A DNA stretch of 64,000 nt from Candidatus Eiseniibacteriota bacterium (GTDB taxonomy: Bacteria > Orphanbacterota > Orphanbacteria > Orphanbacterales > Orphanbacteraceae), in the NCBI GenBank assembly GCA_029262235.1, contig JAJCZU010000006.1, forward strand, positions 198,934 to 262,933. The letters run 5' to 3'. This document shows positions 1 through 64,000 of this stretch, one piece after another. The notes beneath the pieces were generated by a model. The model was not told the origin of the DNA. It was given only the letters and a program-made list of their open reading frames with translations, and did not search any database. The position numbers and the translations under genes were made by a program. Numbering within the stretch: the stretch's first letter is position 1; each line of letters begins with the position of its first letter.

Positions 1-1725
1 GACCACGAAGAAGTACAGCCCGGTCGGCACGAAGCGGCCGTCGTCATCCCGTCCGTCCCAGAGCGCTCCGAAATCCGTGGCAGGCAGTGTGCGCATGCGG
101 CGACCGTTGATCGCGTACACGGCGATCTCGTCGGGCCGGGCCCCGGCCGCAAGACTCCAGCGCGCGGTCGTTTCGGCCCCGCTGCGGATCACGTTCGGAT
201 ACACGCTCAGAGCGCCCGCGTTCGAAGACGCCGGCGGGAGAGTCGTCGGCGTCGCGCCGTTGTAAAAGACGTAGAGCGAGTCGGCGGTCTCGTCGACGAC
301 CGAGAGATCGAGGTCGCCGTCGCCGTCGAGGTCGTGCGCCCATGTGTACGACCCGGTCTGCGCGACCGTCAGGCTCGTGTCGAGATTGATCATACCCGTC
401 CCGTCATTCAGAAAGACGTCGACGCCGCGGCCGCTGTAACACGAAGCCATGGCGTCGATGTCGCCGTCGCCGTCGATGTCGGCCGCGAAGACGCCGAGCG
501 GAAAATCGCGCGTCAGGCGCGTGTTGCGAACGGGGAAGACTCCCGTCCCGTCGTTCAGCAGCACGTGAATGCGGTCGTTCCACGAAGACACGGACACGAA
601 GTCGAAATCGCCGTCTCCGTCGAAGTCGTTGCCGTTCAGGCACCACGGGCCGCGGCCGATCCGGTAGTGCCCCGTCGTCAGAAACGTCCCGTCTCCCTGA
701 TTCTCGAGCACCACGAGGCTGTCGATGTCGTGACACGCCACACCGATGTCGAGATGCCCGTCCCCGTTCAGGTCGCCCGTGCGGATCGCGAAGGGCCCCG
801 TCAGCACGTCCGTGTACTGCGTCACGGTCGGGAAGAGGCCGGTGCCGTCGTTGTAGAACAGGTAGACGCGGTTCTGCGAGCGTGACGTCACGCAAAGGTC
901 GATGTCGTTGTCCCCGTCGAAGTCGCCGCCGTGAATCTGGCGCGTCTGCACGCCGGCCGGGTAGGTGCCGTTTGCCGTGAACGTGCCGGTGCCGTCGTTC
1001 GCGAGTACGGACATGGTGCCGCCGTTGATGTCGGCCGTCGCCACATCCTGATCTCCGTCGTTGTCGAAGTCGTCCCCGTAGATCGAAGACGGGAGCAGGC
1101 CGACGCCATAGTCGGCACGCGCGTCGAAGATCCCGTCACCGCCGTCGTTCAGGAACACCGAGACGTTGTTCGTCCCTTCGTTGGGCACGGCGAGGTCCGG
1201 GGTGCCGTCGTTATCGAGATCCCCGCCGTGGATGAAGTACGGGATGTTCGCCGCCGGATACGTCTTCACGGTCTTCCACTCCGCCGTCGCGGGCGCCGAC
1301 GCGATCGTGAACGCGAAGAAGTGCCCGCCCGGCAGGCTGTCGGTCGGCGAGGATCGGAGCGCGCGGTGCAGGTTGATGCTGACGAGATCCCCCGGCAGCC
1401 ACGCTTTCGGCCCGTTCGTGAACACGATCGTGTCGCCCGCGAGCGCGACGTTCCCCGTGTGCAGTCCCGACATCGTCGCCGCCACGCGCACCATGTCCGG
1501 CGCGAGGTTCGTCGGCGTCGCGTCGAGCACGACGCGGATCTCGGAGAGCGCGGGCGAAACTGCAAGCGCATAGCGTGAGGGCGACGTGTCCGTCACGCCG
1601 AGGGCCCGGGCGTCTCCCGGGGTCAGAAGCGCCAGCACGGTCAGCAGCGCGGGCAGCGCAGGCAGCGCGAAAACGAGCGCGCGCCTTGCGGTCCGCCCGA
1701 TTCGTGTGAGGGACGTCATTCCCAT
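1..1725 (-). CDS. Secreted FG-GAP/VCBS repeat protein with FlgD-like C-terminal domain (partial, 3' end beyond window)
   Basis: The frame stays open to the window edge and encodes about 575 residues, of which only the last few seem to be missing. Two in-frame ATGs lie at 1725 and 1719, and AGGAG sits 8 bases before the first, so I start there. An N-terminal signal peptide (arginines, then a long Leu/Ala stretch ending near ARA) is followed by an Ig-like segment. Seven FG-GAP/VCBS-type calcium-loop repeats come next (for example DFDNDGDQD, DFDGDNDID, DLNGDGHLD, DIDGDGDID, DLDGDGDLD). The visible C-terminus reads VYAINGRRMRTL...WDGRDDDG...TGLYFFVV, a FlgD-like or type-IX-like sorting domain. 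The family is usually extracellular and adhesive or carbohydrate-binding; no catalytic site is visible. The start overlaps the stop of amrS, so the two may be cotranscribed. Function is unknown. Confidence 0.85.
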   Translation of the reverse strand, partial: MGMTSLTRIGRTARRALVFALPALPALLTVLALLTPGDARALGVTDTSPSRYALAVSPALSEIRVVLDATPTNLAPDMVRVAATMSGLHTGNVALAGDTIVFTNGPKAWLPGDLVSINLHRALRSSPTDSLPGGHFFAFTIASAPATAEWKTVKTYPAANIPYFIHGGDLDNDGTPDLAVPNEGTNNVSVFLNDGGDGIFDARADYGVGLLPSSIYGDDFDNDGDQDVATADINGGTMSVLANDGTGTFTANGTYPAGVQTRQIHGGDFDGDNDIDLCVTSRSQNRVYLFYNDGTGLFPTVTQYTDVLTGPFAIRTGDLNGDGHLDIGVACHDIDSLVVLENQGDGTFLTTGHYRIGRGPWCLNGNDFDGDGDFDFVSVSSWNDRIHVLLNDGTGVFPVRNTRLTRDFPLGVFAADIDGDGDIDAMASCYSGRGVDVFLNDGTGMINLDTSLTVAQTGSYTWAHDLDGDGDLDLSVVDETADSLYVFYNGATPTTLPPASSNAGALSVYPNVIRSGAETTARWSLAAGARPDEIAVYAINGRRMRTLPATDFGALWDGRDDDGRFVPTGLYFFVV

Positions 1726-2819
1726 GATTCCTTCTCCTGTCGTTGAAATGAAACTCTGCGGGGAAGACCCGGGGATGAAGGTCCGTTTCGCGTATCGTGG
1801 AATACTCCGGGAACCGTGTGGCCGCAGTGGCCGCACTTTCCGTTGACAATATTATTGGCGAGAATCGAGTGCCAGCTTCTTTCGATGATCGCGCGTGCAC
1901 ACGACGGGCAGTACGTGGTCTGTCCCTCCGGATCGTGAATGTTTCCTACATAAACGAACTGGAGCCCTGCTTCGCGTGCGATAGTGCGCGCGCGGTGCAG
2001 AGTGGAGGCGGGCGTCCGCGGCCTGTCCTGCATGCGATAGTCGGGATGAAAGGCGGTGAAGTGCACGGGGACGTCCGTTCCGATCTCGCGCGCGATCCAG
2101 GCGCATTCGTCACGCAGTTCGCGGGTCCCGTCGTTCAGCCCCGGGATCAGCAGCGTCGTGATTTCGAGCCAGACATCCGTTTCATGACGCAGCCAGAGCA
2201 GCGTTTCGCGCACGGGTTCCAGGTCGCTCAGCGTCGTTTTCTGATAGAACTCGTTGGTGAAGCCTTTGAGATCGACGTTGGCGGCGTCGATTGCGGCGAA
2301 GATCTCGCGGCGCGCTTCGGCGTGCACGTAGCCCGCCGTGACCATGACCGTGCGGATGTCGTGATCGTGCGCGATCCGCGCCACATCGATCACGAACTCA
2401 CCGAAGATGACAGGATCGTTATATGTAAACGCGATGGAGTCGCACGCTTCGTCGATCGCCGTCTGCACGATGCGGGCCGGGGACACGTGACCGCTCTGAA
2501 TCTCGTCGATTTTCGCCTTCGAGATGTCCCAGTTCTGGCAGAACTTGCATCCGAGATTGCAGCCGGCCGTGCCGAACGAAAGAACGGATGTTCCGGGAAG
2601 GAAATGGTGGAGCGGCTTCTTCTCGATGGGATCCGCCGCAACCGCGGTCGGGCGTCCATATCCGAGCGTCACGAGTTCGCCCTCGTGATTCTGTCGTATG
2701 TAGCAGAAACCGGCCTGACCGGGACGAAGCCGGCAATCGCGCGGGCAGAGCGTGCACAGAATGCGGCCGTCTGATTCGGGCCGCCACCAGCGCGCACGAT
2801 GGAGTGAACTGGCTGTCAT
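1716..2819 (-). CDS. amrS: AmmeMemoRadiSam system radical SAM enzyme AmrS
   Basis: This 367-residue protein has the features of AmrS. An N-terminal CTLCPRDC segment (C22, C25, C29) and C39 in GQAGFC precede the radical SAM cluster motif C87-x3-C91-x2-C94 in GTAGCNLGCKFCQNWD. The C-terminus adds a CPSC and a CGHC pair, probably a zinc knuckle. AmrS belongs to the AmmeMemoRadiSam trio, whose chemistry is poorly defined; its Memo and AMMECR1 partners are not in this window. The upstream interval (2820-2913) is divergent with the lipoprotein gene. The last bases overlap the start of the FG-GAP protein gene, an unexpected partner. The family call is secure; the substrate is unknown. Confidence 0.93.
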   Translation of the reverse strand: MTASSLHRARWWRPESDGRILCTLCPRDCRLRPGQAGFCYIRQNHEGELVTLGYGRPTAVAADPIEKKPLHHFLPGTSVLSFGTAGCNLGCKFCQNWDISKAKIDEIQSGHVSPARIVQTAIDEACDSIAFTYNDPVIFGEFVIDVARIAHDHDIRTVMVTAGYVHAEARREIFAAIDAANVDLKGFTNEFYQKTTLSDLEPVRETLLWLRHETDVWLEITTLLIPGLNDGTRELRDECAWIAREIGTDVPVHFTAFHPDYRMQDRPRTPASTLHRARTIAREAGLQFVYVGNIHDPEGQTTYCPSCARAIIERSWHSILANNIVNGKCGHCGHTVPGVFHDTRNGPSSPGLPRRVSFQRQEKESWE

Positions 2820-2843
2820 TCGTTCGATTCCCGGGGAAAGGTG

Positions 2844-2873
2844 TTGACCGGCGTCGGGAGCGATTTCTATTAT
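2844..2873 (+). promoter_or_regulatory. Sigma-70-type promoter for the lipoprotein gene
   Basis: TTGACC (2844-2849) is followed after 18 bases by TATTAT (2868-2873), which continues as TATTATAACC. Transcription should start near 2880, about 34 bases before the GTG start at 2914. The same layout (TTG-hexamer, 18 bases, TATTATA) occurs before mraZ. Confidence 0.65.
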
Positions 2874-2913
2874 AACCGAGTCCCGTTGAACCGCACAGGA
2901 AAGAGGAGGCTTC

Positions 2914-3510
2914 GTGGTACCGTCGATCCGCCCATGTTTCTCAGCTGTTTGCTGTTTCGCGCTCTGCCTCCTTCTCTTTCTCGGATGCGCCGTTCCCGAT
3001 TACGACCCCGATCTCACGGAAATAGGAGGGGGCGGTGTCGATGGGGGCGTGCCCGTCGCCGAAACGGAGGCCGGCCAGACACCCGAGGAGAGCGAAGGCG
3101 ATTTCCAGGACGGGTTTCGATCCAACAAGCACGCCACGGTCACAACGGACATCGATACGTACGATATTCGGAATATCGCGTTCGATACGGGGCTCGGCTA
3201 CGGTCGCGCCCGCACTCTGCTCGGCTTCTATCTGAATACGCGCCTCGAAATCGAGATCAAGTACATTTCCAGCTTTCGTGTGCTCGACCGCATAACCCTC
3301 ACGGACGCGCTCGCCGTCGACAGTCGCTACGACATGGTCGAGGAACAGGACCTCGACTACATCTTCCGACTCGAACTCAAAAAGACCACGGGCGAGAGGA
3401 TCGAATACATCGTGCGCATCAATTCGATCCGGGGACAACTGGTTGAAGGCGGAAGCATCTCGCTTACGGGAGACGAACTGCAGACACTCCGCAAAGCGGT
3501 TTTCTACTAG
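2914..3510 (+). CDS. Unknown lipoprotein
   Basis: The 198-residue product starts at a GTG with AAGAGGAGG five bases upstream. A hydrophobic leader ends in LLLFLGC, so C25 is the likely lipidated cysteine and the protein would be anchored in the inner or outer membrane. After it comes a low-complexity acidic and Gly-rich linker (about 30-60), then a roughly 135-residue domain with alternating strands (DTYDIRNIAFDTG, LGFYLNTRLEIEIKYISSF, LDYIFRLELKKTTGERIEY). I do not recognise a family. The linker plus C-terminal domain resembles periplasmic assembly or binding lipoproteins in outline only. It has its own promoter and stands alone between the divergent amrS gene and the acetyltransferase gene. 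Confidence 0.8.
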   Translation: MVPSIRPCFSAVCCFALCLLLFLGCAVPDYDPDLTEIGGGGVDGGVPVAETEAGQTPEESEGDFQDGFRSNKHATVTTDIDTYDIRNIAFDTGLGYGRARTLLGFYLNTRLEIEIKYISSFRVLDRITLTDALAVDSRYDMVEEQDLDYIFRLELKKTTGERIEYIVRINSIRGQLVEGGSISLTGDELQTLRKAVFY

Positions 3511-3551
3511 GAGCGTCGGGCATCGCGTGAAGCCGCCGCCGGCGCGCTCCT
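3509..3551 (+). terminator. Possible terminator hairpin after the lipoprotein gene
   Basis: AGGAGCG (3509-3515) pairs with CGCTCCT (3545-3551) around a loop that contains a smaller GCC/GGC hairpin. There is no clear T-run directly after it, so intrinsic termination is uncertain. Confidence 0.3.
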
Positions 3552-3587
3552 CTACAAGTATCATTTCTCCATGATGGATATCTGACG

Positions 3588-4820
3588 ATGAAAATACGCC
3601 CTTTTGACAGCAAGAAGGATTTGAAAGACGTCTATCGCATCTGGCGTGAAGTCGGATGGATCGAAGGAGAGAAGAACGACGAGAAAGGTCTCGCCGCTTT
3701 TCTGAAGGGCAGCGCCGGCTTCGTCGCCGAGCATGCGGGCGCAGCCGAGTGCGCCGTCTTTTCGCAGCCCGGCACCATCCGGTATCTGGCGAGCGAACTG
3801 CCGTTTTCGTGTGTTACGGCGGTGACAACGAGCCGCATCGCGCGGCGTCTCGGACTGGCCGGCGGGATGACGGCTTCTCTCGTCAGAAAAGCGGCCGACG
3901 AGGGCGCTCTCGTCGCCGGGCTCGGCATGTTCGAACAGGGCTTTTACGACAAGCTCGGATTCGGCTCGGGAAATCTGGAGCACATCGTTACGTTTCGTCC
4001 CGCCGATCTCATGCTGCCGGGCAAGGCGCGGATTCCCGTTCGTCTCGGCATCGAAGACGCCGATCGTATGCACCGGAACAGGCTTGGTCGCATGAGGCGC
4101 CATGGCGCATGCCGGATTACGTCTCCCGGCGTCACGCAGGCCGAGGCGTTCTGGACGAGCAGCAGCAGTTTCGGTCTCGGGTACGAAGACGAGAACGGCG
4201 AACTCACCCATCACGTCTGGTTCGGCAAGATGACGGGCGAGAATGGCCCCCTGCGTCTCGACTGGCTCGCGTTCCGCACGTGGGAAGAGTTCCGGGAACT
4301 GCTTCTGCTGATCAAGGGGCTCGGCGACCAGGTATGGACGGTCGCGATGCTGCAGCCGGCCGGCGTGCAGATTCAGGATCTCATTCGCGGCCCGATTGCG
4401 TCGTACCATCGTACGAAGGGAAACGATCACGTCACGATGAACCGCGGAATCGCGTGGTGGCAGATGCGGATGGTCGATGTTGCCGGGTGCTTTCTGAAGA
4501 CGTCGCTCGCCTGCGATGATATCGCGTTCCAGTTGCGCGTTACGGATCCGATCGCGGAGAAGCTTGACGATGCCGGATGGCGCGGTGTTGCCGGCGATTA
4601 CATCGTGAAGCTCGGTTCTGAGTGCCGGGCGGAAGCCGGGCGTGGAAAGGATCTGCCTGTTCTCGAAACCGACGTCGGAAGCCTCACGCGGATGTGGCTC
4701 GGTGTCCTGCCTGCAAGCGGCCTGGCCGCGATTGGTCGTCTCAAAGCCCCCGACGAACTCCTCGCCGCGCTCGATCGTGCGTTCGCGCTCCCGGAACCGA
4801 AACCCGACTGGTCGTTCTAG
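3588..4820 (+). CDS. Eis-like GNAT acetyltransferase with SCP2-like C-terminal domain
   Basis: This 410-residue protein matches the size and layout of Eis-family N-acetyltransferases (two GNAT folds and a C-terminal sterol-carrier-like domain). The N-terminal GNAT core shows the acetyl-CoA loop RRLGLAGGMTASLVRKA (about 86-102) and the later motif FYDKLGFG (about 119-126). The protein ends in Phe (PDWSF). In mycobacterial Eis the carboxylate of a terminal Phe is the catalytic base, so the matching end is notable. Eis enzymes acetylate amines of aminoglycosides or peptides; the substrate here cannot be read from sequence. The ATG at 3588 has no strong ribosome binding site. The neighbours are unrelated. 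Confidence 0.8.
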   Translation: MKIRPFDSKKDLKDVYRIWREVGWIEGEKNDEKGLAAFLKGSAGFVAEHAGAAECAVFSQPGTIRYLASELPFSCVTAVTTSRIARRLGLAGGMTASLVRKAADEGALVAGLGMFEQGFYDKLGFGSGNLEHIVTFRPADLMLPGKARIPVRLGIEDADRMHRNRLGRMRRHGACRITSPGVTQAEAFWTSSSSFGLGYEDENGELTHHVWFGKMTGENGPLRLDWLAFRTWEEFRELLLLIKGLGDQVWTVAMLQPAGVQIQDLIRGPIASYHRTKGNDHVTMNRGIAWWQMRMVDVAGCFLKTSLACDDIAFQLRVTDPIAEKLDDAGWRGVAGDYIVKLGSECRAEAGRGKDLPVLETDVGSLTRMWLGVLPASGLAAIGRLKAPDELLAALDRAFALPEPKPDWSF

Positions 4821-5017
4821 CGCCCCCCGCAATTCGCGGATTCCGACCACTTGGTAGGCAGCGTGCGTCCACACGGTGGGCGGCCGTTCCCCTGCGCCAC
4901 CGCCTTTGATTCGCCCCTTCGCGCTCTTTGAACCACACTCTGCGCCGCTATTCCCCGATTGAAACGAACGGCATGGCTCTTGCGTGACACCTGCTTTCAT
5001 GGGCCGGGGGCGGTCAG

Positions 5018-7996
5018 GTGAGTGACGTGAAACACGGCGTTTGCATGCTGATATACACATGCGCCGTTCTCTGGCAGTGCGGATCGTTGTCCGCGTCTGC
5101 AAAGGTTCCCGAACCTGTCTTTTCTTCGCACTTCATGGATCGTGGCGCCCTGTTTCTTTCCAACGGGTCGCTTCTGGCGTCAGACTCTTCCGGAGTCTGG
5201 AGAGTGCGCGCTCCCGATGGCACGTCTCAATTCTGGCCCGGCCTTCCGGCACGGTACGGCGCAACGGCGTACGGTCGTGTCGAGCGCGCGGGGATGAATG
5301 AGGTGCTGTTCCTGACCGAGGGGAATCGCGTAGAACGCTATGCGGAGGACGGCGAAAGTGTCGGAGGCATCACACTGCCTATTCACGATGCCGCTGCGAT
5401 TCTCCTTCTGCCGCCGGATCGTGAGTCGGAAACGAGGCTGCTGGCGCATTCCGCGCGCGATCTCTGCGCGGTCGACGCGGCCGGCCGCACTGTTTTCGAG
5501 TGGCGAGCGCCGGCGGATGAGGAGATCGCGGGAGTCGCCTGGACCGAAACGCGGGAGGGGCGCCTGATCGCGATCGCGGCGGGCAGGTCGCTTCATATTC
5601 TCGACGAGTTCGGCGTGAGCCGGTCGGGATGGCCGGTCGCCGTGCTTCAACCGCTAGTTTCGCCGCCCCTGTTTCCGATTGCGGATATCGAACGCGTTCT
5701 GTGTGCCGACCGGCTGGGTCGCATACACGCCTGGAACCTGAATGGTGAGATAAGTGGGGGCTGGCCCTACGACACGAGCACCTGGAATGAACGTGTCGAT
5801 CTTGCCGCCGCGGACTGGGACCGGGACGGAGTGGACGAGATCTGTGTGGCCGCTTCGGAAGGGTATTGGGTGCTGCGTTCCGACGGCCGGGTCATTCCCG
5901 GCACTCCGGTCTACTCGCGTAGCGCGGACGTCGTTCCGCCCCTGCTGATCGATCTCGATGGCGATTCGGCGCCGGAGGTCGTCGGAGCCACCGTCGGGTT
6001 CGGGGCGTTTGCGCTCCGGTTCAATGGCGAACTGTTCGATCTCCCGTGGGGCGAACGGTTCGTGCCGCTTCTCGCCAGGATCGGCGCGTCGGGCGGTTTG
6101 ATTGCGGGGCGCCTGGACGGCGAATGGATATCGTTCCCGGTCTCTCCGGGCCCTTCTGAAGGTTCATGGACGATGCGGGGCGGCGATCCGCTCCGCTCGA
6201 ACGGCCGCGCCGGCGTCCTGCTGCGTCTCCCCGCGATCCATGTGGAGCAGCGCCCCGACTCGACGATTCATGCGGGACGGGACGGAACGTTCGAAGTAAA
6301 GATCAGCAACCGGTTCGACAGACCGATCGAGCAGGCGGCGCTTACACTGACCGGCCGTCGCGGGGATGCGATCACAGTTCCCTACGGCTCGATCGGACCG
6401 CGCGACTCGTCCTCCGTTCGATTCCGCGCGCCGGTGCCGCTGGTCTCCGACAGCGCAGAGGTCTTCACATGGCTCGTCACGGAGAGGGGCGTGCCCTTCA
6501 CGGCAGGCAACATCTCCGCATGGCGTTTGCACCGGAACGTGCCCTGGCATTCCGTCGACCAGGCGATCGGCGACAGGCAAATCGATCAACTGGAGATGCA
6601 GGGCGATCTCGTGACGCGCTTCGAGGGCGGGTGGATCACGACGACGAACACGATCGGCGAACCGCGCGAGGATCTGCGCGCGGAAGCGGATGCCTTCGCC
6701 TGGTCGCCGGACGGGCTTTATCACATGAAGGACGGCGCGCTCTTCCGGACAGATCCTGTGACCGGCCAGCGCTCCCTGGCAGCCGTGCCGAGTTCTCAGA
6801 CCGCGCACTCATTTCTCGTACTCGATTCGTTTTACGTGTTCCTGGACTCCGGATGCGCTACGGGCGGCGCTGCCGAAGTGATCGGTCGTGCGGGGGGCGA
6901 CCGAACGGCGCTTGCATTCCCGCGTTCGAAAGACATGTGCGGGATTCGCAACTCGGTATTCGCGCGCACGGCGGATCATGGTTCCTCCACGCTCGTTGAA
7001 TGGATGCTGCCGCACGGGGAACGTCGTCTCTGGACGAAGGAAGGTGAGGACTGCGCGGCGTTCGCCCTGGCCGGGAACGGCGTCGCCGTTGCCTGCAGGG
7101 ACGCGCGGGGAATCCGGATCGAATACAGCACCCTTGCGGGTCCCGCGTTTCGTCTCATTGCGCGACCGAACCGCACGTCCCTGCTCGCCATGGCGCTGTC
7201 CGACACGTACGTCGTGTGGCAGGCGCCCGCAACAGGCGGAAGCCGGGTGGAAGCAGCGCGGCTCGACGGGGGAGGGGCATTCGGACTGAGCGATCTTGCG
7301 ACCAGTTCACGCACCCCGTTCGCGCTCCTTTCCGGTTCACTCGCCCTGGCCACCGGCGGCGGTACGATGCGGATCGGGCCTCTCGCTCTTCCGGATTCCC
7401 TGGCGGCGTTACCGGGATCAGAACGCGTCTTTCAATGGCGAAGTCCGAGGGTCGGCGGAACGGCCGTTACATTGTCGTGGGGAGCATCGGGGCTCGTCCC
7501 CGGGGACAGGTTTCTCGTGTGGCGGTCCGCGCCGCCCGGCCGCCGGGAGCTGGGAGTCGTCAGTCGGTCGCACCACGGGGAATATCACTTCGTCGATTCC
7601 GGTCTCCCCGTACTGCACGCCGGGATCATGCGTCAATACGGTGTGACCTGGTTTCGCGGTACGACGGCGCTCGACTCCCTGCCGATTGCGCAAGTCGAAG
7701 TTCCAGCCACGATCGAGCGATTTGCGTTCACAACGAAGGGGGGAAATCCCGTCCGGGATGAACTCGGATTTTCCGTGCGGATCCCGCCCCATGCGATCGA
7801 CCTCTATCGTCTCGATCTCTACGACGTGCGCGGGCGGCGTATGGTATCGCGTGAGCTGAGCGGCCAGGCTGGTGAAGAGTTGATCGCGATCCGATCCAGG
7901 GACTCCGGCGGCGAACTCGGCTCGGGGATCTACTTCGCTCAGCTTGTGGGCAGAGATGGTGTGGTGGCATCGCGCCGGGTGGTTCTACTGCGGTGA
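5018..7996 (+). CDS. Large secreted beta-propeller protein with C-terminal sorting domain
   Basis: The product is up to 992 residues. The GTG at 5018 is taken as start; an ATG at 5045 would leave a shorter signal peptide (MLIYTCAVLW...SLSASA) and is a real alternative. The N-terminal 350 residues show propeller-like blades with FG-GAP-type loops (DWDRDGVDE, DLDGDSAPE) and WPYD/GWP motifs typical of PQQ-like or integrin-type propellers. The middle holds an Ig-like segment (about 410-500) and a second set of beta repeats. The last 90 residues read DLYDVRGRRM...GSGIYFAQL...RRVVLLR, a FlgD-like/type-IX-like sorting tail. It is probably cell-surface or secreted; no catalytic residues are visible. 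The 197 bases upstream show no convincing promoter. The stop overlaps the end of the convergent glycosyltransferase gene by 12 bases. Confidence 0.82.
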   Translation: MSDVKHGVCMLIYTCAVLWQCGSLSASAKVPEPVFSSHFMDRGALFLSNGSLLASDSSGVWRVRAPDGTSQFWPGLPARYGATAYGRVERAGMNEVLFLTEGNRVERYAEDGESVGGITLPIHDAAAILLLPPDRESETRLLAHSARDLCAVDAAGRTVFEWRAPADEEIAGVAWTETREGRLIAIAAGRSLHILDEFGVSRSGWPVAVLQPLVSPPLFPIADIERVLCADRLGRIHAWNLNGEISGGWPYDTSTWNERVDLAAADWDRDGVDEICVAASEGYWVLRSDGRVIPGTPVYSRSADVVPPLLIDLDGDSAPEVVGATVGFGAFALRFNGELFDLPWGERFVPLLARIGASGGLIAGRLDGEWISFPVSPGPSEGSWTMRGGDPLRSNGRAGVLLRLPAIHVEQRPDSTIHAGRDGTFEVKISNRFDRPIEQAALTLTGRRGDAITVPYGSIGPRDSSSVRFRAPVPLVSDSAEVFTWLVTERGVPFTAGNISAWRLHRNVPWHSVDQAIGDRQIDQLEMQGDLVTRFEGGWITTTNTIGEPREDLRAEADAFAWSPDGLYHMKDGALFRTDPVTGQRSLAAVPSSQTAHSFLVLDSFYVFLDSGCATGGAAEVIGRAGGDRTALAFPRSKDMCGIRNSVFARTADHGSSTLVEWMLPHGERRLWTKEGEDCAAFALAGNGVAVACRDARGIRIEYSTLAGPAFRLIARPNRTSLLAMALSDTYVVWQAPATGGSRVEAARLDGGGAFGLSDLATSSRTPFALLSGSLALATGGGTMRIGPLALPDSLAALPGSERVFQWRSPRVGGTAVTLSWGASGLVPGDRFLVWRSAPPGRRELGVVSRSHHGEYHFVDSGLPVLHAGIMRQYGVTWFRGTTALDSLPIAQVEVPATIERFAFTTKGGNPVRDELGFSVRIPPHAIDLYRLDLYDVRGRRMVSRELSGQAGEELIAIRSRDSGGELGSGIYFAQLVGRDGVVASRRVVLLR

Positions 7997-9580
7997 TGTT
8001 CGCGGCAGGCGCTCGAGTTCGGCACGCGCCGGATAGAAGTCGGGCTGTACGCGCAGCGCGTTACGGAACGCTTCCGCTGCATCCGCGGTCCGCCCCGTCT
8101 TCGCGAACAGGATGCCTTGATTGAGGTACACGAGATGGAGCGAACCGGAAGCGGCCCCTTCCTGGATCGCGAGCTGAAAGTGTTCTTCCGCCCTAATGAA
8201 GTCTCCGAGCTGTGCGTAGAAGGTTGCGATCTCGGTGTCCTGTTTCGCGAAACCGTAGTACTCGAACTGATCGGTGCGCACGAACAACCAGACAGCGAGT
8301 ACCGCGGTCCCGTAGATGGTCGCCTGCCGGAACGATCGCTTTCGGACCGCGTCCCACGTCGAGACGAGGCCGAACGCGGCGAGCGGAATCAGGCCGACGG
8401 CGATCGGCAGGCGATAGCGGCTCGTGACGTACAGAACGAGCAGGGAGAACAGATAGGCAAACGTATAAATGAGAACGGCTCCCGTCTCGCGCCATCGCCG
8501 GCACGAAAGAGCGAAGCCGAGTACGCCAAATGGTGCAATGAACTGAAATGCGGGCAGGAACCCGCGAAAGAGAGGGGAAAAGCGCCCGAAGAAATATTGA
8601 TTGTAGTTGTCGGGAACTTCATACCAGTTCCAGGCGAGAACGAACTTGCGACCGATCAGACCGAGTTCACGACCGGGATTCTCGAGTGCGAACCGAATAG
8701 CCTTGCGCATCCAGAAGGCGGATACCTCGGATGGCTTCAGTGCCCGACCAGATTCCCGTTCGGCGAGTCGCTTCGCATCCGTTTCCTCGTGCTCGGGGAC
8801 GGTCCGCACGTTGTCGGGAGGAGTATGCACACCCGTTGCTGCGGGATTGTTGCCGACGAAGAGATTGATGCCGGCGTCCGATTCCGTCATGACCCAGTCG
8901 TTTCCCACGACTCGATTGCGCGCCGTGACGGGCGCGATCGCGAGGAAAACGCCGACCAGAAAAACGAGGGCGGGCACGATGCGTCGTTTCTTCGCCCGAT
9001 CCCGGAGCGCGATCCAGGCGAGTAGAAACGGGAGCGCGAGAAGTAGATTGCCGCGCCCGCAGACGGCGATTCCATAGAGAAGTCCTCCGCCGAAGAGCAC
9101 GCGGTTCGTGAACGGGCGATCGGTCCTGGAGAGGACGAGGAGTGCGAGAGAGACGAAAAACAGGATGACGACCGATTTCAGCAGCATGTTGTCTTGAAAG
9201 ATGAATGTGCTGTAGGTCGCTGCGAGGAGACCGGCGACGACTCCCGCCCGGGTCCCGTACAGGCGGGTCGTCAGCAGAAACAGGAGGACGCACGTGGCCG
9301 ATCCGAGAACGGACTGTACCGCGCGCACAGCCGTGAAATCGCGTCCGAAAATCGTGTAGAGCGAACCCAGAAAATAGGGATAGAGCGGGGACTGATAGAA
9401 AACCTGATCGCCGGCCCAGTTCCCTCCCGCGATCTCCGCGGCGTGACGATCGTAGGCCGCGGCATCGATCATGAGCCGATCGCCGTAGGGCGTCTGGTTC
9501 AGATCGCTCAGGAACCAGAGTCGAAGAGCGAGCGCCAGTACGAAAATCACGGCGCTCCACAGCTTTCTGGAATGCATCAT
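7985..9580 (-). CDS. GT39/ArnT-type membrane glycosyltransferase with C-terminal TPR
   Basis: The 531-residue protein begins with a membrane segment (SAVIFVLALALRLWFL) followed by an Asp-containing periplasmic loop (DAAAYDRHAAEIAGG) and YQSPLYPYFLG, the arrangement of the GT-C superfamily (protein-mannosyl or lipid-linked sugar transferases). About ten further hydrophobic segments run to residue 440. The last 80 residues form about one and a half TPR units (YLNQGILFAKTGRTADAAEA, FRNALRVQPDFYPARAEL). GT39 enzymes transfer sugars from polyprenyl phosphate on the outer face of the inner membrane; acceptor and donor are unknown here. The ATG at 9580 is followed in frame by a second ATG. It is divergent from comM, with 71 bases between starts. 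Confidence 0.82.
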   Translation of the reverse strand: MMHSRKLWSAVIFVLALALRLWFLSDLNQTPYGDRLMIDAAAYDRHAAEIAGGNWAGDQVFYQSPLYPYFLGSLYTIFGRDFTAVRAVQSVLGSATCVLLFLLTTRLYGTRAGVVAGLLAATYSTFIFQDNMLLKSVVILFFVSLALLVLSRTDRPFTNRVLFGGGLLYGIAVCGRGNLLLALPFLLAWIALRDRAKKRRIVPALVFLVGVFLAIAPVTARNRVVGNDWVMTESDAGINLFVGNNPAATGVHTPPDNVRTVPEHEETDAKRLAERESGRALKPSEVSAFWMRKAIRFALENPGRELGLIGRKFVLAWNWYEVPDNYNQYFFGRFSPLFRGFLPAFQFIAPFGVLGFALSCRRWRETGAVLIYTFAYLFSLLVLYVTSRYRLPIAVGLIPLAAFGLVSTWDAVRKRSFRQATIYGTAVLAVWLFVRTDQFEYYGFAKQDTEIATFYAQLGDFIRAEEHFQLAIQEGAASGSLHLVYLNQGILFAKTGRTADAAEAFRNALRVQPDFYPARAELERLPRTSPQ

Positions 9581-9651
9581 AAGGCCTGTTTCCTTCCGGT
9601 CGGAAGATAGCGGGTCCCCAGCAGTGCGTCAAACATCGGAAGGGAGAGCCA

Positions 9652-11178
9652 TTGCTCGCAAGAGTGTACTCGGGGGTCGTGATCGGAATCGACGGGCGGA
9701 TCGTCGAAGTAGAGGCTGATCTGGCCGGGGGCCTGCCGTCGTTCACGGTCGTCGGGCTTCCCGGCACGGCCGTCCGCGAATCGAGGGAACGCGTGGCGGC
9801 GGCGGTACGCAACAGCGGGCTCTCGTTTCCCGCCCGCCGGATTACGATCAATCTGGCGCCGGCATCCATCCGCAAGGAGGGGGCTCTTTACGATCTTCCG
9901 ATCGCGGTCGGCATTCTGGCGGCATCGAAGCAGATCCGAACTGAAGGTCTCGAGAAGCTCTTGATCCTGGGCGAACTTTCGCTCGACGGGAGGCTCCTGC
10001 CGGTCAGGGGTGTTCTTTCGATCGTGCTCGGCGCAAGGGATGCCGGTCTCACCGGTCTCGTCGTTCCGGAGGAGAACGCGGAAGAAGCGTCTGCGGTCAC
10101 GAGCCTGCGGCTCTGGTCGGCGCGCAACCTGGAAAGTGCACTTGCCGTACTGCAGAATCCGGCTGCGCACGCAACCTACCGGCGCAAAGGATCGAGGCCG
10201 GGCAGAGCCGCGCACGCGATCGACTACGCGGATGTCCGGGGACAGATTCTCGCGAAACGCGCCGCGGAAGTCGCCGCTGCCGGTGGGCACAATCTGCTTC
10301 TCGTAGGATCTCCCGGTTCCGGCAAGACAATGATCGCCCGGCGCCTTCCCACGATTCTTCCTCCCCTGTCAGAGGAGGAAGCGCTCGAGTCGACCCGCGT
10401 TCATTCGGTCGCGGGTACGCTGCCGTCCGGTGTCTCTCTGCTCCGGGACCGGCCGTTTCGGGCGCCGCATCACTCGGTTTCCGACGCGGGGCTTCTCGGA
10501 GGCGGATCGCATCCCCGCCCCGGCGAAGTCTCACTTGCGCATCATGGCGTGCTCTTCCTCGACGAACTCCCGGAATTCCGGCGGGGCGCGCTCGAGGCCC
10601 TTCGTCAGCCGGTCGAGGAGGGCAGCGTCCGCGTCGTGCGCGCCGCCGCTTCGGTTCGATTTCCGTCCCGCTTCCTGCTCGTTGCTGCGATGAATCCCTG
10701 TCCCTGCGGCTATCTGGGTGAAACGCGATGCGCGTGCGATCCGTCACAGGTGAGCCGATACGCGGGCAAACTTTCCGGCCCTCTCCTCGACAGGATCGAT
10801 CTGCAGGTCGAAGTGGCTCGTGTGCGAAAGGAAGATCTCGCGGGAGGAGCGGATGGCGAGCCGTCAGCGTCGATTCGCGAACGTGTGGCCAGGGCGCGCA
10901 CGCTTCAGGTCGATCGCTACGGTTCGGCACTTCTTCGCAATGGCAGCGTGGAGCCCGGTGAACTCATCGCGCGCGGCAACTTCAAGTCGGACGCGGTTTC
11001 GTTCCTGGGAAACGGAATGGACAGGATCGGGTTTTCGGCGCGCGCCTACAATCGTATTCTCCGGGTCGCCCGCACCATTGCGGACCTTGCCGCGGAAGAT
11101 GCTGTGGAAGAGAGACACATCGCAGAAGCGATTCGCTATCGGTTGATGGACCGTCCTCGTTATGCGGGGAGCGCATGA
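9652..11178 (+). CDS. comM: YifB/ComM-family Mg-chelatase-like AAA+ ATPase
   Basis: This 508-residue protein has the full YifB layout. An N-terminal Lon-protease-like S5 fold (MLARVYSGVVIGIDGRIVEV) comes first, then a Walker A motif GSPGSGKTMIARRLPTILP (about 219-237) and a Walker B segment GVLFLDELPEF (about 299-309). A cysteine-rich loop NPCPCGYLGE...CACDPSQVSRY and the C-terminal helical domain follow. The start is a TTG at 9652, chosen because the family begins MLARVYS and GGGAG lies just upstream. ComM promotes branch migration of integrating DNA during natural transformation; that role is known for proteobacterial homologues and is only presumed here. The stop lies 10 bases from the convergent exporter gene. 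Confidence 0.94.
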   Translation: MLARVYSGVVIGIDGRIVEVEADLAGGLPSFTVVGLPGTAVRESRERVAAAVRNSGLSFPARRITINLAPASIRKEGALYDLPIAVGILAASKQIRTEGLEKLLILGELSLDGRLLPVRGVLSIVLGARDAGLTGLVVPEENAEEASAVTSLRLWSARNLESALAVLQNPAAHATYRRKGSRPGRAAHAIDYADVRGQILAKRAAEVAAAGGHNLLLVGSPGSGKTMIARRLPTILPPLSEEEALESTRVHSVAGTLPSGVSLLRDRPFRAPHHSVSDAGLLGGGSHPRPGEVSLAHHGVLFLDELPEFRRGALEALRQPVEEGSVRVVRAAASVRFPSRFLLVAAMNPCPCGYLGETRCACDPSQVSRYAGKLSGPLLDRIDLQVEVARVRKEDLAGGADGEPSASIRERVARARTLQVDRYGSALLRNGSVEPGELIARGNFKSDAVSFLGNGMDRIGFSARAYNRILRVARTIADLAAEDAVEERHIAEAIRYRLMDRPRYAGSA

Positions 11179-11188
11179 GAAGGAATGG

Positions 11189-12055
11189 TCAGCCTGGGCC
11201 GGGAGTTCCCGTCGCGGGCCGCTGCTTTTCCAGAATGACGAGCGCGATGCCGCCCAGGATTGCGACGGTCGCAATCGCGAGTCGCATCGTCAGGTCTTCT
11301 CCCAGGAAAAGGATTCCCCCGAACGCCGCGATCACGGGAACGCTGAGCTGTACGGTTGCCGCGTGGGATGCCTTGAGGCCGGGGAGAGCGGAGTACCAGA
11401 TGGCGTAGCCGATACCGGAGGTCAGCGCGCCGGATGCAGCAGCGTACGCGATACCGGCAACCTCAAGGGAGCTGCTCCGGAACGTGAGCGCGCTCAGGAT
11501 GACAGCGACAGGGACCGCGCGTATGAAATTGCCCGCGGTTACCTGGACAGGGTCACCGGCGGAGCGTCCACGAAGCGAATAGATACCCCATGAGATGCCG
11601 GCGACCAGCATGAGCAGGCCCCCCGCGAGCGGCGGGGCGGACAGGCCGGGCAGCAGGAGTCCGATCAGCCCGGCGGAAGCGAGACCGATCCCGGCGATCT
11701 GTGGGCCGCGCAGTCGCTCGCCTGACAGGATGCCGTGTCCGATCATCGTTACCTGCACGGCTCCGAACAAAAGGAGGGCACCGGTGCCGGCCGGCAGTGT
11801 CAGGTAGGCGAACGAAAAACCGGCGGCGTATGCAAACAGCGCCAGTGCCGACAGCCACGTGCCTTTTCCCTGCGGTGACACGCTCCGCAGTTGCACGATG
11901 ATCCAGAGAGCGATCGCTCCGGCGATCAGGCGCACGGCCGTGAAACTGGCGGCATCCATATCCGTATGCGTGAGGCCCGCGCGACAGAGGAGTGAATTCC
12001 CCGCGAAAGCGGTCATGGCGAGAGTCGTGAGAATCGCGAGCCGGGATTGAGACAT
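11189..12055 (-). CDS. EamA/DMT-superfamily exporter
   Basis: The 288-residue protein has ten predicted membrane segments in two EamA repeats (for example LAILTTLAMTAFAGNSLLCR and GIAYAAASGALTSGIGYAIW). This is the standard length and fold of drug/metabolite transporters. The C-terminus has the typical PVIAAFGGILFLGEDL helix. The ATG at 12055 is chosen because AAAGGAG lies six bases upstream; the frame remains open further upstream but overlaps the YaiI gene and is not coding there. Substrate is unknown; relatives export amino acids, metabolites or drugs. It lies 47 bases after the yaiI-family gene on the same strand and is probably cotranscribed with it. Confidence 0.88.
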   Translation of the reverse strand: MSQSRLAILTTLAMTAFAGNSLLCRAGLTHTDMDAASFTAVRLIAGAIALWIIVQLRSVSPQGKGTWLSALALFAYAAGFSFAYLTLPAGTGALLLFGAVQVTMIGHGILSGERLRGPQIAGIGLASAGLIGLLLPGLSAPPLAGGLLMLVAGISWGIYSLRGRSAGDPVQVTAGNFIRAVPVAVILSALTFRSSSLEVAGIAYAAASGALTSGIGYAIWYSALPGLKASHAATVQLSVPVIAAFGGILFLGEDLTMRLAIATVAILGGIALVILEKQRPATGTPGPG

Positions 12056-12102
12056 GCCGCTCCTTTCGGATGCACGATGTTCGCCCTCCGGCGAGCCTCT
12101 GC

Positions 12103-12591
12103 CTACTCGCCTGCGGAAAATCGCGTCAGAAAGCGGTCGAGATGATCGGCGAACGACTTGCGGTCGCTCTTGCTGAGTGACGGCGGACCACCCGTGTTGA
12201 TCCCGCTGCCGCGAAGAGTATCCATGAAATCGCGCATGTTGAGAAGCTGCCCGATGGTGTCGGACGAGTAGAGTTCTCCCCGATGGCTGAGCGCGTGTGC
12301 CCCCTCCTCGATCACTTCTGCGGCCAGGGGAATATCGCTCGTGATGACGAGATCGCCCGGGGAGAGTCGCTTCACGATTTCGCTGTCGGCAACGTCGAGG
12401 CCCGACGCGACGTGGAGCATGCTGATATTCGGTGCGCGCGGGATGCGCATCGGTTGGTTCGCGACCAGGATGAGCGGGATCCCCGTCCGCTGCGCCGCGC
12501 GAAACAGGATCTCCTTGATGACGACGGGACAGGCGTCGGCGTCGACCCAGACCGAATGTTTTGCCGGGACGGCCGGCTGGTTCGACGCCAT
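12103..12591 (-). CDS. YaiI/YqxD family (DUF188) protein
   Basis: The 162-residue product carries the signature start [21 protein letters not shown], then [18 protein letters not shown] and [20 protein letters not shown]. These give the conserved Asp set of this PIN-like fold. The C-terminus ([14 protein letters not shown]) matches the family end. I start at the ATG at 12591 because AAAGGAAG sits just upstream, although the frame remains open to 12669. The biochemical role of DUF188 proteins is not established; the fold suggests a nucleotide- or nucleic-acid-related hydrolase. It precedes the DMT exporter gene on the same strand. Confidence 0.92.
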
Positions 12592-12732
12592 CGAGACTTC
12601 CTTTCGGCAACCCGGCCCGCTCCCCGGCCGATCCTCCCTGATCATAATGCCCGCGGGCCCGCGTGACAATCTTCGCGCCTCGGAGCAGGCCCCTTCCTGT
12701 CCCGGGACGCGCGCCTCTCTTTCCAGTTTCGC

Positions 12733-12763
12733 TTGACCATCTGCTGTCTTGCCTAACTATAAC
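12733..12763 (+). promoter_or_regulatory. Possible promoter before the OmpA-domain remnant
   Basis: TTGACC (12733-12738) and TATAAC (12758-12763) are separated by 19 bases. The -10 element abuts or lies inside what is now the open frame of the remnant, so either this is the original promoter brought close by deletion of the gene start, or the match is chance. Confidence 0.3.
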
Positions 12764-13209
12764 GATGAGGCCGGGACATACGTACTGCCCGTTCCACTCC
12801 AGTCGGAGCTTGCGAATCTGCAGCGAACGGAAAGGATCAAAGTCGACAAGCTCGACGCCGATCTCAAGAGGGCGCTTGCCGGTCTCGAAGCGGGAAAGAA
12901 GATTCGTCTCGACGGCAATCGGATCGTCATGACGAACTCGGTATTGTTCGCTTCGGGAAGTGTCGAGATCACGCCCGAGGGCAAAAAGGTCCTGAACGAG
13001 ATCTGGAGCGTACTGGTACAGTACCCGGACCGTGACATTCTGATCGAAGGTCATACGGACAACGCCGATTGCCCAGAAAGCGCAGGGGAAATACAAGTCC
13101 AACTGGGAGCTCTCGACGGCGCGCTCGCTGTCCGTGCTGCATCACGTGCGCGGAACAAAGGGCGCGAAGCCCTTTTACTTCATTACGTTCCCCCGCATTC
13201 GTTTCCCGT
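12749..13209 (+). pseudogene. Frameshifted and truncated OmpA-domain (peptidoglycan-associated) protein remnant
   Basis: Reading from a TTG at 12749 gives a short coiled region and then the OmpA core NRIVMTNSVLFASGSVEITP and ILIEGHTDN at 13037-13065. Just after HTDN the frame no longer fits. In the +1 frame from about 13069 the family sequence resumes as IAQKAQGKYKSNWELSTARS, then LSVLHHVRGTKGAKPFYFIT. One or two bases have therefore been gained or lost near 13063-13070. There is no signal peptide and an in-frame stop lies just upstream at 12734, so the 5' part is gone. The shifted frame runs out into the end of the convergent ccoG gene without a proper family C-terminus. A sequencing error could explain the frameshift but not the missing N-terminus. 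Confidence 0.8.
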
Positions 13210-14676
13210 TTACGGCCCCCGAAACGGCAGGCGGAATTCGCGCCGCACGCCCGTCAGTGAATCGACGAGTACGATCGTATGTTCGAACGGGGCGGAGAAA
13301 TCCGTGCGCGCCATCGTGGCGAACAGGGGTATCTTCGAATCGCCGAGCGACGGGAGCGCAAGCCGCGCGCGCGGCACCACGTAGTCGATATGCACAGGAT
13401 CACCGCTCGCGTCTTCGAGCGCCTGCATGCCGGGGTCTTCGGTCGTCTCGACGAGCACGATCATTTCGCGGGTCGATTTGTTCTGCACGTGCAGCGTGTA
13501 CTGATTCTCGATCCTGCCGTCATGGATTCGAAACGGGAGTCCCTGCGGGCGGAGCAGTGTAACTTCGAGCGGGGTTCTGCGCGACGCCACAGCCGTAAAC
13601 ACGCTCGCCCCGATCAGGAGCAATACGAGATAGATCGCGAAGCGCGGCCGTAACAGGGAGCGCCGCTTTCCGGTCTCGAATCCGCGCTCCGAGTCGTACC
13701 GGATCAGGCCCTTCGGTTTATCCACCTTCTCCATGATGGCATCACAAGCGTCGATGCAGTTCGTGCAGCCGACACACTCCATCTGCACACCGTTTCGGAT
13801 ATCGATCCCGGTCGGACACACGGCTACGCAGCGAAAGCAGTCGACGCAGTCTCCGCCGGAGTCGAGCTTCCTGCCGCGTGGCTCACCGCGCTGCCTGTCA
13901 TACCCGATCGTAATCGTGTCGGCGTCGACGAGGGTGGATTGCAGGCGCCCGTACGGACAGATGATCAGGCACGTCTGCTCACGAAACCAGGTGAAGTCGA
14001 AGAAGAGAACGGCGGTCCAGAACATGCTCCAGAAGAACGCGGTGGGGTGAGCCCCCGGCCGGCTCCGTACGACTTCGAGCAGCTCTTTCACGGGAATGAA
14101 GTACGACAGAAACACGTGCGCCGTTACATACGCAAGAGCGAGAAAGATCGAAAGCTTAACCGCCTTGCGCCAGAACCTGTCGAGCGTCAGGGGGCCCTGG
14201 TTGCGGCGTATGCGGCGCTCTCCCGGACCCTCGATCCAGCGCTCGATGCGACGGAACACGCCTTCCAGAAACACGGTTTGCGGGCATGCGTAGCCGCACC
14301 AGACCCGTCCCCACAGTGAAGTGACGAAGAAGAGCGCGAATCCCATCCCCGAGATCAGAAAGAACACGAGGTAGAAGTCCTGGCTCGTGAAGACGAAACC
14401 GAACAGGTGGGCGACCCGTCCGGGAATGTCGATATGAACCGCGGGAGCACCCTGGATCGTGATCCACGGCAGAAGCACGTAGAATGCGAGCAGCAGGGCC
14501 CACACGATGTTCTTGCGCACCTGCCATTTGCCGTGCACATCGGCGGGGTGCAGGAAGTTGCGCGATCCGTCCTCGTTGATGGTGTAGAGCGTCTCGAGAT
14601 CGGGACGCCGCGCGCGCGGTCGTCCGGTGCGCGTGCCGCCTGCCGGTTTCCTGTTCTCCATCCCCGTTTCGTTCAT
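13210..14676 (-). CDS. ccoG: Cytochrome c oxidase accessory protein CcoG (polyferredoxin)
   Basis: The 488-residue protein has five membrane segments in the first 330 residues, with conserved GRVWCGYACPQTVFLEGVF and CLIICPYGRLQS. A dicluster ferredoxin domain follows with DCVDCFRCVAVCP and ECVGCTNCIDAC, and then a C-terminal Ig-like FixG domain (YTLHVQNKSTREM). CcoG/FixG/RdxA reduces copper for cbb3 oxidase assembly in studied proteobacteria. It is the last gene of the cco operon, seven bases after ccoP. An ATG at 14676 is used; the next (M6) is a plausible alternative. It converges on the OmpA-domain remnant. Confidence 0.95.
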   Translation of the reverse strand: MNETGMENRKPAGGTRTGRPRARRPDLETLYTINEDGSRNFLHPADVHGKWQVRKNIVWALLLAFYVLLPWITIQGAPAVHIDIPGRVAHLFGFVFTSQDFYLVFFLISGMGFALFFVTSLWGRVWCGYACPQTVFLEGVFRRIERWIEGPGERRIRRNQGPLTLDRFWRKAVKLSIFLALAYVTAHVFLSYFIPVKELLEVVRSRPGAHPTAFFWSMFWTAVLFFDFTWFREQTCLIICPYGRLQSTLVDADTITIGYDRQRGEPRGRKLDSGGDCVDCFRCVAVCPTGIDIRNGVQMECVGCTNCIDACDAIMEKVDKPKGLIRYDSERGFETGKRRSLLRPRFAIYLVLLLIGASVFTAVASRRTPLEVTLLRPQGLPFRIHDGRIENQYTLHVQNKSTREMIVLVETTEDPGMQALEDASGDPVHIDYVVPRARLALPSLGDSKIPLFATMARTDFSAPFEHTIVLVDSLTGVRREFRLPFRGP

Positions 14677-14682
14677 GGCTGT

Positions 14683-15249
14683 TCAACCTTCTTCCGGCTC
14701 ACCCTCGGGGTCCTTGCCGGGAAGCTGCTTTCCCTTGATGCTGCTGATCAGAAAGGCCGTCACGTCCTGGATCTTGCTCGGGCTCATCGATTCGCCCCAG
14801 GCGACCATGCCCTTTTCGGGAACTCCGTTCGTGATCGTCGTATAGATCTGAAGGGGCTTCCCGCCGTGGAGCCAGTACCGATCCGTCAGATTCGGTCCGA
14901 TCGAACCGCTTCCGTCCGCGAGGTGGCATTCGACGCAGTTCTGGACCCAGATCCGGGAGCCGGCATCGACGCGATCGGGAATCCGGGAAACGAGGATGAG
15001 CGACTCATCCGAAATGTCCATGCCTTCCATGCGCGCGAGCTGTTCCGCGGCCGCACTGGCGACTTCGGCGCGGTAGGCTTCGAGCGGAAGCGTTCCCCTG
15101 TCGAACGTATGGACGATGCCCCAGTAGAGGAATGAGAAAATGATCGTGCCGTACAGGAGCCAGAGCCACCAGTTCGGCATCCGGTTGTCGTACTCCTGTA
15201 TCCCGTCGTACTCATGATCAAACAGTTCGTCTTTTCTATGTTGAGCCAT
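14683..15249 (-). CDS. ccoP: cbb3 oxidase subunit CcoP-like, single-haem c-type cytochrome
   Basis: The 188-residue protein starts at the ATG at 15249, overlapping the ccoQ stop. The N-terminus is the FixP/CcoP signature (HEYDGIQEYDNRMPNWW) followed by one membrane helix (LWLLYGTIIFSFLYWGIVH). The periplasmic part holds a single haem c site, C105-VE-C108-H109, with a probable Met ligand in GMVAWGESM. Canonical CcoP carries two CxxCH haem sites and is about 300 residues; here the first haem domain is replaced by a short helical linker (about 55-95). The protein would bring electrons to CcoNO in the periplasm. The family call is secure; the single-haem form is the unusual part. Confidence 0.92.
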   Translation of the reverse strand: MAQHRKDELFDHEYDGIQEYDNRMPNWWLWLLYGTIIFSFLYWGIVHTFDRGTLPLEAYRAEVASAAAEQLARMEGMDISDESLILVSRIPDRVDAGSRIWVQNCVECHLADGSGSIGPNLTDRYWLHGGKPLQIYTTITNGVPEKGMVAWGESMSPSKIQDVTAFLISSIKGKQLPGKDPEGEPEEG

Positions 15250-15449
15250 TAGATTCTCTCCTTCGCATCGGAGGGAACCGTGATTTCGTCGGATTCCAGC
15301 GGCATGACTGCGAGGTCGTGCCACTGGTCTCGTGAGCGTCTCCAGACGAGAACACGGAACAGAACGGCGAGGAACACCGTGAAGAAGATCCCGAACCCGA
15401 TCACGGGCCATAGCAGTAGATCGCTGGAAGCAAAGAACTGTTTATACAT
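15249..15449 (-). CDS. ccoQ: CcoQ-like small membrane subunit
   Basis: A 66-residue protein with one membrane helix (LLWPVIGFGIFFTVFLAVLF), a basic WRRSRD motif after it and an acidic tail matches CcoQ, which stabilises cbb3 oxidase. Its start codon shares a base with the ccoNO stop and its stop overlaps the ccoP start, so position as well as topology supports the call. Confidence 0.85.
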   Translation of the reverse strand: MYKQFFASSDLLLWPVIGFGIFFTVFLAVLFRVLVWRRSRDQWHDLAVMPLESDEITVPSDAKERI

Positions 15450-17917
15450 CAGTTACCGCCTTCCAAGGCCGCCGCGCTCTCGAGCGCGGTAGGCTGCGGA
15501 CCGCGCCCCAGCCTCTGCAGATAGGCGATGACGGCGAGCAGCTCGCTTTCGGTCTTGATCTCGATTTCCTGTTCCGCCAGATCGGTCGCGAGCAGCAGCG
15601 CCTGCGAACGGGCTGTTTGTGCGGCTGTTCGGATGTCGGACTCGGAGTAGGGGACGCCGAGGCGCCGAAGCGCCTCCATCTTGCGGGAGATGGCGTCGAA
15701 ATCGACGGCGGCGTCCGTTAGAAAGCGATAGCTCGGCATGGTCGAGCCGGGAGAAGTGGCGCGCGGATCGCGCATATGAATGTAATGCCAGAGGCTCGGG
15801 TACTTGCCGCCCGTCCGATGCAGGTCGGGACCGATCCGGCGCGAACCCCACTGAAACGGATGATCGTAAATGAACTCCTCGGCGCGCGAGTATTCGCCGT
15901 AGCGCAACGTTTCGTGACGCATGGGGCGGATCATCTGCGTATGACAGTTGAAGCAGCCTTCGCGTACGTAGATGTCGCGCCCGGTGAGCTCGAGGGGGCT
16001 GTACGGCTGCTGCGTGAACGCGGAAACGACCGCGTGTGCTGCGGCCTTTTCAACCGATCCTGGTGCCCCGCCCGGCGTTCCCGTCCCGCCCGCGTTTCCC
16101 GCGCCGTCAGTCGTGCCTGACGCGATCAACGCCGCGCTCGAGTCGGGTGTGGTCGCTTTCGCTTCCGCAGCCTGTGGCGTGAGCGGTACTTCGTGACGGA
16201 TAATGACGCTCGGAATCAGCTCGGCCAGTCCACCGATCAGAATCGCGACCACCGTGAGAATCGTGAACGCGAGCGGGCGGCCTTCGAGCAGGCGGTGCCA
16301 GTTGTCTTTTCCGAGTCCGATCGCCAGAATCGCCGCGACAACGAGGCTCGCAAGAAAGCCGGCGACGGCGCCCTGTGTGAGCGGGCTCGCGATTCCGAAC
16401 AGCACGGTGCCGACGACAACGAGAAGAGAGAGGACGACCGGCCATCCGCGGATCAGTTCCCAGGTGCTCGGCCCGGCAAATCCGGTACGAACGACGACGC
16501 GATCGGCGCTCACTACGGGTTTCCCGGCACGCGCGGTCATGATCAGATTGAACGCCATCGCGAGAAATCCCAGCAGGTAGACGGTGCCGCCGATCATGCG
16601 CATCAGATACAGGAAGCGCGCGGAGACGAGCCACTCGACGAAATCGGGGTAGAGCAGAAAACCCTCCGCGTCGAGCGCCCGCCAGTAGAGGCCCTGATTG
16701 ATGCCTGAGATCCACATTGCGACTACATAGAGCAGAATGCCGAACGTGCCGGTCCAGAAGTGGGCATCGGCGAGCTGGGTAGACCAGAGCTTCGTGCCGA
16801 ACAGCCGGGGTACCAGCCAGTAAAACATCCCCGCCGCCATGAAACCGTTCCACCCGAGCGTGCCTCCGTGGACGTGTCCGATGATCCAGTCGGTATAGTG
16901 CGCGAGGGAGTTGACGGACTTGATCGAAAGCAGCGGGCCCTCGAACGTCGACATGCCGTAGAACGTGAGCGCGACGACGAAGAACTTGAGCACGGGATCC
17001 GTCTTCAGCTTGTCCCACGCCCCCCGCAGCGTCAGCAGCCCGTTCAGCATGCCGCCCCACGACGGCGCGAGCAGGATCAGACTGAAGAGCATGCCCGTTG
17101 ATTGCGCCCAGTCGGGAAGGGCCGTGAACAGCAGGTGATGCGGACCGGCCCATATATAAAGGAAGATCAGAGCCCAGAAGTGAACGACGGAGAGCCGGTA
17201 CGAATAGACCGGGCGCCCGCACGCTTTGGGAATGAAGTAATACATGATGCCCAGGATCGGCGTCGTCAGGAAGAAGCCGACGGCATTATGCCCGTACCAC
17301 CATTGCACGAGCGCGTCCTGCACTCCCGCGTAGATCGGGTAGCTGTGAACGAAACTCGTGGGCAGTTGCAGGTTGTTCACGATGAAGAGCACGGGAATCG
17401 TGACGATCGTCGCGATGTAGAACCAGAGCGAAACGTACAGGTTCTTTTCGTTTCGCTTCGCGAGGGCCCAGAAGAAATTCACGGAGAACGCGACCCACGA
17501 AACGGCGATCAGGATATCGAGCGGCCAGATCAGTTCCGCGTATTCCTTTGCCTGTGTAAGGCCGAGCGGAAGGGAGACGGCTGCGCCCACGATCGCGAGC
17601 TGCCATGTCCAGAAGTGGACCCAGCTCAGCCCGTCGGATCCCATGCGCGCCTTGATCAGGCGCTGTGTCGAGTAGTAGATCCCGGCGAACATCATGTTGC
17701 CGACGAATGCAAAAATTGCCGCGTTCGTATGAAGCGGCCGCAGCCGCCCGAATGCCATCCACGACGTGCTGAAGTTCGCCTGCCAGAAAACGAGCTGAAC
17801 GGCGAGAAGCACGCCGACGCTCATCGCCACGACGGCAAACGCGACCGACGCCACGATAAACGCGCGGACGATTCTGTCGTCGTAAACGATCTCCCGTTTC
17901 AGAGCATCGGTTGTCAT
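15449..17917 (-). CDS. ccoNO: Fused cbb3-type cytochrome c oxidase subunits I and II (CcoNO)
   Basis: This 822-residue protein joins CcoN and CcoO. Residues 1-470 are the twelve-helix haem-copper core, with haem and CuB histidine segments such as RPLHTNAAIFAFVGN, WYGHNAVGFFLT, GPHHLLF and IIGHVHGGTLGWNG. After extra helices, a Gly/Ala/Ser/Thr-rich linker (about 577-637) leads to the CcoO part with C655-FN-C658-H659 and the family block QMIRPMRHETLRYGEYS and YDHPFQWGSRRIGPDL. It reduces oxygen at high affinity and pumps protons in the inner membrane. Fusion of N and O is known in several phyla; the long flexible linker is distinctive. The gene overlaps ccoS (ATGA) and ccoQ. Confidence 0.96.
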   Translation of the reverse strand: MTTDALKREIVYDDRIVRAFIVASVAFAVVAMSVGVLLAVQLVFWQANFSTSWMAFGRLRPLHTNAAIFAFVGNMMFAGIYYSTQRLIKARMGSDGLSWVHFWTWQLAIVGAAVSLPLGLTQAKEYAELIWPLDILIAVSWVAFSVNFFWALAKRNEKNLYVSLWFYIATIVTIPVLFIVNNLQLPTSFVHSYPIYAGVQDALVQWWYGHNAVGFFLTTPILGIMYYFIPKACGRPVYSYRLSVVHFWALIFLYIWAGPHHLLFTALPDWAQSTGMLFSLILLAPSWGGMLNGLLTLRGAWDKLKTDPVLKFFVVALTFYGMSTFEGPLLSIKSVNSLAHYTDWIIGHVHGGTLGWNGFMAAGMFYWLVPRLFGTKLWSTQLADAHFWTGTFGILLYVVAMWISGINQGLYWRALDAEGFLLYPDFVEWLVSARFLYLMRMIGGTVYLLGFLAMAFNLIMTARAGKPVVSADRVVVRTGFAGPSTWELIRGWPVVLSLLVVVGTVLFGIASPLTQGAVAGFLASLVVAAILAIGLGKDNWHRLLEGRPLAFTILTVVAILIGGLAELIPSVIIRHEVPLTPQAAEAKATTPDSSAALIASGTTDGAGNAGGTGTPGGAPGSVEKAAAHAVVSAFTQQPYSPLELTGRDIYVREGCFNCHTQMIRPMRHETLRYGEYSRAEEFIYDHPFQWGSRRIGPDLHRTGGKYPSLWHYIHMRDPRATSPGSTMPSYRFLTDAAVDFDAISRKMEALRRLGVPYSESDIRTAAQTARSQALLLATDLAEQEIEIKTESELLAVIAYLQRLGRGPQPTALESAAALEGGN

Positions 17918-18099
17918 TTGGTTTCTTCCTCCTGCGGATCTCCGGCCCCCGTGAATCGTTTCGATTCATCCTCCAGGGGAAGCAGAGAGAGTCGGTCTCC
18001 ATGTTCGAAATCGCCCTCCTTCACGCATCGCGCGAAGAGGAGAAGGCCCAGAAAGACCAGGACCATACTGACGAAGATCGTGATGATCAGAGCTTCCAT
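17914..18099 (-). CDS. ccoS: cbb3 oxidase maturation protein CcoS
   Basis: The 61-residue protein has one membrane helix (LIITIFVSMVLVFLGLLLFA) and then the CcoS pattern GDFEHGDRLSLLPLEDE. CcoS is needed for cofactor insertion into cbb3 oxidase. The start overlaps the end of ccoI by 13 bases and the stop overlaps the ccoNO start (ATGA). Confidence 0.92.
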   Translation of the reverse strand: MEALIITIFVSMVLVFLGLLLFARCVKEGDFEHGDRLSLLPLEDESKRFTGAGDPQEEETK

Positions 18100-20516
18100 G
18101 CGGTTCGCACTCCTGTAAATGAGTGAACGGTATAGGTAAGAATCAAAATCGAACTGGCGGGCATGGCGAGCGCCGCCACGAGGGGACTGACTCCGCCCGC
18201 AAGCGCCACGGAGATGGCGGCGATGTTGTAGAGCGCGGCAAGGATCAGGATGTTGCGTGTAACGAGCCGCAGCCGCCGCGCCTGGGAAAGCGCCATGCGG
18301 ACGGCGGCGATGCCGTCACCCAGGTAGTAGAAATCCGTGCGTGATGAAACCGCGGGGTGATCGATCGCGGGTGTGGCGGCGCAACTCGCTTCGCTGAGGG
18401 CGGGACCGTCGTTCAAGCCGTCGCCCACCATCAGGCTCGGTTCACCTGCCCATTGCCTGACCGTGCGCGCCTTCTCCTCCGGGTCGAGCCCTGCCAGAAC
18501 GCGATTCTCCGGAATGCCGATCGCATGCGCCACACGTCCGGCCGCCAGCGGACCGTCGCCGGTCAGGATCGCGATGTCGAAACCCATTTGATGCAGCCGG
18601 GTCACTTCGTCGCGTGCGTCTTCTCGAATCTGTTCTTCCAGTCGAATGCGGAGCAGAGGGACGCCGTCGCGGGAGAAGAACGTTTCTTCCCCGGCATCCG
18701 GAAGCGCGGCAAGCGTGGCGAACGGGGCGCTGCCGAGCCGGTACAGCGCGCGATTCATGACGAGTTCGAGGCCGCGCCCGGCCACTTCCCGCACGGCCCG
18801 GTCCGGATCGGCGGTCGCCTGCTGATTCAGTTCGTTCCAGAGCGCGCGGCTGACGGGGTGGTTGCTGCGCGCCGCCATTCCGGCGAGCACCTGGCGGTCT
18901 TCGGCCTGCAGCGCGAACAGCGCCTGGCGAGAAGCCGGGTCGAGGCGCAGTCTTCCGTTCGTGAGCGTTCCTGTCTTGTCGAAAAGGATGCGCCGAATGC
19001 GGAGCGCGCGGTCGAGGAAGTGCGGTTTCCGTACGAAGATACCGGCACGCCGAAGCCCGTTGTGCGCCAGTTCGCGTGCGAGGGGCAGGGCGAAGCCGAT
19101 CGCGCAGGGGCATGTGATGACGAGCAGCGAGATCGTGATCGGAATCGCGCGCTCCCAGTCGTGACGCCAGACGAAGAGCCCGGCGCATGCGGTCAGGAGC
19201 ACGAACGCGACATAGATCAGGCTCACGTTCCGCCACCAGCGATCCTCGCCGCCCGCGGTGTCCGTGTCGCGATCGTCCGGAGCGCCTCCTGGAGCGCCGG
19301 ATCCGCCGAGAAGCGCGACCAGCTTCGATTGAGCGAAATCTTCGATCGCGCGCACGCGAAGCATCTCCTCGCCCGCGTTCGTCGCGCCGGCCGGGAGCGC
19401 GACATCCGTTCGCGTCGTGAACACACGCGGCTCGCCCGTAATCCAGTCGAGCTTGTACGCGGCCCGTTCCTGCAGGGGGAGTGCGCGGACCGGTACGAAT
19501 TCTCCCGGAACGATCCAGAGCTCGTCGCCGGCATGGATGTCGCGCACCGGAACAGAAGCGACACGATCCCCCGTGCGCCTCCGCGCGTAGAGGTGATCCA
19601 CTCCCGCGCCCCGCAGCAACGCACGCCGGTTTCTCTCCACGGCGCGCTGCTGCAGCCATCGGCCGGCGACCATGAACGTCACGAAAGCGGAAGTCGTGTC
19701 GTAATACGCAAACTCGGGACCACGTGTCAGGTGCATCGCAACGGAGCTTGCGAACGCGAGTGCGATGCCGAGCGCGATCGGGAGGTCGAGGTGGACGAGG
19801 CCGCGTCGCGCGCCGCGCAGAACGGATCGAAAGAAGAGGTCGCCGCCGACGATCGTCGTGATGCCCGCGAACACGAGTCCGAGATAGCCGAGAATCGTGT
19901 AGAGCGGTTCGTCTACCGGCGAAAGCCCGAAGTAGAAACATGCCGATACGATCATGACGTTCATCGCGGCGGAAGCGCAGATCCCGAGGCGTGTCAGCAA
20001 TCCTCTGTCGGGGCGGCTGTTGTCGGCACCCGCCGGTCCGAAGCGATACCCGAAGCGTTCCACATCGCGCAGGAATGCCCGGGGTGTTCCGATCCGCGGG
20101 TTCCACGAGAGTACCAGTTCTCCCCGCGCCGGATTCACGCGCACCGCGTCGATTTCGTCATGCCGCTTGCCGAGTTCCTGCATCAGCCAGACGCACGCCG
20201 CACAATGCACTCCCTGTACATCGAGTTCGAGCCGGCACGATGTGCCCGTTTCGTCGACGGGCGATTCCTCGACGGCCGCGGCGAGCCAGGCGAGCGGTGA
20301 CGAGCTTCCCGTCCGCACGGGGGCTGTGGGTCCGTTCCTGAGCTCGTAGTATCGGGTCAGTCCTTCCTCTGCGAGAAGGGCGTGGACCGCTTCACATCCG
20401 GCGCAGCAGAAACGGGAACCGCGTTCGATTCGCGACCTCGGGATCGGGAGATCGCAATGAACGCATCCCGGCGTCCGCGCTCTGGCATCGGCGTGAGAAT
20501 GGAGGGCCGTCGCCAC
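18087..20516 (-). CDS. ccoI: Copper-translocating P1B-type ATPase CcoI/FixI
   Basis: The 809-residue protein opens with the FixI-type cysteine domain (GCVHCDLPIP and RFCCAGCEAVHALL), then an HMA domain (VQGVHCAACVWLMQELG). Membrane helices, the CPC transport motif in ITCPCAIGFALPLA, the phosphorylation site DKTGTLT, the HPVSR motif and GDGLNDGPALSEAS complete a P1B-ATPase. A putative phosphatase loop WITGEPRVF replaces the usual TGES. It exports copper to the periplasm for the cbb3 CuB centre. It lies four bases after the SafE-like gene. The opposite strand has a long open frame that is a compositional shadow. Confidence 0.95.
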   Translation of the reverse strand: MATALHSHADARARTPGCVHCDLPIPRSRIERGSRFCCAGCEAVHALLAEEGLTRYYELRNGPTAPVRTGSSSPLAWLAAAVEESPVDETGTSCRLELDVQGVHCAACVWLMQELGKRHDEIDAVRVNPARGELVLSWNPRIGTPRAFLRDVERFGYRFGPAGADNSRPDRGLLTRLGICASAAMNVMIVSACFYFGLSPVDEPLYTILGYLGLVFAGITTIVGGDLFFRSVLRGARRGLVHLDLPIALGIALAFASSVAMHLTRGPEFAYYDTTSAFVTFMVAGRWLQQRAVERNRRALLRGAGVDHLYARRRTGDRVASVPVRDIHAGDELWIVPGEFVPVRALPLQERAAYKLDWITGEPRVFTTRTDVALPAGATNAGEEMLRVRAIEDFAQSKLVALLGGSGAPGGAPDDRDTDTAGGEDRWWRNVSLIYVAFVLLTACAGLFVWRHDWERAIPITISLLVITCPCAIGFALPLARELAHNGLRRAGIFVRKPHFLDRALRIRRILFDKTGTLTNGRLRLDPASRQALFALQAEDRQVLAGMAARSNHPVSRALWNELNQQATADPDRAVREVAGRGLELVMNRALYRLGSAPFATLAALPDAGEETFFSRDGVPLLRIRLEEQIREDARDEVTRLHQMGFDIAILTGDGPLAAGRVAHAIGIPENRVLAGLDPEEKARTVRQWAGEPSLMVGDGLNDGPALSEASCAATPAIDHPAVSSRTDFYYLGDGIAAVRMALSQARRLRLVTRNILILAALYNIAAISVALAGGVSPLVAALAMPASSILILTYTVHSFTGVRTAWKL

Positions 20517-20520
20517 CGGA

Positions 20521-21252
20521 CTACCAGATCACGAACGGTCCGAGTGACAGGGAGGGGAGGAAGCCCCAGCCACTCGAAGAGCGCAGCAGAAGTTGAAGGG
20601 ATGCGACTACGATGAGGCCGCGTGCGACGGAGGTCATGCGGAGGCGCGAGCGACTCGAAAGCCTGCCATAGCCGAGGGCGATGAGCGCGAGCGCGGGAAC
20701 CGTGCCGAGTCCGAACCACGACAGGGCGATCATCCCTTCGCGGGCATGGCCGGTCGCGAGCGCGCGGATGAGTACGGCGAACGTCGCCCCGCAGGGGAGC
20801 AGCCCGTTCGTGAGGCCGAGCGCGAAGAGTCGACCCAGGCGATGCACACGGCCGAAGACGGAGCGCACCATCGCGGCGAATCGGGCCCAGAGCGGCGACG
20901 GCGTTGCGTGCCCGAGCGCGCCCGCCCCGATTACGGCGCCGAGCATCAGGATGCCCGCACCGAACGAGAGCCCCGCCTGAAAAGACGGTGTGTTCGCCTG
21001 CGTAAGGAGTCCGAATGCGCCCCCGAGGCCGCCGAGAACGGCACCGAGAATCACGTAGGCGGTCAGTCGGCCTGCATGATAGGTCGCGAGCGTTCCCGCG
21101 ATCTCACCGCGCTTCGCGCCGGCACGCGGTGCGGACCACGCCAGAACGAGCGGGCCGCACATGCCGGTGCAATGCCCGACGCTCATGAAAAGCCCGGTGG
21201 CAAGGAGCAAAACCGCATCAGTCGACTGAAAGTGCGTCGCGCAACAATCCAA
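20521..21252 (-). CDS. SafE/DsbD-like membrane protein of the cbb3 assembly cluster
   Basis: The 243-residue protein has six membrane segments and the paired motifs VGHCTGMCGPLVLAW (about 26-40) and TNGLLPCGATFAVL, each with a cysteine in a membrane helix as in DsbD/CcdA-type electron carriers. Proteins of this family (sulfite exporter TauE/SafE-like, DsbD_2) commonly sit beside ccoI and ccoS. A role in moving reductant or copper for oxidase assembly is inferred from that. The apparent start is a TTG at 21252 with GGGGGA upstream; no ATG is available before the conserved first helix. It is the first gene of the cco operon. Confidence 0.83.
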   Translation of the reverse strand: MDCCATHFQSTDAVLLLATGLFMSVGHCTGMCGPLVLAWSAPRAGAKRGEIAGTLATYHAGRLTAYVILGAVLGGLGGAFGLLTQANTPSFQAGLSFGAGILMLGAVIGAGALGHATPSPLWARFAAMVRSVFGRVHRLGRLFALGLTNGLLPCGATFAVLIRALATGHAREGMIALSWFGLGTVPALALIALGYGRLSSRSRLRMTSVARGLIVVASLQLLLRSSSGWGFLPSLSLGPFVIW

Positions 21253-21307
21253 CCGTATCCCCCGGCTTACGATCCCAAGTTCCTACGAAGGTACGGCGGA
21301 CCGGGAG

Positions 21308-21331
21308 CGTGAACCTATCGGGGGGTTCACG
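21308..21331 (-). terminator. Hairpin between glycosyltransferase gene and cco operon
   Basis: CGTGAACC (21308-21315) and GGTTCACG (21324-21331) form a perfect 8-bp stem with an 8-base loop, 62 bases beyond the glycosyltransferase stop and 56 bases before the first cco gene. No T-run follows on either strand, so it may be a terminator aided by a factor, or an operator-like inverted repeat for the cco operon. Confidence 0.4.
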
Positions 21332-21392
21332 GTGCTCGTTTCGGAATCTACGTATGGGCGGTAGGGCGAGGAGGCGGGGGAGGCTCGGCGGT

Positions 21393-23081
21393 CTACTCGG
21401 GTCCGTAGCCGGGGATGATCGAAAATCCGTCCTCGCTGAAGAAGTACGGGGAGCGTTCCGGCATGTACGCCTGATGAAATGTGCGGTTCGCGCCCGGCTC
21501 ATGATGCACGTAAACGACGCCGGCCTCCCGGAGGTCCGGTTCGTTGTTGATGAGATCGAGTTCCGTATTATGCCGCGCGCCGTAACGGACGAACACAAGG
21601 GCGGGCGGCTCGACTTCGCGCGCGACGAGATCATGAAAACGGCTGTGATAGCGGGCGATCCCGGCGCGGAATTTCCCGTGAGTCTGCGCGTTCTCGCCCG
21701 TTGCCCAGCAGAGCGCGATTACGACTCCGACCAGCGCGAACAGTGCAGCGGGGCGACGATCGGCGTGCGCCCGCTGCACAAGCGCCACGGCTCCCAGTAC
21801 CGGGATCGCGAGAAGCGCGGGGAACGTTTCGTGATAGTAGCGCGGCCACGGAAACCAGTAGAAGAAGTAGAAAGCGTGTCCGAGTACGGGGAGCACGGCG
21901 AGCGCGATCGCCCATCGCCGCGTGCGCCCGTGCGCGAATGCCGCAGGCACGAGCAGGAGCAGCAGCGGAACGCCGGCTTCGAACATCGCAAGCGGGATCG
22001 TGTTCTGCCATAGGTTCTTCCACGCGTACGGCAGCGTATAGCGCGACTGATTCGGGTAGAAGAACTCCGCCAGCCATTTTCGCTTCGCGACATTCAGTTT
22101 CTGCGCCGGCTCGGCAACAGGTCCGCCGGCGAATCCGAGCCCGTCTCCCGGCATGCTCTGCGCCGAATAGAGTGACCACGGCATCGTGAGCGGCGCCCCC
22201 GTCACGGCGGTGTTGTAAACGAGCAGAAACGCCGCACAGACGAAGAGTCCCGCGAGCGGGGCAAGAAGCGCGCGCGTGAAGAGCGAGCGAACGGGCACGG
22301 GCCGCATGATCAGGAAGACGATCAGAACGACCGTCGCGAGAAGCACGGCATTGAACGGGCGTGTGATCACGGCCCACCCGAACAGGAGTCCGGTGCCGGC
22401 ACCCGCGACCGTGCCGCGCGTCCGGATCCATCGCGTGAGGGCGAGAAGGAACAGCACCGCCACGGTGAGATAAGTCGTCTGCGAAAGGTACGTGGTCGCG
22501 ACCTGAATCATCGCAGGCGAAAACGCGAACAGAAACACGAGAAGCGGCGCGCCGATCGGACCGAGCAGCGGCCGCGCGAGCAGGCCGAGCCCGATGAGCC
22601 CCGCCGCCGTGATCAGATGAACACCGATCCACGGCCGGTCCGCGCGCGCGGCGGGCGCAAGCAGAAGCGCATGTCCGGGCGGGTATTTGCTGGCGTACGT
22701 CGGCGTTGTCAGGATATGAAACGCATCGAAGCGAACGGGATCCGGCGGTGTCGGAAACGCAAGACGCCCGGCCGCGAACGTCTTTGCCTGAAAGAGATAC
22801 GAGAATTCGTCCTGCACGACCGCCTGGTGCGGCGACTTGCCTCTCGTCCAGACGTCCTCATAATAGTGGAGGGCGGCTGCCGTGACTGCAATCAGGAGCA
22901 ACCCGAAGAGTGCGCGTATGAGACGCGCGGGAGGGGCCGGCAGCGCGAAGGAAATCGGAAGCAGCGAAAGCAGCGCAAAGCCGGCCGCGATCCCGTCGGG
23001 GATCGTAATCACGCCCGCGAACGTCCAGCGCGCCGCGAGATAGAGCATGGCAACGACCGGGAGCAGCAGGCGCGCGATCAC
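21393..23081 (-). CDS. GT39-like membrane protein, probable polyprenyl-phosphate-sugar glycosyltransferase
   Basis: The 562-residue product starts at a GTG at 23081 that overlaps the epimerase stop (GTGA). It has about eleven membrane segments; a loop after the second to fourth has QDEFSYLFQAKTFAAGRL and YASKYPPGHALLL. The acidic DE pair and the PPGH segment are the usual GT-C/GT39 signature. The long periplasmic C-terminal part (from about 440) holds ELDLINNEPDL and ends GYGPE. Donor and acceptor are unknown. Overlap with methylmalonyl-CoA epimerase means cotranscription, but no functional link is evident. Confidence 0.8.
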   Translation of the reverse strand: MIARLLLPVVAMLYLAARWTFAGVITIPDGIAAGFALLSLLPISFALPAPPARLIRALFGLLLIAVTAAALHYYEDVWTRGKSPHQAVVQDEFSYLFQAKTFAAGRLAFPTPPDPVRFDAFHILTTPTYASKYPPGHALLLAPAARADRPWIGVHLITAAGLIGLGLLARPLLGPIGAPLLVFLFAFSPAMIQVATTYLSQTTYLTVAVLFLLALTRWIRTRGTVAGAGTGLLFGWAVITRPFNAVLLATVVLIVFLIMRPVPVRSLFTRALLAPLAGLFVCAAFLLVYNTAVTGAPLTMPWSLYSAQSMPGDGLGFAGGPVAEPAQKLNVAKRKWLAEFFYPNQSRYTLPYAWKNLWQNTIPLAMFEAGVPLLLLLVPAAFAHGRTRRWAIALAVLPVLGHAFYFFYWFPWPRYYHETFPALLAIPVLGAVALVQRAHADRRPAALFALVGVVIALCWATGENAQTHGKFRAGIARYHSRFHDLVAREVEPPALVFVRYGARHNTELDLINNEPDLREAGVVYVHHEPGANRTFHQAYMPERSPYFFSEDGFSIIPGYGPE

Positions 23082-23491
23082 GATGCGGGCGCGCTCAGCT
23101 CGATCAGGATGCCCCCGGCGCTTCGCGGATGGATGAACGCGATCCGGCATCCGCCCGCTCCGAGCCGCGGCTTCTCGTCGATGAGCTGCACGCCTCGCTC
23201 TTTGAGATGCGCGAGCGTTTCTTCGAGGTCGTCCACACGAAGGCAGACATGATGGATACCCGGCCCCCGCTTCGCGAGGTACTTCGCAACGGGCCCGCTC
23301 TCTTCGTCGAGCGTTTCGAGGAACTCGAGCCCCGACTCGCCGGCCCGATAGGAGGTCGTTTTGACCCCCTGGTCTTCCACGACCTCCTCGTGAGGCACGC
23401 CCGACGCCGTCAGCAGTTCCCGCAGCGCGGGATCGATTTCGTCGAGGGCCCTGACCGCGATTCCGATGTGGTCGATCTTCAATATCTTCAT
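23078..23491 (-). CDS. mce: Methylmalonyl-CoA epimerase (VOC family)
   Basis: The 137-residue protein starts KILKIDHIGIAVRALDEI and contains HHVCLRVDDLEETLAHLKE, GVQLIDEKPR and a C-terminal GGILIELS. These are the metal-binding His and Glu positions of methylmalonyl-CoA epimerases of the glyoxalase/VOC fold. It interconverts the R and S forms of methylmalonyl-CoA in propionate or branched-chain metabolism. The mutase is not in the window. The ATG at 23491 is chosen from the family start. It is divergent from the acyl-CoA operon, which fits a shared metabolic region. Confidence 0.92.
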   Translation of the reverse strand: MKILKIDHIGIAVRALDEIDPALRELLTASGVPHEEVVEDQGVKTTSYRAGESGLEFLETLDEESGPVAKYLAKRGPGIHHVCLRVDDLEETLAHLKERGVQLIDEKPRLGAGGCRIAFIHPRSAGGILIELSAPAS

Positions 23492-23655
23492 GGCTGTAGA
23501 GTACGGGATCGCACACCGTTTGACAATGGCGCGACGAGGGGGGAGGTGACGAGATTCGCGGTCTCGAAAGAACATGATATGAGGAAGCAAATCGGATGAT
23601 ATATATGAAGATAGGGTTCATCTATGTCGCTGGCCGCTCCGTGGACGGGCAGGGG

Positions 23656-23685
23656 TTGACAGCGCGATTCATGCGGCGATATGTT
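23656..23685 (+). promoter_or_regulatory. Sigma-70-type promoter for the acyl-CoA operon
   Basis: TTGACA (23656-23661), an 18-base spacer and TATGTT (23680-23685) lie about 104 bases before the crotonase start. The rest of the 297-base divergent interval holds no gene that I can support. Confidence 0.6.
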
Positions 23686-23788
23686 GAACGACATAGAGAC
23701 GCAGGGGAATCGACACCCGGCATGTCCCGCCGCCTCGAAGCCGGCCACGCGCACTGCCTTGTTCGGGATTGGAAAGGATCGTGAAGTC

Positions 23789-24568
23789 ATGAGTTCGAAG
23801 AACGTCTCGATCGAGCGAACGGGCCATACCGCCCTCGTAACGATCGACCGACCGAAAGCGTTGAACGCCCTGAACCGCGAAACGATGGACGAACTGGAGG
23901 CCGCGTTTCGCGCGATTCGCGAGGACGATGCGATCCGCGGCGTGATTTTGACCGGCGCGGGCCGCGCATTCGTCGCCGGAGCCGACGTCAGCGAAATCGC
24001 GACGTATTCGGCGATCGAGTCGAAAGCGTTCGCCCATCGCGGGCAGGAGATCTTCGCGGGAATCGAGTCACTTACGAAGCCCGTCATCGCGGCCGTAAAC
24101 GGCTTTGCGCTTGGCGGCGGCTGCGAACTCGCGCTCGCATGTCACATACGCGTCGCCTCGGAGAAGGCCGTGTTCGGACTGCCCGAAGTCACGCTCGGCA
24201 TCATGCCCGGTTACGGCGGAACGCAGCGCCTGCCCCGCATCGTCGGTCGCGGCATCGCGACGGAAATCGCCGTAACCGGCCGCAAGGTCGCGGCTGAAGA
24301 AGCGGCGCGGATCGGTCTCGCCAATAAAGTGGTACCGCCCGACGAACTGATCGACGCGTGTCAGCGCATTCTCGCGCAGGTGTATGCGGTCAGTCCGCTC
24401 TCCGTCGCGTACGTTCTCGACGCCATTCATAACGGACTTCCGATGAGTCTCGACGAGGGGTGCGCGTACGAGGCGGGCCTGTTCGGACTCGCTTGCGGAA
24501 GTGAAGACGGAGCCGAAGGCATGGGCGCGTTTCTCGAAAAACGGAAGGCCGAGTTTCAAGGGAAGTAA
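23789..24568 (+). CDS. Enoyl-CoA hydratase/crotonase family protein
   Basis: The 259-residue protein has the complete crotonase layout: TIDRPKALNALN, GAGRAFVAGADVSEIA (oxyanion loop), NGFALGGGCELALACH and FGLPEVTLGIMPGYGGTQRLPR. Both catalytic glutamates (in GGGCEL and PEVTLG) are present, so it should hydrate enoyl-CoA esters, most likely short-chain (crotonyl-CoA). The ATG at 23789 fits the family N-terminus and GGAAAGGA lies upstream; the frame stays open further upstream but carries no family sequence. It is the first gene of a four-gene operon; no 3-hydroxyacyl-CoA dehydrogenase is in the cluster. Confidence 0.94.
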   Translation: MSSKNVSIERTGHTALVTIDRPKALNALNRETMDELEAAFRAIREDDAIRGVILTGAGRAFVAGADVSEIATYSAIESKAFAHRGQEIFAGIESLTKPVIAAVNGFALGGGCELALACHIRVASEKAVFGLPEVTLGIMPGYGGTQRLPRIVGRGIATEIAVTGRKVAAEEAARIGLANKVVPPDELIDACQRILAQVYAVSPLSVAYVLDAIHNGLPMSLDEGCAYEAGLFGLACGSEDGAEGMGAFLEKRKAEFQGK

Positions 24569-24633
24569 ACCCTATCGAAATGCAGGAACTGTCGCGCACA
24601 ACGCGGCTGCTCTCCAATCAAGGAGCCAGGGTG

Positions 24634-25845
24634 ATGCAGGACATATTGATTTTGAACGGGGCGCGAACCCCGATGACCGAATGGTCCGGCGGCAAGACAG
24701 GCACCGGGCAGCGCGGTGGCGCGCTGAAGGACATGAGCGCGATCGAACTCGGCGCCCACGCCGTGCGCGCGGCGCTGTCACGCGCCGGTGTGGATCCGGC
24801 GCAGGTGGAACATGTGGTGATGGGGAACGCGCTGCAGACATCGGGTGACGCGATTTACGGCGCGCGCCATGTTGCGCTCAAAGCCGGCGTCCCCATCGAG
24901 TCCCCCGCGCTCACCGTGAACCGCCTCTGCGGGTCGGGCCTCCAGTCGGTCGTTTCGGCTGCGCAGATGATGCAGCTGGGCGAAGCGTCCATTACGGTCG
25001 CGGGAGGCATGGAGAATCTGAGCCAGGCGCCTCACGTCATGCGCGGCGCCCGGGAAGGGTATCGGCTCGGACAGACGGCGGCGCTCGAAGATCTGCTCAT
25101 GGTCGCGCTTCACGATCCGATGTGCGGCTGCTACATGGCCGGCACTGCCGAGAACCTGGCCCGCCAGATGAAAATCTCGCGTGAAGAGCAGGACGACTTC
25201 GCGCTCGAGAGCATGACGCGCTCGATCGCAGCGATGAAACAGGGCCGCTTCAAAGAAGAGATCGAGCCGATCGAAGTGCAGCGTGGTCGCAAGACCTTCA
25301 CGGTCGAACATGACGATCACATGCAGGCCGAACCTTCACGTGAAAGTCTTGCCGCGCTCCCGACCGCGTTCGGCAAGGACGGCTTCGTCACGGCCGGGAA
25401 CGCGAGCGGCATCGTCGACGGGGCGGCCGCACTCGTACTCGCCACCGAGGCGAAGGCCCGCGAGATGGGGCAGAAGGGAATGGCGCAGGTCAAGAACTGG
25501 GCCTACGTCGGCGTCGAGCCGGAGATCATGGGCATCGGCCCCGCGCCGGCCATCCGCGCGCTCCTCGAAAAAACCGGACTCGGCCTCGACGACATCGGCC
25601 TCTTCGAAATCAACGAAGCGTTCGCCGCCCAGTATCTCGCGGTGGAAATGGACCTGGACCTCGATCGCTCGCGCGTAAACGTGAACGGCGGCGCAATCGG
25701 CCTCGGACACCCGCTCGGCGCGACCGGTACGCGGCTGCTGTATACGCTGGCGCTCGAAATGAACAAACGCGAAGTACGCTACGGAATCGCATCGGCCTGT
25801 ATCGGGGGCGGCCAGGGCATGGCCGTGCTGCTCGAGTCGGTATAA
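24634..25845 (+). CDS. Thiolase (acetyl-CoA C-acyltransferase)
   Basis: The 403-residue protein carries the acyl-accepting Cys in NRLCGSGLQSVVSAAQ, the NEAFAAQ motif, the catalytic His in GGAIGLGHPLGATGTR and the second Cys in ASACIGGGQGMAVLLE. This is a complete thiolase set. It condenses or cleaves acyl-CoA and acetyl-CoA; direction is not readable. The ATG at 24634 has AGGAG eight bases upstream, with an in-frame GTG directly before it. It sits 65 bases after the crotonase gene and 10 before the acyl-CoA dehydrogenase gene. Confidence 0.95.
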   Translation: MQDILILNGARTPMTEWSGGKTGTGQRGGALKDMSAIELGAHAVRAALSRAGVDPAQVEHVVMGNALQTSGDAIYGARHVALKAGVPIESPALTVNRLCGSGLQSVVSAAQMMQLGEASITVAGGMENLSQAPHVMRGAREGYRLGQTAALEDLLMVALHDPMCGCYMAGTAENLARQMKISREEQDDFALESMTRSIAAMKQGRFKEEIEPIEVQRGRKTFTVEHDDHMQAEPSRESLAALPTAFGKDGFVTAGNASGIVDGAAALVLATEAKAREMGQKGMAQVKNWAYVGVEPEIMGIGPAPAIRALLEKTGLGLDDIGLFEINEAFAAQYLAVEMDLDLDRSRVNVNGGAIGLGHPLGATGTRLLYTLALEMNKREVRYGIASACIGGGQGMAVLLESV

Positions 25846-25855
25846 AGGAGCCCGC

Positions 25856-27001
25856 ATGGACTTTTCGCTCAGCGAAGAACAGGTCATGATCCGCAACATG
25901 GCGCGGCAGTTCGCCCGGGAGATGGAACCCGAAGCGCGTGAGGCCGAGGAAAGCCAGGAATTCTCCCATGCGATCACAAAGCGGATGGCCGAAAACGGTT
26001 TCCTGGGAATGGTCGTGCCCGAAGAGTACGGCGGCATGGGGACCGACTACACGAGCTACCTGCTCGTGATCGAAGAGATCGCGCGCGCGAACATGTCGCA
26101 GTCGATGGTCGTCGGCCTGCACAACTCGCTGCTTGCGTATCCGCTGCTCGCGTACGGCACCGAAGCGCAGAAGAAGAAGTACCTGCACGGGCTCGCGACC
26201 GGCTACATGCTCGGATGCTACTCGCTCAGTGAGCCGAACGCCGGCTCCGACGCCGGCGGCATCGCGACGACCGCGGTCAAGACCGACGACGGTTACGTGA
26301 TCAACGGCAGCAAGATCTTTTCGACGAACGGATCCGTCGCCGACTTTCTGATTCTCTTCGTAAAGACGAATCCCGACCTCGGGTACAAGGGAATGAGCGC
26401 GCTGCTCGTCGATACGGACACGCCCGGTTTCGCGGTCGGCAAGATCGAAAAGAAAATGGGGATTCTCGCTTCTCCCACGTGCGAACTGAGCTTTACTGAT
26501 GTGAAGGTTCCGCATGACGCCCTTCTCGGTGAAGAGGGGAAGGGGATCCGCATCGCGCTCGAAACGCTCGACGGCGGCCGGGTCTCCGTTGCCGCGACGG
26601 GAGTGGCGATGGGCGAAGAGGCTTTCGATTTAGCTGTAAAGTATGCGAAAGAGCGCAATCAGTTCGGTCATCCGATTGCCGACTTTCAGGGAATTCAGTG
26701 GAAGCTGGCGGACATGCGCACCGAGATCGATGCCGCGCGCTACCTGACGTACTATGCTGCCTGGCGCAAGGATCAGGGGCTGCCCTACACGCGAGAAGCT
26801 TCGCAGGCGAAACTGTTCGCGACCGAAATGGCTTCGCGCTGCATTCATTCGTCGATGCAGATCCACGGCGGCTACGGCTTCATGAAGGAATACAAGATCG
26901 AGCAGCTCTATCGCGACTGCAAAGCCGCGGAGCTGTACGAAGGAACGAGCGAAATTCAACGGACCGTGATCGGACGTGCGGTGCTGAAGGACAAATCATG
27001 A
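25856..27001 (+). CDS. Acyl-CoA dehydrogenase (short-chain/butyryl type)
   Basis: The 381-residue flavoprotein begins MDFSLSEEQVMIRNMARQFA and has the FAD-binding signature CYSLSEPNAGSDAGGI, then FGHPIADFQGIQ, MQIHGGYGFMKEY and the catalytic Glu in LYEGTSEIQRTVIGR. Position of that Glu and length are typical of short-chain acyl-CoA dehydrogenases. It oxidises acyl-CoA to enoyl-CoA and passes electrons to an electron transfer flavoprotein, not found here. AAAGGAG lies just before the start. Its stop overlaps the next start (ATGA). Confidence 0.95.
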   Translation: MDFSLSEEQVMIRNMARQFAREMEPEAREAEESQEFSHAITKRMAENGFLGMVVPEEYGGMGTDYTSYLLVIEEIARANMSQSMVVGLHNSLLAYPLLAYGTEAQKKKYLHGLATGYMLGCYSLSEPNAGSDAGGIATTAVKTDDGYVINGSKIFSTNGSVADFLILFVKTNPDLGYKGMSALLVDTDTPGFAVGKIEKKMGILASPTCELSFTDVKVPHDALLGEEGKGIRIALETLDGGRVSVAATGVAMGEEAFDLAVKYAKERNQFGHPIADFQGIQWKLADMRTEIDAARYLTYYAAWRKDQGLPYTREASQAKLFATEMASRCIHSSMQIHGGYGFMKEYKIEQLYRDCKAAELYEGTSEIQRTVIGRAVLKDKS

Positions 27002-28065
27002 GCAAGGAATACACGATTGCCGTCGTGCCCGGTGACGGGATCGGCGAAGAGATCATTCGCGAAGGAATCAAGATCCTCGACGTCGCGGCCGAACGATACG
27101 GCTTCAAGACGAAGTACACACACTATCCGCACGGGGCGGACCACTACCTCGCCACCGGTGACCTCTTCCCGGACGAGGTGCTGCATGAATGCGCCGACCA
27201 CGACACGATCCTGCTCGGCGCGATCGGCGATCCACGGATCGAAGTGGGACTTCTCGAGCGCGCCATCATCGGCGGCATTCGCTGGAAGCTCGACCTCTAT
27301 ATCAACCTGCGCCCGATCAAGCTGTATGCGGAGCATCTCTGCCCGTTGAAAGATACGAAGCCGGAAAATCTCGACATTCTCGTGATTCGCGAGAATACGG
27401 AAAGCATCTATGTCGGCCTCGGCGGGAACTTCAAAGAGGGAACGCCGGACGAAGTCGCGATCGCGGAGATGATCATGACGCGCAAGGGAGTCGAACGCGC
27501 CGTGCGCTACGCGTATCACGCGGCGATGAAGCGCGACCGCAGGAAGCTGACGCTCGTAGACAAGGCGAACGCGATTCGGCCGCAGGCGATCTGGACGCGC
27601 ACGTTCGAGGAAGTCGGGCGTGAGTTCCCCGAAGTGGAGCAGGATCATGCCTATATCGACGCGGCCTGCATGTGGCTCGTCAAGAATCCAGAAGCGTTCG
27701 ACGTCATCGTTGTCGACAACATCTTCGGCGACATTCTCACCGACCTCGGCGCGATGCTGCAGGGCGGGCTCGGGATCGCGGCTTCGGGCAACATTCATCC
27801 CGGCGGCGTTTCGATGTTCGAGCCGATTCACGGATCGGCGCCGAAGTACCGCGGCAAGAACGTGGCGAATCCTCTCGCGACGATCGCGGCGGTGCAGATG
27901 ATGCTTGCGCACCTCGGCGAAACGGAGGCGGCCGCCACGATCGAGGAATCGATCGCGGAGCTTCTCTCGTCGAAGCGGATTCCGGATCTGTCCGCCAGGA
28001 GCGGGCTCAAGACCGACGAGATCGGCGATCTGGTAGTCGAGAAGATGGGGCAGAAGGTCAGTTAG
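26998..28065 (+). CDS. Isocitrate/isopropylmalate dehydrogenase family protein
   Basis: The 355-residue protein shows the decarboxylating beta-hydroxyacid dehydrogenase fold: [15 protein letters not shown], the substrate segment [28 protein letters not shown], the catalytic Lys/Asn region [11 protein letters not shown] and the metal-binding block [20 protein letters not shown]. The nucleotide loop [18 protein letters not shown] favours NAD. RENTE resembles isocitrate-type enzymes while the overall length is closer to 3-isopropylmalate or tartrate dehydrogenase, so specificity is open. Overlap with the acyl-CoA dehydrogenase gene suggests work on a product of the same pathway. The stop overlaps the convergent sulfatase-like gene by eight bases. 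Confidence 0.85.
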
Positions 28066-30025
28066 TTTCGACCTGAAGCGGGCGCCCGGATTTCTGCGCT
28101 TCCTCGAGCGCCTTGTTGATATCCTGCATCGATCGCCTGGCGAGTTGAATCGAGCGCTCGTCCGATCCGTTCTGGATCAGCGCGTCCCACTCGCTGACGG
28201 CCTCCGAGTAGTGTCCGCTCCGCGCGTGCGCCACTCCCAGGTTGTAGCGGGCGATGTCGAGCGTGGGATCCATTGCGCTTGCCTTGCCGAGGTATTCGAC
28301 CGCCTTCGGGAACTGTTCCATCCGGAGATACGCCATCCCCGCCCAGAAGTACCCCTTGATGTAGCGGGGGTGCGATACGGTGACCTTCGTGAAGGTGTTG
28401 ATCGCGTCTTCATAGTGTCCGAGGCGAAGCTGCAGGTTCCCCACGTTGTCGTAGATTCGCGGCTGGCCGGGAAAGATTTCCATGAGCCGAACGGATACCG
28501 CGAGCGATGAGTCAAGCATTCCATACGTAAAATATTCCATCGATTCATGCAGGCCGTCGATCGAACGGGCCATGTCTTTCGGGTCGGCTTCCTGATTCTC
28601 GGCCATCGCGATTCTGCGCTCCGTGCGCTGAATGTATCCAAGCGCCTCCAGCTTCTTTCGACTTTCGAAGTCGACTTCTGCCGGAATGTCTTCGGCCGAG
28701 TCCGTAATCGTAAGCAACTCCGCGCGCAGTTCGGCCGCCTTCGCGATGTGCCGGTCGGCGAGGTTCTCCGTCTCGCCCGGATCCTGCGTCAGGTTGTAGA
28801 GCTCGGGCGTCGGCGCTTCGATGTATTTCCATCCGTTCTTTCGCAGTCCGAACAGGCGAACGCAGAGATTGTGCTGCGGGGAGTACGACTCCACGTATTG
28901 CGTGAGGTCCTCGGGAAACGGGGCGACGCCGTCGAGAAACGGCACGAGGCTGACGCCGTCGATGTCGTCCGCCGGCATGACACCCGCGAGTTCGAGAAAC
29001 GTGGGGAGCACGTCCGCGCTTCGTACGGGGGCCGATACGATCCGGGGCCATTCGTCAGGCACCGCGCCGCCCGCCAGCAGGAACGGGATCTGTACGGTGG
29101 TGTCGTAAATGAACTGATCGTGATAGCGCTCGCGGTGTTGCCCGAGCCCCTCGCCATGGTCCGCCGTGAACAGGATGAGCGTGTTGTCGTAGACTCCGCG
29201 ATCCTCGAGCAGGCGTTTGATGTCGCGCAGATGGTGGTCGAGGTAAGTGATCTCCCCGTTGTACAGATCGGAAGGGTACGCGAGGTCCGTGTACATGCTG
29301 CTGTACGGGGGAGGAGGATCGTAAATCCCGTGCGGGTCGAAGTAGTGGAGCCAGAGAAAAAAGGGTTCGTCGGTCAGTGTGTCGATCCACTCCTTGACGA
29401 GCGGCGCGACCTGTTCCGCACGGCGCTGCTCCGACTCGAACTGCAGATTGTACGCCTTCGGTCCCGAGATGAGACGCTCGTCGTAGAGCACGAACTCGCG
29501 CGGAATGTCGTCGCGATACGTGTCGAAGCCCTGGTTCAGGCCGTACTTCCTGTTCAGCGGAAAGGCCGAAAGAACGGCGCCCGTCTGATAGCCCGCCTTC
29601 TTCAGATACTCCGCGATCGTTGTCTTTTCGTCCGCCAGCGTGTAGGCGCCGTTGTCATGCACGCCGTTGTTCGGGGGGAACTGGCCCGTCATGAAAGTCG
29701 TGTGTGACGGAAGCGTGAGCGGAACGGAAGCGATCGCGTCGCGAAAGAGCACGCCCTCGCGCGCCCACTCGTCGATCATCGGAGTCCGGATCGACTCATT
29801 TCCGTAGCAGCCGAGGTGGTCGAACCGCAGCGTGTCGATCGTGATGATCACGAGGTTTACGCCCGGGATTCGCGCGTCGCGCCCTCCGCATCCGGGGGCG
29901 CCGAGCAGCAGGATCATGGGGAGAAGTACCCGAAGGCCGAGAAATGGCCCAGGGCGCGCCTGGATGGGGCCGGCGTCGGTTCGGGCGGCGCGGCGGAATG
30001 GCCGCATTCTGGGACGTATGGGCAT
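28058..30025 (-). CDS. Sulfatase-fold (alkaline phosphatase superfamily) lipoprotein with C-terminal TPRs
   Basis: The 655-residue product starts at the ATG at 30025 (AGGAA upstream; a GTG precedes it). A basic N-terminus and hydrophobic stretch end in LLLGAPGCGG, a likely but imperfect lipobox. The enzyme domain has the metal-binding segments IITIDTLRFDHLGCYG, HYFDPHGIYDPPPP and LFTADHGEGLGQH. Where sulfatases have C-x-P-S-R, this protein has TLPSH (in SVPLTLPSHTTFMTG), so the formylglycine nucleophile is absent and a Thr takes its place, as in phosphoester-acting relatives. From about residue 490 several TPR-like helices follow (IYDNVGNLQLRLGHYEDAIN, YFWAGMAYLRMEQFPKAVEY, ARYNLGVAHARSGHYSEAVS). 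Probably periplasmic; substrate unknown. Confidence 0.85.
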   Translation of the reverse strand: MPIRPRMRPFRRAARTDAGPIQARPGPFLGLRVLLPMILLLGAPGCGGRDARIPGVNLVIITIDTLRFDHLGCYGNESIRTPMIDEWAREGVLFRDAIASVPLTLPSHTTFMTGQFPPNNGVHDNGAYTLADEKTTIAEYLKKAGYQTGAVLSAFPLNRKYGLNQGFDTYRDDIPREFVLYDERLISGPKAYNLQFESEQRRAEQVAPLVKEWIDTLTDEPFFLWLHYFDPHGIYDPPPPYSSMYTDLAYPSDLYNGEITYLDHHLRDIKRLLEDRGVYDNTLILFTADHGEGLGQHRERYHDQFIYDTTVQIPFLLAGGAVPDEWPRIVSAPVRSADVLPTFLELAGVMPADDIDGVSLVPFLDGVAPFPEDLTQYVESYSPQHNLCVRLFGLRKNGWKYIEAPTPELYNLTQDPGETENLADRHIAKAAELRAELLTITDSAEDIPAEVDFESRKKLEALGYIQRTERRIAMAENQEADPKDMARSIDGLHESMEYFTYGMLDSSLAVSVRLMEIFPGQPRIYDNVGNLQLRLGHYEDAINTFTKVTVSHPRYIKGYFWAGMAYLRMEQFPKAVEYLGKASAMDPTLDIARYNLGVAHARSGHYSEAVSEWDALIQNGSDERSIQLARRSMQDINKALEEAQKSGRPLQVETN

Positions 30026-30126
30026 CACGATTCCTGTGGGCTGTCGATTCTACCCACCGCGTGACAGGCGGGTTGATTCATGGTAACGTATTCAAATACA
30101 TAGAGATGGGCGTGCCAAAAAAATCC

Positions 30127-30156
30127 TTGCCAACCGGAGGTGCCCTCATCTATTAT
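30127..30156 (+). promoter_or_regulatory. Promoter of the dcw cluster
   Basis: TTGCCA (30127-30132), an 18-base spacer and TATTAT (30151-30156), continuing as TATTATACCC. Predicted initiation is near 30163, directly at the MraZ boxes. The element matches the promoter at 2844-2873 in spacing and -10 sequence. Confidence 0.7.
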
Positions 30157-30163
30157 ACCCGGG

Positions 30164-30178
30164 TGGGTAATTGTGGGT
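30164..30178 (+). promoter_or_regulatory. MraZ operator: two TGGGT boxes
   Basis: TGGGT occurs at 30164-30168 and 30174-30178, ten bases apart with a five-base spacer. This is the repeat pattern bound by MraZ upstream of dcw clusters in studied bacteria. The boxes lie at or just after the expected transcription start, so MraZ could repress its own operon. Confidence 0.75.
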
Positions 30179-30332
30179 AGAGACCCTCGATCGGATCGGT
30201 TCGAGCTTTGGGGGCTCGGAAACGACCAAGTGCAACTGAGAGCCACGCTAAACCTGTTCATTCCGGCAGTATACGGGCCCCCGTCATACGTGACAACCGA
30301 CGATCAGGGTGTCGTTCCATTGGATCGATATC

Positions 30333-30809
30333 ATGGCGCGTTTTTATGGCACATATCGCTACTCGGCGGATACGAAAGGGCGGATGAATGTCCCGGCCCC
30401 TTATCGTAAGGCTATCGCCGACGAACCCGACGGCAAGACCTTCTGGGTAACCATCGGGCTCGAGCGCTGCCTCAAAGTCTACGCTCAGTCCGACTGGGAC
30501 AAACTCGAATCCGTTTTCGACGCGATCCCGATTTTCGATGAAGAGGGCCGTACGCTGGCCCGCGAAGTATTCGGCAACGCCCGCCCCGAGTCGTTCGACA
30601 AGCAGGGGCGAATCATGCTTCACAAGGAACTCCGTGAATACGCCGGAATCAAGAAGGACGTCGTGATCGTGGGGCTCCGCGACCACTTCGAAATCTGGGC
30701 GGCGGAAGAGCGGGAGCACGCCAGAAAAGCGGCACCTCCGATGAACAAGGTCGCGCAGAACACGCTCAAGACGATCCGCGAGAACGGTCCGAAGCGGGAG
30801 GGCGCATGA
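30333..30809 (+). CDS. mraZ: Transcriptional regulator MraZ
   Basis: The 158-residue protein has two AbrB-like half-domains with the DxxxR cores YSADTKGRMNVPAPYR (about 9-24) and FDKQGRIMLHKELREYA (about 90-106). It binds direct repeats upstream of dcw clusters and usually represses them; such boxes are visible at 30164-30178. The ATG at 30333 fits the family start MARFYGTY and is preferred to an upstream in-frame ATG; the ribosome binding site is weak. Its stop overlaps the rsmH start (ATGA). Length is slightly above the usual 140-150 because of a basic C-terminal tail. Confidence 0.95.
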   Translation: MARFYGTYRYSADTKGRMNVPAPYRKAIADEPDGKTFWVTIGLERCLKVYAQSDWDKLESVFDAIPIFDEEGRTLAREVFGNARPESFDKQGRIMLHKELREYAGIKKDVVIVGLRDHFEIWAAEEREHARKAAPPMNKVAQNTLKTIRENGPKREGA

Positions 30810-31750
30810 GCCGCCACCCCGAACATGTCTCCGTGATGCCGAACGAAGTCAAAGCGTCGTTCGAACTGATGCCGGAAGGCACCTTCGTCGACGTCACGCT
30901 CGGCATGGGCGGGCACTCCATACGAATTCTCCGCGAGATCCCCGGCATCCGTCGTTTCGTCGGGATCGATCGCGACGCGGATATCCTTGCGATCGCGCGC
31001 GAGCGCATGCAGGACATCCCGGTCGAACTCTTTCTCGTGCACGGCAATTTCCAGGACGTGAAAGATCTGCTTCCTCCGGGAACGGAGAAGGACGTGGCCG
31101 GCATTCTCGGCGATCTGGGAATTTCCACACTGCAACTGGATACGCCGGAGCGCGGTTTCGCGTTTCAGTCAGACGCGCCCATCGACATGCGTATGGATCG
31201 TACGCAGGAGAAGAGCGCCTATCATGTGATCAACGAATATTCCGAGGACCAGCTATCGAAAATCCTGCGCGAGTGGGGTGAGGTAAGGGGTGCAAGACGA
31301 ATCGCGCAGGAGATCGTGCGTGAGCGAGATGCGGAGCCGATCGGGACTACCGGTCGGTTCGCCCGCACGATCTCGAAGCTGGTCCCGGATCGTTTTCTGA
31401 ACAAGGAACTCGCAAGGATCTTCCAGGCGATCCGGATCGAAGTGAACGACGAACTCTCCGCGCTGGAGAAGTGGCTCGAGGATGCAGTTTCCCTGCTTGT
31501 CCCGGACGGAGTCATCACGGTTCTTTCGTATCACTCGCTCGAGGATCGCATCGTCAAGAATCGGTTTCGGGAGTGGGCCCGGGGTTGCGTGTGTCCGCCA
31601 CGCCTGCCGGTCTGTCAGTGTGGACTTGCCCCGGTGCTCCGCCTCCCGAAACAAAAACTGCAGCGGCCGACTGAAGAAGAAGTGCGCGCCAACGGGCGGG
31701 CGAGAAGCGCGCGACTCCGGACGGCCATTCGCTTAGCGGAGGCTTCATGA
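30806..31750 (+). CDS. rsmH: 16S rRNA (cytosine-1402 N4) methyltransferase RsmH
   Basis: The 314-residue protein starts RHPEHVSVMPNEV and has the SAM motif FVDVTLGMGGHSIRIL, GIDRDADILAIA, GILGDLGISTLQLD and the C-terminal EVNDELSALEKWL and LSYHSLEDRIVK blocks. It methylates C1402 of 16S rRNA and is the second gene of dcw clusters. A CVCPPRLPVCQCG cysteine segment near 265-277 is part of the usual zinc-like loop. It overlaps mraZ and ftsL by ATGA. Confidence 0.97.
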   Translation: MSRHPEHVSVMPNEVKASFELMPEGTFVDVTLGMGGHSIRILREIPGIRRFVGIDRDADILAIARERMQDIPVELFLVHGNFQDVKDLLPPGTEKDVAGILGDLGISTLQLDTPERGFAFQSDAPIDMRMDRTQEKSAYHVINEYSEDQLSKILREWGEVRGARRIAQEIVRERDAEPIGTTGRFARTISKLVPDRFLNKELARIFQAIRIEVNDELSALEKWLEDAVSLLVPDGVITVLSYHSLEDRIVKNRFREWARGCVCPPRLPVCQCGLAPVLRLPKQKLQRPTEEEVRANGRARSARLRTAIRLAEAS

Positions 31751-32136
31751 ACAGGGCTCGTAAGAAGAAGAAGCGTACGCAGAAGAACCGGAGTCGTTCG
31801 ATCGGGTCGACGATTCCGATGATCGTGGTCGGGGGGCTTGTCTTGATTGCCTGTGTATCCCAGCGATTCTCCGTGGATCAGATGGTGTGTGAGAACCAGC
31901 GTCTGGCGCGCGATCTCGCTCAGAGCACGGAAGAACGCGATCGGATTCAGGGAACGGTGCAGCTTCTGTCCAGGCGCGACCGCATCGAAGAATTCGCCGT
32001 CGCGGAACTCGGCATGCGCACGCCGAATCAGCGCGAACAGCTGTATCTGCCGGAGTGGGAGGAAACGCCCGCGCCGGAATCTCACCTCGCTTCGCTCGTC
32101 GCTTCCGTGGCGAGCCGATGGAGGAGTGACGATTGA
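31747..32136 (+). CDS. ftsL: Cell division protein FtsL-like
   Basis: The 129-residue protein has a lysine/arginine-rich cytoplasmic tail (NRARKKKKRTQKN), one membrane helix (IPMIVVGGLVLIACVS) and a coiled-coil periplasmic part (QRLARDLAQSTEERDRIQGT, then RIEEFAVAELGM). This topology and its place between rsmH and ftsI identify FtsL, which with FtsB and FtsQ activates FtsWI at the septum. Sequence similarity in this family is weak, so position carries much of the weight. Overlaps on both sides (ATGA, TTGA). Confidence 0.85.
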   Translation: MNRARKKKKRTQKNRSRSIGSTIPMIVVGGLVLIACVSQRFSVDQMVCENQRLARDLAQSTEERDRIQGTVQLLSRRDRIEEFAVAELGMRTPNQREQLYLPEWEETPAPESHLASLVASVASRWRSDD

Positions 32137-34076
32137 CTGCAAAGAGCCGAACGGTGCGTGTCAGTGTTGTGGTTGCTGGGGGAATCGCCGTTTGGCTCTT
32201 TTTGCTTGTCTCACTCTTCCGCATTCAGATCGTAAAACACAATCATTATAATACGCTCGCTTCGCGGCAGCACGAAAAGCCGGTCGAAGTTCCCGCACGC
32301 CGCGGAAACGTCTTCGACAGGAATGAAGAACTGCTCGTCGGATCGAGTTCGGCCCCTTCCATTATCGCCAATCCCCGTCAGATCGAAGAGGCTTCGACCG
32401 TCGGCCGCAGACTCGCCTCGATCCTGAAGTGCGACAGAAGGGCGCTTACCCGCCGGCTTCGCGAGGATCGCGAGTTTCTATATGTGGAAAGAAAAGTGGC
32501 GCCGGCCGTCTGGAACGAAATCGAAGAGGCGTCGCTGCCCGGCGTGTATTCCGTTCTCGAGAAGGATCGCGTGTATCCGTACGGAGACCTGGCAAGCCAC
32601 CTTCTCGGGCGCACGAATATCGACAACGTCGGGATCGAAGGGATCGAATCGCAGTACGACGAATACCTGAGCGGAACGCCGGGGTGGCGCGTGCTGCAGA
32701 AGGTGCCGACCCGCGGAAGCCGGATGGTTGCCGGTTCTCCCTTCATGCCGCCCGTGGATGGCAGCGATATCGAGCTCACGATCGACGTGGGGCTGCAGAG
32801 CAGTGCCGAGATGGAGCTCGAGCGCGCGATCGCACGCACGAATGCGCAGTGGGGCATGGTTCTGGCGATCGAACCGTCGACGGGCGAGATCCTCGCGATG
32901 ACGGAAAAGACCGGCGCGCGTTTCCGTTCGGAAGACGGCGCGGCACTGAACCACTGCCTCAGCGCGCAGTTCGAGCCGGGTTCTACGTTCAAGATCGTGA
33001 CGTTTGCGGCCGCGCTCGAGCAGGGTATCGTAAAGCTCGACACAATCTTCGACGCCGGCGGCGGCAAGTACGACTTCGGCTACTACAAACTGCGTGACTC
33101 GAAAGAGCATGATTCGCTTACGGTTCGCGAGGCCTTCTGGTATTCGTCGAATATCGTGACGGCCCAGATTGCGAACCTCGTCGGAAAGCAGAACCTCTAT
33201 CGGTATGCGCGCAAATTCGGCTTCGGCTCCATTACCGGCATCGACCTCCCCGGCGAGGTCGCCGGGATTCTGAGGAAGCCGGTCGAGTGGAGCGGACGTT
33301 CTCTCGGTACGATTGCCATCGGACATGAATTGACCGTGAACCTCGTGCAGCTCGTCAGCGCGTTCGCCGCGATCGCGAACGGCGGGATGCTGATGGAACC
33401 GCATGTCGTGCGTGAGATACGGGATGCCGACGGGAACGCCGTCTTTCAGGCAAAGCCGACGGCGATCCGGCGCGTGCTGCGCCCCGAAACGGCCGCCACG
33501 CTGCGCGAGCTTCTTGCCGGCGTCGTGCGCGAAGGAACTTCGAAGAAGGCCGCGCTCGATCGCTGGAACGCGGCAGGCAAAAGCGGCACGGCGCAGATGT
33601 TGAACGATGACGGCAGCTTCTCGAATCGTCACTACCTGAGTTCCTTCGTCGGCTTCGTCCCGGCCGGGAACCCGAAGATCGCCCTGGCGGTTGTACTCGT
33701 AGACCCCGACGGCGTGAGTGCGGGCGGCGTGATCGCCGGCCCGGTCTTCCGTGACATCCTCACACGCGCCGCAACCTCCATGCATTCCGATCCATTCGCA
33801 GACGTGCGTCGCAAAGAAGCCATTCGAACCTGGATCGCATCCTCCGATGCGGGCGAGGCTGCTCTGCTCGGCGCTGAACCTGGCGCCCCGAGCGCCCCGT
33901 CCGGCAAGATGCCGGATGTCACAGGTCTCTCTCTTCGTGAAGCGCGCCGGCTCGTGCTTGCGCAAGGTGTTCCCGTCCGCTGCCAGGGGGTAGGGGCGGT
34001 AACCGCGCAGGAACCGAAGCCCGGCGCTGACATCGCGGGGGCATCTCTCTGCATCCTGAAAGGAGCGGATCTTTGA
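32133..34076 (+). CDS. ftsI: Septal peptidoglycan transpeptidase FtsI (class B PBP) with PASTA domain
   Basis: The 647-residue protein starts at a TTG overlapping the ftsL stop. It has an N-terminal membrane helix (SVVVAGGIAVWLFLLVSLF), the PBP dimerisation domain (VPARRGNVFDRNEELLV) and a transpeptidase domain with S284-TFK, Y-S338-S-N and K483-SGT. A PASTA domain closes the protein (about 589-647, MPDVTGLSLREARRLVLAQG). It crosslinks septal peptidoglycan with FtsW. A PASTA tail is uncommon in classical proteobacterial FtsI but known in Gram-positive relatives and several other phyla. Its stop overlaps the murE start (TTGA). Confidence 0.96.
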   Translation: MTAKSRTVRVSVVVAGGIAVWLFLLVSLFRIQIVKHNHYNTLASRQHEKPVEVPARRGNVFDRNEELLVGSSSAPSIIANPRQIEEASTVGRRLASILKCDRRALTRRLREDREFLYVERKVAPAVWNEIEEASLPGVYSVLEKDRVYPYGDLASHLLGRTNIDNVGIEGIESQYDEYLSGTPGWRVLQKVPTRGSRMVAGSPFMPPVDGSDIELTIDVGLQSSAEMELERAIARTNAQWGMVLAIEPSTGEILAMTEKTGARFRSEDGAALNHCLSAQFEPGSTFKIVTFAAALEQGIVKLDTIFDAGGGKYDFGYYKLRDSKEHDSLTVREAFWYSSNIVTAQIANLVGKQNLYRYARKFGFGSITGIDLPGEVAGILRKPVEWSGRSLGTIAIGHELTVNLVQLVSAFAAIANGGMLMEPHVVREIRDADGNAVFQAKPTAIRRVLRPETAATLRELLAGVVREGTSKKAALDRWNAAGKSGTAQMLNDDGSFSNRHYLSSFVGFVPAGNPKIALAVVLVDPDGVSAGGVIAGPVFRDILTRAATSMHSDPFADVRRKEAIRTWIASSDAGEAALLGAEPGAPSAPSGKMPDVTGLSLREARRLVLAQGVPVRCQGVGAVTAQEPKPGADIAGASLCILKGADL

Positions 34077-35575
34077 TCGTGAGTGCCGATCGATCCATTT
34101 CGCTGCGCGATCTGCTCCGACGCGCCAGGGTGCCGGGGATGCTGCACGCGCCGGCGGCCGATCCCGACGTGCGCGCGATCACAGTGGACTCCCGGAACGT
34201 GCGACCCGGGAGTCTCTTCGTCGCCATGCGCGGGCATGCGGAGAACGGCCACGCCTACCTTCGCGCGGCGCGCGATGCGGGCGCCGTTGCCGCGGTGGTC
34301 GATCAGCCTGACGAGTCCCTGGATCACTGGCCTCAGATTGTTGTCGCGGACACGCGCAGAATTCTGGGGGCGCTTGCTCACGAAGTGTACCGTCACCCGA
34401 CAGACCGCGTGCCGTTTCTGGGCGTGACGGGGACCAACGGCAAGACGAGCGTGGTTCATTTTCTCGAAGCGATCGCCCGGGCGGCGGGTCGGTCAGCAGG
34501 CGTGATGGGAACCATCGAGACCCGCTGGCGCGGGAAGCGCTTTTCGACTAAGAACACGACCCCGGGTGCGGATGATCTGCACCGGATCGTGCGCGAGATG
34601 GTCGATGACGGGGTCGAGATCGTCGCGTCGGAAATCTCGTCGCATGCGATCGACATGCACCGCATTTCTTCCGTTCACTTCGCCGCGCTCGCCCTCACGA
34701 ACGTGAAGAGCGATCATCTCGACTACCACAAGACACACGGGGACTATCGTGAGACGAAGATGCGTCTCTTCTACAAGAAGGGAGCGGACGCCGAATCCGC
34801 CACGGTCGATCATGTCGTTCTGAACATTGACGACGATACGGGCCGGTACATGATCGCCACCACGGATCTTCCCGTTCTGTCGTTCGGTTTTCACGCCGAA
34901 GCGGACCTGCAGGGAACGATTCTCCGATCCGATCGCGCGGGGATTCACATGCACATTACGTGGGAAGGCGAAGATCAAATGCTGTCGCTGCCTGTGATCG
35001 GAGCGTTCAACGCGTCGAATGCGCTGGCTGCAATCGGTCTCGCCCTCACACAGGATATTACCCTGCAGGAAGCGTGCACCGGGCTCTCCGATGTCCCGCC
35101 GGTCCCCGGCAGGCTGCAGCGTGTCGAGGCGGGACAGCCGTATCTCGTTCTGCTCGATTACGCGCATTCGGCGAACGCGATCATGACCGTGCTCGCAGCC
35201 GCCCGCGAGATCACCGAGGGCGACATCATATTCGTCTTCGGCTGCGGCGGCAATCGCGATCAGGGAAAGCGGATGGATATGGGCTGCGCCGCGGGGCGGG
35301 GAGCGGATTACTGCATTGTTACGGACGACAACCCACGCCACGAAGACCCGGCGGCGATCCGTGCCGAGGCGGAGAGAGGTCTGATTCAGACAAAGGCGCG
35401 CTATGAGAACATCGGGGATCGCCGCGAGGCGATTCGAGTCGCACTGGGGCGTGCCAGGCCCGGTGACGTCGTCATTATCGCGGGCAAGGGACACGAAGAA
35501 GTGCAGATCATCGGCGATGTGCACGTGCCGTTTTCCGACAACGCGGTCGTACGCGAGATACTTGAAAATGCATAG
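34073..35575 (+). CDS. murE: UDP-MurNAc-tripeptide synthetase MurE
   Basis: The 500-residue ligase starts at a TTG with AGGAG seven bases upstream, overlapping ftsI. It has the substrate loop ITVDSRNVRPGSLFVAM, the ATP site GVTGTNGKTSVVHFLE, TKNTTPGADDLHRIV, HSANAIMTVLAAARE and the DNPRHEDP motif. DNPR is the hallmark of enzymes that add meso-diaminopimelate, so the wall is predicted to be DAP-type. A cytoplasmic step of lipid II synthesis. It ends at or just before murF. Confidence 0.96.
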   Translation: MIVSADRSISLRDLLRRARVPGMLHAPAADPDVRAITVDSRNVRPGSLFVAMRGHAENGHAYLRAARDAGAVAAVVDQPDESLDHWPQIVVADTRRILGALAHEVYRHPTDRVPFLGVTGTNGKTSVVHFLEAIARAAGRSAGVMGTIETRWRGKRFSTKNTTPGADDLHRIVREMVDDGVEIVASEISSHAIDMHRISSVHFAALALTNVKSDHLDYHKTHGDYRETKMRLFYKKGADAESATVDHVVLNIDDDTGRYMIATTDLPVLSFGFHAEADLQGTILRSDRAGIHMHITWEGEDQMLSLPVIGAFNASNALAAIGLALTQDITLQEACTGLSDVPPVPGRLQRVEAGQPYLVLLDYAHSANAIMTVLAAAREITEGDIIFVFGCGGNRDQGKRMDMGCAAGRGADYCIVTDDNPRHEDPAAIRAEAERGLIQTKARYENIGDRREAIRVALGRARPGDVVIIAGKGHEEVQIIGDVHVPFSDNAVVREILENA

Positions 35576-35588
35576 GCAGGTTGCAGTC

Positions 35589-37007
35589 ATGAACGGATAC
35601 CCGGTTTCGGAGATTGCCGCGATTGTCGGGGGAGAAGCGGGGTCCGTGGCCCACATGCCCACCGAACCGTGCGGCCCTCGTGCTTCGATCGACACGCGCA
35701 CTCTCCGGCCGGGTGATATCTTTTTTGCCTTTCCAGGCGAGAGTGTCGACGGTCATCGTTTCGTTCGAGCGGCCATGGAGTCCGGCGCGTCGCTTGCGGT
35801 CGTCGAACGGACTTCGCTGGGCGCCGTGGATGCGTCCGTGCCACGGGAGAAACTGGTCGTCGTGACCAGTGCCGGTGAAGCGCTCTACGCGCTCGCGAAG
35901 CATCATCGGGATCGTTTCGATCCGCGCATGACGGCCATTACGGGCAGCAACGGCAAGACGACTACGAAAGAACTGGCCGGCGCCATCCATCGCGCGGCTT
36001 TCACGTCTCTCATGTCGCCCGGGAACTACAACAACCTGCTCGGACTTCCCCTGACGCTGCTCGGGCTGAACGAAGAAACGGAGCGCGTGGTTCTGGAAGC
36101 CGGAATCAGTGTGCCGGGCGAAATGGCGAAGCTGGCCGCTCTGATCCGGCCCCATGTCGTGGTCGTCACGAACGTGAACGCGGCGCATGTGGAAGGCCTC
36201 GGCGACCTTCGTGCCATCGCGCGCGAGAAACTCTCTCTCGCGGGCGCGCTGCAATCGGACGGCGTGCTCCTCCTGAACGGAGAGGACGAAACGCTCCTCT
36301 CCGTTGCGGGCGAAATGAAACTCGCCTTCCGCACGTTCGGTCTTTCCGAATCGAATCACTATTATCCGGCGTCCTGTGATCCGTGGCGCGCGGGCGGCCT
36401 TGCGATGACGATGCCCGACGGACTCGTAATCGAGGCCCCCTTATATGGAGAGCATCAGGCTCGCAACGTGCTCGCGGCAGTTTGCGCCGCGCGCCTGAAC
36501 GGCGTACCGAATGACTGCATTGCCGCCGCGCTTCGTGCGTTCACGCCGCCTCCAGGGCGCTTCGCGCCCCTCACCGTGAACGACGTTCTGCTGATCGACG
36601 ATACCTACAACGCCAACGGCGCCTCGACGGCCGCGGCGCTCACGTTCCTGAAACGGGGCGCGATCAGCGGAAAGCGCATGCTGCTCCTCGGAGACATGCT
36701 CGAACTCGGTCATGAGGAGCGCGCCGTGCACCGCGCCGCCGGAGCGGACGCGGCGGCATCCGGTCTCGACCACCTCTATCTCTGGGGGGAACGAGTGCGC
36801 GACGTCGCCGACGCGGCCATTGCATCGGGCATGAACGCTGCCGCTGTCACCGGGCCGGGCACGACCGAGGATGAGCTTGTCGTCGCAATCACGCAGAACC
36901 TCGCCGCGGGAGACTGCCTCGTTGTCAAAGGTTCGCGCGGCATGCGAATGGAACGATTTCTGGAATCGATCAAAACCGTACTGACCGAACGCGAAGGGAA
37001 CGCGTAG
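35589..37007 (+). CDS. murF: UDP-MurNAc-pentapeptide synthetase MurF
   Basis: The 472-residue ligase shows SIDTRTLRPGDIFFAF, the ATP site AITGSNGKTTTKELAGAI, MSPGNYNNLLGLPLTLL and DDTYNANGASTAAALTFL. It adds D-Ala-D-Ala to the UDP-MurNAc-tripeptide. I prefer the ATG at 35589 (MNGYPVSEIAAIVGG, with GGCAGG upstream); an in-frame ATG at 35568 that overlaps the murE stop is an alternative. Note that no ddl gene is in the cluster. Its stop overlaps the mraY GTG (TAGTG). Confidence 0.95.
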   Translation: MNGYPVSEIAAIVGGEAGSVAHMPTEPCGPRASIDTRTLRPGDIFFAFPGESVDGHRFVRAAMESGASLAVVERTSLGAVDASVPREKLVVVTSAGEALYALAKHHRDRFDPRMTAITGSNGKTTTKELAGAIHRAAFTSLMSPGNYNNLLGLPLTLLGLNEETERVVLEAGISVPGEMAKLAALIRPHVVVVTNVNAAHVEGLGDLRAIAREKLSLAGALQSDGVLLLNGEDETLLSVAGEMKLAFRTFGLSESNHYYPASCDPWRAGGLAMTMPDGLVIEAPLYGEHQARNVLAAVCAARLNGVPNDCIAAALRAFTPPPGRFAPLTVNDVLLIDDTYNANGASTAAALTFLKRGAISGKRMLLLGDMLELGHEERAVHRAAGADAAASGLDHLYLWGERVRDVADAAIASGMNAAAVTGPGTTEDELVVAITQNLAAGDCLVVKGSRGMRMERFLESIKTVLTEREGNA

Positions 37008-38092
37008 TGCTGTATCATCTCCTTTATCCGTTAAGCGATACGTATTCGATCCTGAACGTGTTCCGCTATATCACGTTTCGCACTGCGTACGCCGCCGTTA
37101 CCGCGCTCGTTCTCAGCTTTCTCTTCGGCCCCGTGTTCATCCGCTGGCTGGGGAAACTGCAGTGTCTCGAAGAACCGAGCGAGTGGACACCGGAATCACA
37201 TCAGAAGAAGCGCGGCACGCCGACGATGGGCGGCCTGCTGATCCTGTTCGCGATCATCGTTCCCACATTGATCTGGGCGGACCTCTCGAACCCGTACGTG
37301 CAGCTCATTCTGCTCGTAACGGTCTGGCTTGGCGGGCTCGGCCTGCTCGACGACTACCTGAAAGTCGTCCGCAAGTACCCGAAAGGACTGATCGGCCGCT
37401 ACAAACTCATCGGACAGATCGTGCTCGGCACGTTTGTCGGCTGCATGCTCGCGTTCTTTCCGCCCGATCCCGAGTGGGCGACGAAGACGACCGTTCCGTT
37501 TCTAAAGGATTTCGTGATTGATTTCCGCTGGTTCTATATCCCGTTCATCGTGTTCGTGCTGACCGGTTCGTCGAACGCCGTCAATCTGACCGATGGTCTC
37601 GATGGTCTCGCGATCGGACTGGTCGCCCTTTCGGGCGTCACGCTTGCCGGCATGACGTACGTCACCGGACATGCGACGTTCAGCACGTACCTGCAGATTC
37701 CGCACCTCGAAGGCGCGGGTGAAATCACGGTATTTCTCGGAGCGCTCGTCGGCGCGTCGCTCGGGTTTCTCTGGTACAACGCGCCGCCTGCCGAAATCTT
37801 CATGGGCGACACGGGGTCGCTCGCACTCGGCGGCGTGCTCGGGGCCGTGGCGATCTTCATTAAAATGGAGTTTCTGCTCGCTCTGGTCGGCGGTGTATTC
37901 GTGCTGGAGGTGGTCTCGGTCGTGCTCCAGGTCGGCTCGTTCAAACTGCGCGGGAAGCGCATCTTTCGCATGGCGCCGATCCACCATCATTTCGAACTCA
38001 AGAACTGGCCGGAACAGAAGATCGTCATCCGGTTCTGGATCATCGGCATTCTGCTCGCGCTTCTTTCCCTCAGCACGCTGAAACTGCGCTGA
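37007..38092 (+). CDS. mraY: Phospho-MurNAc-pentapeptide transferase MraY
   Basis: The 361-residue membrane enzyme starts at a GTG and has ten membrane segments. Conserved blocks include HQKKRGTPTMGGLLIL, the catalytic Asp pair in LGLLDDYLKVVRK, NAVNLTDGLDGLAIG and FMGDTGSLALGG, and it ends with MAPIHHHFELKNWPE and IRFWIIGI. It makes lipid I at the inner face of the cytoplasmic membrane. Overlaps murF and murD by one base each. Confidence 0.97.
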   Translation: MLYHLLYPLSDTYSILNVFRYITFRTAYAAVTALVLSFLFGPVFIRWLGKLQCLEEPSEWTPESHQKKRGTPTMGGLLILFAIIVPTLIWADLSNPYVQLILLVTVWLGGLGLLDDYLKVVRKYPKGLIGRYKLIGQIVLGTFVGCMLAFFPPDPEWATKTTVPFLKDFVIDFRWFYIPFIVFVLTGSSNAVNLTDGLDGLAIGLVALSGVTLAGMTYVTGHATFSTYLQIPHLEGAGEITVFLGALVGASLGFLWYNAPPAEIFMGDTGSLALGGVLGAVAIFIKMEFLLALVGGVFVLEVVSVVLQVGSFKLRGKRIFRMAPIHHHFELKNWPEQKIVIRFWIIGILLALLSLSTLKLR

Positions 38093-39468
38093 TGGACTGG
38101 CAGAGCGCACAGTTTCTGATTCTCGGGCTCGGGCGGAGCGGGCGGGGAGCGATCGATCTCATTCTTCGCTTCGGCGGCAAGCCGGCGGGCTACGACAGGA
38201 CGCCGCCGGGCGCGGCAGACGCGAAGCAGTTTGCGGAGTGGGAAGAGGAAGGCGCCCGCTTCTCGTATGGGGAACCGGACGAGGCGCTGCTGAACGATAT
38301 CGATATCGTGGTCGTGAGTCCCGGAATCACGGCTCTGCATGTGCTGGTCGCCGCGGCGGGAAAGCGCGGCATTCCCGTGATTGCGGAGATCGAACTCGCG
38401 TACCGCGCGGCCGACTGCCCGATCATCGCGGTGACGGGGACGAACGGGAAATCGACGACGACCTCGCTGATCGGCGAGATTCTGAAGAGAGAGGGGCGGC
38501 GCGTGGCCGTTGCGGGAAACATCGGAAGACCGCTCACGGATGTCGTGGGGCCGTACCGCGATTACGATTTCATCGTGGCGGAGATCTCGAGTTTTCAGCT
38601 CGAAACGATCGACCGGTTCCGCCCGAAGGTCGCCGTTCTGCTGAACCTGACTGACGATCATCTCGATCGTCACGGCACTTTCGAAAACTACGGTTCGATC
38701 AAGGCGCGCCTGTTCGAAAACCAGAACGAAACGGATGCGGCGATTCTGAACTACGACGATCCGGCTGTTCGCAGAATCGGGAACAAGCTGAAGGGCCGCG
38801 TGCTCTGGTTTTCACGCGGGGTCGGCGGGAACCTTCCCGGGGTCAGCCTGACGTACGGCGAAATACGCAGTCGTATCGATGAGGACGAGGAACTCGTGGG
38901 GCTCGAGCGCGACATCGCGATGCCGGGTCCGCACAATCGCATGAACGCGCTGGCGGCCGTCGCCGCAGCGAAGGTGATGGACGTGCCGGGCAAGGTCATC
39001 CGCGAAACGCTGCAGACCTTCCCCGGGCTCGAGCATCGCCTCGAACGCGTGCGCATGATCCGCGCCGTCACGTTCATCAACGACTCGAAAGCGACGAACG
39101 TGGATTCGGTCTACTACGCCTTGCAGAGCTTCGACTCGCCGATCATCTGGATCGCGGGCGGGCGGCCGAAGAAGCCGGAGTTCGAGCGCCTGGTCGACCT
39201 CGTGAACATACATGTGCGCGCGATGGTTCTGATCGGCGAAGCGCGGAAGATGCTGGATCTGACTTTCGAGCACTTCTCGGACCGTTACTACGCAGACACG
39301 ATGGAGAAAGCCGTGACCCTCGCGTATCGCATGGCGCGCCCGGGCGAAATCGTGCTGCTTTCGCCAGGATGCGCGAGCTTCGACATGTTCGACAACTTCG
39401 AACGGCGTGGAGACGCTTTTAAAGCGGCTGTGCACGCGCTCGAAGAAAGAGAGAAGCAGGATGTCTAG
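38092..39468 (+). CDS. murD: UDP-MurNAc-L-Ala:D-Glu ligase MurD
   Basis: The 458-residue ligase has an N-terminal Rossmann-like segment (QFLILGLGRSGRGAIDLIL), VVVSPGITALH, the ATP site AVTGTNGKSTTTSLIGEIL, NLTDDHLDRHGTFENYG, FINDSKATNVDSVYYAL and the end LLSPGCASFDMFDNFERRGD. It adds D-glutamate to UDP-MurNAc-L-Ala. The start overlaps the mraY stop (TGATG) and the end overlaps ftsW by eight bases. Confidence 0.97.
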   Translation: MDWQSAQFLILGLGRSGRGAIDLILRFGGKPAGYDRTPPGAADAKQFAEWEEEGARFSYGEPDEALLNDIDIVVVSPGITALHVLVAAAGKRGIPVIAEIELAYRAADCPIIAVTGTNGKSTTTSLIGEILKREGRRVAVAGNIGRPLTDVVGPYRDYDFIVAEISSFQLETIDRFRPKVAVLLNLTDDHLDRHGTFENYGSIKARLFENQNETDAAILNYDDPAVRRIGNKLKGRVLWFSRGVGGNLPGVSLTYGEIRSRIDEDEELVGLERDIAMPGPHNRMNALAAVAAAKVMDVPGKVIRETLQTFPGLEHRLERVRMIRAVTFINDSKATNVDSVYYALQSFDSPIIWIAGGRPKKPEFERLVDLVNIHVRAMVLIGEARKMLDLTFEHFSDRYYADTMEKAVTLAYRMARPGEIVLLSPGCASFDMFDNFERRGDAFKAAVHALEEREKQDV

Positions 39469-40642
39469 CCACGCCGCCGTCGGTTTCACGGGGGATCGCA
39501 AAGGTCCCGATCTGCTGCTCTGGCTTTCGGTCGCGGCGCTCGTCGTGCTCGGATGCGTCATGGTATTCAGCGCAAGCGCTTTTCGCGCATCGGATCGCGC
39601 CGGCGATTTCACGTTCTTCCTGCAGCGGCACACGATTCGCGTCGCGATCGCGATGTGCGGGTTCGGCATCGCATTCTTTTTCGACTACCATCTGCTCACG
39701 AAGCTGGGGCGTGTTCTGATCTGCGTCAGCATCGTGCTTCTGGTTGCCGTGCTGCTCACGTCATGGAACGATCCGGTGCGCGGCAGCGTGCGCTGGATCC
39801 GGCTCGGCCCGCTTTCGATTCAGCCCAGCGAGATCGCGAAGCTCGCGATCGTGATTTACCTCGCCGATTTTCTGTCGCGCAAACGGCGCCACCAGGAGTC
39901 GTTCAAGAAGGGGCTCATGCCCGCGCTCCTCGTGCTCGGCACCGTTGTCGCGCTCGTGGCGCTCGAACGGAATCTGTCCTGCGTCGTTCACATTGCGCTC
40001 ATCAGCTCGCCGCTTCTCTTCATCGGGGGAGCGCGGATCCGGCATCTGATCGGCCTGGGAGTCGTGTTCGCGGCTGTTGTGGCCGGTTCGCTTCTCGCGT
40101 CGCCGTATCAGAGGGAGCGCATCAAGACGTACACGAGCGGTTCGTTCGATGCGCTGGGAAAAGATTATCAGGTGCAGCAGTCGCTGATTGCGATGGGCTC
40201 GGGCGGCTGGACGGGCGTCGGTCTCGGGCAGTCGAAGCAGAAGTACTACTTCCTGCCCGACTCGCATACGGATTTCGTGTTCAGCGTCGTAGGCGAAGAA
40301 GGCGGTTTCATCTTCGGATCGCTCTTCGTCATGGGCCTCTTTCTCGTGTTCGCCTGGCGCGGCACGCGCATCGCGATGTGCGCGCCGGACGAAGAGGGCC
40401 GGTTGCTCGCGATGGGGATCACGCTGCTCGTCTTTTTATACGCGATGCTGAATATCGCCGTCGTTACGCGGAGCATTCCGACGACCGGCGTGCCGCTGCC
40501 GTTCATCAGCTACGGCGGTTCTTCGCTTCTTGTCGCGCTGTTCGGGAGCGGAGTCCTTCTGAATATTTCGAGGCAGTCGACCGGCCGCCGGTTCGCGAAT
40601 GCGGATCAGGTCAAGCGGCGTCTTGCGAAGAGGGGGCGATGA
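39461..40642 (+). CDS. ftsW: Septal peptidoglycan glycosyltransferase FtsW (SEDS family)
   Basis: The 393-residue protein begins at the ATG at 39461 inside the end of murD. It has about ten membrane segments and the SEDS signatures LGPLSIQPSEIAKLAIVIYL, GSGGWTGVGLGQSKQKYYFL, PDSHTDFVFSVVGEEGG and the end PTTGVPLPFISYGGSSLL. It polymerises lipid II at the septum with FtsI. Its stop overlaps the murG start (ATGA). Confidence 0.97.
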   Translation: MSSHAAVGFTGDRKGPDLLLWLSVAALVVLGCVMVFSASAFRASDRAGDFTFFLQRHTIRVAIAMCGFGIAFFFDYHLLTKLGRVLICVSIVLLVAVLLTSWNDPVRGSVRWIRLGPLSIQPSEIAKLAIVIYLADFLSRKRRHQESFKKGLMPALLVLGTVVALVALERNLSCVVHIALISSPLLFIGGARIRHLIGLGVVFAAVVAGSLLASPYQRERIKTYTSGSFDALGKDYQVQQSLIAMGSGGWTGVGLGQSKQKYYFLPDSHTDFVFSVVGEEGGFIFGSLFVMGLFLVFAWRGTRIAMCAPDEEGRLLAMGITLLVFLYAMLNIAVVTRSIPTTGVPLPFISYGGSSLLVALFGSGVLLNISRQSTGRRFANADQVKRRLAKRGR

Positions 40643-41793
40643 AAGTGATCTTCGCAGCAGGAGGAACGGGAGGCCATATATTCCCCGCCGTCGCGATCGC
40701 GGAAGCTTTACGTAACAAGCGATCGGATGTCGAGGCGCGCTTCGTTCTCGGAGCGGGCGGGAAAGGGGCGCAGTTTCTCGAGCCGATCGGCTTCGCCTGG
40801 GACGCGATCCCGATGAAGGGAATGCCGCGGAAGAACCTGCTGCGTCTGATCCCGTTCGCGTGGGATCTGGTGCGCAGCCTGATATCCGCGCTCGGCGTGC
40901 TGCGGCGCGAGCGCCCGGCGGCCGTTGTTGCCATGGGCGGATACCCGAGCGCGCCGGTTTCGCTCGCCGCGGCGATGCTTCGTCTGCCCGTGTATGTCGC
41001 GGAGCAGAATCGTGCGCCCGGGCTCGCCACGAAATGGAACGCGCGCTTTGCCCGCGCGATCTTTCTGGCGTTCGAAGGTTCGCGCGCGTTCTTCCCGTCT
41101 TCGAAGGAGTGCGCCGTGACGGGAAATCCGGTCCGCCCCGCGATCTTCGACTTCGACGACACCCGTGCGCGCGCACGGTGGACGCTCGAAACGAACAGAA
41201 AAACCGTGCTCTTCGTGGGCGGCAGCCAGGGCGCGCGCACGTTGAACACGATCATTATGGAATGTTTGTCCCGCTGGGAACGTACGGAAGAGGTGCAGTT
41301 TCTCTTCCAGACGGGCGCAGACGACTTCGAGTCGTTCCGGCAATCCTGCAGCCGGATTCAGGCGCTCGTTCGAACCGTGCCGTTCCTTGCGGAAATGGGG
41401 GACGCGTACGGCGTGGCCACTGTGGTGGTAGGTCGCGCCGGCGCGTCGACCCTGGCGGAGCTTACGGCTCTCGGAAAGGCGTCGATCCTCGTCCCGTATC
41501 CATGGGCCGCGGAGGGGCACCAGTCAGAAAACGCAAAGTATATGGAAGAGAAGGGGGCCGCGGTGGCGATCGAGCAGAAGGCTCTGACCGCGGACCGGCT
41601 GGCCGAAGCGATGTCGGGCATTCTGTTCGACGACGACAGGCGGGGCGCAATGGAGAATGCTTCGCGCGCCATGGGCCGACCTGACGCGGCCGATGCGATC
41701 GCAACCAGAATCCTCGCAGACTGGGGTGAAGGGGGAAGTGAATTCATTGAAGACGTTACGACCGGCGGTCTTCACCGCGAATCGAGCCGGTGA
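40639..41793 (+). CDS. murG: Lipid II synthase MurG (UDP-GlcNAc transferase)
   Basis: The 384-residue protein starts KVIFAAGGTGGHIFPAVAIA and has VVAMGGYPSAPVSLAA, the loop LPVYVAEQNRAPGLATKW, VLFVGGSQGARTLN and the C-terminal nucleotide-binding VVVGRAGASTLAELTALGK and PYPWAAEGHQSENA. It transfers GlcNAc to lipid I at the membrane. GGGGG lies just before the start. The stop is four bases before murC. Confidence 0.97.
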   Translation: MKVIFAAGGTGGHIFPAVAIAEALRNKRSDVEARFVLGAGGKGAQFLEPIGFAWDAIPMKGMPRKNLLRLIPFAWDLVRSLISALGVLRRERPAAVVAMGGYPSAPVSLAAAMLRLPVYVAEQNRAPGLATKWNARFARAIFLAFEGSRAFFPSSKECAVTGNPVRPAIFDFDDTRARARWTLETNRKTVLFVGGSQGARTLNTIIMECLSRWERTEEVQFLFQTGADDFESFRQSCSRIQALVRTVPFLAEMGDAYGVATVVVGRAGASTLAELTALGKASILVPYPWAAEGHQSENAKYMEEKGAAVAIEQKALTADRLAEAMSGILFDDDRRGAMENASRAMGRPDAADAIATRILADWGEGGSEFIEDVTTGGLHRESSR

Positions 41794-41797
41794 CGGC

Positions 41798-43201
41798 ATG
41801 TTCGGACGCGTCCGCACCATTCATCTGATCGGGATCGGCGGAACCGGCATGTCCGGGATCGCCGAGATTCTGCTCACGATGGGATTTCAGGTTTCGGGCT
41901 CGGATCTCAAGAAGACGAGCGTGACCGAACGCCTGGAAGGCCTCGGCGCGACGATCGTCGAAGGGCACGAGTCCGATCTTGCCGGCAGGGCGGATGTGGT
42001 CGTGGTCTCTTCAGCGATCGATCGCACGAACTTCGAAGTCCGCCTCGCGCACGAGCAAAACATCCCCGTGATTCCGCGGGCCGAGATGCTCGCCGAACTC
42101 ATGCGCGTCAAGCAGGGGGTCGCGATCGGAGGCGCGCACGGCAAGACGACCACGACCTGGCTCACGTCGCTCGTGGCATCGGAAGGAGCGCTCGACCCCA
42201 CCGTGGTCGTGGGCGGGCGTCTGAAGCAGATCGGCACGAACGCGAAGCTCGGTACAGGCGAACTCTTGATCGCCGAAGCCGATGAGAGCGACGGAACGTT
42301 CCTGATGCTGACGCCGATGATCTCGGTCGTCACGAACATCGACCTCGAACATCTCGATTTCTACAAGGATCTCGGCGCCATCGAGTCCGCGTTCCTGCAG
42401 TTCATGAATCGCGTGCCGTTCTTCGGCGTTTCGATCGTGAACGGCGACGACGAGTCGGTGCGCCGGATCATGCCGGAGGTCACGCGGCGCCTCATCACGT
42501 TCGGCATCGACTCCGAAGTCGACGTGCGTGCGAAGAACATCCGCTCGGCGGGCCGCCAGACGACGTTTACGGTCGAAGCGTTCGGGAAAGAGCGCGGCGA
42601 TATTCGTCTTCAGGTACCCGGGCGCCACAATGTTTCGAACGCGCTCGCGGCCGTCTCCGTCGGGCTCGAACTGCAGGTGCCTTTCGAGAAGATCGCGGCG
42701 GGGCTCGAGTCGTTCAGCGGCATCCAGCGCCGCATGGAATTCAAGGGAGAGTGCGAGGGGTGCCTGATTCTCGATGACTACGGGCATCATCCTACCGAGG
42801 TGCGCGAAACGCTCACATCGATCCGGCAGGCGTTTCCGAAGCGGCGTCTGGTCGTGCTTTTTCAGCCGCACCGGTACTCGCGCACGAAGTTTCTGCTGAA
42901 GGAATTCTCGGAGGTTTTCGGCCCGGCCGACCGGCTCTACCTCCTCGATATTTACGCGGCGAGCGAAAAGCCCATCGAGGGTGTCGACTCGGGACTGCTG
43001 GCGCGGAAGATCAAAGAGGCCGGGGGCCCCGAGGCGGTCTGGCTTCAGGACCGCGCTTCCGTCGTGGCTGAAATCGCGAAGGAAGTCAAAGCGGGCGATC
43101 TCTTTCTGACGCTCGGCGCGGGTGATGTGTGGCATGTGGGAGAAGAACTGTTCGTCGCGATTTCCGAGCGTGCGAAAGACGATCACGGAGCAGACGGGTG
43201 A
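41798..43201 (+). CDS. murC: UDP-MurNAc:L-Ala ligase MurC
   Basis: The 467-residue ligase has the N-terminal HLIGIGGTGMSGIAEILL, the ATP site AIGGAHGKTTTTWLTSLV, EADESDGTFLML, NIDLEHLDFYKDL and ILDDYGHHPTEVRETL. It adds L-alanine to UDP-MurNAc. I use the ATG at 41798; a GTG at 41738 inside murG would add 20 residues and follows a G-rich stretch, but the spacing there is too tight for a good ribosome binding site. Its stop overlaps the murB GTG. Confidence 0.95.
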   Translation: MFGRVRTIHLIGIGGTGMSGIAEILLTMGFQVSGSDLKKTSVTERLEGLGATIVEGHESDLAGRADVVVVSSAIDRTNFEVRLAHEQNIPVIPRAEMLAELMRVKQGVAIGGAHGKTTTTWLTSLVASEGALDPTVVVGGRLKQIGTNAKLGTGELLIAEADESDGTFLMLTPMISVVTNIDLEHLDFYKDLGAIESAFLQFMNRVPFFGVSIVNGDDESVRRIMPEVTRRLITFGIDSEVDVRAKNIRSAGRQTTFTVEAFGKERGDIRLQVPGRHNVSNALAAVSVGLELQVPFEKIAAGLESFSGIQRRMEFKGECEGCLILDDYGHHPTEVRETLTSIRQAFPKRRLVVLFQPHRYSRTKFLLKEFSEVFGPADRLYLLDIYAASEKPIEGVDSGLLARKIKEAGGPEAVWLQDRASVVAEIAKEVKAGDLFLTLGAGDVWHVGEELFVAISERAKDDHGADG

Positions 43202-44133
43202 CGATGCTGATGACCATGGAACGGAAAGACTGGCAGCGCCGTCTCGGCGAGATCGTGCACGGGCGCATTGCGTTCGACGAGCCTCTTGCCGCGTACACGA
43301 CGCTCCGTGTCGGCGGTCCTGCCGACGCCATCGTGTTTCCGGAGTCGATCGAAGAGATCCGGGGCGTCATGCGCATGACGCAGGCGCATTCCCTGCCCCT
43401 GCTCGTGCTGGGAGGCGGCTCGGACGTCATCGTGCGGGACGGAGGATTTCGCGGTGTCGTGCTTCGTATGGGGCGCAACTTCGCGGGGTCGCACGTGGTC
43501 GAGGGCGACCGGATCGAAGCGCGCGCCGGGGAGTCGTTCCCGTCGATTCTGCGCACCGCGCGCATGGGCTCGCTCACCGGTCTCGAATTTCTGGCGACGG
43601 TTCCCGGCTGCGTCGGCGGAGGAGTGGCGACGAATATCGGCGCCTACGGGCAGTGGTTCGCGGACGTTCTGGTTTCGTACACGCTCCTCGATCGCGACGC
43701 GAAGGAGACGATGGTCCCGAGAGATCAGATGGAGTTCGGCTATCGGTACACGCGGCTTCCCGAGGGAAGTGTCATCACAGGCGCCGTATTCCAGCTCTCG
43801 CCGACGGCCCGTGAGGAGATCGAGGAGACCGTGCGGCGTTACGCGCAGTCGCGCCGGGATTCCCAGCCGCTTCGCGCCTCGAGCGCCGGCTGCATCTTCA
43901 AGAACCCGGACGACGCGAAGCAGGCGGGATACCTGATCGATCAGGCCGGGCTCAAGGGAATGACGGTCGGCGGCGCGGCGATATCGGAGCAGCATGGCAA
44001 CTTCCTGATCAATCAAGGCGGGGCCACGGCAGGCGACGTGCTCTCGCTGCTCGCGCAGGTTCGCGCCATCGTAAAGAAACGGTTCGACGTCGAACTCGAA
44101 CCGGAAGTGCGGATTCTGGGGGAAGACAAATGA
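43198..44133 (+). CDS. murB: UDP-N-acetylenolpyruvoylglucosamine reductase MurB
   Basis: The 311-residue flavoprotein has TTLRVGGPADAIVFPESIEE, the FAD loop LVLGGGSDVIVRDGGF, ATVPGCVGGGVATNIGAYGQ, GYRYTRLPEGSVIT and the catalytic region SSAGCIFKNP. The Ser/Cys in the last motif matches the family's proton donor region. It reduces the enolpyruvyl group to make UDP-MurNAc. The start could be the GTG at 43198 (GGAG upstream, GTGA overlap with murC) or ATGs at 43204, 43210 or 43216. Its stop overlaps ftsQ (ATGA). Confidence 0.95.
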   Translation: MTMLMTMERKDWQRRLGEIVHGRIAFDEPLAAYTTLRVGGPADAIVFPESIEEIRGVMRMTQAHSLPLLVLGGGSDVIVRDGGFRGVVLRMGRNFAGSHVVEGDRIEARAGESFPSILRTARMGSLTGLEFLATVPGCVGGGVATNIGAYGQWFADVLVSYTLLDRDAKETMVPRDQMEFGYRYTRLPEGSVITGAVFQLSPTAREEIEETVRRYAQSRRDSQPLRASSAGCIFKNPDDAKQAGYLIDQAGLKGMTVGGAAISEQHGNFLINQGGATAGDVLSLLAQVRAIVKKRFDVELEPEVRILGEDK

Positions 44134-44888
44134 CGCGCAAGGAACGCATCCGGCGCAAGGCAAGGCGCATTCTGATCGGCCTGGGCTTTCTGATCCTCGT
44201 CTCGCTGACGGCGTACGGCGGGGAGAAGGCGCGCGGCTGGGCACTGGCCGAGGGGCAGTTTGCTGTCGAGGAGGTGGCCGTGATCGGCAACGTGCACCTC
44301 TCGCAGGAAGACGTCGAAAGGCTGCATGAGACGAGTCTTCGCGGCGTGAATCTACTGAAAGTGAAACCCGACGCGGTCGCCGCGCAGATCGCGGCCGGCG
44401 AATGGATCGAAACGGCAGAGGTGAAGCGTGTTCCGCCGGCCCGCCTCGAGATCCATATAAAGGAGAGGGAACCCTGGTTGCTCTCGGCGCCGGAGTCCGA
44501 TCGGTTCTTCGACAGGAGCGGCGTGTCGTTCCCGACCGGCAGGCGGGAAACAGGGCTCGATCTGCCGATCGTGGTCAATCACGCGGGCGAAGCGGGCGCG
44601 GCCCGGATTGCGGCGCTCGCGTCGGAACTGGACGAAGGCACCGGGTGGGTCGACGAGCATGCGGCGGAGATCGTGATCTCGCCGGAAGGGGGAATCACGG
44701 TCATCGACCTGAGGACGGGCTCACGCCTTCTCCTCGGAACCGGGCCGTATTACGGAATGCGGGATCGAATCGAAACGACGTGGCGACAATGGACCGCCGA
44801 CGGCGTCCTGTACGCGGAGATGGACCTCCGCTTCCGGGACCAGATCGTGGTGCGTGGACCCATCGAGTCCCAAACAGGCAGGAGTTAA
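44130..44888 (+). CDS. ftsQ: Cell division protein FtsQ
   Basis: The 252-residue protein has a basic cytoplasmic tail, one membrane helix (ILIGLGFLILVSLTAYGG) and a POTRA domain (FAVEEVAVIGNVHLSQEDVE, LLKVKPDAVAAQI, EWIETAEVKRVPPARLEIHI). The beta domain follows (EPWLL, PTGRRETGLDLPIV). This is the standard DivIB/FtsQ layout. It joins FtsL in the divisome. It overlaps murB and lies four bases before ftsA. Confidence 0.93.
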   Translation: MTRKERIRRKARRILIGLGFLILVSLTAYGGEKARGWALAEGQFAVEEVAVIGNVHLSQEDVERLHETSLRGVNLLKVKPDAVAAQIAAGEWIETAEVKRVPPARLEIHIKEREPWLLSAPESDRFFDRSGVSFPTGRRETGLDLPIVVNHAGEAGAARIAALASELDEGTGWVDEHAAEIVISPEGGITVIDLRTGSRLLLGTGPYYGMRDRIETTWRQWTADGVLYAEMDLRFRDQIVVRGPIESQTGRS

Positions 44889-44892
44889 GGAC

Positions 44893-46146
44893 ATGGCTTC
44901 CAAGAAACTGATCACCGGCATCGATATCGGTACGACGAAGATCTGTACCGTGATTGCGGAGGTGGGGGAGGGGGGCGCGCTGGAAGTGGTCGGCGTCGGC
45001 GTGTGCCGCTCGTCCGGCGTCAAGCGTGGTGCTGTCGTCAACATCGAGAAGACGATCGAAGCGATTCGCACCTCGGTCGACGAGGCGCAGAAAATGGCAG
45101 GCGTCAAAGTGCATGACGCGTATGTAGGCATCGCGGGAAGCCACATCCAGGGAGCGAACAGCCGCGCCGTGATCGCCGTTTCGCGCGCGCAGGACGAGAT
45201 CACGCATGGCGATCTCGACCGCGTACTCGAACAGGCGAAAGCGATTTCGATTCCGGCCGACCGCCGCGTCGTCCACGTGCTCCCCGTGGAGTTCGCCGTG
45301 GATGATCAGGAAGGGATCGCGGATCCCGTCGGCATGTCGGGGATACGGCTCGAAGCCGAGGTGTTCATCGTGACTGCCTCCGAGACTTCCGCGCGGAACG
45401 TGGAGAAATGCGTCGAGCGTGCGGGCATCGAAGTGAACGAGCTCGTGCTCGAATCGTACGCGGCGGGACATGCGCTTCTCGAAGAGGACGAGCGCGAACT
45501 CGGCGTCGTGCTGCTCGACTGCGGCGGCGGCACCACGGACGTGACGATTTTCGCGGGCGGAAGCATGCGCTATGTGGGAACCGTCGGTCTCGGCGGCGAC
45601 AACATTACGAGCGACATCGCGATCGGTCTGCGGACTCCGCTCACCGAAGCCGAGACGCTCAAACGCCGGCATGGATACGCGATTTCGTCGCTGGCGCCGC
45701 CCGACTCGAGCATCGACGTTCCCGGCATCGGCGGACGGGCGGATCGCGAGATATCGGGGCAGGTGCTCGCCTCGATCGTCGAGTCGCGCACGGCCGAAAT
45801 CATGGAAATGGCGTACCGCGAGGCCGCGCAGACGGGGATGATCGACTATCTCGGTGGCGGCGTCGTATTGACAGGCGGCACGGCGGACCTCCAGGGCGCG
45901 GCCGAGCTGACCGAAGCTGTCTTCGAAATGCCGGTCAAGCGCGGAGTGCCGCGCGGGACCGGTGGATTGAACGATGAAGTGAGGGGGCCGCGCTTCGCGA
46001 CCGCCGTGGGACTGACGATTTACGGATTCGAGCGCGAAGGAAGCAATGTCGTTCGCATGGGGGCCGCGAATCGTCATCGAAACAAAAACCATCCCGGCTT
46101 CGAAAAGATTGGAAGTTGGTTTAAGAATGTTGTTAATTCGTTTTAG
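44893..46146 (+). CDS. ftsA: Cell division protein FtsA
   Basis: The 417-residue actin-like protein starts at the ATG at 44893 after AGGAGTTAAGGAC. It shows LITGIDIGTTKICTVIAEV, the 1C domain region (DAYVGIAGSHIQG), the phosphate-binding VVLLDCGGGTTDVTIF and VVLTGGTADLQGAAEL. The C-terminal amphipathic membrane-targeting helix is KIGSWFKNVVNSF. It tethers FtsZ to the membrane. A gap of 34 bases separates it from ftsZ, the longest inside the cluster. Confidence 0.97.
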   Translation: MASKKLITGIDIGTTKICTVIAEVGEGGALEVVGVGVCRSSGVKRGAVVNIEKTIEAIRTSVDEAQKMAGVKVHDAYVGIAGSHIQGANSRAVIAVSRAQDEITHGDLDRVLEQAKAISIPADRRVVHVLPVEFAVDDQEGIADPVGMSGIRLEAEVFIVTASETSARNVEKCVERAGIEVNELVLESYAAGHALLEEDERELGVVLLDCGGGTTDVTIFAGGSMRYVGTVGLGGDNITSDIAIGLRTPLTEAETLKRRHGYAISSLAPPDSSIDVPGIGGRADREISGQVLASIVESRTAEIMEMAYREAAQTGMIDYLGGGVVLTGGTADLQGAAELTEAVFEMPVKRGVPRGTGGLNDEVRGPRFATAVGLTIYGFEREGSNVVRMGAANRHRNKNHPGFEKIGSWFKNVVNSF

Positions 46147-46180
46147 TGCGAGTCGTAGCGAAAGCTGCAGGAGGTGAACC

Positions 46181-47455
46181 GTGTTTGAATTTGTGAATGA
46201 TCGGGTGGACAACGCCTGCATCAAGGTGGTGGGCGTGGGAGGCGCCGGGGGGAATGCCGTCAATCGAATGATTGAAGGCGGACTCACGGGTGTCGAGTTC
46301 ATCGCCATCAACACTGATAATCAGGCCTTGCAACAGAGTCAGGCGCCGCATCGGATCCAGATCGGCGATCGGCTCACGCAGGGCCTCGGGTCGGGCGGCA
46401 TTCCGATGACCGGGCGTGCAGCCGTGCAGGAGAGTCAGGATCTCGTTGCGGAAGCGGTCGACGGCGCCAATATGGTGTTCGTGACGGCCGGCATGGGCGG
46501 CGGAACCGGCACCGGCGCGGCGCCGGTCGTGGCCGAAACGGCCCGGGCGATGGGCGCCCTGACCGTGGGAATCGTCACGAAACCGTTCGAGTTCGAAGGC
46601 CGTCAGCGCCTTCGCCACGCCGAAGAGGGGCTCGAAGAGCTTCGCGAGGCCGTGGACACATTGATCGTGATCCCGAACCAGCGGCTGCTTGCAGTCGTCG
46701 GTGACGATGTCTCTCTTCTCGATTCGTTCCGCCTGGCGGACGAAGTACTGCTTCGCGCAACCCGCGGGATTTCCGAACTCATTACCGTGCCGGCACTGAT
46801 CAACCTCGACTTCGCGGACGTTCGTACCGTGATGGCGGGGATGGGCGACGCGATCATGGGGACGGGAGAGGCCATCGGGGAAGGGCGCGCGATCGAGGCG
46901 ACGAATCAGGCGATCTCGAGCCCGCTGCTCGAAGACGTTTCGATTGCGGGTGCCCGCGGCGTGCTGATCAGCTTTACGGGGGGACGCGATCTTTCGCTCC
47001 GCGAAGTCAGCGAAGCGGCGAATCTCGTCTGCGAAACCGCTGGTCCCGACGCTCACATTATCTTCGGCGCCATGATCAGCGAAGAGATGGAAGGAAACCT
47101 GCGCGTGACCGTAGTCGCAACCGGAGTCGGTTCGCGTGAACCGCGCTCCCGGCGTGCGATTCCCGTCGAGAAGCGGGTCCAGGAGCCACAGCCGGTTGCG
47201 CCGAGTGATGACTGGGATCGTCCCGCGTTTCGTCGCAGAGAAGGATTTCTGCCGCGCTGGAAGTCGGGTCAGAGCACTCCCGGGAATCCGGGATCGCAGC
47301 CTGGCACGCATCCGGGCGCCAATCCCAATCTGAATCAATCGCAGGAAGCGAAGAACCGCCAGGAAGTGAAGAACCGTCTGGCCGACAGGCCGAAGACGAA
47401 GAGTGGTCGCGACGATCTCGATCGTCCGACATTCCTCAGAGCCCACGCGGACTAG
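46181..47455 (+). CDS. ftsZ: Cell division protein FtsZ
   Basis: The 424-residue tubulin homologue starts at a GTG with an ideal AGGAGGTGA four bases upstream, so translation should be strong. It has [30 protein letters not shown], the GTP loop [20 protein letters not shown]-region equivalents and [16 protein letters not shown] disordered Pro/Gln/Asn-rich linker starts at about residue 335. The C-terminal peptide is [14 protein letters not shown] (411-424), the FtsA-binding tail. A second copy of its core, [11 protein letters not shown], occurs at 343-353. The last gene of the cluster, followed by a strong terminator. Confidence 0.98.
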
Positions 47456-47508
47456 CGATCAGCCCCGGTAAAGGGGCGGGCCTGATGGAACCCAGGGGGA
47501 AAGCGAAA

Positions 47509-47536
47509 GCCCTGCCGATCTTGCGATCGGCAGGGC
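47509..47536 (+). terminator. Strong hairpin terminator between ftsZ and the convergent peroxidase gene
   Basis: GCCCTGCCGATC (47509-47520) pairs perfectly with GATCGGCAGGGC (47525-47536) around a TTGC loop. A T-rich stretch (CGCTTTCTAT) follows on the plus strand and an AAAGC-rich stretch flanks it on the other side, so it may stop transcription from both convergent genes. Confidence 0.85.
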
Positions 47537-47564
47537 CGCTTTCTATCACACTTCGAACATGAGC

Positions 47565-49799
47565 CTATCGAAGAATCGTCATCTTTCTACTGCCTTGCTC
47601 TTCCCCGTTCACGTAGAGCCGCGCGAAGTAAATCCCGTTGCCGACGTCCTGCCCCGCATCGTTCCGTGAGTCCCAGCCCACGACATGCGTGCCGCGCGTC
47701 ATCGAACGGTTCAGCAGCGTGCGGACCTGGCGTCCGGCCACGTTGTACACCTCGATCAGCACGTCGGCAGGGCCGTTCGTGATCGAGAAGTCGATCGAGG
47801 TGGAACGGTGGAACGGGTTTGGCGCGGCGCGCCCCAGCATCGCGTTCGATACCGGTCGCGAGGGGCTGGCGTCTTCCACGCCGGTCGGAAGCTGTTCGTA
47901 GCCCCCGATGGTTTTCACGTACTCTACGATGAAGTCGATCTCGTCGGAGTTCAGAATCGACGTGACGCCGTGAAGATCGTTCGGGTTGAGCGCCGTAGGC
48001 GAGATCGTCTGCTTGATCGAGTTCGCCGCATGGTGATGGAAGTAGGGGCCTGTGTCCCAGACGCCCATCAGCGAAGGCGTATCGAAGCCGGGTGCACCGA
48101 GCGTATCGCCGATCGCGGCCGTTCCGACGTCGTGAATCACGAACGGGTTATTGCCGAGATTCGAATCCGTGAAATACGGCGGAGCGTGACAGCCGGCGCA
48201 GCCGACTACAGGATCGAAGAAGAGCGCGCGGCCGCTGTCGGCGGTCGCCGAGAGCGGTTCACCAGGCCCGAGCGTGGGCGTGTCCGAGCGCAACGTCTGC
48301 GTGGCCATGAACGCGGCGAGGTCATCGAGATTGGCGCTCATGCCCGCATTCGGCGGTCCCAGTTTCGGGTTCGGCGTACCCGCGATCAGGCCCGGGCCGA
48401 ACTGGAGATCGCGGATTCCGAATTCGTGGTCCTGCATCTCGTCCATCGATGCGGTCCAGTTGTGCGCTCCGGTCAGAGCGATCGCGCGCATGTCCGGCGT
48501 GGCTCTCTTGTGCGCCCCGAACTGGCTGAAGTCCCAGTCGCGGCCGTCGGCCGTGCCGAATACGTGGCAGCTGTGACAGCTGTGCCTGTTGTCGATCGAC
48601 AGATCGCCACGCGATGAGAAGAAGAGTTGTTTCCCGTTCAGGACGCTGGCGCTGTACGGCTCCCAGGTTGCGGCCGTGACGGTCGTGACCACCGTGTCCG
48701 CCGCCGTGCTGATGACCGTGATGTCGCGGCTCAGCCAGTTGTGAACGAAGATGCGTTCGAGTGTCGGAGCTACGACAGCGCCGAGGGGGCCTTCGCCGCA
48801 CCGGATCACCGTGTCTTCGACAGCCGTCTTGATATTTCCTGACAACACCGTGATGTCACCGCTGGAAATGTTCGGAACGAACATTCTGCCGCCGTGAAAT
48901 TCCGTGGCGATCGGGCCGCTCGTCGGAGTGCCGACGATGGACGATTTGTACGTCTGGGACATTTCCGTGAACCCGGACTGGTCCTTGCGGATATTGACGG
49001 GGCGGAGGACCGAGGTCGTGATGTCGGTCGCTTCGAGCGCGCCCCCGACAAGGTGGCCGTCGAGCGTATTGATATGCGTGGCCGGCAGAATCAGGAACGT
49101 ATCGGCCGGAGCGGGCTGAATGTTCAGGCTGATGATGCAGGAAGGGTATCCCGCGCCGGGGGCAAATATGTTGCCGTCCTGCAGGACCAGGATCTCCTGT
49201 TTCTGCCAGATGGAACTCGTATCCTGAAATACTTTGGTCACGCGCGTGTTGGAGACGTCCACGAAGAGAAGGGTCGAGACGTAGAATCGTGCGTTGTCGG
49301 CCCACGCGATGCCGTGAGGACGCCGGTAAAGGCTGATCGTAGCGTCAATTGTCCGCGTCGACACATCGACGATAAACGCTTGATCGCTTCCGGAGGCGGT
49401 GACGGCCGCTTTCGTGCCGGCCGCATTGAACGCGACACCATAGGTATCGAACCCGAGATCCGGGATCGTGTCGATTGCCGTCTTCGTCGCCGCGTCGATG
49501 ACCACAATTGCGTCGGCCCGTTTGCACGCGACCCACACTTCGCCGTTCGATGGATGCACCGCGAGACACCACGGCTCCTGCATCACGCTGATTTCCGTGA
49601 TCAGTGTATTTTCGTTTACGCCCTGGGCTCCGATGACCCCGACGGCATTGTGGTCCGGCATGACATACCAGACTTCCATTTCGTCGGGTGTAATGTCGAT
49701 CGGGCGTGAGTTCGTGGCGGCCGCTGCGGTCGTCGAAGACACCAGAGACAAGACCGCGACCCCGAGACTCAGGGCAATGAGAGTCGATCTCATTCGCAT
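47565..49799 (-). CDS. Secreted YVTN-propeller / dihaem cytochrome c peroxidase-like fusion with sorting tail
   Basis: The 744-residue protein starts at the ATG at 49799 (GGAGG upstream). A signal peptide (LSLGVAVLSLVSSTTAAAA) leads to a seven-bladed-type propeller of about 370 residues with YVTN-like blades (LAVHPSNGEVWVACKRADAI, VVIDAATKTAIDTIP). A cytochrome domain follows with two haem c sites, C408-HS-C-H412 and C534-AG-C-H538, and MauG/peroxidase-like phrases (FFDPVVGCAGCHAPPYFT, DTPSLMGVWDTGPYFHHHAA). The last 90 residues are the sorting domain (VYNVAGRQVRTLL, WDSRNDAGQDVGNGIYFARL, RKMTILR). It is predicted to act outside the cell as an electron-transfer or peroxidase-type protein. Confidence 0.87.
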   Translation of the reverse strand: MRMRSTLIALSLGVAVLSLVSSTTAAAATNSRPIDITPDEMEVWYVMPDHNAVGVIGAQGVNENTLITEISVMQEPWCLAVHPSNGEVWVACKRADAIVVIDAATKTAIDTIPDLGFDTYGVAFNAAGTKAAVTASGSDQAFIVDVSTRTIDATISLYRRPHGIAWADNARFYVSTLLFVDVSNTRVTKVFQDTSSIWQKQEILVLQDGNIFAPGAGYPSCIISLNIQPAPADTFLILPATHINTLDGHLVGGALEATDITTSVLRPVNIRKDQSGFTEMSQTYKSSIVGTPTSGPIATEFHGGRMFVPNISSGDITVLSGNIKTAVEDTVIRCGEGPLGAVVAPTLERIFVHNWLSRDITVISTAADTVVTTVTAATWEPYSASVLNGKQLFFSSRGDLSIDNRHSCHSCHVFGTADGRDWDFSQFGAHKRATPDMRAIALTGAHNWTASMDEMQDHEFGIRDLQFGPGLIAGTPNPKLGPPNAGMSANLDDLAAFMATQTLRSDTPTLGPGEPLSATADSGRALFFDPVVGCAGCHAPPYFTDSNLGNNPFVIHDVGTAAIGDTLGAPGFDTPSLMGVWDTGPYFHHHAANSIKQTISPTALNPNDLHGVTSILNSDEIDFIVEYVKTIGGYEQLPTGVEDASPSRPVSNAMLGRAAPNPFHRSTSIDFSITNGPADVLIEVYNVAGRQVRTLLNRSMTRGTHVVGWDSRNDAGQDVGNGIYFARLYVNGEEQGSRKMTILR

Positions 49800-50183
49800 G
49801 AAAGTTCCATCCTCCGTAAATCGGGACCACGGGAATCGAGGGGGGGGACGATTCCGATTTTATTTTGTTCCTGGGAGCCGCCCTCATTAATAAGGAACGG
49901 ACAAATGCGTCCCGGTTTTAACAGGCATTTTGAGCAACGTCGATCTTAACAGACAGGCATCATCAAGTAAAGCAAATTGGAGCCTTAATGCGTTAGCAGC
50001 ATTGAAGATACATACAGGAGGCCAGCAAACATCACTCTAGAATCCGAAGTCCTAAGTATTGCATCTGCATGATCTTAGCGTAAACGTGTCATGTGTTACA
50101 CAAGCGACAGGCCAGAGCAGTAAGGCAGATAAACAGGCGCTATATAATGTATATCGTCTTCCTATTGTATGGCAGCGGGTAGT
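49800..50183. other. AT-rich intergenic island
   Basis: About 380 bases lie between the start of the propeller-peroxidase gene and the end of the ABC operon. From about 49890 to 50170 the base composition by eye is much more AT-rich than the rest of the window, with no supportable reading frame and no T-rich hairpin terminator. It includes a TGTGTtACACA palindrome near 50090. The promoter of the leftward gene should lie at its left side. I cannot assign a function. Confidence 0.6.
49832..49855 (-). other. Inverted repeat with eight-G/C loop in the leader of the propeller-peroxidase gene
   Basis: GGAATCG (49832-49838) and CGATTCC (49849-49855) form a seven-bp stem whose loop contains eight consecutive G on the plus strand (C on the transcript). 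It lies 33-56 bases before the ATG at 49799. Homopolymers of this kind are prone to slippage. Confidence 0.5.
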
Positions 50184-51992
50184 TCATTCCCACCTCTTTC
50201 CGTCATACTCCAGATCGTACAGCTTCTTGTAGATGCCCCCCTCCGCCATGAGTTCTTCGTGCGTGCCCTCTTCCCGGATCTCCCCGTTGTGCAGGACGAT
50301 GATCCGATCCACGTTTTGAATCGTGGAGAGGCGATGCGCGATCACGAGGGACGTGCGGCCGACAAGAATTCGTTCGAGCGCATCCTGAATCAGGGCTTCT
50401 GTTTCGCTGTCGATGTTCGATGTCGCTTCGTCGAGAATGAAGACTTCGGGATCGAACGCGAGGGCGCGCGAAAAGGCGAGAAGCTGTTTTTCGCCTGTCG
50501 AGAGTCCCGCGCCCCGTTCGCGAACGGGCTCCGCATACCCGTTTTCGAGCCGGCCGATGAATCCGTCCGCATTGGCGACCTGTGCAGCCTCCAGCATACG
50601 TTCCTCCGTGATCGCCTGGTCTCCGAGCCGGATGTTGTAATCGATCGTGCCGCTGAACAGGAACACGTCCTGCAGCACGGTGCCGATGCGGCGCCTCAGG
50701 TTGCCGAGCGCAAACTCCCGTATGTCCGTCCCGTCGAGCTTGATGACGCCCTTCTGCACGTCGTAAAACCGCCCGAGCAGCGTGACGAGCGTCGTCTTGC
50801 CTGATCCTGTCGCGCCGACCAGGGCGACTCTTTCGCCCTGGCGCACGGTGAGGTCGATTCCCTTGAGCACCCAGTCTTCCTCGTTATACGCGAACCAGAC
50901 ATCCTCGAACGTGATCGAGTGGGAAAGGGGGCCGGGCTCCTGAGCATCCGGCGCGACCGGGATTCCCGGTTTCGTGTCGAGCAGATGGAAGATGCGTTCG
51001 GACGACGCCATCGCCGACTGCAGTACGTTGTACTTTTCGGACAGATCGCGAATCGGGCGGAAGAACGACGCCGTATATTGAATGAACGCCGCGAGTGCTC
51101 CGAACGTGAGCGCGTCCTGCACGACCGCGCCTCCGCCGTACCAGACGATCAGCGCCGTGGCGACCGCGCCGATCAGTTCCACGACCGGGAAGAAAACCGC
51201 GTAGTAATGCACGCTCTGCAGGTGGGCGTCCCGATGAAGCGCGTTCGCGCCGTCAAACTGGTCGAAGCTCCGTTTCTCGGCGCCGAAAAGCTGAATCACG
51301 TTCATCCCCGTGATGCTCTCCTGCAGATGCGAGTTTAGGCGCGCCAGGCGTGTGCGCACGTTGCGATACGAATCCCGCACTTTCGCTCGAAACAGCATCG
51401 AGGCGAAGAAGATCACGGGCAGAACGGTGAAGACAACGAGCGCGAGCTTCGCGTTCAGCAGCAGCATCGCCGTCACGATTCCGATCAGCAGAAAGAGGTC
51501 CCCGAAAATCTGCACCACTCCGGATGTGAAGAGTTCGTTCAGCACTTCCACGTCCCCCGTGACACGCGTCATGAGGCGGCCGACCGGGTTCTTGTGAAAG
51601 TAGTGAAGCGACATCTTCTGCAGGTGCGAGAAGATCTCGGTGCGAAGATCGAACATGACCTTCTGTCCCACGAGCTGCGTAATATAAGTCTGCGCGTAGC
51701 GGATCCCGAACTCGAGGACGAGCACGAGCAGATAGATCAGCGAGAACTGCGTGAGGATGCGCATGCGCTCGGCGTCGGCGATCGTCTCCGCCGCGATGGC
51801 GCGGTCGATCGCGAGCTTCGTGATGAACGGACCGACGATCCCGAGTCCCGAAAGCAGGAACAGAAGCAGGATCGAGAACAGCACGGCCACGCGATACGGC
51901 TTAAGGTATCGGAGCAGACGCCGCATCAGCGTCCAGTCGAGCGATTTGGAGATGACCTCCTCTTCCGGGATGACGGGATCGCCCCAGCTCAT
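50184..51992 (-). CDS. ABC exporter half-transporter, partner with canonical catalytic Glu
   Basis: The 602-residue protein has a six-helix type-IV exporter domain (about 25-320) and an ATPase domain with Walker A GATGSGKTTL, signature LSTGEKQLLAFSRALAFDP, Walker B VFILDEATSNIDSETE and switch IAHRLST. The Walker B Glu is intact while the signature has Thr-Gly-Glu for Gly-Gly-Gln. This is the TM288/YheH-like partner of heterodimeric exporters. It overlaps the other half-transporter gene (ATGA). Substrate unknown; relatives export lipids, drugs or peptides. Confidence 0.92.
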   Translation of the reverse strand: MSWGDPVIPEEEVISKSLDWTLMRRLLRYLKPYRVAVLFSILLLFLLSGLGIVGPFITKLAIDRAIAAETIADAERMRILTQFSLIYLLVLVLEFGIRYAQTYITQLVGQKVMFDLRTEIFSHLQKMSLHYFHKNPVGRLMTRVTGDVEVLNELFTSGVVQIFGDLFLLIGIVTAMLLLNAKLALVVFTVLPVIFFASMLFRAKVRDSYRNVRTRLARLNSHLQESITGMNVIQLFGAEKRSFDQFDGANALHRDAHLQSVHYYAVFFPVVELIGAVATALIVWYGGGAVVQDALTFGALAAFIQYTASFFRPIRDLSEKYNVLQSAMASSERIFHLLDTKPGIPVAPDAQEPGPLSHSITFEDVWFAYNEEDWVLKGIDLTVRQGERVALVGATGSGKTTLVTLLGRFYDVQKGVIKLDGTDIREFALGNLRRRIGTVLQDVFLFSGTIDYNIRLGDQAITEERMLEAAQVANADGFIGRLENGYAEPVRERGAGLSTGEKQLLAFSRALAFDPEVFILDEATSNIDSETEALIQDALERILVGRTSLVIAHRLSTIQNVDRIIVLHNGEIREEGTHEELMAEGGIYKKLYDLEYDGKRWE

Positions 51993-53731
51993 TCCAGCTC
52001 CTCCAGTTCGCGTGTGATGCGCTGCCGTTCGTAAAGGCGCGAATAAAACCCGTCGCCCCTGATCAGTTCCTCGTGCGTTCCCACCGCGCGGATCGTGCCC
52101 CCTTCGAGCACGAGAATGCGGTCGGCGTCCCGCACGGCGGAAAGCCTGTGCGACACGATAATGGTCGTGCGCCCCTTGCGGAACTCGCGCAGCCCGCGCA
52201 GGATCTCCTCTTCGGTCTTCACGTCGACAGACGACAGCGAGTCGTCGAGTATGAGAATTCCGGGGTCGCGTGCCAGAGCGCGTGCGACCGCGATGCGCTG
52301 CTTCTGTCCGCCTGAAAGCAGGACGCCACGCTCCCCGACAATGGTCTCCCAGTCATTCGGGAAGCGCGCGAGGTCGTTCGTGAGCCGGGCGAGTTCGCAG
52401 GCGGCGCGAATCTCTTCTTCCGGTCTGTCGGGGCTTCCGAAACGCACGTTGTTCTTGATGCTGAGCGAGAAAAGGAACGTTTCCTGCGGCACGAACCCGA
52501 TCGCGTCGCGCACGGTATGCAGTCCCCATTCGCGCAGATCGATCCCGTCGAGCCGGATCGCGCCTCCCGTCACGTCATATAACCGGGCGATGAGCCGCAG
52601 CAGCGTGCTCTTGCCCGACCCGATCGCGCCGACCACGGCGACCGTTTCTCCCTCGCGCACATGAAATGTGAGATCGCGGAGAACGGGCGCTTCGGCGCCG
52701 TGATATTGAAACGTAATGTTTTCGAACGACAGTTCCCCGCGCACCGGCTGCACGACAGGTTTCGCTGTTTCCACGATCTCGGGACGCTCGTCGAATATCT
52801 CTCCCAGGCGCTGCATCGAAGCGGCGCCGCGCTGAATCAGGTTGATGACCCATCCGATCGCGATCGCGGGCCATGTCAGCATGCCCAGGTAGCTCATGAA
52901 CGCGATGAACCCGCCCAGCGTCAGATGGCCGTTCACGACGCGCAGCCCGCCGTACCAGAGCACGATCAGAAGCGCCGCCCCGGTCAGAAGTCCCATGAAC
53001 GGGAAGAAGAGGCCCCAGAGGCGCACCATCCGCATGTTTCTTTTGATGAACTCCCGGTTCAGGATGCCGAAGCGTCGGATCTCCTCGCGTTCGCGGACGA
53101 ACGCCTTGACGACGCGAATCCCCGAGATGTTTTCCTGCACGTGCGTCGTGATCGACGAATACTGTTCCTGGATCTGGCCGTACAGAGTGTGCAGGCGCGA
53201 GCCCAGATAGTTGACGGCGAACGAGAGAAGCGGGAACGGGATCATCGCGAGCAGTGTCAGTTTCCAGTCGATGCCGAGCATGAGTGAGACGCCGATCACG
53301 ACGATGAAGAACGTGTTCGCGATATACATGATCGCCGGCCCGATGAACATGCGGACGGCGTTCAGGTCGTTCGTGGCGCGCGCCATCAGGTCGCCCGTGT
53401 TTCCGCGCTCGAAGAACGGAAGGGAGAGCGACTCGATGTGCGCGAAGAGATCGTTCCTGAGGTCGTATTCGATTTCGCGCGACGCCCCGATCATCACCTT
53501 GCGCATGCCGTAGCGAAAGATGCCCTGGATGGCGGCGAGTGCGACGATCACGCCCGCGTACGTAACGAGCGAATGCGTGAGCGTGCCGGCGCGCAGTTCG
53601 TCGATCGCGCGCTTCAGCACGAGCGGGCTCATCAGTGTGAATACGTTGGTAAGAAGTACGTAGAAGATGCCGATCAGAAAGCTGCTGCGGTATTTTTCGA
53701 CGTAGGGGCGGAGCCGGAGGAGGGACCTCAC
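51989..53731 (-). CDS. ABC exporter half-transporter, partner with degenerate catalytic site
   Basis: The 580-residue protein has six membrane helices and an ATPase domain with Walker A GAIGSGKSTLLRLIARLYD, a canonical signature LSGGQKQRIAVARALARDP, and Walker B ILILDDSLSSVDVKTEEE in which Asp replaces the catalytic Glu. This is the TM287/YheI-like pattern, so the heterodimer should have one degenerate and one active ATP site. The start is a GTG overlapping the end of the upstream dehydrogenase gene (GTGA). The overlap on both sides indicates a four-gene operon. Confidence 0.92.
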   Translation of the reverse strand: MRSLLRLRPYVEKYRSSFLIGIFYVLLTNVFTLMSPLVLKRAIDELRAGTLTHSLVTYAGVIVALAAIQGIFRYGMRKVMIGASREIEYDLRNDLFAHIESLSLPFFERGNTGDLMARATNDLNAVRMFIGPAIMYIANTFFIVVIGVSLMLGIDWKLTLLAMIPFPLLSFAVNYLGSRLHTLYGQIQEQYSSITTHVQENISGIRVVKAFVREREEIRRFGILNREFIKRNMRMVRLWGLFFPFMGLLTGAALLIVLWYGGLRVVNGHLTLGGFIAFMSYLGMLTWPAIAIGWVINLIQRGAASMQRLGEIFDERPEIVETAKPVVQPVRGELSFENITFQYHGAEAPVLRDLTFHVREGETVAVVGAIGSGKSTLLRLIARLYDVTGGAIRLDGIDLREWGLHTVRDAIGFVPQETFLFSLSIKNNVRFGSPDRPEEEIRAACELARLTNDLARFPNDWETIVGERGVLLSGGQKQRIAVARALARDPGILILDDSLSSVDVKTEEEILRGLREFRKGRTTIIVSHRLSAVRDADRILVLEGGTIRAVGTHEELIRGDGFYSRLYERQRITRELEELE

Positions 53732-54762
53732 GGCGTAATGCAGATCTTCAGCGCCTCGCGCCGTTCCATCTGCTCGAACGCTTCCGCGAGCTCGGAGAGA
53801 GGCACGCGCTGTGTGATCAGAACGTTCTCGTCGAGGTCACCCTTCTTCAGCACTTCGAAGGCCTGCGCCACGTGGGTGGGCGTATGATGGAAGACCGAGA
53901 GTACGCGCTTCTCGTCGTAATGAAGAGCATGCGTGTCGAGGGGGACCGTGGTCCCCTTCTCGCATCCTCCGAACAGGTGGACCGTGCCGCCGCGCCGCGT
54001 GATTGCGAATGCGCGCTCCCAGATCGCAGGGACGCCGACCGCTTCGACCACGACATCGAAGCCGAGTCCGGCCGTGATTTCCATCAGCGCGAACTCGGGG
54101 CGATCCATTTCGCTGACGTTCAGCGTGTATTTCGCGCCGAGTCGCTCGGCGGCCTCCAGCTTCCAGCGGCTCCGTCCGAGCACGGTCACTTCCGCCCCCG
54201 CGAGATGCAGCATGCGCACCCACATGAGCCCGATCGGGCCCGCGCCGATTACGGCGACCTGATCGCCCGGATGGACTTCCGTGCGGTCGAGTCCGTGAAG
54301 AACGCAGGCGAGCGGCTCCATGAGCGCCATACGCTCGAACGGAACATTGTCCGTCAGCGGATAGAGGTTCTGGCTCACGATCGGTTCGGGCACGAGAATG
54401 TATTCGGAATACGCGCCGTTCAAAAACACCAGGTTCTCGCAGAGGTTCTGCTGCTGGCGGCTGCAGAACGAACAATCATTACACGGCGCCGAGTTCGCGA
54501 CCACGACCGGCATGCCGATTTCGAGTCCGTTCGTTCCTTCGCCGAGTTCGTGAACCGTACCGGCGAATTCGTGACCGAACGGCGAGGGGAGCGACGGAAT
54601 CATCTTGTGCCCGCCCCGGATGTACGTCTTGAGATCGGTGGCACAGGTGAGCGCCTTTTCGACCCGGATCAGCACTTCGCCCGGCGCGACGGCCGGGATC
54701 TCCACTTCTTCCAGGCGCAGGTCCCGGCTTCCGTAGAAGAGGGCTGAGGTCATCGTTTTCAT
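53728..54762 (-). CDS. Zinc-dependent medium-chain dehydrogenase (sorbitol/threonine dehydrogenase-like)
   Basis: The 344-residue protein has the catalytic zinc ligands CATDLKTYIRG and FGHEFAGTV, a complete structural zinc lobe CNDCSFCSRQQQNLC, the EPLAC helix and the NAD(P) site VAVIGAGPIGLMWVRML. It should oxidise a polyol or secondary alcohol; substrate is unknown. The ATG at 54762 follows GGACAGGG; an ATG nine bases later is an alternative. It is the second of two related dehydrogenases in tandem, 34 bases after the first, and overlaps the ABC gene that follows. Confidence 0.88.
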   Translation of the reverse strand: MKTMTSALFYGSRDLRLEEVEIPAVAPGEVLIRVEKALTCATDLKTYIRGGHKMIPSLPSPFGHEFAGTVHELGEGTNGLEIGMPVVVANSAPCNDCSFCSRQQQNLCENLVFLNGAYSEYILVPEPIVSQNLYPLTDNVPFERMALMEPLACVLHGLDRTEVHPGDQVAVIGAGPIGLMWVRMLHLAGAEVTVLGRSRWKLEAAERLGAKYTLNVSEMDRPEFALMEITAGLGFDVVVEAVGVPAIWERAFAITRRGGTVHLFGGCEKGTTVPLDTHALHYDEKRVLSVFHHTPTHVAQAFEVLKKGDLDENVLITQRVPLSELAEAFEQMERREALKICITP

Positions 54763-54796
54763 GCGGCGTATTCCCTGTCCTTTCGAGTCGCGTGAG

Positions 54797-55819
54797 TCAG
54801 GAGCGCGCGGGCTCGAGCACCACTTTATAAGCATCCCCCGACCGGATCGCGCGGATTCCCTCTTCGATGCGGCTCAAAGGCAGCCGTTTCGAAATGAGAT
54901 TCTCGCAAGCGATCTTTCGCGTCGCGATGAGATCGAACGCGACGGCGAGGTCGCGAGGGGAAGAGCTGTAAGTCGAGAAGAGAGTGATCTCTCTTTTATA
55001 GATCGCGTTCAGGTCGAAACGTGTCAACTCTCCCTCGGGCGTGCCCGAGAAGAGGTGCACCTTACCACCTCTGCGGACCAAATCCAATCCGAGCGTGAGG
55101 GTGGCTCCCGCGCCGGCTGCGAGGACGATCTGATCGAAGCCCAGGCCGTCCGTTGCGGCCCGCGAGGCCTCGGCGAGCCGGGAGGGCTCGGTCGGAAGCG
55201 GGAGGGCGCCATACCATGCGGCGGCCTCGTCCATGCGCTTCTCGATGCGGTCCAGGACGAATACGCGTGCGCCGGCGTGCCGGTAGAGCGCGGCGAGCAT
55301 CATGCCCACGGGCCCGAGGCCGATTACAGCGATCCTTGCGCCCGGCTTCACTTCCGAGCGTCTTATGGCACGCACGCAGCAGCCGAGGGGTTCCGTGAGG
55401 CTCGCGACCGCGTCGTCCATGTCGTCCGGAATCGGAAAAGCCACGGCGTTCAGGTGAGCGCCCGAAACCGCGATCGTCTCGGCCCAGCCGCCCGGATGGA
55501 GATTCGTTTCGCGGAACTGAAGGCACTGGGATTCGTTGCCCCCGTTGCAGTAGACGCATGATCCGCATGGAATGTGATGGGCGGTCGTGACCCGGTCGCC
55601 GGGTGAGAAGCGCGTGAAGCCGGGGGCGGTCTCGATAATCACGCCCGCGACCTCATGGCCGAGAACCGTGCCGTCGGCCGTATGGCCGAGTTTCACGAGG
55701 TCGGATCCGCAGATTCCGACTGCGGTCACACGAAGAAGCGCTCCCCCTTCGGGAAGCGCGGGCGCTGGCATTTCGATGTAGTGGAGACCCCCGGAAGGGT
55801 CGGCCGTGACAGCTTTCAT
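54797..55819 (-). CDS. Zinc-dependent medium-chain dehydrogenase (paralogue)
   Basis: The 340-residue protein has GICGSDLVKLGH and LGHEVAGVI as catalytic zinc ligands, the structural lobe CGSCVYCNGGNESQC, EPLGCCVRAI and the cofactor motif IAVIGLGPVGMMLAALY. It is only moderately similar to its neighbour, so this is not a recent tandem duplication. Paired enzymes of this sort often work on successive sugar-alcohol or cyclitol steps; that is only a suggestion. It is the first gene of the operon and divergent from the exported protein gene at 55917. The upstream minus-strand TATAGT (55858-55863) could be its -10 element, but I see no matching -35. Confidence 0.88.
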   Translation of the reverse strand: MKAVTADPSGGLHYIEMPAPALPEGGALLRVTAVGICGSDLVKLGHTADGTVLGHEVAGVIIETAPGFTRFSPGDRVTTAHHIPCGSCVYCNGGNESQCLQFRETNLHPGGWAETIAVSGAHLNAVAFPIPDDMDDAVASLTEPLGCCVRAIRRSEVKPGARIAVIGLGPVGMMLAALYRHAGARVFVLDRIEKRMDEAAAWYGALPLPTEPSRLAEASRAATDGLGFDQIVLAAGAGATLTLGLDLVRRGGKVHLFSGTPEGELTRFDLNAIYKREITLFSTYSSSPRDLAVAFDLIATRKIACENLISKRLPLSRIEEGIRAIRSGDAYKVVLEPARS

Positions 55820-55916
55820 TTTCTTGTTACCCCGGCGTCCCTCGCCAAACAGCGTTGACTATAACAACCAATTCAGGAAAGGTGCATCTGGAAACGAACA
55901 CTGAAGACGGAGAACG

Positions 55917-56777
55917 ATGCAATACCCAATACGATCCATGCTGTTGCGGGCTGCCCTGCCGGTGCTTGCTGCCGCGCTTTTCAGCGTGGTGACGGCCGAA
56001 GCCACGCCGCGCGACCATCCTCTGCGGAGCGATCTGACCCTCGTCGATCCGTCGCCGTGGGCGTCGAACGGGACGGCCACGGCGGTCGTGATGGCGCCGG
56101 CCGTACTCGGCGGCCGTCCGAAACCGGAGTTTCTGTACGGACGTCTCGCCGTGCAGGACGGCCCGTTCGACGGCGACGACATGTTCTATGTGCGCGGGAA
56201 ACGGTTCGGACTCGGAACAGAGAAAGTACACCTGTCGCGCGGCGCGCTCGGGGCGGACTCACTCACATCCCCTGATTTCCGCCGTTATACTTTCGCGTTC
56301 GGAAGCCCGTCCTCGCCGCGCACTTCGTTCGGCGTTTCTTACACCTACATCACTTCTTCCGATGACGAACTCGACGGACTCTCGTCGATCGATCTCGGCG
56401 TCTCGGGGCGCATGACCCTTCGTTACACATTTCACATTACAGCGCGCAACGTGAATCGTTCCCGCCTCGATGAATCGAAGCTCGCGCGCTTCTACGAGAT
56501 CGGGACGCGCGGCGTTTACTTGAAGAACAAGCTCGGCCTCTTCGCGCAGTGGTCGGTCGTCGAAGGGGAGGCGGACGACGGCGGACTCGGCGTGTTCGGC
56601 GCGGAAGTCAAACGCGGTTCCTCGATGCTGCTGCGCGGCCGCATCGATACGGAAGGGAACAGCGCGCTCGGCACGGAATTTCTCTTCTCCTCGTATTCGC
56701 TCGGCTTTCATTACCTCTTCGACGACGCATGGAAATCCGGCCTCTTCACCTACGTGCGGATCTTCGCGGGCCCCTGA
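55917..56777 (+). CDS. Unknown exported beta-rich protein, possible outer-membrane barrel
   Basis: The 286-residue protein has a clear signal peptide (LRAALPVLAAALFSVVTAEA). The rest alternates short strands of amphipathic type (RTSFGVSYTYITSS, GRMTLRYTFHITARN, GLFAQWSVVEG, SMLLRGRIDTEG, TEFLFSSYSLGFHYLFDDA) and ends SGLFTYVRIFAGP. That pattern suggests an outer-membrane beta-barrel of about 10-12 strands, though the last residue is Pro and not the usual Phe. I do not recognise the family. It stands alone between a divergent dehydrogenase gene and the lamin-tail protein. Confidence 0.7.
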   Translation: MQYPIRSMLLRAALPVLAAALFSVVTAEATPRDHPLRSDLTLVDPSPWASNGTATAVVMAPAVLGGRPKPEFLYGRLAVQDGPFDGDDMFYVRGKRFGLGTEKVHLSRGALGADSLTSPDFRRYTFAFGSPSSPRTSFGVSYTYITSSDDELDGLSSIDLGVSGRMTLRYTFHITARNVNRSRLDESKLARFYEIGTRGVYLKNKLGLFAQWSVVEGEADDGGLGVFGAEVKRGSSMLLRGRIDTEGNSALGTEFLFSSYSLGFHYLFDDAWKSGLFTYVRIFAGP

Positions 56778-56779
56778 TA

Positions 56780-56820
56780 ACGACCACGACCTTGTCGGCC
56801 GCCGGCCATCGCGTGGTCGT
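56780..56820 (+). terminator. Possible terminator after the exported protein gene
   Basis: ACGACCACG (56780-56788) pairs with CGTGGTCGT (56812-56820) and encloses a GGCCGCCGGCC palindrome. It begins two bases after the stop codon. No T-run follows, so the call is tentative. Confidence 0.45.
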
Positions 56821-56860
56821 CGTCCCAACGTGATTCGGCTCACGCGCCTCTGGATTCGCT

Positions 56861-56888
56861 CTCTCTCGCTCTCTCTCGCTCTCTCTCG
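56861..56888 (+). repeat. Tandem repeat of CTCTCTCGCT (10 bp, nearly three copies)
   Basis: Copies start at 56861, 56871 and 56881, the last ending at CTCTCTCG, followed by TTTTTCTCCCTTT, so the plus strand is a pyrimidine tract of about 45 bases. It lies about 100 bases before the lamin-tail gene. Confidence 0.9.
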
Positions 56889-56986
56889 TTTTTCTCCCTT
56901 TGGAACACATCCTGCTTTGAGACCGGTCTCCCCCCGGGGCGGGGAAGACGGGGGCCGATCGATCACAGCAGCGATGGGAGGAAGCG

Positions 56987-58417
56987 ATGCGCGAATTTCG
57001 CGAGTGGATGGGGTGTGTTCTGATTCTCGGGGCGGTTTGTGCGGGGGGCGCACGGGCGGCGTCGCCGGGTGATGTCGTCATCACCGAAATCATGCAGAAC
57101 CCCGCAGCGGTAAGCGACGCGAACGGGGAGTGGATCGAACTCTATAACAGCACGGGAGCTCCGATCGATCTGGAAGGGTGGACGATCGGGGACGGCGCCG
57201 CGGAGAGTCATACGATCCAGGCGGGAGGATCCGGCGTAATTCCCGCAAGCGGCTTTTTCGTGATGGGGCGTTTCAGCGATGTCACGCAAAACGGCGGCGT
57301 CGCACTCGACTATCCGTACGCAAGTGTGACCCTCGGGAATGGCGCGGACGCCGTGGTACTGAGAGAGAGCGGCGTCACGATCGATTCCGTTGGATACGAC
57401 GATGGCGTCACATTCCCCGATCCTTCGGGCGCGTCGATGGAACTCGTCGATCCGGCCGCGGACAACACCGTCGGCGGCAACTGGGAAGAGAACGTGACGG
57501 ATCCCTATGGAGCGGGCGACTACGGGACGCCGGGAGCGGCGAATCATGCGTGGGGCGCAATCGGCGGGCCCCCGGCGATCAGTCTGGTGGCGCACTTTCC
57601 GCTCTTCCCTTCCTCGTTCGACTCCGTTGCCGTAAACGCCCAGATCGTAGACGACGGTTCGATCACGGTCGCGAGTCTCTACTACCGCGTGGGAGGCGGA
57701 GCGTTTCAAATCGTACCCATGACTCCTGTCGGAGGAGACTTCTTCGAAGCGTGGGTTCCTCCGCTCTTCGACGGCGATGTCGTCGAGTACTACGTCTGCG
57801 CGACTGATGACGAAAGTCTGGTTTCATATGACCCGTCGGACGCTCCGGGAACGACGCACGGTTACAGCGTGCAGGACGCGCTCCCGGCGATCGCGATCAA
57901 CGAGGTGACCGCCGATCCGTTCGACGACGTGAACGAAGATGGCGTGGACCATTCGTATGAAGACGAGTTCATCGAGATCTACAATGCCGGCGCGGTCACC
58001 GTCGATATCTCGGGATGGCTTCTTTCCGACGACGACTCACCGGGCGCGGAGTTCGCGTTTCCCGCCGGCACGTCGATCGCTCCCGGCGAGTTCATTACGC
58101 TGTTCGGGGGCGGTGCGCCGACGATCTTCCCCGGCCAGGTCTTCACGGATGACGGGAGAATCGGAAACGGCCTTTCGAATACGGGCGACACGGTAACCCT
58201 TGTCCGGGCCGGTGTTCTGATCGACGAGTTCACATGGGGAACCGAAGGCAATATGAACGAGTCGATGATCCGTGTCCCGGACGGCACGGGACCGTGGACG
58301 CGGCCTTCGCAGGAGGGCCGTCCGTGGTCGTTCAGCCCCCAGGCGACGAACGGGGGCGGGAGCACGCGCACGTCCCAGACGAGCTGGTCGGCGGTCAAGT
58401 CGCTCTTCCTCGATTGA
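56987..58417 (+). CDS. Secreted protein with two lamin-tail domains
   Basis: The 476-residue protein has a signal peptide (GCVLILGAVCAGGARA) and starts at an ATG with GGGAGGAAG upstream. An N-terminal lamin-tail domain (about 27-160) shows DVVITEIMQNP, EWIELYNSTGAPIDLEGWTI and AVVLRESGVTIDSVGY. A central Ig-like region (190-290, SLYYRVGGGAFQI) links to a second lamin-tail domain (about 298-430: AINEVTADPFDDVN, DEFIEIYNAGAVTVDISGWL, TVTLVRAGVLIDEFTWG). In bacteria these domains occur in secreted proteins and may bind nucleic acid or glycans. Unlike other secreted proteins here it has no FlgD-like tail. No catalytic site is seen. Confidence 0.87.
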   Translation: MREFREWMGCVLILGAVCAGGARAASPGDVVITEIMQNPAAVSDANGEWIELYNSTGAPIDLEGWTIGDGAAESHTIQAGGSGVIPASGFFVMGRFSDVTQNGGVALDYPYASVTLGNGADAVVLRESGVTIDSVGYDDGVTFPDPSGASMELVDPAADNTVGGNWEENVTDPYGAGDYGTPGAANHAWGAIGGPPAISLVAHFPLFPSSFDSVAVNAQIVDDGSITVASLYYRVGGGAFQIVPMTPVGGDFFEAWVPPLFDGDVVEYYVCATDDESLVSYDPSDAPGTTHGYSVQDALPAIAINEVTADPFDDVNEDGVDHSYEDEFIEIYNAGAVTVDISGWLLSDDDSPGAEFAFPAGTSIAPGEFITLFGGGAPTIFPGQVFTDDGRIGNGLSNTGDTVTLVRAGVLIDEFTWGTEGNMNESMIRVPDGTGPWTRPSQEGRPWSFSPQATNGGGSTRTSQTSWSAVKSLFLD

Positions 58418-58446
58418 CGAGCGTGACGGCTGCATAGGCCGTTCGC

Positions 58447-58534
58447 GGAACCAGGGGGAGTGCCCCGGACCGGTTCTTCGCATGGCCGGGTCCTCCATGG
58501 CGAAGGGGCGGAGGGTGTCGCTCCCGCTGGTTCT
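58447..58534 (+). other. Structured intergenic segment before the GT2 gene (candidate RNA element)
   Basis: GGAACCAG (58447-58454) can pair with CTGGTTCT (58527-58534), closing a segment with several further helices: GGGG/CCCC (58455-58466); GGACCGG (58467-58473) with CCGGGTCC (58486-58493); CTTCGCATGG (58476-58485) with CCATGGCGAAG (58495-58505); and GGAG/CTCC (58510-58524). The second and third interleave, so they are alternatives or a pseudoknot. A further GTAAGC/GCTTAC hairpin (58571-58590) sits just before the GT2 ribosome binding site. I do not recognise a known riboswitch class. Confidence 0.35.
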
Positions 58535-58606
58535 GTATCCGAAAGGGCGTGACAGCGCCGCGCCCGGTGGGTAAGCTCTCGACGGCTTACACGAAGGGGG
58601 CGGCGC

Positions 58607-59812
58607 GTGATCCCGACTCTCATTGTCATCGCATACATTCTGGTTTTCCTCGAGTTCCTGATCCTTACGGGCGCGTTTCGCTTCGGGCGGCGCGAACGGA
58701 AGAGGAGCGCGCGTCGTGCCGACTACGCGCCGCGCGCCGCAATTCTCTCGCCGCACTACGGCTGGGACGAGCGAACGGAACGGAACGCCCGGCTTCTGCT
58801 CGCCCAGGATTACCCCGGCGACTATGAAGTCGTGTTCATCACGCACAAGCGCGATCAGAGCACACCGGATCCATCCTACGAACCGCTCAAGGTGCTGGCG
58901 GCCGAGCACGGGCGCGCGCGCGTGCTGCTCGCCTCGAATATCGTCGACCACAAGCTGGCCCGCTCGCAGAAAGTGGAGAACCTGCTGACGGCGGTTCGTA
59001 CGCTCGACCCGGAGGTCGAGGTACTCGCGTTCGTCGACGCCGACTCGCGCGTTCGCCCCGACTGGCTGGTCAATCTCGTACAGCCTCTGCAGGAGGACAG
59101 GGTCGGCGCGACGGTCGGCGCCCGTTACTACGTACCTCATACCAGGAATCTCGCGACGCTGGTCGAGTCCGTCTGGATCAATATTCAGCTGCTCTGGCAG
59201 GGGGACCATCCGCGGGGCATGGTCTGGGGCGGCTCGAACGCCATGCGCCGGGAACTGTTCGAACGGGCCGATGTCGCGGGTCGCTGGGAGAACGCCCCAT
59301 TCGAGGACCATCACCTGACGAACGCCGTCCGCGACCTCGGCCGCATCGTTCATTTCGCGCCTGAGGTCATCGTCGTTACCGAAATGTTCGAAAGAAGCTG
59401 GGCTCAGGTACTCGAGTTCACGAACCGTCAGATTCTCGTCACGTATCGCATGGGCCTGAAGACTCCGTGGGCGATGATTCTGCTCATGTATCTTCCCAAG
59501 GCGCTCATCGTGATGGGTCTCGGTGCCGTCTACTGGAACTATCCGCCTTACCTGATCGCAATCGCCGGGATCCCGGTGATCGACGTTACGATGTGTTTCG
59601 TCTCGTTCTGGATCCTGCCTCGCTGGCTGCGGCGGGAGCCCAAAGTGCTGGGATCGCATATACTTGCTTCGCTCCTCTGTCCGCTTTCCATGCTGGTGGC
59701 GATCATCAACGCGCTGAACGCACTGTTTCGGAGCGAGATCGTTTGGGGGGGCGTTCGTTATGTGATACCCTCCGCCACCGAATGCCGGGTAGTAGGGCGG
59801 GAAACCGAGTAG
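58607..59812 (+). CDS. GT2-type membrane glycosyltransferase (ceramide glucosyltransferase/HpnI-like)
   Basis: The 401-residue protein starts at a GTG with GAAGGGGG upstream. A membrane anchor (IPTLIVIAYILVFLEFLIL) is followed by a GT-A domain with YAPRAAILSPHYGWDE, the DxD-type VDADSRVRPDWL, GGSNAMRRELFERADV, FEDHHLTNAVRDLG and NRQILVTYRM (a QxxRW-like segment). Three or four membrane helices close it. The layout resembles GT21 enzymes that glycosylate ceramide or hopanoid-type lipids. A lipid acceptor is inferred. It is followed after 51 bases by a radical SAM gene, a pairing also seen in lipid-modification loci. Confidence 0.83.
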   Translation: MIPTLIVIAYILVFLEFLILTGAFRFGRRERKRSARRADYAPRAAILSPHYGWDERTERNARLLLAQDYPGDYEVVFITHKRDQSTPDPSYEPLKVLAAEHGRARVLLASNIVDHKLARSQKVENLLTAVRTLDPEVEVLAFVDADSRVRPDWLVNLVQPLQEDRVGATVGARYYVPHTRNLATLVESVWINIQLLWQGDHPRGMVWGGSNAMRRELFERADVAGRWENAPFEDHHLTNAVRDLGRIVHFAPEVIVVTEMFERSWAQVLEFTNRQILVTYRMGLKTPWAMILLMYLPKALIVMGLGAVYWNYPPYLIAIAGIPVIDVTMCFVSFWILPRWLRREPKVLGSHILASLLCPLSMLVAIINALNALFRSEIVWGGVRYVIPSATECRVVGRETE

Positions 59813-59863
59813 GGCGAAAACCGCCCGAAATCCCGCGGGAATCAATCGAGAGGGAGTGTCCGA

Positions 59864-61084
59864 GTGCCGACGCGAAGCCGAATCAAACCGCGTAACTTTC
59901 TGAAACATGTCACGAGTGCCCTTACGGACGACTGGCGTACATCAACGAACTTCGCGAGCTACCAGCTGGCGAAGGAAACGTTTTCCTATCGCCATCCGCT
60001 TGGCGCGAAGCACGGTCGCGGAGACAAGCTCCGCCAGATCAGCGTTCGCATCACGGACATGTGCAACCTGCGCTGCCACTCCTGTGGTCAGTGGGGGGAC
60101 AACGGCTACCTGATCGGGCAGTCGCTCAAGGAACTGAAGCAGCGGGAAGTTCCGATCGAGACGTACAAGAAGCTCGTGGACGATCTCGTCGAGCAGAACC
60201 TTTCGCCGCTCTGGTATTTCTGGGGGGGCGAGCCGATGCTCTACCCGAATATCATGGAGCTCTTTCATTATATTCATGACGCCGGCATGCCGATCACGAT
60301 CGTTTCGAACGGAACGAACATGGCGAAGTACGCCGAGGATCTGATCGAGACGTGTCAGATTATCTGGCTCAGCATCGACGGGCCGAACGAAGAGATCCAC
60401 AACACGCAGCGCCCCGGTGTTTCGAAGAAACACGACAACTTCCGCGACGTGAAGAACGCGCTCGAGACGCTGGCGCGCGTGAAGCAGGAGAAAGAGAAGT
60501 TCTATCCGCTGATCGTGCCGATCAGCTGCATCACCGCATACAATACCGATTACGTCACGGATATCTATCGCCTCACGAACGAGCACGCGGACATGCACAT
60601 CTTCTACCTGACCTGGTGGATCGATCCGCACTCGGCGCAGGAACACACGAAGGACTTCGAACGGCGGTTCGGGTTCAAGCCCAAGACGCATTACGGATGG
60701 GTGGGGGCGTGGCACGATTTCGACCACAGCCTGATTCTGGATCGCTTCAAAGAGATGGAAGAGATCAGTGACAAGACCGGTCGCTGCGCCCCGATCATGA
60801 TGCCGAAGCTCACGAACACGGAAGACATTCGCGAGTATTACACGAACCATAAAGCATCGTTCGGATACGATCAGTGCGTGAGTATTTTCATGGCGATGGA
60901 GATCGACAGCAACGGCGATGTCTCGCTCTGCCGCGATTACCACGATTACATCATCGGGAACATCAAGACCGACTCGGTGGAATCGATGTGGAACAATCAG
61001 AAGGCGCTTCAGTTCCGGTCCTCGATCGCGACGGAAGGCACGATGCCCGTCTGCCGGCGGTGCTGCGGTCTCATGGGCTACTAG
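59864..61084 (+). CDS. Radical SAM protein (MoaA/PqqE-type, SPASM-like C-terminus)
   Basis: The 406-residue protein starts at a GTG with GAGAGGGAG upstream. The radical SAM cluster motif is C-NLR-C-HS-C in ITDMCNLRCHSCGQWGDNGY (about 66-85), followed by YFWGGEPMLYPNIMEL and IWLSIDGPNEEIHN. The C-terminal region has CVSIFMAMEIDSNGDVSLCR and PVCRRCCGLMGY, cysteines that could hold an auxiliary cluster as in SPASM proteins. No precursor peptide gene is visible nearby, so a peptide-modification role is unproven; the adjacent GT2 gene suggests modification of a lipid or glycan. Confidence 0.88.
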   Translation: MPTRSRIKPRNFLKHVTSALTDDWRTSTNFASYQLAKETFSYRHPLGAKHGRGDKLRQISVRITDMCNLRCHSCGQWGDNGYLIGQSLKELKQREVPIETYKKLVDDLVEQNLSPLWYFWGGEPMLYPNIMELFHYIHDAGMPITIVSNGTNMAKYAEDLIETCQIIWLSIDGPNEEIHNTQRPGVSKKHDNFRDVKNALETLARVKQEKEKFYPLIVPISCITAYNTDYVTDIYRLTNEHADMHIFYLTWWIDPHSAQEHTKDFERRFGFKPKTHYGWVGAWHDFDHSLILDRFKEMEEISDKTGRCAPIMMPKLTNTEDIREYYTNHKASFGYDQCVSIFMAMEIDSNGDVSLCRDYHDYIIGNIKTDSVESMWNNQKALQFRSSIATEGTMPVCRRCCGLMGY

Positions 61085-61089
61085 CACTC

Positions 61090-61473
61090 GTGAGGAAGCG
61101 CGCGTTTTCCAAAGCACCGTGGGAAAGCAAGGTCGGCTACTGTCGTGCGATCCGTGCGGGCGATCATGTGTACGTGACCGGAACGGCGTCGGTGGCTGAC
61201 GACGGGAGCGTCTACGCTCCGGGTGATCCGGGCGCGCAGGCCGAGCGCTGTTTCGCACTGATCGAAAAGGCGCTGGCCGCGTGCGGCGCCGAAATCAGGC
61301 ACGTCGTCCGAACGCGCATCTTCGTCACGAACATCGATCAGTGGGAGCCGATCGGCGAAGCCCACGCGCGCCTGTTTCGCGACCATCCCCCCGCGACCAC
61401 GATGGTCGAAGTATCCCGCCTGATCGATCCCGCGATGCTCGTCGAGATCGAGGCGGACGCCGTCATCGACTGA
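61090..61473 (+). CDS. RidA family protein
   Basis: The 127-residue protein starts at a GTG at 61090, five bases after the radical SAM stop. It has the RidA pattern: YCRAIRAGDHVYVTGTAS, PGDPGAQAERCFALIEKALA, VVRTRIFVTNIDQWEPIGEAH and PPATTMVEVSRLIDPAMLVEIEADAV. The conserved Arg in VVRTRIFV is present. The YjgF/RidA family contains deaminases of reactive enamine/imine intermediates, but members with this N-terminal form vary in function. Confidence 0.9.
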   Translation: MRKRAFSKAPWESKVGYCRAIRAGDHVYVTGTASVADDGSVYAPGDPGAQAERCFALIEKALAACGAEIRHVVRTRIFVTNIDQWEPIGEAHARLFRDHPPATTMVEVSRLIDPAMLVEIEADAVID

Positions 61474-61518
61474 TTCCCCTGTACCATTGCCCCTCGATAA
61501 TCGTGTACTCTGCCCGCC

Positions 61519-63105
61519 ATGAGCGAGTCGCACGAGAATCGTAGGATCGGCCGGTCGGCCGGGATCATCGGGGCGGCCACGATGCTGTCCCGGGTGTTCG
61601 GCCTCGTCCGCGACATTCTTTTCGCGCAGCTCTTCGGGACATCGATGGCCGCGGACGCGTTCAATCTCGCTTATCGGCTTCCCACGTTTCTCCGCCGCGT
61701 GTTCGGGGAGGGCGTGATGAACGCCGCCTTCATCCCCACATTCACGCAGCACCGGATCGACAACGGTGAGGAAGAGTCGTCGCGTCTTGCGTCGCAGGTA
61801 TTCTGGGCGCTCTCGATCCTGCTCGGCGTCGCGGTTCTCGTTGCGATGATCTGTGCTCCGTACCTCGTGGCGCTGTTTGCGCGCGGCTGGGTGGGGGAGA
61901 CGGAGAAGCTGGCGCTCACGACGCACATCACGCGCCTGATCTTCCCCTACGTGTTTCTCGTGGGCCTTGCGGTGCTCGTGATGGGTATGCTGTTCGCGAG
62001 GCGCCGCTTTCTCGCGGCGTCCCTGGCGCCCACGGTCTTCAGTCTGGGATGGGTGGCCGGGGCGATCTTCGCGCTCTATTTCGCCGAGGAGACGGGGCCG
62101 CGGCTCGACTACTACTGCTACGGTCTGCTTGCCGGTTCGCTCGGCCAGTTCCTGGTGCAGCTGCCGGCGCTCCGGAACGCGGGGATTACGCTGATGCGCT
62201 GGCGCGGCCCCCGCATGCCGGAACTGCGCATCATCGGCGGTCTCATGCTGCCGGGGATCGCGGGCCTTGCCGTCGTGCAGATCAACTCGCTTGCCGACAC
62301 GATCTTCGCGACGCTGCTCCCTACCGGCGCGGTGACGGCTCTCAGCCTCGGGAACCGGGTCATGCTGCTCCCGCTCGCGATCTTCGCGACGGCCGTTTCA
62401 TCCGCGGCCCTTCCCGCGCTTTCGAATCAGGTACACACGGACGGACCGGTGCGCGCGAAAGCTTCTGTTTCGTTTTCGCTCCGTTTTCTGCTGTTCTTTC
62501 TGATCCCGTCGACCGTCGGTCTCTGGCTGCTTGCCCGACCGATCATCCGGCTTCTGTTCCTGCGCGGCGAGTTCGACGAGGAATCGCTTACGATGACCGC
62601 GGCGGCGCTCGGCTTTTACGCGATCGGGCTTATCGCGTTCGGTTGCCTGAAAGCAGTGGCCCCGTACTTCTTCTCGATGCGGGACACGCGCACGCCTGTC
62701 GTGGCGGGCGCCGTCGCCATGGCGGTGAACATCGTCATGAACGCCTTGCTCTACAAGCCGATGGGAGTCACGGGGCTCGCGCTTGCGACGTCGGTCGCCG
62801 GATTCGTGAACCTCGCCCTTCTTCTCGTGATTCTGGCGAAGCGTCACGGATGGCTCGAGTCGCCCGTGGCCGTACCGGCTCTTCGCCTGACGCTGGCCGC
62901 GCTCTTCATGGTGCCCGCAATCCTGTGGATCTCGCCGCTGCTCGAACCGGCGGCGGGCGCCGGCACCCTGGCCCAGCTCGGGCATGTGGGGGGCGCGATC
63001 GGCGCCGGACTCCTCGCATACGGGGCGGCCGCACTCGTGATCGCACGCGAGTTGACGCGGGAAGTGTTCTCGTCGCTTTTCGGACGGGCCTTGTCCCGGC
63101 GATGA
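61519..63105 (+). CDS. murJ: Lipid II flippase MurJ
   Basis: The 528-residue protein has fourteen predicted membrane helices and the MurJ/MviN signatures AGIIGAATMLSRVFGLVRDIL, LPTFLRRVFGEGVMNAAFIP, GIAGLAVVQINSLADTIFA and RDTRTPVVAGAVAMAVNIV. It moves lipid II across the inner membrane, linking the dcw products to the septum. It lies outside the dcw cluster, 45 bases after the RidA gene, and its stop is directly followed by the hairpin that covers the uvrC ribosome binding site. Confidence 0.96.
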   Translation: MSESHENRRIGRSAGIIGAATMLSRVFGLVRDILFAQLFGTSMAADAFNLAYRLPTFLRRVFGEGVMNAAFIPTFTQHRIDNGEEESSRLASQVFWALSILLGVAVLVAMICAPYLVALFARGWVGETEKLALTTHITRLIFPYVFLVGLAVLVMGMLFARRRFLAASLAPTVFSLGWVAGAIFALYFAEETGPRLDYYCYGLLAGSLGQFLVQLPALRNAGITLMRWRGPRMPELRIIGGLMLPGIAGLAVVQINSLADTIFATLLPTGAVTALSLGNRVMLLPLAIFATAVSSAALPALSNQVHTDGPVRAKASVSFSLRFLLFFLIPSTVGLWLLARPIIRLLFLRGEFDEESLTMTAAALGFYAIGLIAFGCLKAVAPYFFSMRDTRTPVVAGAVAMAVNIVMNALLYKPMGVTGLALATSVAGFVNLALLLVILAKRHGWLESPVAVPALRLTLAALFMVPAILWISPLLEPAAGAGTLAQLGHVGGAIGAGLLAYGAAALVIARELTREVFSSLFGRALSRR

Positions 63106-63130
63106 TCCTCCCCTATTTTGAGTGGGAGGA
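63106..63130 (+). promoter_or_regulatory. Hairpin sequestering the uvrC Shine-Dalgarno
   Basis: TCCTCCC (63106-63112), starting at the base after the murJ stop, pairs perfectly with GGGAGGA (63124-63130), the only good ribosome binding site for uvrC, across an 11-base AT-rich loop. Ribosomes finishing murJ could open it. Confidence 0.6.
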
Positions 63131-63138
63131 CCGCACGC

Positions 63139-64000
63139 ATGATGGACCGTGACAAACTCGACGAGCTGCCAGAGCACCCCGGCGTCTACCTGATGAAGGA
63201 TGACGAGGCCTCGATCCTGTACGTCGGGAAAGCCAACAGCCTCCGCAAGCGCGTGCGCAGTTACTTCGACCGCACCCACGACTCACCCCGTCTCCGCGCA
63301 CTCGTGAACCGCGTACGCGCGATCGACACGATCCTCGTCGATTCGGAAAAAGAGGCGCTGCTTCTCGAGCAGAATCTCATCAAGCAGCATCAGCCGCGAT
63401 ACAACGTGCGACTCAAAGACGACAAGAAGTACCCCTTCATCAAGCTCACGATGGGCGATCTCTATCCCCGGATCTACGCGACCCGCAACATAGAGAGCGA
63501 CGGGTCCGTGTACTTCGGGCCGTACACGAACGTGAAGGCGATGCGCCGCGTTCTGAAGTTGATCCATCAAATATTTCCCATTCGCACGTGTACGTACAAA
63601 TTTCCCACGAAGACACCGGTCAAGCTCTGCCTCGACTATCAGATCGGGCGCTGCCTGGGGCCCTGCGAAGAAAAGGTCTCGAAAGGGGAGTACGACCGCA
63701 TGGTCGAGCGCGCGATTCTGCTGCTGCAGGGCAGGAACCGATCGGTCGTGAACGATCTGCGAAAGGCGATGCGGGATGCGTCGGACAACCACCGTTTCGA
63801 AGTGGCGGCGATCTATCGCGACCAGATCCGTTCGATCGAACGTGTCATGGAACGGCAGAGAATCACTTCGCAGGACGGGATCGATCGCGACGTGTTCGCG
63901 ATTGCCGGCAGCGGGAGTGACGCCGTAGCGGTTCTCCTGCGCGTGCGGGAAGGAAAGATGAGCGGGCGCGAGGTGTTTCCGATCGACGAAGGCGCCGAGA
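63139..64000 (+). CDS. uvrC: Excinuclease ABC subunit C (UvrC), 5' part
   Basis: The 287 visible residues run off the window. They begin with a GIY-YIG nuclease domain (LPEHPGVYLMKDDEASILYVGKA is split here as PGVYLMKD and ILYVGKANSLRKRVRSYF), then EALLLEQNLIKQHQPRYNVR, DDKKYPFIKLT, YFGPYTN and the zinc/cluster-like IRTC...CLDYQIGRCLGPCE. A UVR motif (FEVAAIYRDQIRSIERV) follows at about 230. It makes the 3' incision in nucleotide excision repair. The ATG at 63139 has GGGAGGA eight bases upstream; a second ATG follows directly. Confidence 0.97.
   Translation, partial: MMDRDKLDELPEHPGVYLMKDDEASILYVGKANSLRKRVRSYFDRTHDSPRLRALVNRVRAIDTILVDSEKEALLLEQNLIKQHQPRYNVRLKDDKKYPFIKLTMGDLYPRIYATRNIESDGSVYFGPYTNVKAMRRVLKLIHQIFPIRTCTYKFPTKTPVKLCLDYQIGRCLGPCEEKVSKGEYDRMVERAILLLQGRNRSVVNDLRKAMRDASDNHRFEVAAIYRDQIRSIERVMERQRITSQDGIDRDVFAIAGSGSDAVAVLLRVREGKMSGREVFPIDEGAE

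Follow-up and report, generated by a model that had tools for sequence, protein, structure and literature searches.

On the minus strand of the window, by which the whole analysed stretch of 64,000 nucleotides is meant, lies a gene encoding a protein of 744 amino acids (P0001) in which a propeller, a dihaem domain and a sorting tail follow one another. The ends given in the initial annotation (47565-49799) are exact, the reading frame starts with ATG, and GGAGG occurs 11 nt 5' of this start. The gene stands alone, downstream of an ABC-transporter pair and convergent with ftsZ, and a search around it gave no sigma-70 promoter-like site. Its features, with the evidence for each, are as follows.

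47565-49799, minus strand: complete P0001 gene, propeller plus dihaem domain plus T9SS tail (open reading frame and domain models)
49716-49799, minus strand: residues 1-28, a putative Sec signal peptide recognised by eye
48681-49715, minus strand: YVTN-type beta-propeller, residues 29-373 (TIGR02276, match to 1l0q, own HMM)
47892-48680, minus strand: dihaem (CcP/MauG/HZS-gamma-like) domain, residues 374-636 (Pfam, structure matches, own HMM)
48564-48578, minus strand: CHSCH, the motif of haem 1 (residues 408-412), in which H412 is the counterpart of HZS gamma His106 (alignment)
48456-48458, minus strand: Trp448, interpreted as the Trp between the haems in CcP/MauG (alignment)
48429-48443, minus strand: acidic residues D453, E454 and D457, the same in 6/6 clade members (alignment)
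48402-48404, minus strand: Gln466, at the place of the CcP distal Glu and of HZS gamma Cys165 (ungapped alignment)
48186-48200, minus strand: haem 2 motif CAGCH, residues 534-538; H538 corresponds to HZS gamma His229 (alignment)
47970-47972, minus strand: His610 (in DLHGVTS), aligned with HZS gamma His332 and predicted to bind haem 2 as its second axial ligand
47568-47825, minus strand: FlgD-Ig / T9SS type A sorting tail, residues 659-744 (TIGR04183, PF13860)
47508-47537, no strand assigned: two-way terminator-like hairpin between the P0001 gene and ftsZ (consensus match only)

Domain calls were made with Pfam and NCBIfam models at their curated cut-offs, and all five models score above them: the YVTN repeat TIGR02276 (54.9 bits, cut-off 27.85), CCP_MauG PF03150 (32.0 bits, cut-off 25.6), cytochrome c PF00034 (22.7 bits, cut-off 21.3), FlgD_ig PF13860 (28.3 bits, cut-off 27) and, at the C-terminus, the T9SS type A tail TIGR04183 (26.3 bits, cut-off 23). 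The initial annotation had joined a propeller, a dihaem domain with CHSCH and CAGCH, and a sorting tail in one polypeptide, and this architecture is borne out over the 744 residues. AlphaFold runs on P0001 and L006 were unusable, with a pLDDT of 36.4 for the full-length protein and 29.7 for the dihaem domain. Elsewhere in the window (13210-21252), a cbb3-type oxidase cluster encodes CcoN and CcoO as one polypeptide (COX1 plus FixO, 822 aa), together with FixP-, FixG-, P-type ATPase- and DsbD-like genes, a set that fits a microoxic life.

A full-length copy of P0001 with 57% identity is found in a genome of another genus (G005), also between the ABC-transporter pair and ftsZ, and family f76, placed outside the phylum by its kinship label, holds four near relatives with 46-50% identity, two of them truncated by contig ends. 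Because of this copy and the f76 relatives, comparison of sequences indicates that P0001 is not a chance frame. Local BLASTP gave 46-56% identity to P0001 for L008, L078, L116, L117 and L118. Contig ends cut L117 a few residues into the tail and L078 before it; the tail is complete in P0001, L008, L116 and L118, the last of which has DUF11 repeats ahead of its propeller. The order of propeller, dihaem domain and tail noticed at the outset thus recurs complete in L008, L116 and L118, and the predicted T9SS-tailed form is conserved along its whole length, with 47-57% identity, inside and outside the phylum. Within the phylum, P0001 is dispensable, as the protein is absent from 5/7 genomes, one of these five being 82% complete.

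As a single sequence searched against the PDB (phmmer), P0001 matched a YVTN S-layer protein (1.8e-15), then HZS γ (2.7e-12) and then peroxidases (1.9e-4). A five-row family profile again placed the YVTN protein on top, then HZS γ (4.5e-31, over positions 371-604), followed by HZS β (6.3e-25), the best CcP (1.7e-22) and MauG (1e-8). Among solved structures, the dihaem half is closest to HZS γ, followed by HZS β. HZS β and γ (HzsB/HzsC) are fused in Ca. Scalindua japonica, the propeller preceding the dihaem part. This order is that of P0001, which also shares with HZS the His pair at haem 2 and the HDVGT, FDTP and HGxTS motifs of HZS γ. Unlike HZS β-γ, however, P0001 has no adjacent α gene and carries an additional T9SS tail, and while HZS γ has Cys165, Asp168 and His144, P0001 lacks the first two and has Trp in place of the third. 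The candidate identification of P0001 as a hydrazine synthase itself was rejected on four counts, namely the position in the tree, the haem-site residues, the missing Tyr591 of the α-like protein, and scores far below the cut-offs (the NCBIfam HZS βγ models gave 53.5 bits for HZS γ with a cut-off of 625, and 52.4 with a cut-off of 1250).

Before 2025, HZS was thought to be without homologs beyond anammox bacteria (PMC12758564). Hägglund et al. 2025 then found fused βγ homologs to be prevalent in environmental bacteria, with a Trp kept at the γHis144 position in clades I-III and key HZS residues lost; the sections consulted give no function for them (PMC12758564). These homologs resemble P0001 in the propeller-dihaem fusion, the retained Trp, the loss of HZS-specific residues and a genome that also encodes an HZS-α-like protein. 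They differ in that the same sections mention no T9SS tail and describe co-localised α and βγ genes, which those of P0001 are not (PMC12758564). Since the fusion was already reported there, and is common in the genomes surveyed here, the idea that it is new in itself was rejected. The contrast originally drawn with separate periplasmic peroxidases therefore does not hold: near relatives of P0001 are also propeller-dihaem fusions, and the closest structure of the dihaem half is HZS γ.

Within the class of G034, 77/145 genomes match the core at E <= 1e-12, and each of the 20 loci opened has both the propeller and the dihaem part in one frame, though only weakly at L041 and L046 because a contig begins there. 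Of 386 genomes, for the most part unrelated, 104 gave a profile match at E <= 1e-15, with three candidates per genome scored; among the matches listed, most hits cover one domain only, and at least 14 genomes have both parts in one frame, a set read by eye that leaves out genomes holding only the L040 type described below. As a control, the three CCPs of the genome of P0001 have no propeller. A phage survey with the core gave no match, and the plasmids yielded two distant relatives, which were added to the profile. The tree used the three CCPs as outgroup and one HZS sequence (two printed pieces), and its deep branches are weak. Surrounded by other fusions, P0001, L008 and L078 cluster together (100/99), apart from HZS γ, which groups with L086, L088, L089 and L091 (91/88). 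A CGxR motif in L088, L089 and L091 resembles the CGRD of HZS γ Cys165 but stands in a different alignment column. The L088 and L091 fusions carry four additional CxxCH motifs before the propeller and lie near PF18582 genes.

Twenty haem-site positions were compared in six members (P0001, L008, L078, L116, L117 and L118), and 17 are identical in all six: C408, C411, H412, W448, D453, E454, D457, C534, C537, H538, H556, D557, D573, Y586, H588, H610 and G611. Positions 456, 459 and 466 vary, the last being Q, Q, M, M, M, M. The ligand residues are thus invariant in 6/6 clade members, and the haem ligands, on which the initial proposal of a dihaem enzyme depended, are intact. The usual second ligand of the C-terminal haem is Met in CcP, and a Tyr serves as haem 2 ligand in MauG. 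No Met was found in P0001 from PYFHHH to the end of the dihaem domain, and His610 stands at the HZS place. Adding 39 to the numbering of chain 5c2v_C gives the published HZS γ numbers, with which Cys102, Cys105 and His106 fit. His229 and His332 are the ligands of haem γII in HZS γ (PMC12607021), and in the sequence alignment H538 falls at His229 and H610 at His332, so that the pair is matched in P0001.

Around haem 1, the pattern differs from both better known families. Ten residues after a conserved Gln is the place of the distal Glu that is catalytic in CcP. All three CCPs of the same genome (L001, L002 and L003) have Glu there, HZS γ has Cys165 and P0001 has Q466 in an ungapped alignment; phmmer puts a one-column gap at this point and pairs HZS γ Cys165 with Leu465 of P0001. 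No Cys was found between the haem motifs of P0001 (residues 412-534), and the third haem bond made by γCys165 has no equivalent. Nor is there an Asp at the aligned place of γAsp168, which lies beside haem γI, the alignment being loose by one column. With neither the peroxidase Glu nor the third Cys of HZS at haem 1, neither activity is therefore assumed for P0001.

These residues bear on whether P0001 could simply be an ordinary dihaem peroxidase that removes peroxide at the surface. Like the peroxidase CcpA, it belongs to the same fold family, has two haems and keeps the Trp (Trp448); PF03150 is above its cut-off, and solved CcPs are among its structural matches. Unlike CcpA, however, P0001 has a propeller and a tail and lacks the distal Glu, which is present in all three CCPs of its own genome and replaced by Gln or Met in 6/6 clade members. 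It also has His rather than Met at the second haem 2 position, although this is a weak yardstick because L001 shows no obvious Met there either. No literature on an E114Q peroxidase was found. Plain peroxide removal, one of the roles proposed in the initial annotation, is weakened by the Gln at the distal Glu place of P0001, and this reading is considered unlikely.

Alternatively, P0001 might act like MauG, MbnH or Rox proteins and oxidise a target held by the propeller, either a partner protein, at one of its residues, or an extracellular polymer. MauG and MbnH share with P0001 the fold family, two haems and the inter-haem Trp, and CcP and MauG carry this Trp at the γHis144 position (PMC12758564). 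The models for MauG (TIGR03791, 28.5 bits, cut-off 443.85), MbnH (TIGR04039, 27.8 bits, cut-off 362.85) and RoxC (14.7 bits, cut-off 900) do match, but weakly and far below their cut-offs, and the HZS γ profile scores higher (53.5). Moreover, the likely haem 2 ligand of P0001 is the His of an HG motif, and no partner-like gene neighbours P0001, with only ftsZ and the ABC pair beside it. Such a role would be improbable.

Concerning the tail, the initial annotation had predicted a surface-exposed enzyme. The sorting tail itself stands, as it scores above the cut-off and the genome encodes a T9SS with SprA and PorU, while surface exposure is kept as a prediction. SprA and PorU are above cut-off in 7/7 phylum genomes, all of which also encode the cytochrome c assembly domain PF01578, and the tail is common in the genome of P0001, where 18 of 183 candidates were scored and all 18 matched. 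P0001 resembles T9SS type A cargo in its putative leader (typical by eye), its terminal FlgD-Ig/Por_Secre tail, and the SprA and PorU of its genome, but unlike such cargo it is a dihaem enzyme. Literature searches for T9SS with peroxidase, with multihaem cytochromes, or for cytochrome c with a sorting domain returned no title on a protein of this kind. TIGR04183 is marginal in the orthologues (22.9 in L008, 22.8 in both L116 and L118, against a cut-off of 23), and the tail call therefore rests on P0001 itself, on FlgD_ig and on similarity.

The tail could then be a mere Ig-like domain on a protein that stays in the periplasm, since FlgD_ig is a general fold and TIGR04183 is marginal in three orthologues. 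Against this, the tail lies at the extreme C-terminus, its last residue is basic, and tails track SprA in the genomes tested. Propeller-dihaem proteins were compared with SprA in 11 genomes from outside the phylum, a survey that left out G529 and G530, and SprA occurs in three (G322, G343 and G486); these are exactly the genomes with a tailed member. SprA is absent from the other eight, for which absence of the tail rests on a family scan (L106, L108 and L079) or on a reading of the C-termini (the rest). A purely periplasmic P0001 is accordingly judged to have a small chance of being correct, and the predicted surface location is supported by genome content.

Tailed fusions are not confined to the P0001 lineage. 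A second protein of the same genome combines propeller, dihaem domain and T9SS tail (L040, 955 aa, G000:C2:691974-695354, frame 340-3207); a porU gene is located some 12 kb away, and the protein has a copy in G001 and has tailed relatives in G343, G486 and G322. Its type forms a separate clade of seven proteins in the tree (100/100), of which five have a tail above the cut-off (L040, L039, L107, L109 and L111) and two have no T9SS tail (L106 and L108). L083 in G322 represents a third tailed propeller-dihaem lineage (TIGR04183, 25.9 bits). L106, L108 and L079, from SprA-less genomes, end in hydrophobic and basic tails that resemble PEP/IPTL/MYXO-type sorting signals by eye.

The genome of P0001 (G000) also encodes an HZS-α-like dihaem protein with a lipobox (by eye), a TolB-like propeller, and the haem motifs CTGCH and CQGCH. 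In the α-like proteins, the 15 residues that follow CTGCH contain no Tyr that could be equivalent to αTyr591. The gene lies at a locus separate from that of P0001 and is the second of nine same-strand frames.

L074 (G000:C4:689000-708000), 1476-11482, same strand: nine-frame α-like cluster (domain models)

The cluster further encodes an NHL propeller that ends in an FlgD-Ig tail, a protein with SH3 and barrel parts, a DUF3570 protein, and proteins of unknown type. Every one of the nine frames has a counterpart in G005, G486 and G474, where the order is the same, and G322 has counterparts of six. The contigs of the four f76 relatives (L122-L125) showed only tail similarity to the cluster, and no literature linking DUF3570 to HZS or T9SS was found.

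Perhaps P0001 and this lipoprotein are parts of a dispersed, surface-located HZS-like complex. PF18582 (HZS_alpha) occurs in 2/7 phylum genomes, G000 and G005, which are the two with P0001 or its ortholog, although the chance of such an exact match is 1 in 21 (p = 0.048). In the survey of 386 genomes, PF18582 was found in 19 (18 above cut-off), and among the matches listed it occurs in 9/14 fusion genomes versus 10/372 others (Fisher p 3e-10, with the fusion set read by eye, genome size uncontrolled and one of the ten below the family cut-off). In G293, G425, G429 and G497, less than 3 kb separates the fusion gene from the PF18582 gene. In the genome of P0001, however, the loci are separate, and the link between fusion and α cluster is not strict, because G474 has the cluster and, among the matches listed, a single weak match to the fusion profile. 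Together with the missing Tyr591 equivalent, this leaves a joint complex doubtful. A still wider proposal would be that some T9SS-bearing phyla possess an outer-surface HZS-like apparatus, made of the tailed βγ-like P0001 and the HZS-α-like haem lipoprotein with its nine-frame cluster of outer-membrane barrels and T9SS-tailed NHL propeller, for an undescribed small-molecule redox reaction; this is a long shot.

Weighing these readings, P0001 is probably (at a probability of about 0.6) an oxidoreductase of the propeller-dihaem, HZS βγ-like family that is exported and delivered by the T9SS. The domains, the ligand residues and their conservation, the T9SS genes and the cytochrome c assembly proteins are read directly from the genomes, and from them a surface location, a ligation state and an activity are predicted. 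From what is generally known of the machines involved, P0001 would be exported by Sec, receive its haems covalently in the periplasm and fold there; the folded protein would pass through the T9SS, PorU would remove the tail, and the enzyme would be anchored at the surface or released. Haem 2, with His538 and His610, may be a six-coordinate electron relay, and the reaction would take place at haem 1, bound by His412 and presumably open on its distal side near D453, E454 and D457; Trp448 would lie between the two haems. The propeller could dock a partner or shape a substrate channel, as has been proposed for HZS β. The likely candidates for its substrate would be small oxidants, for example a nitrogen oxide or peroxide, or the reaction might be the oxidation of a partner polymer.

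Within the literature searched, this putative T9SS-tailed variant of the HZS βγ-like family is new. With its clear ligands, its differing haem 1 site and its predicted transport to the surface, the tailed P0001 offers a case in which the role of the family apart from hydrazine can be examined, and if the proposed route is true, the T9SS would export a protein with covalently bound haem.
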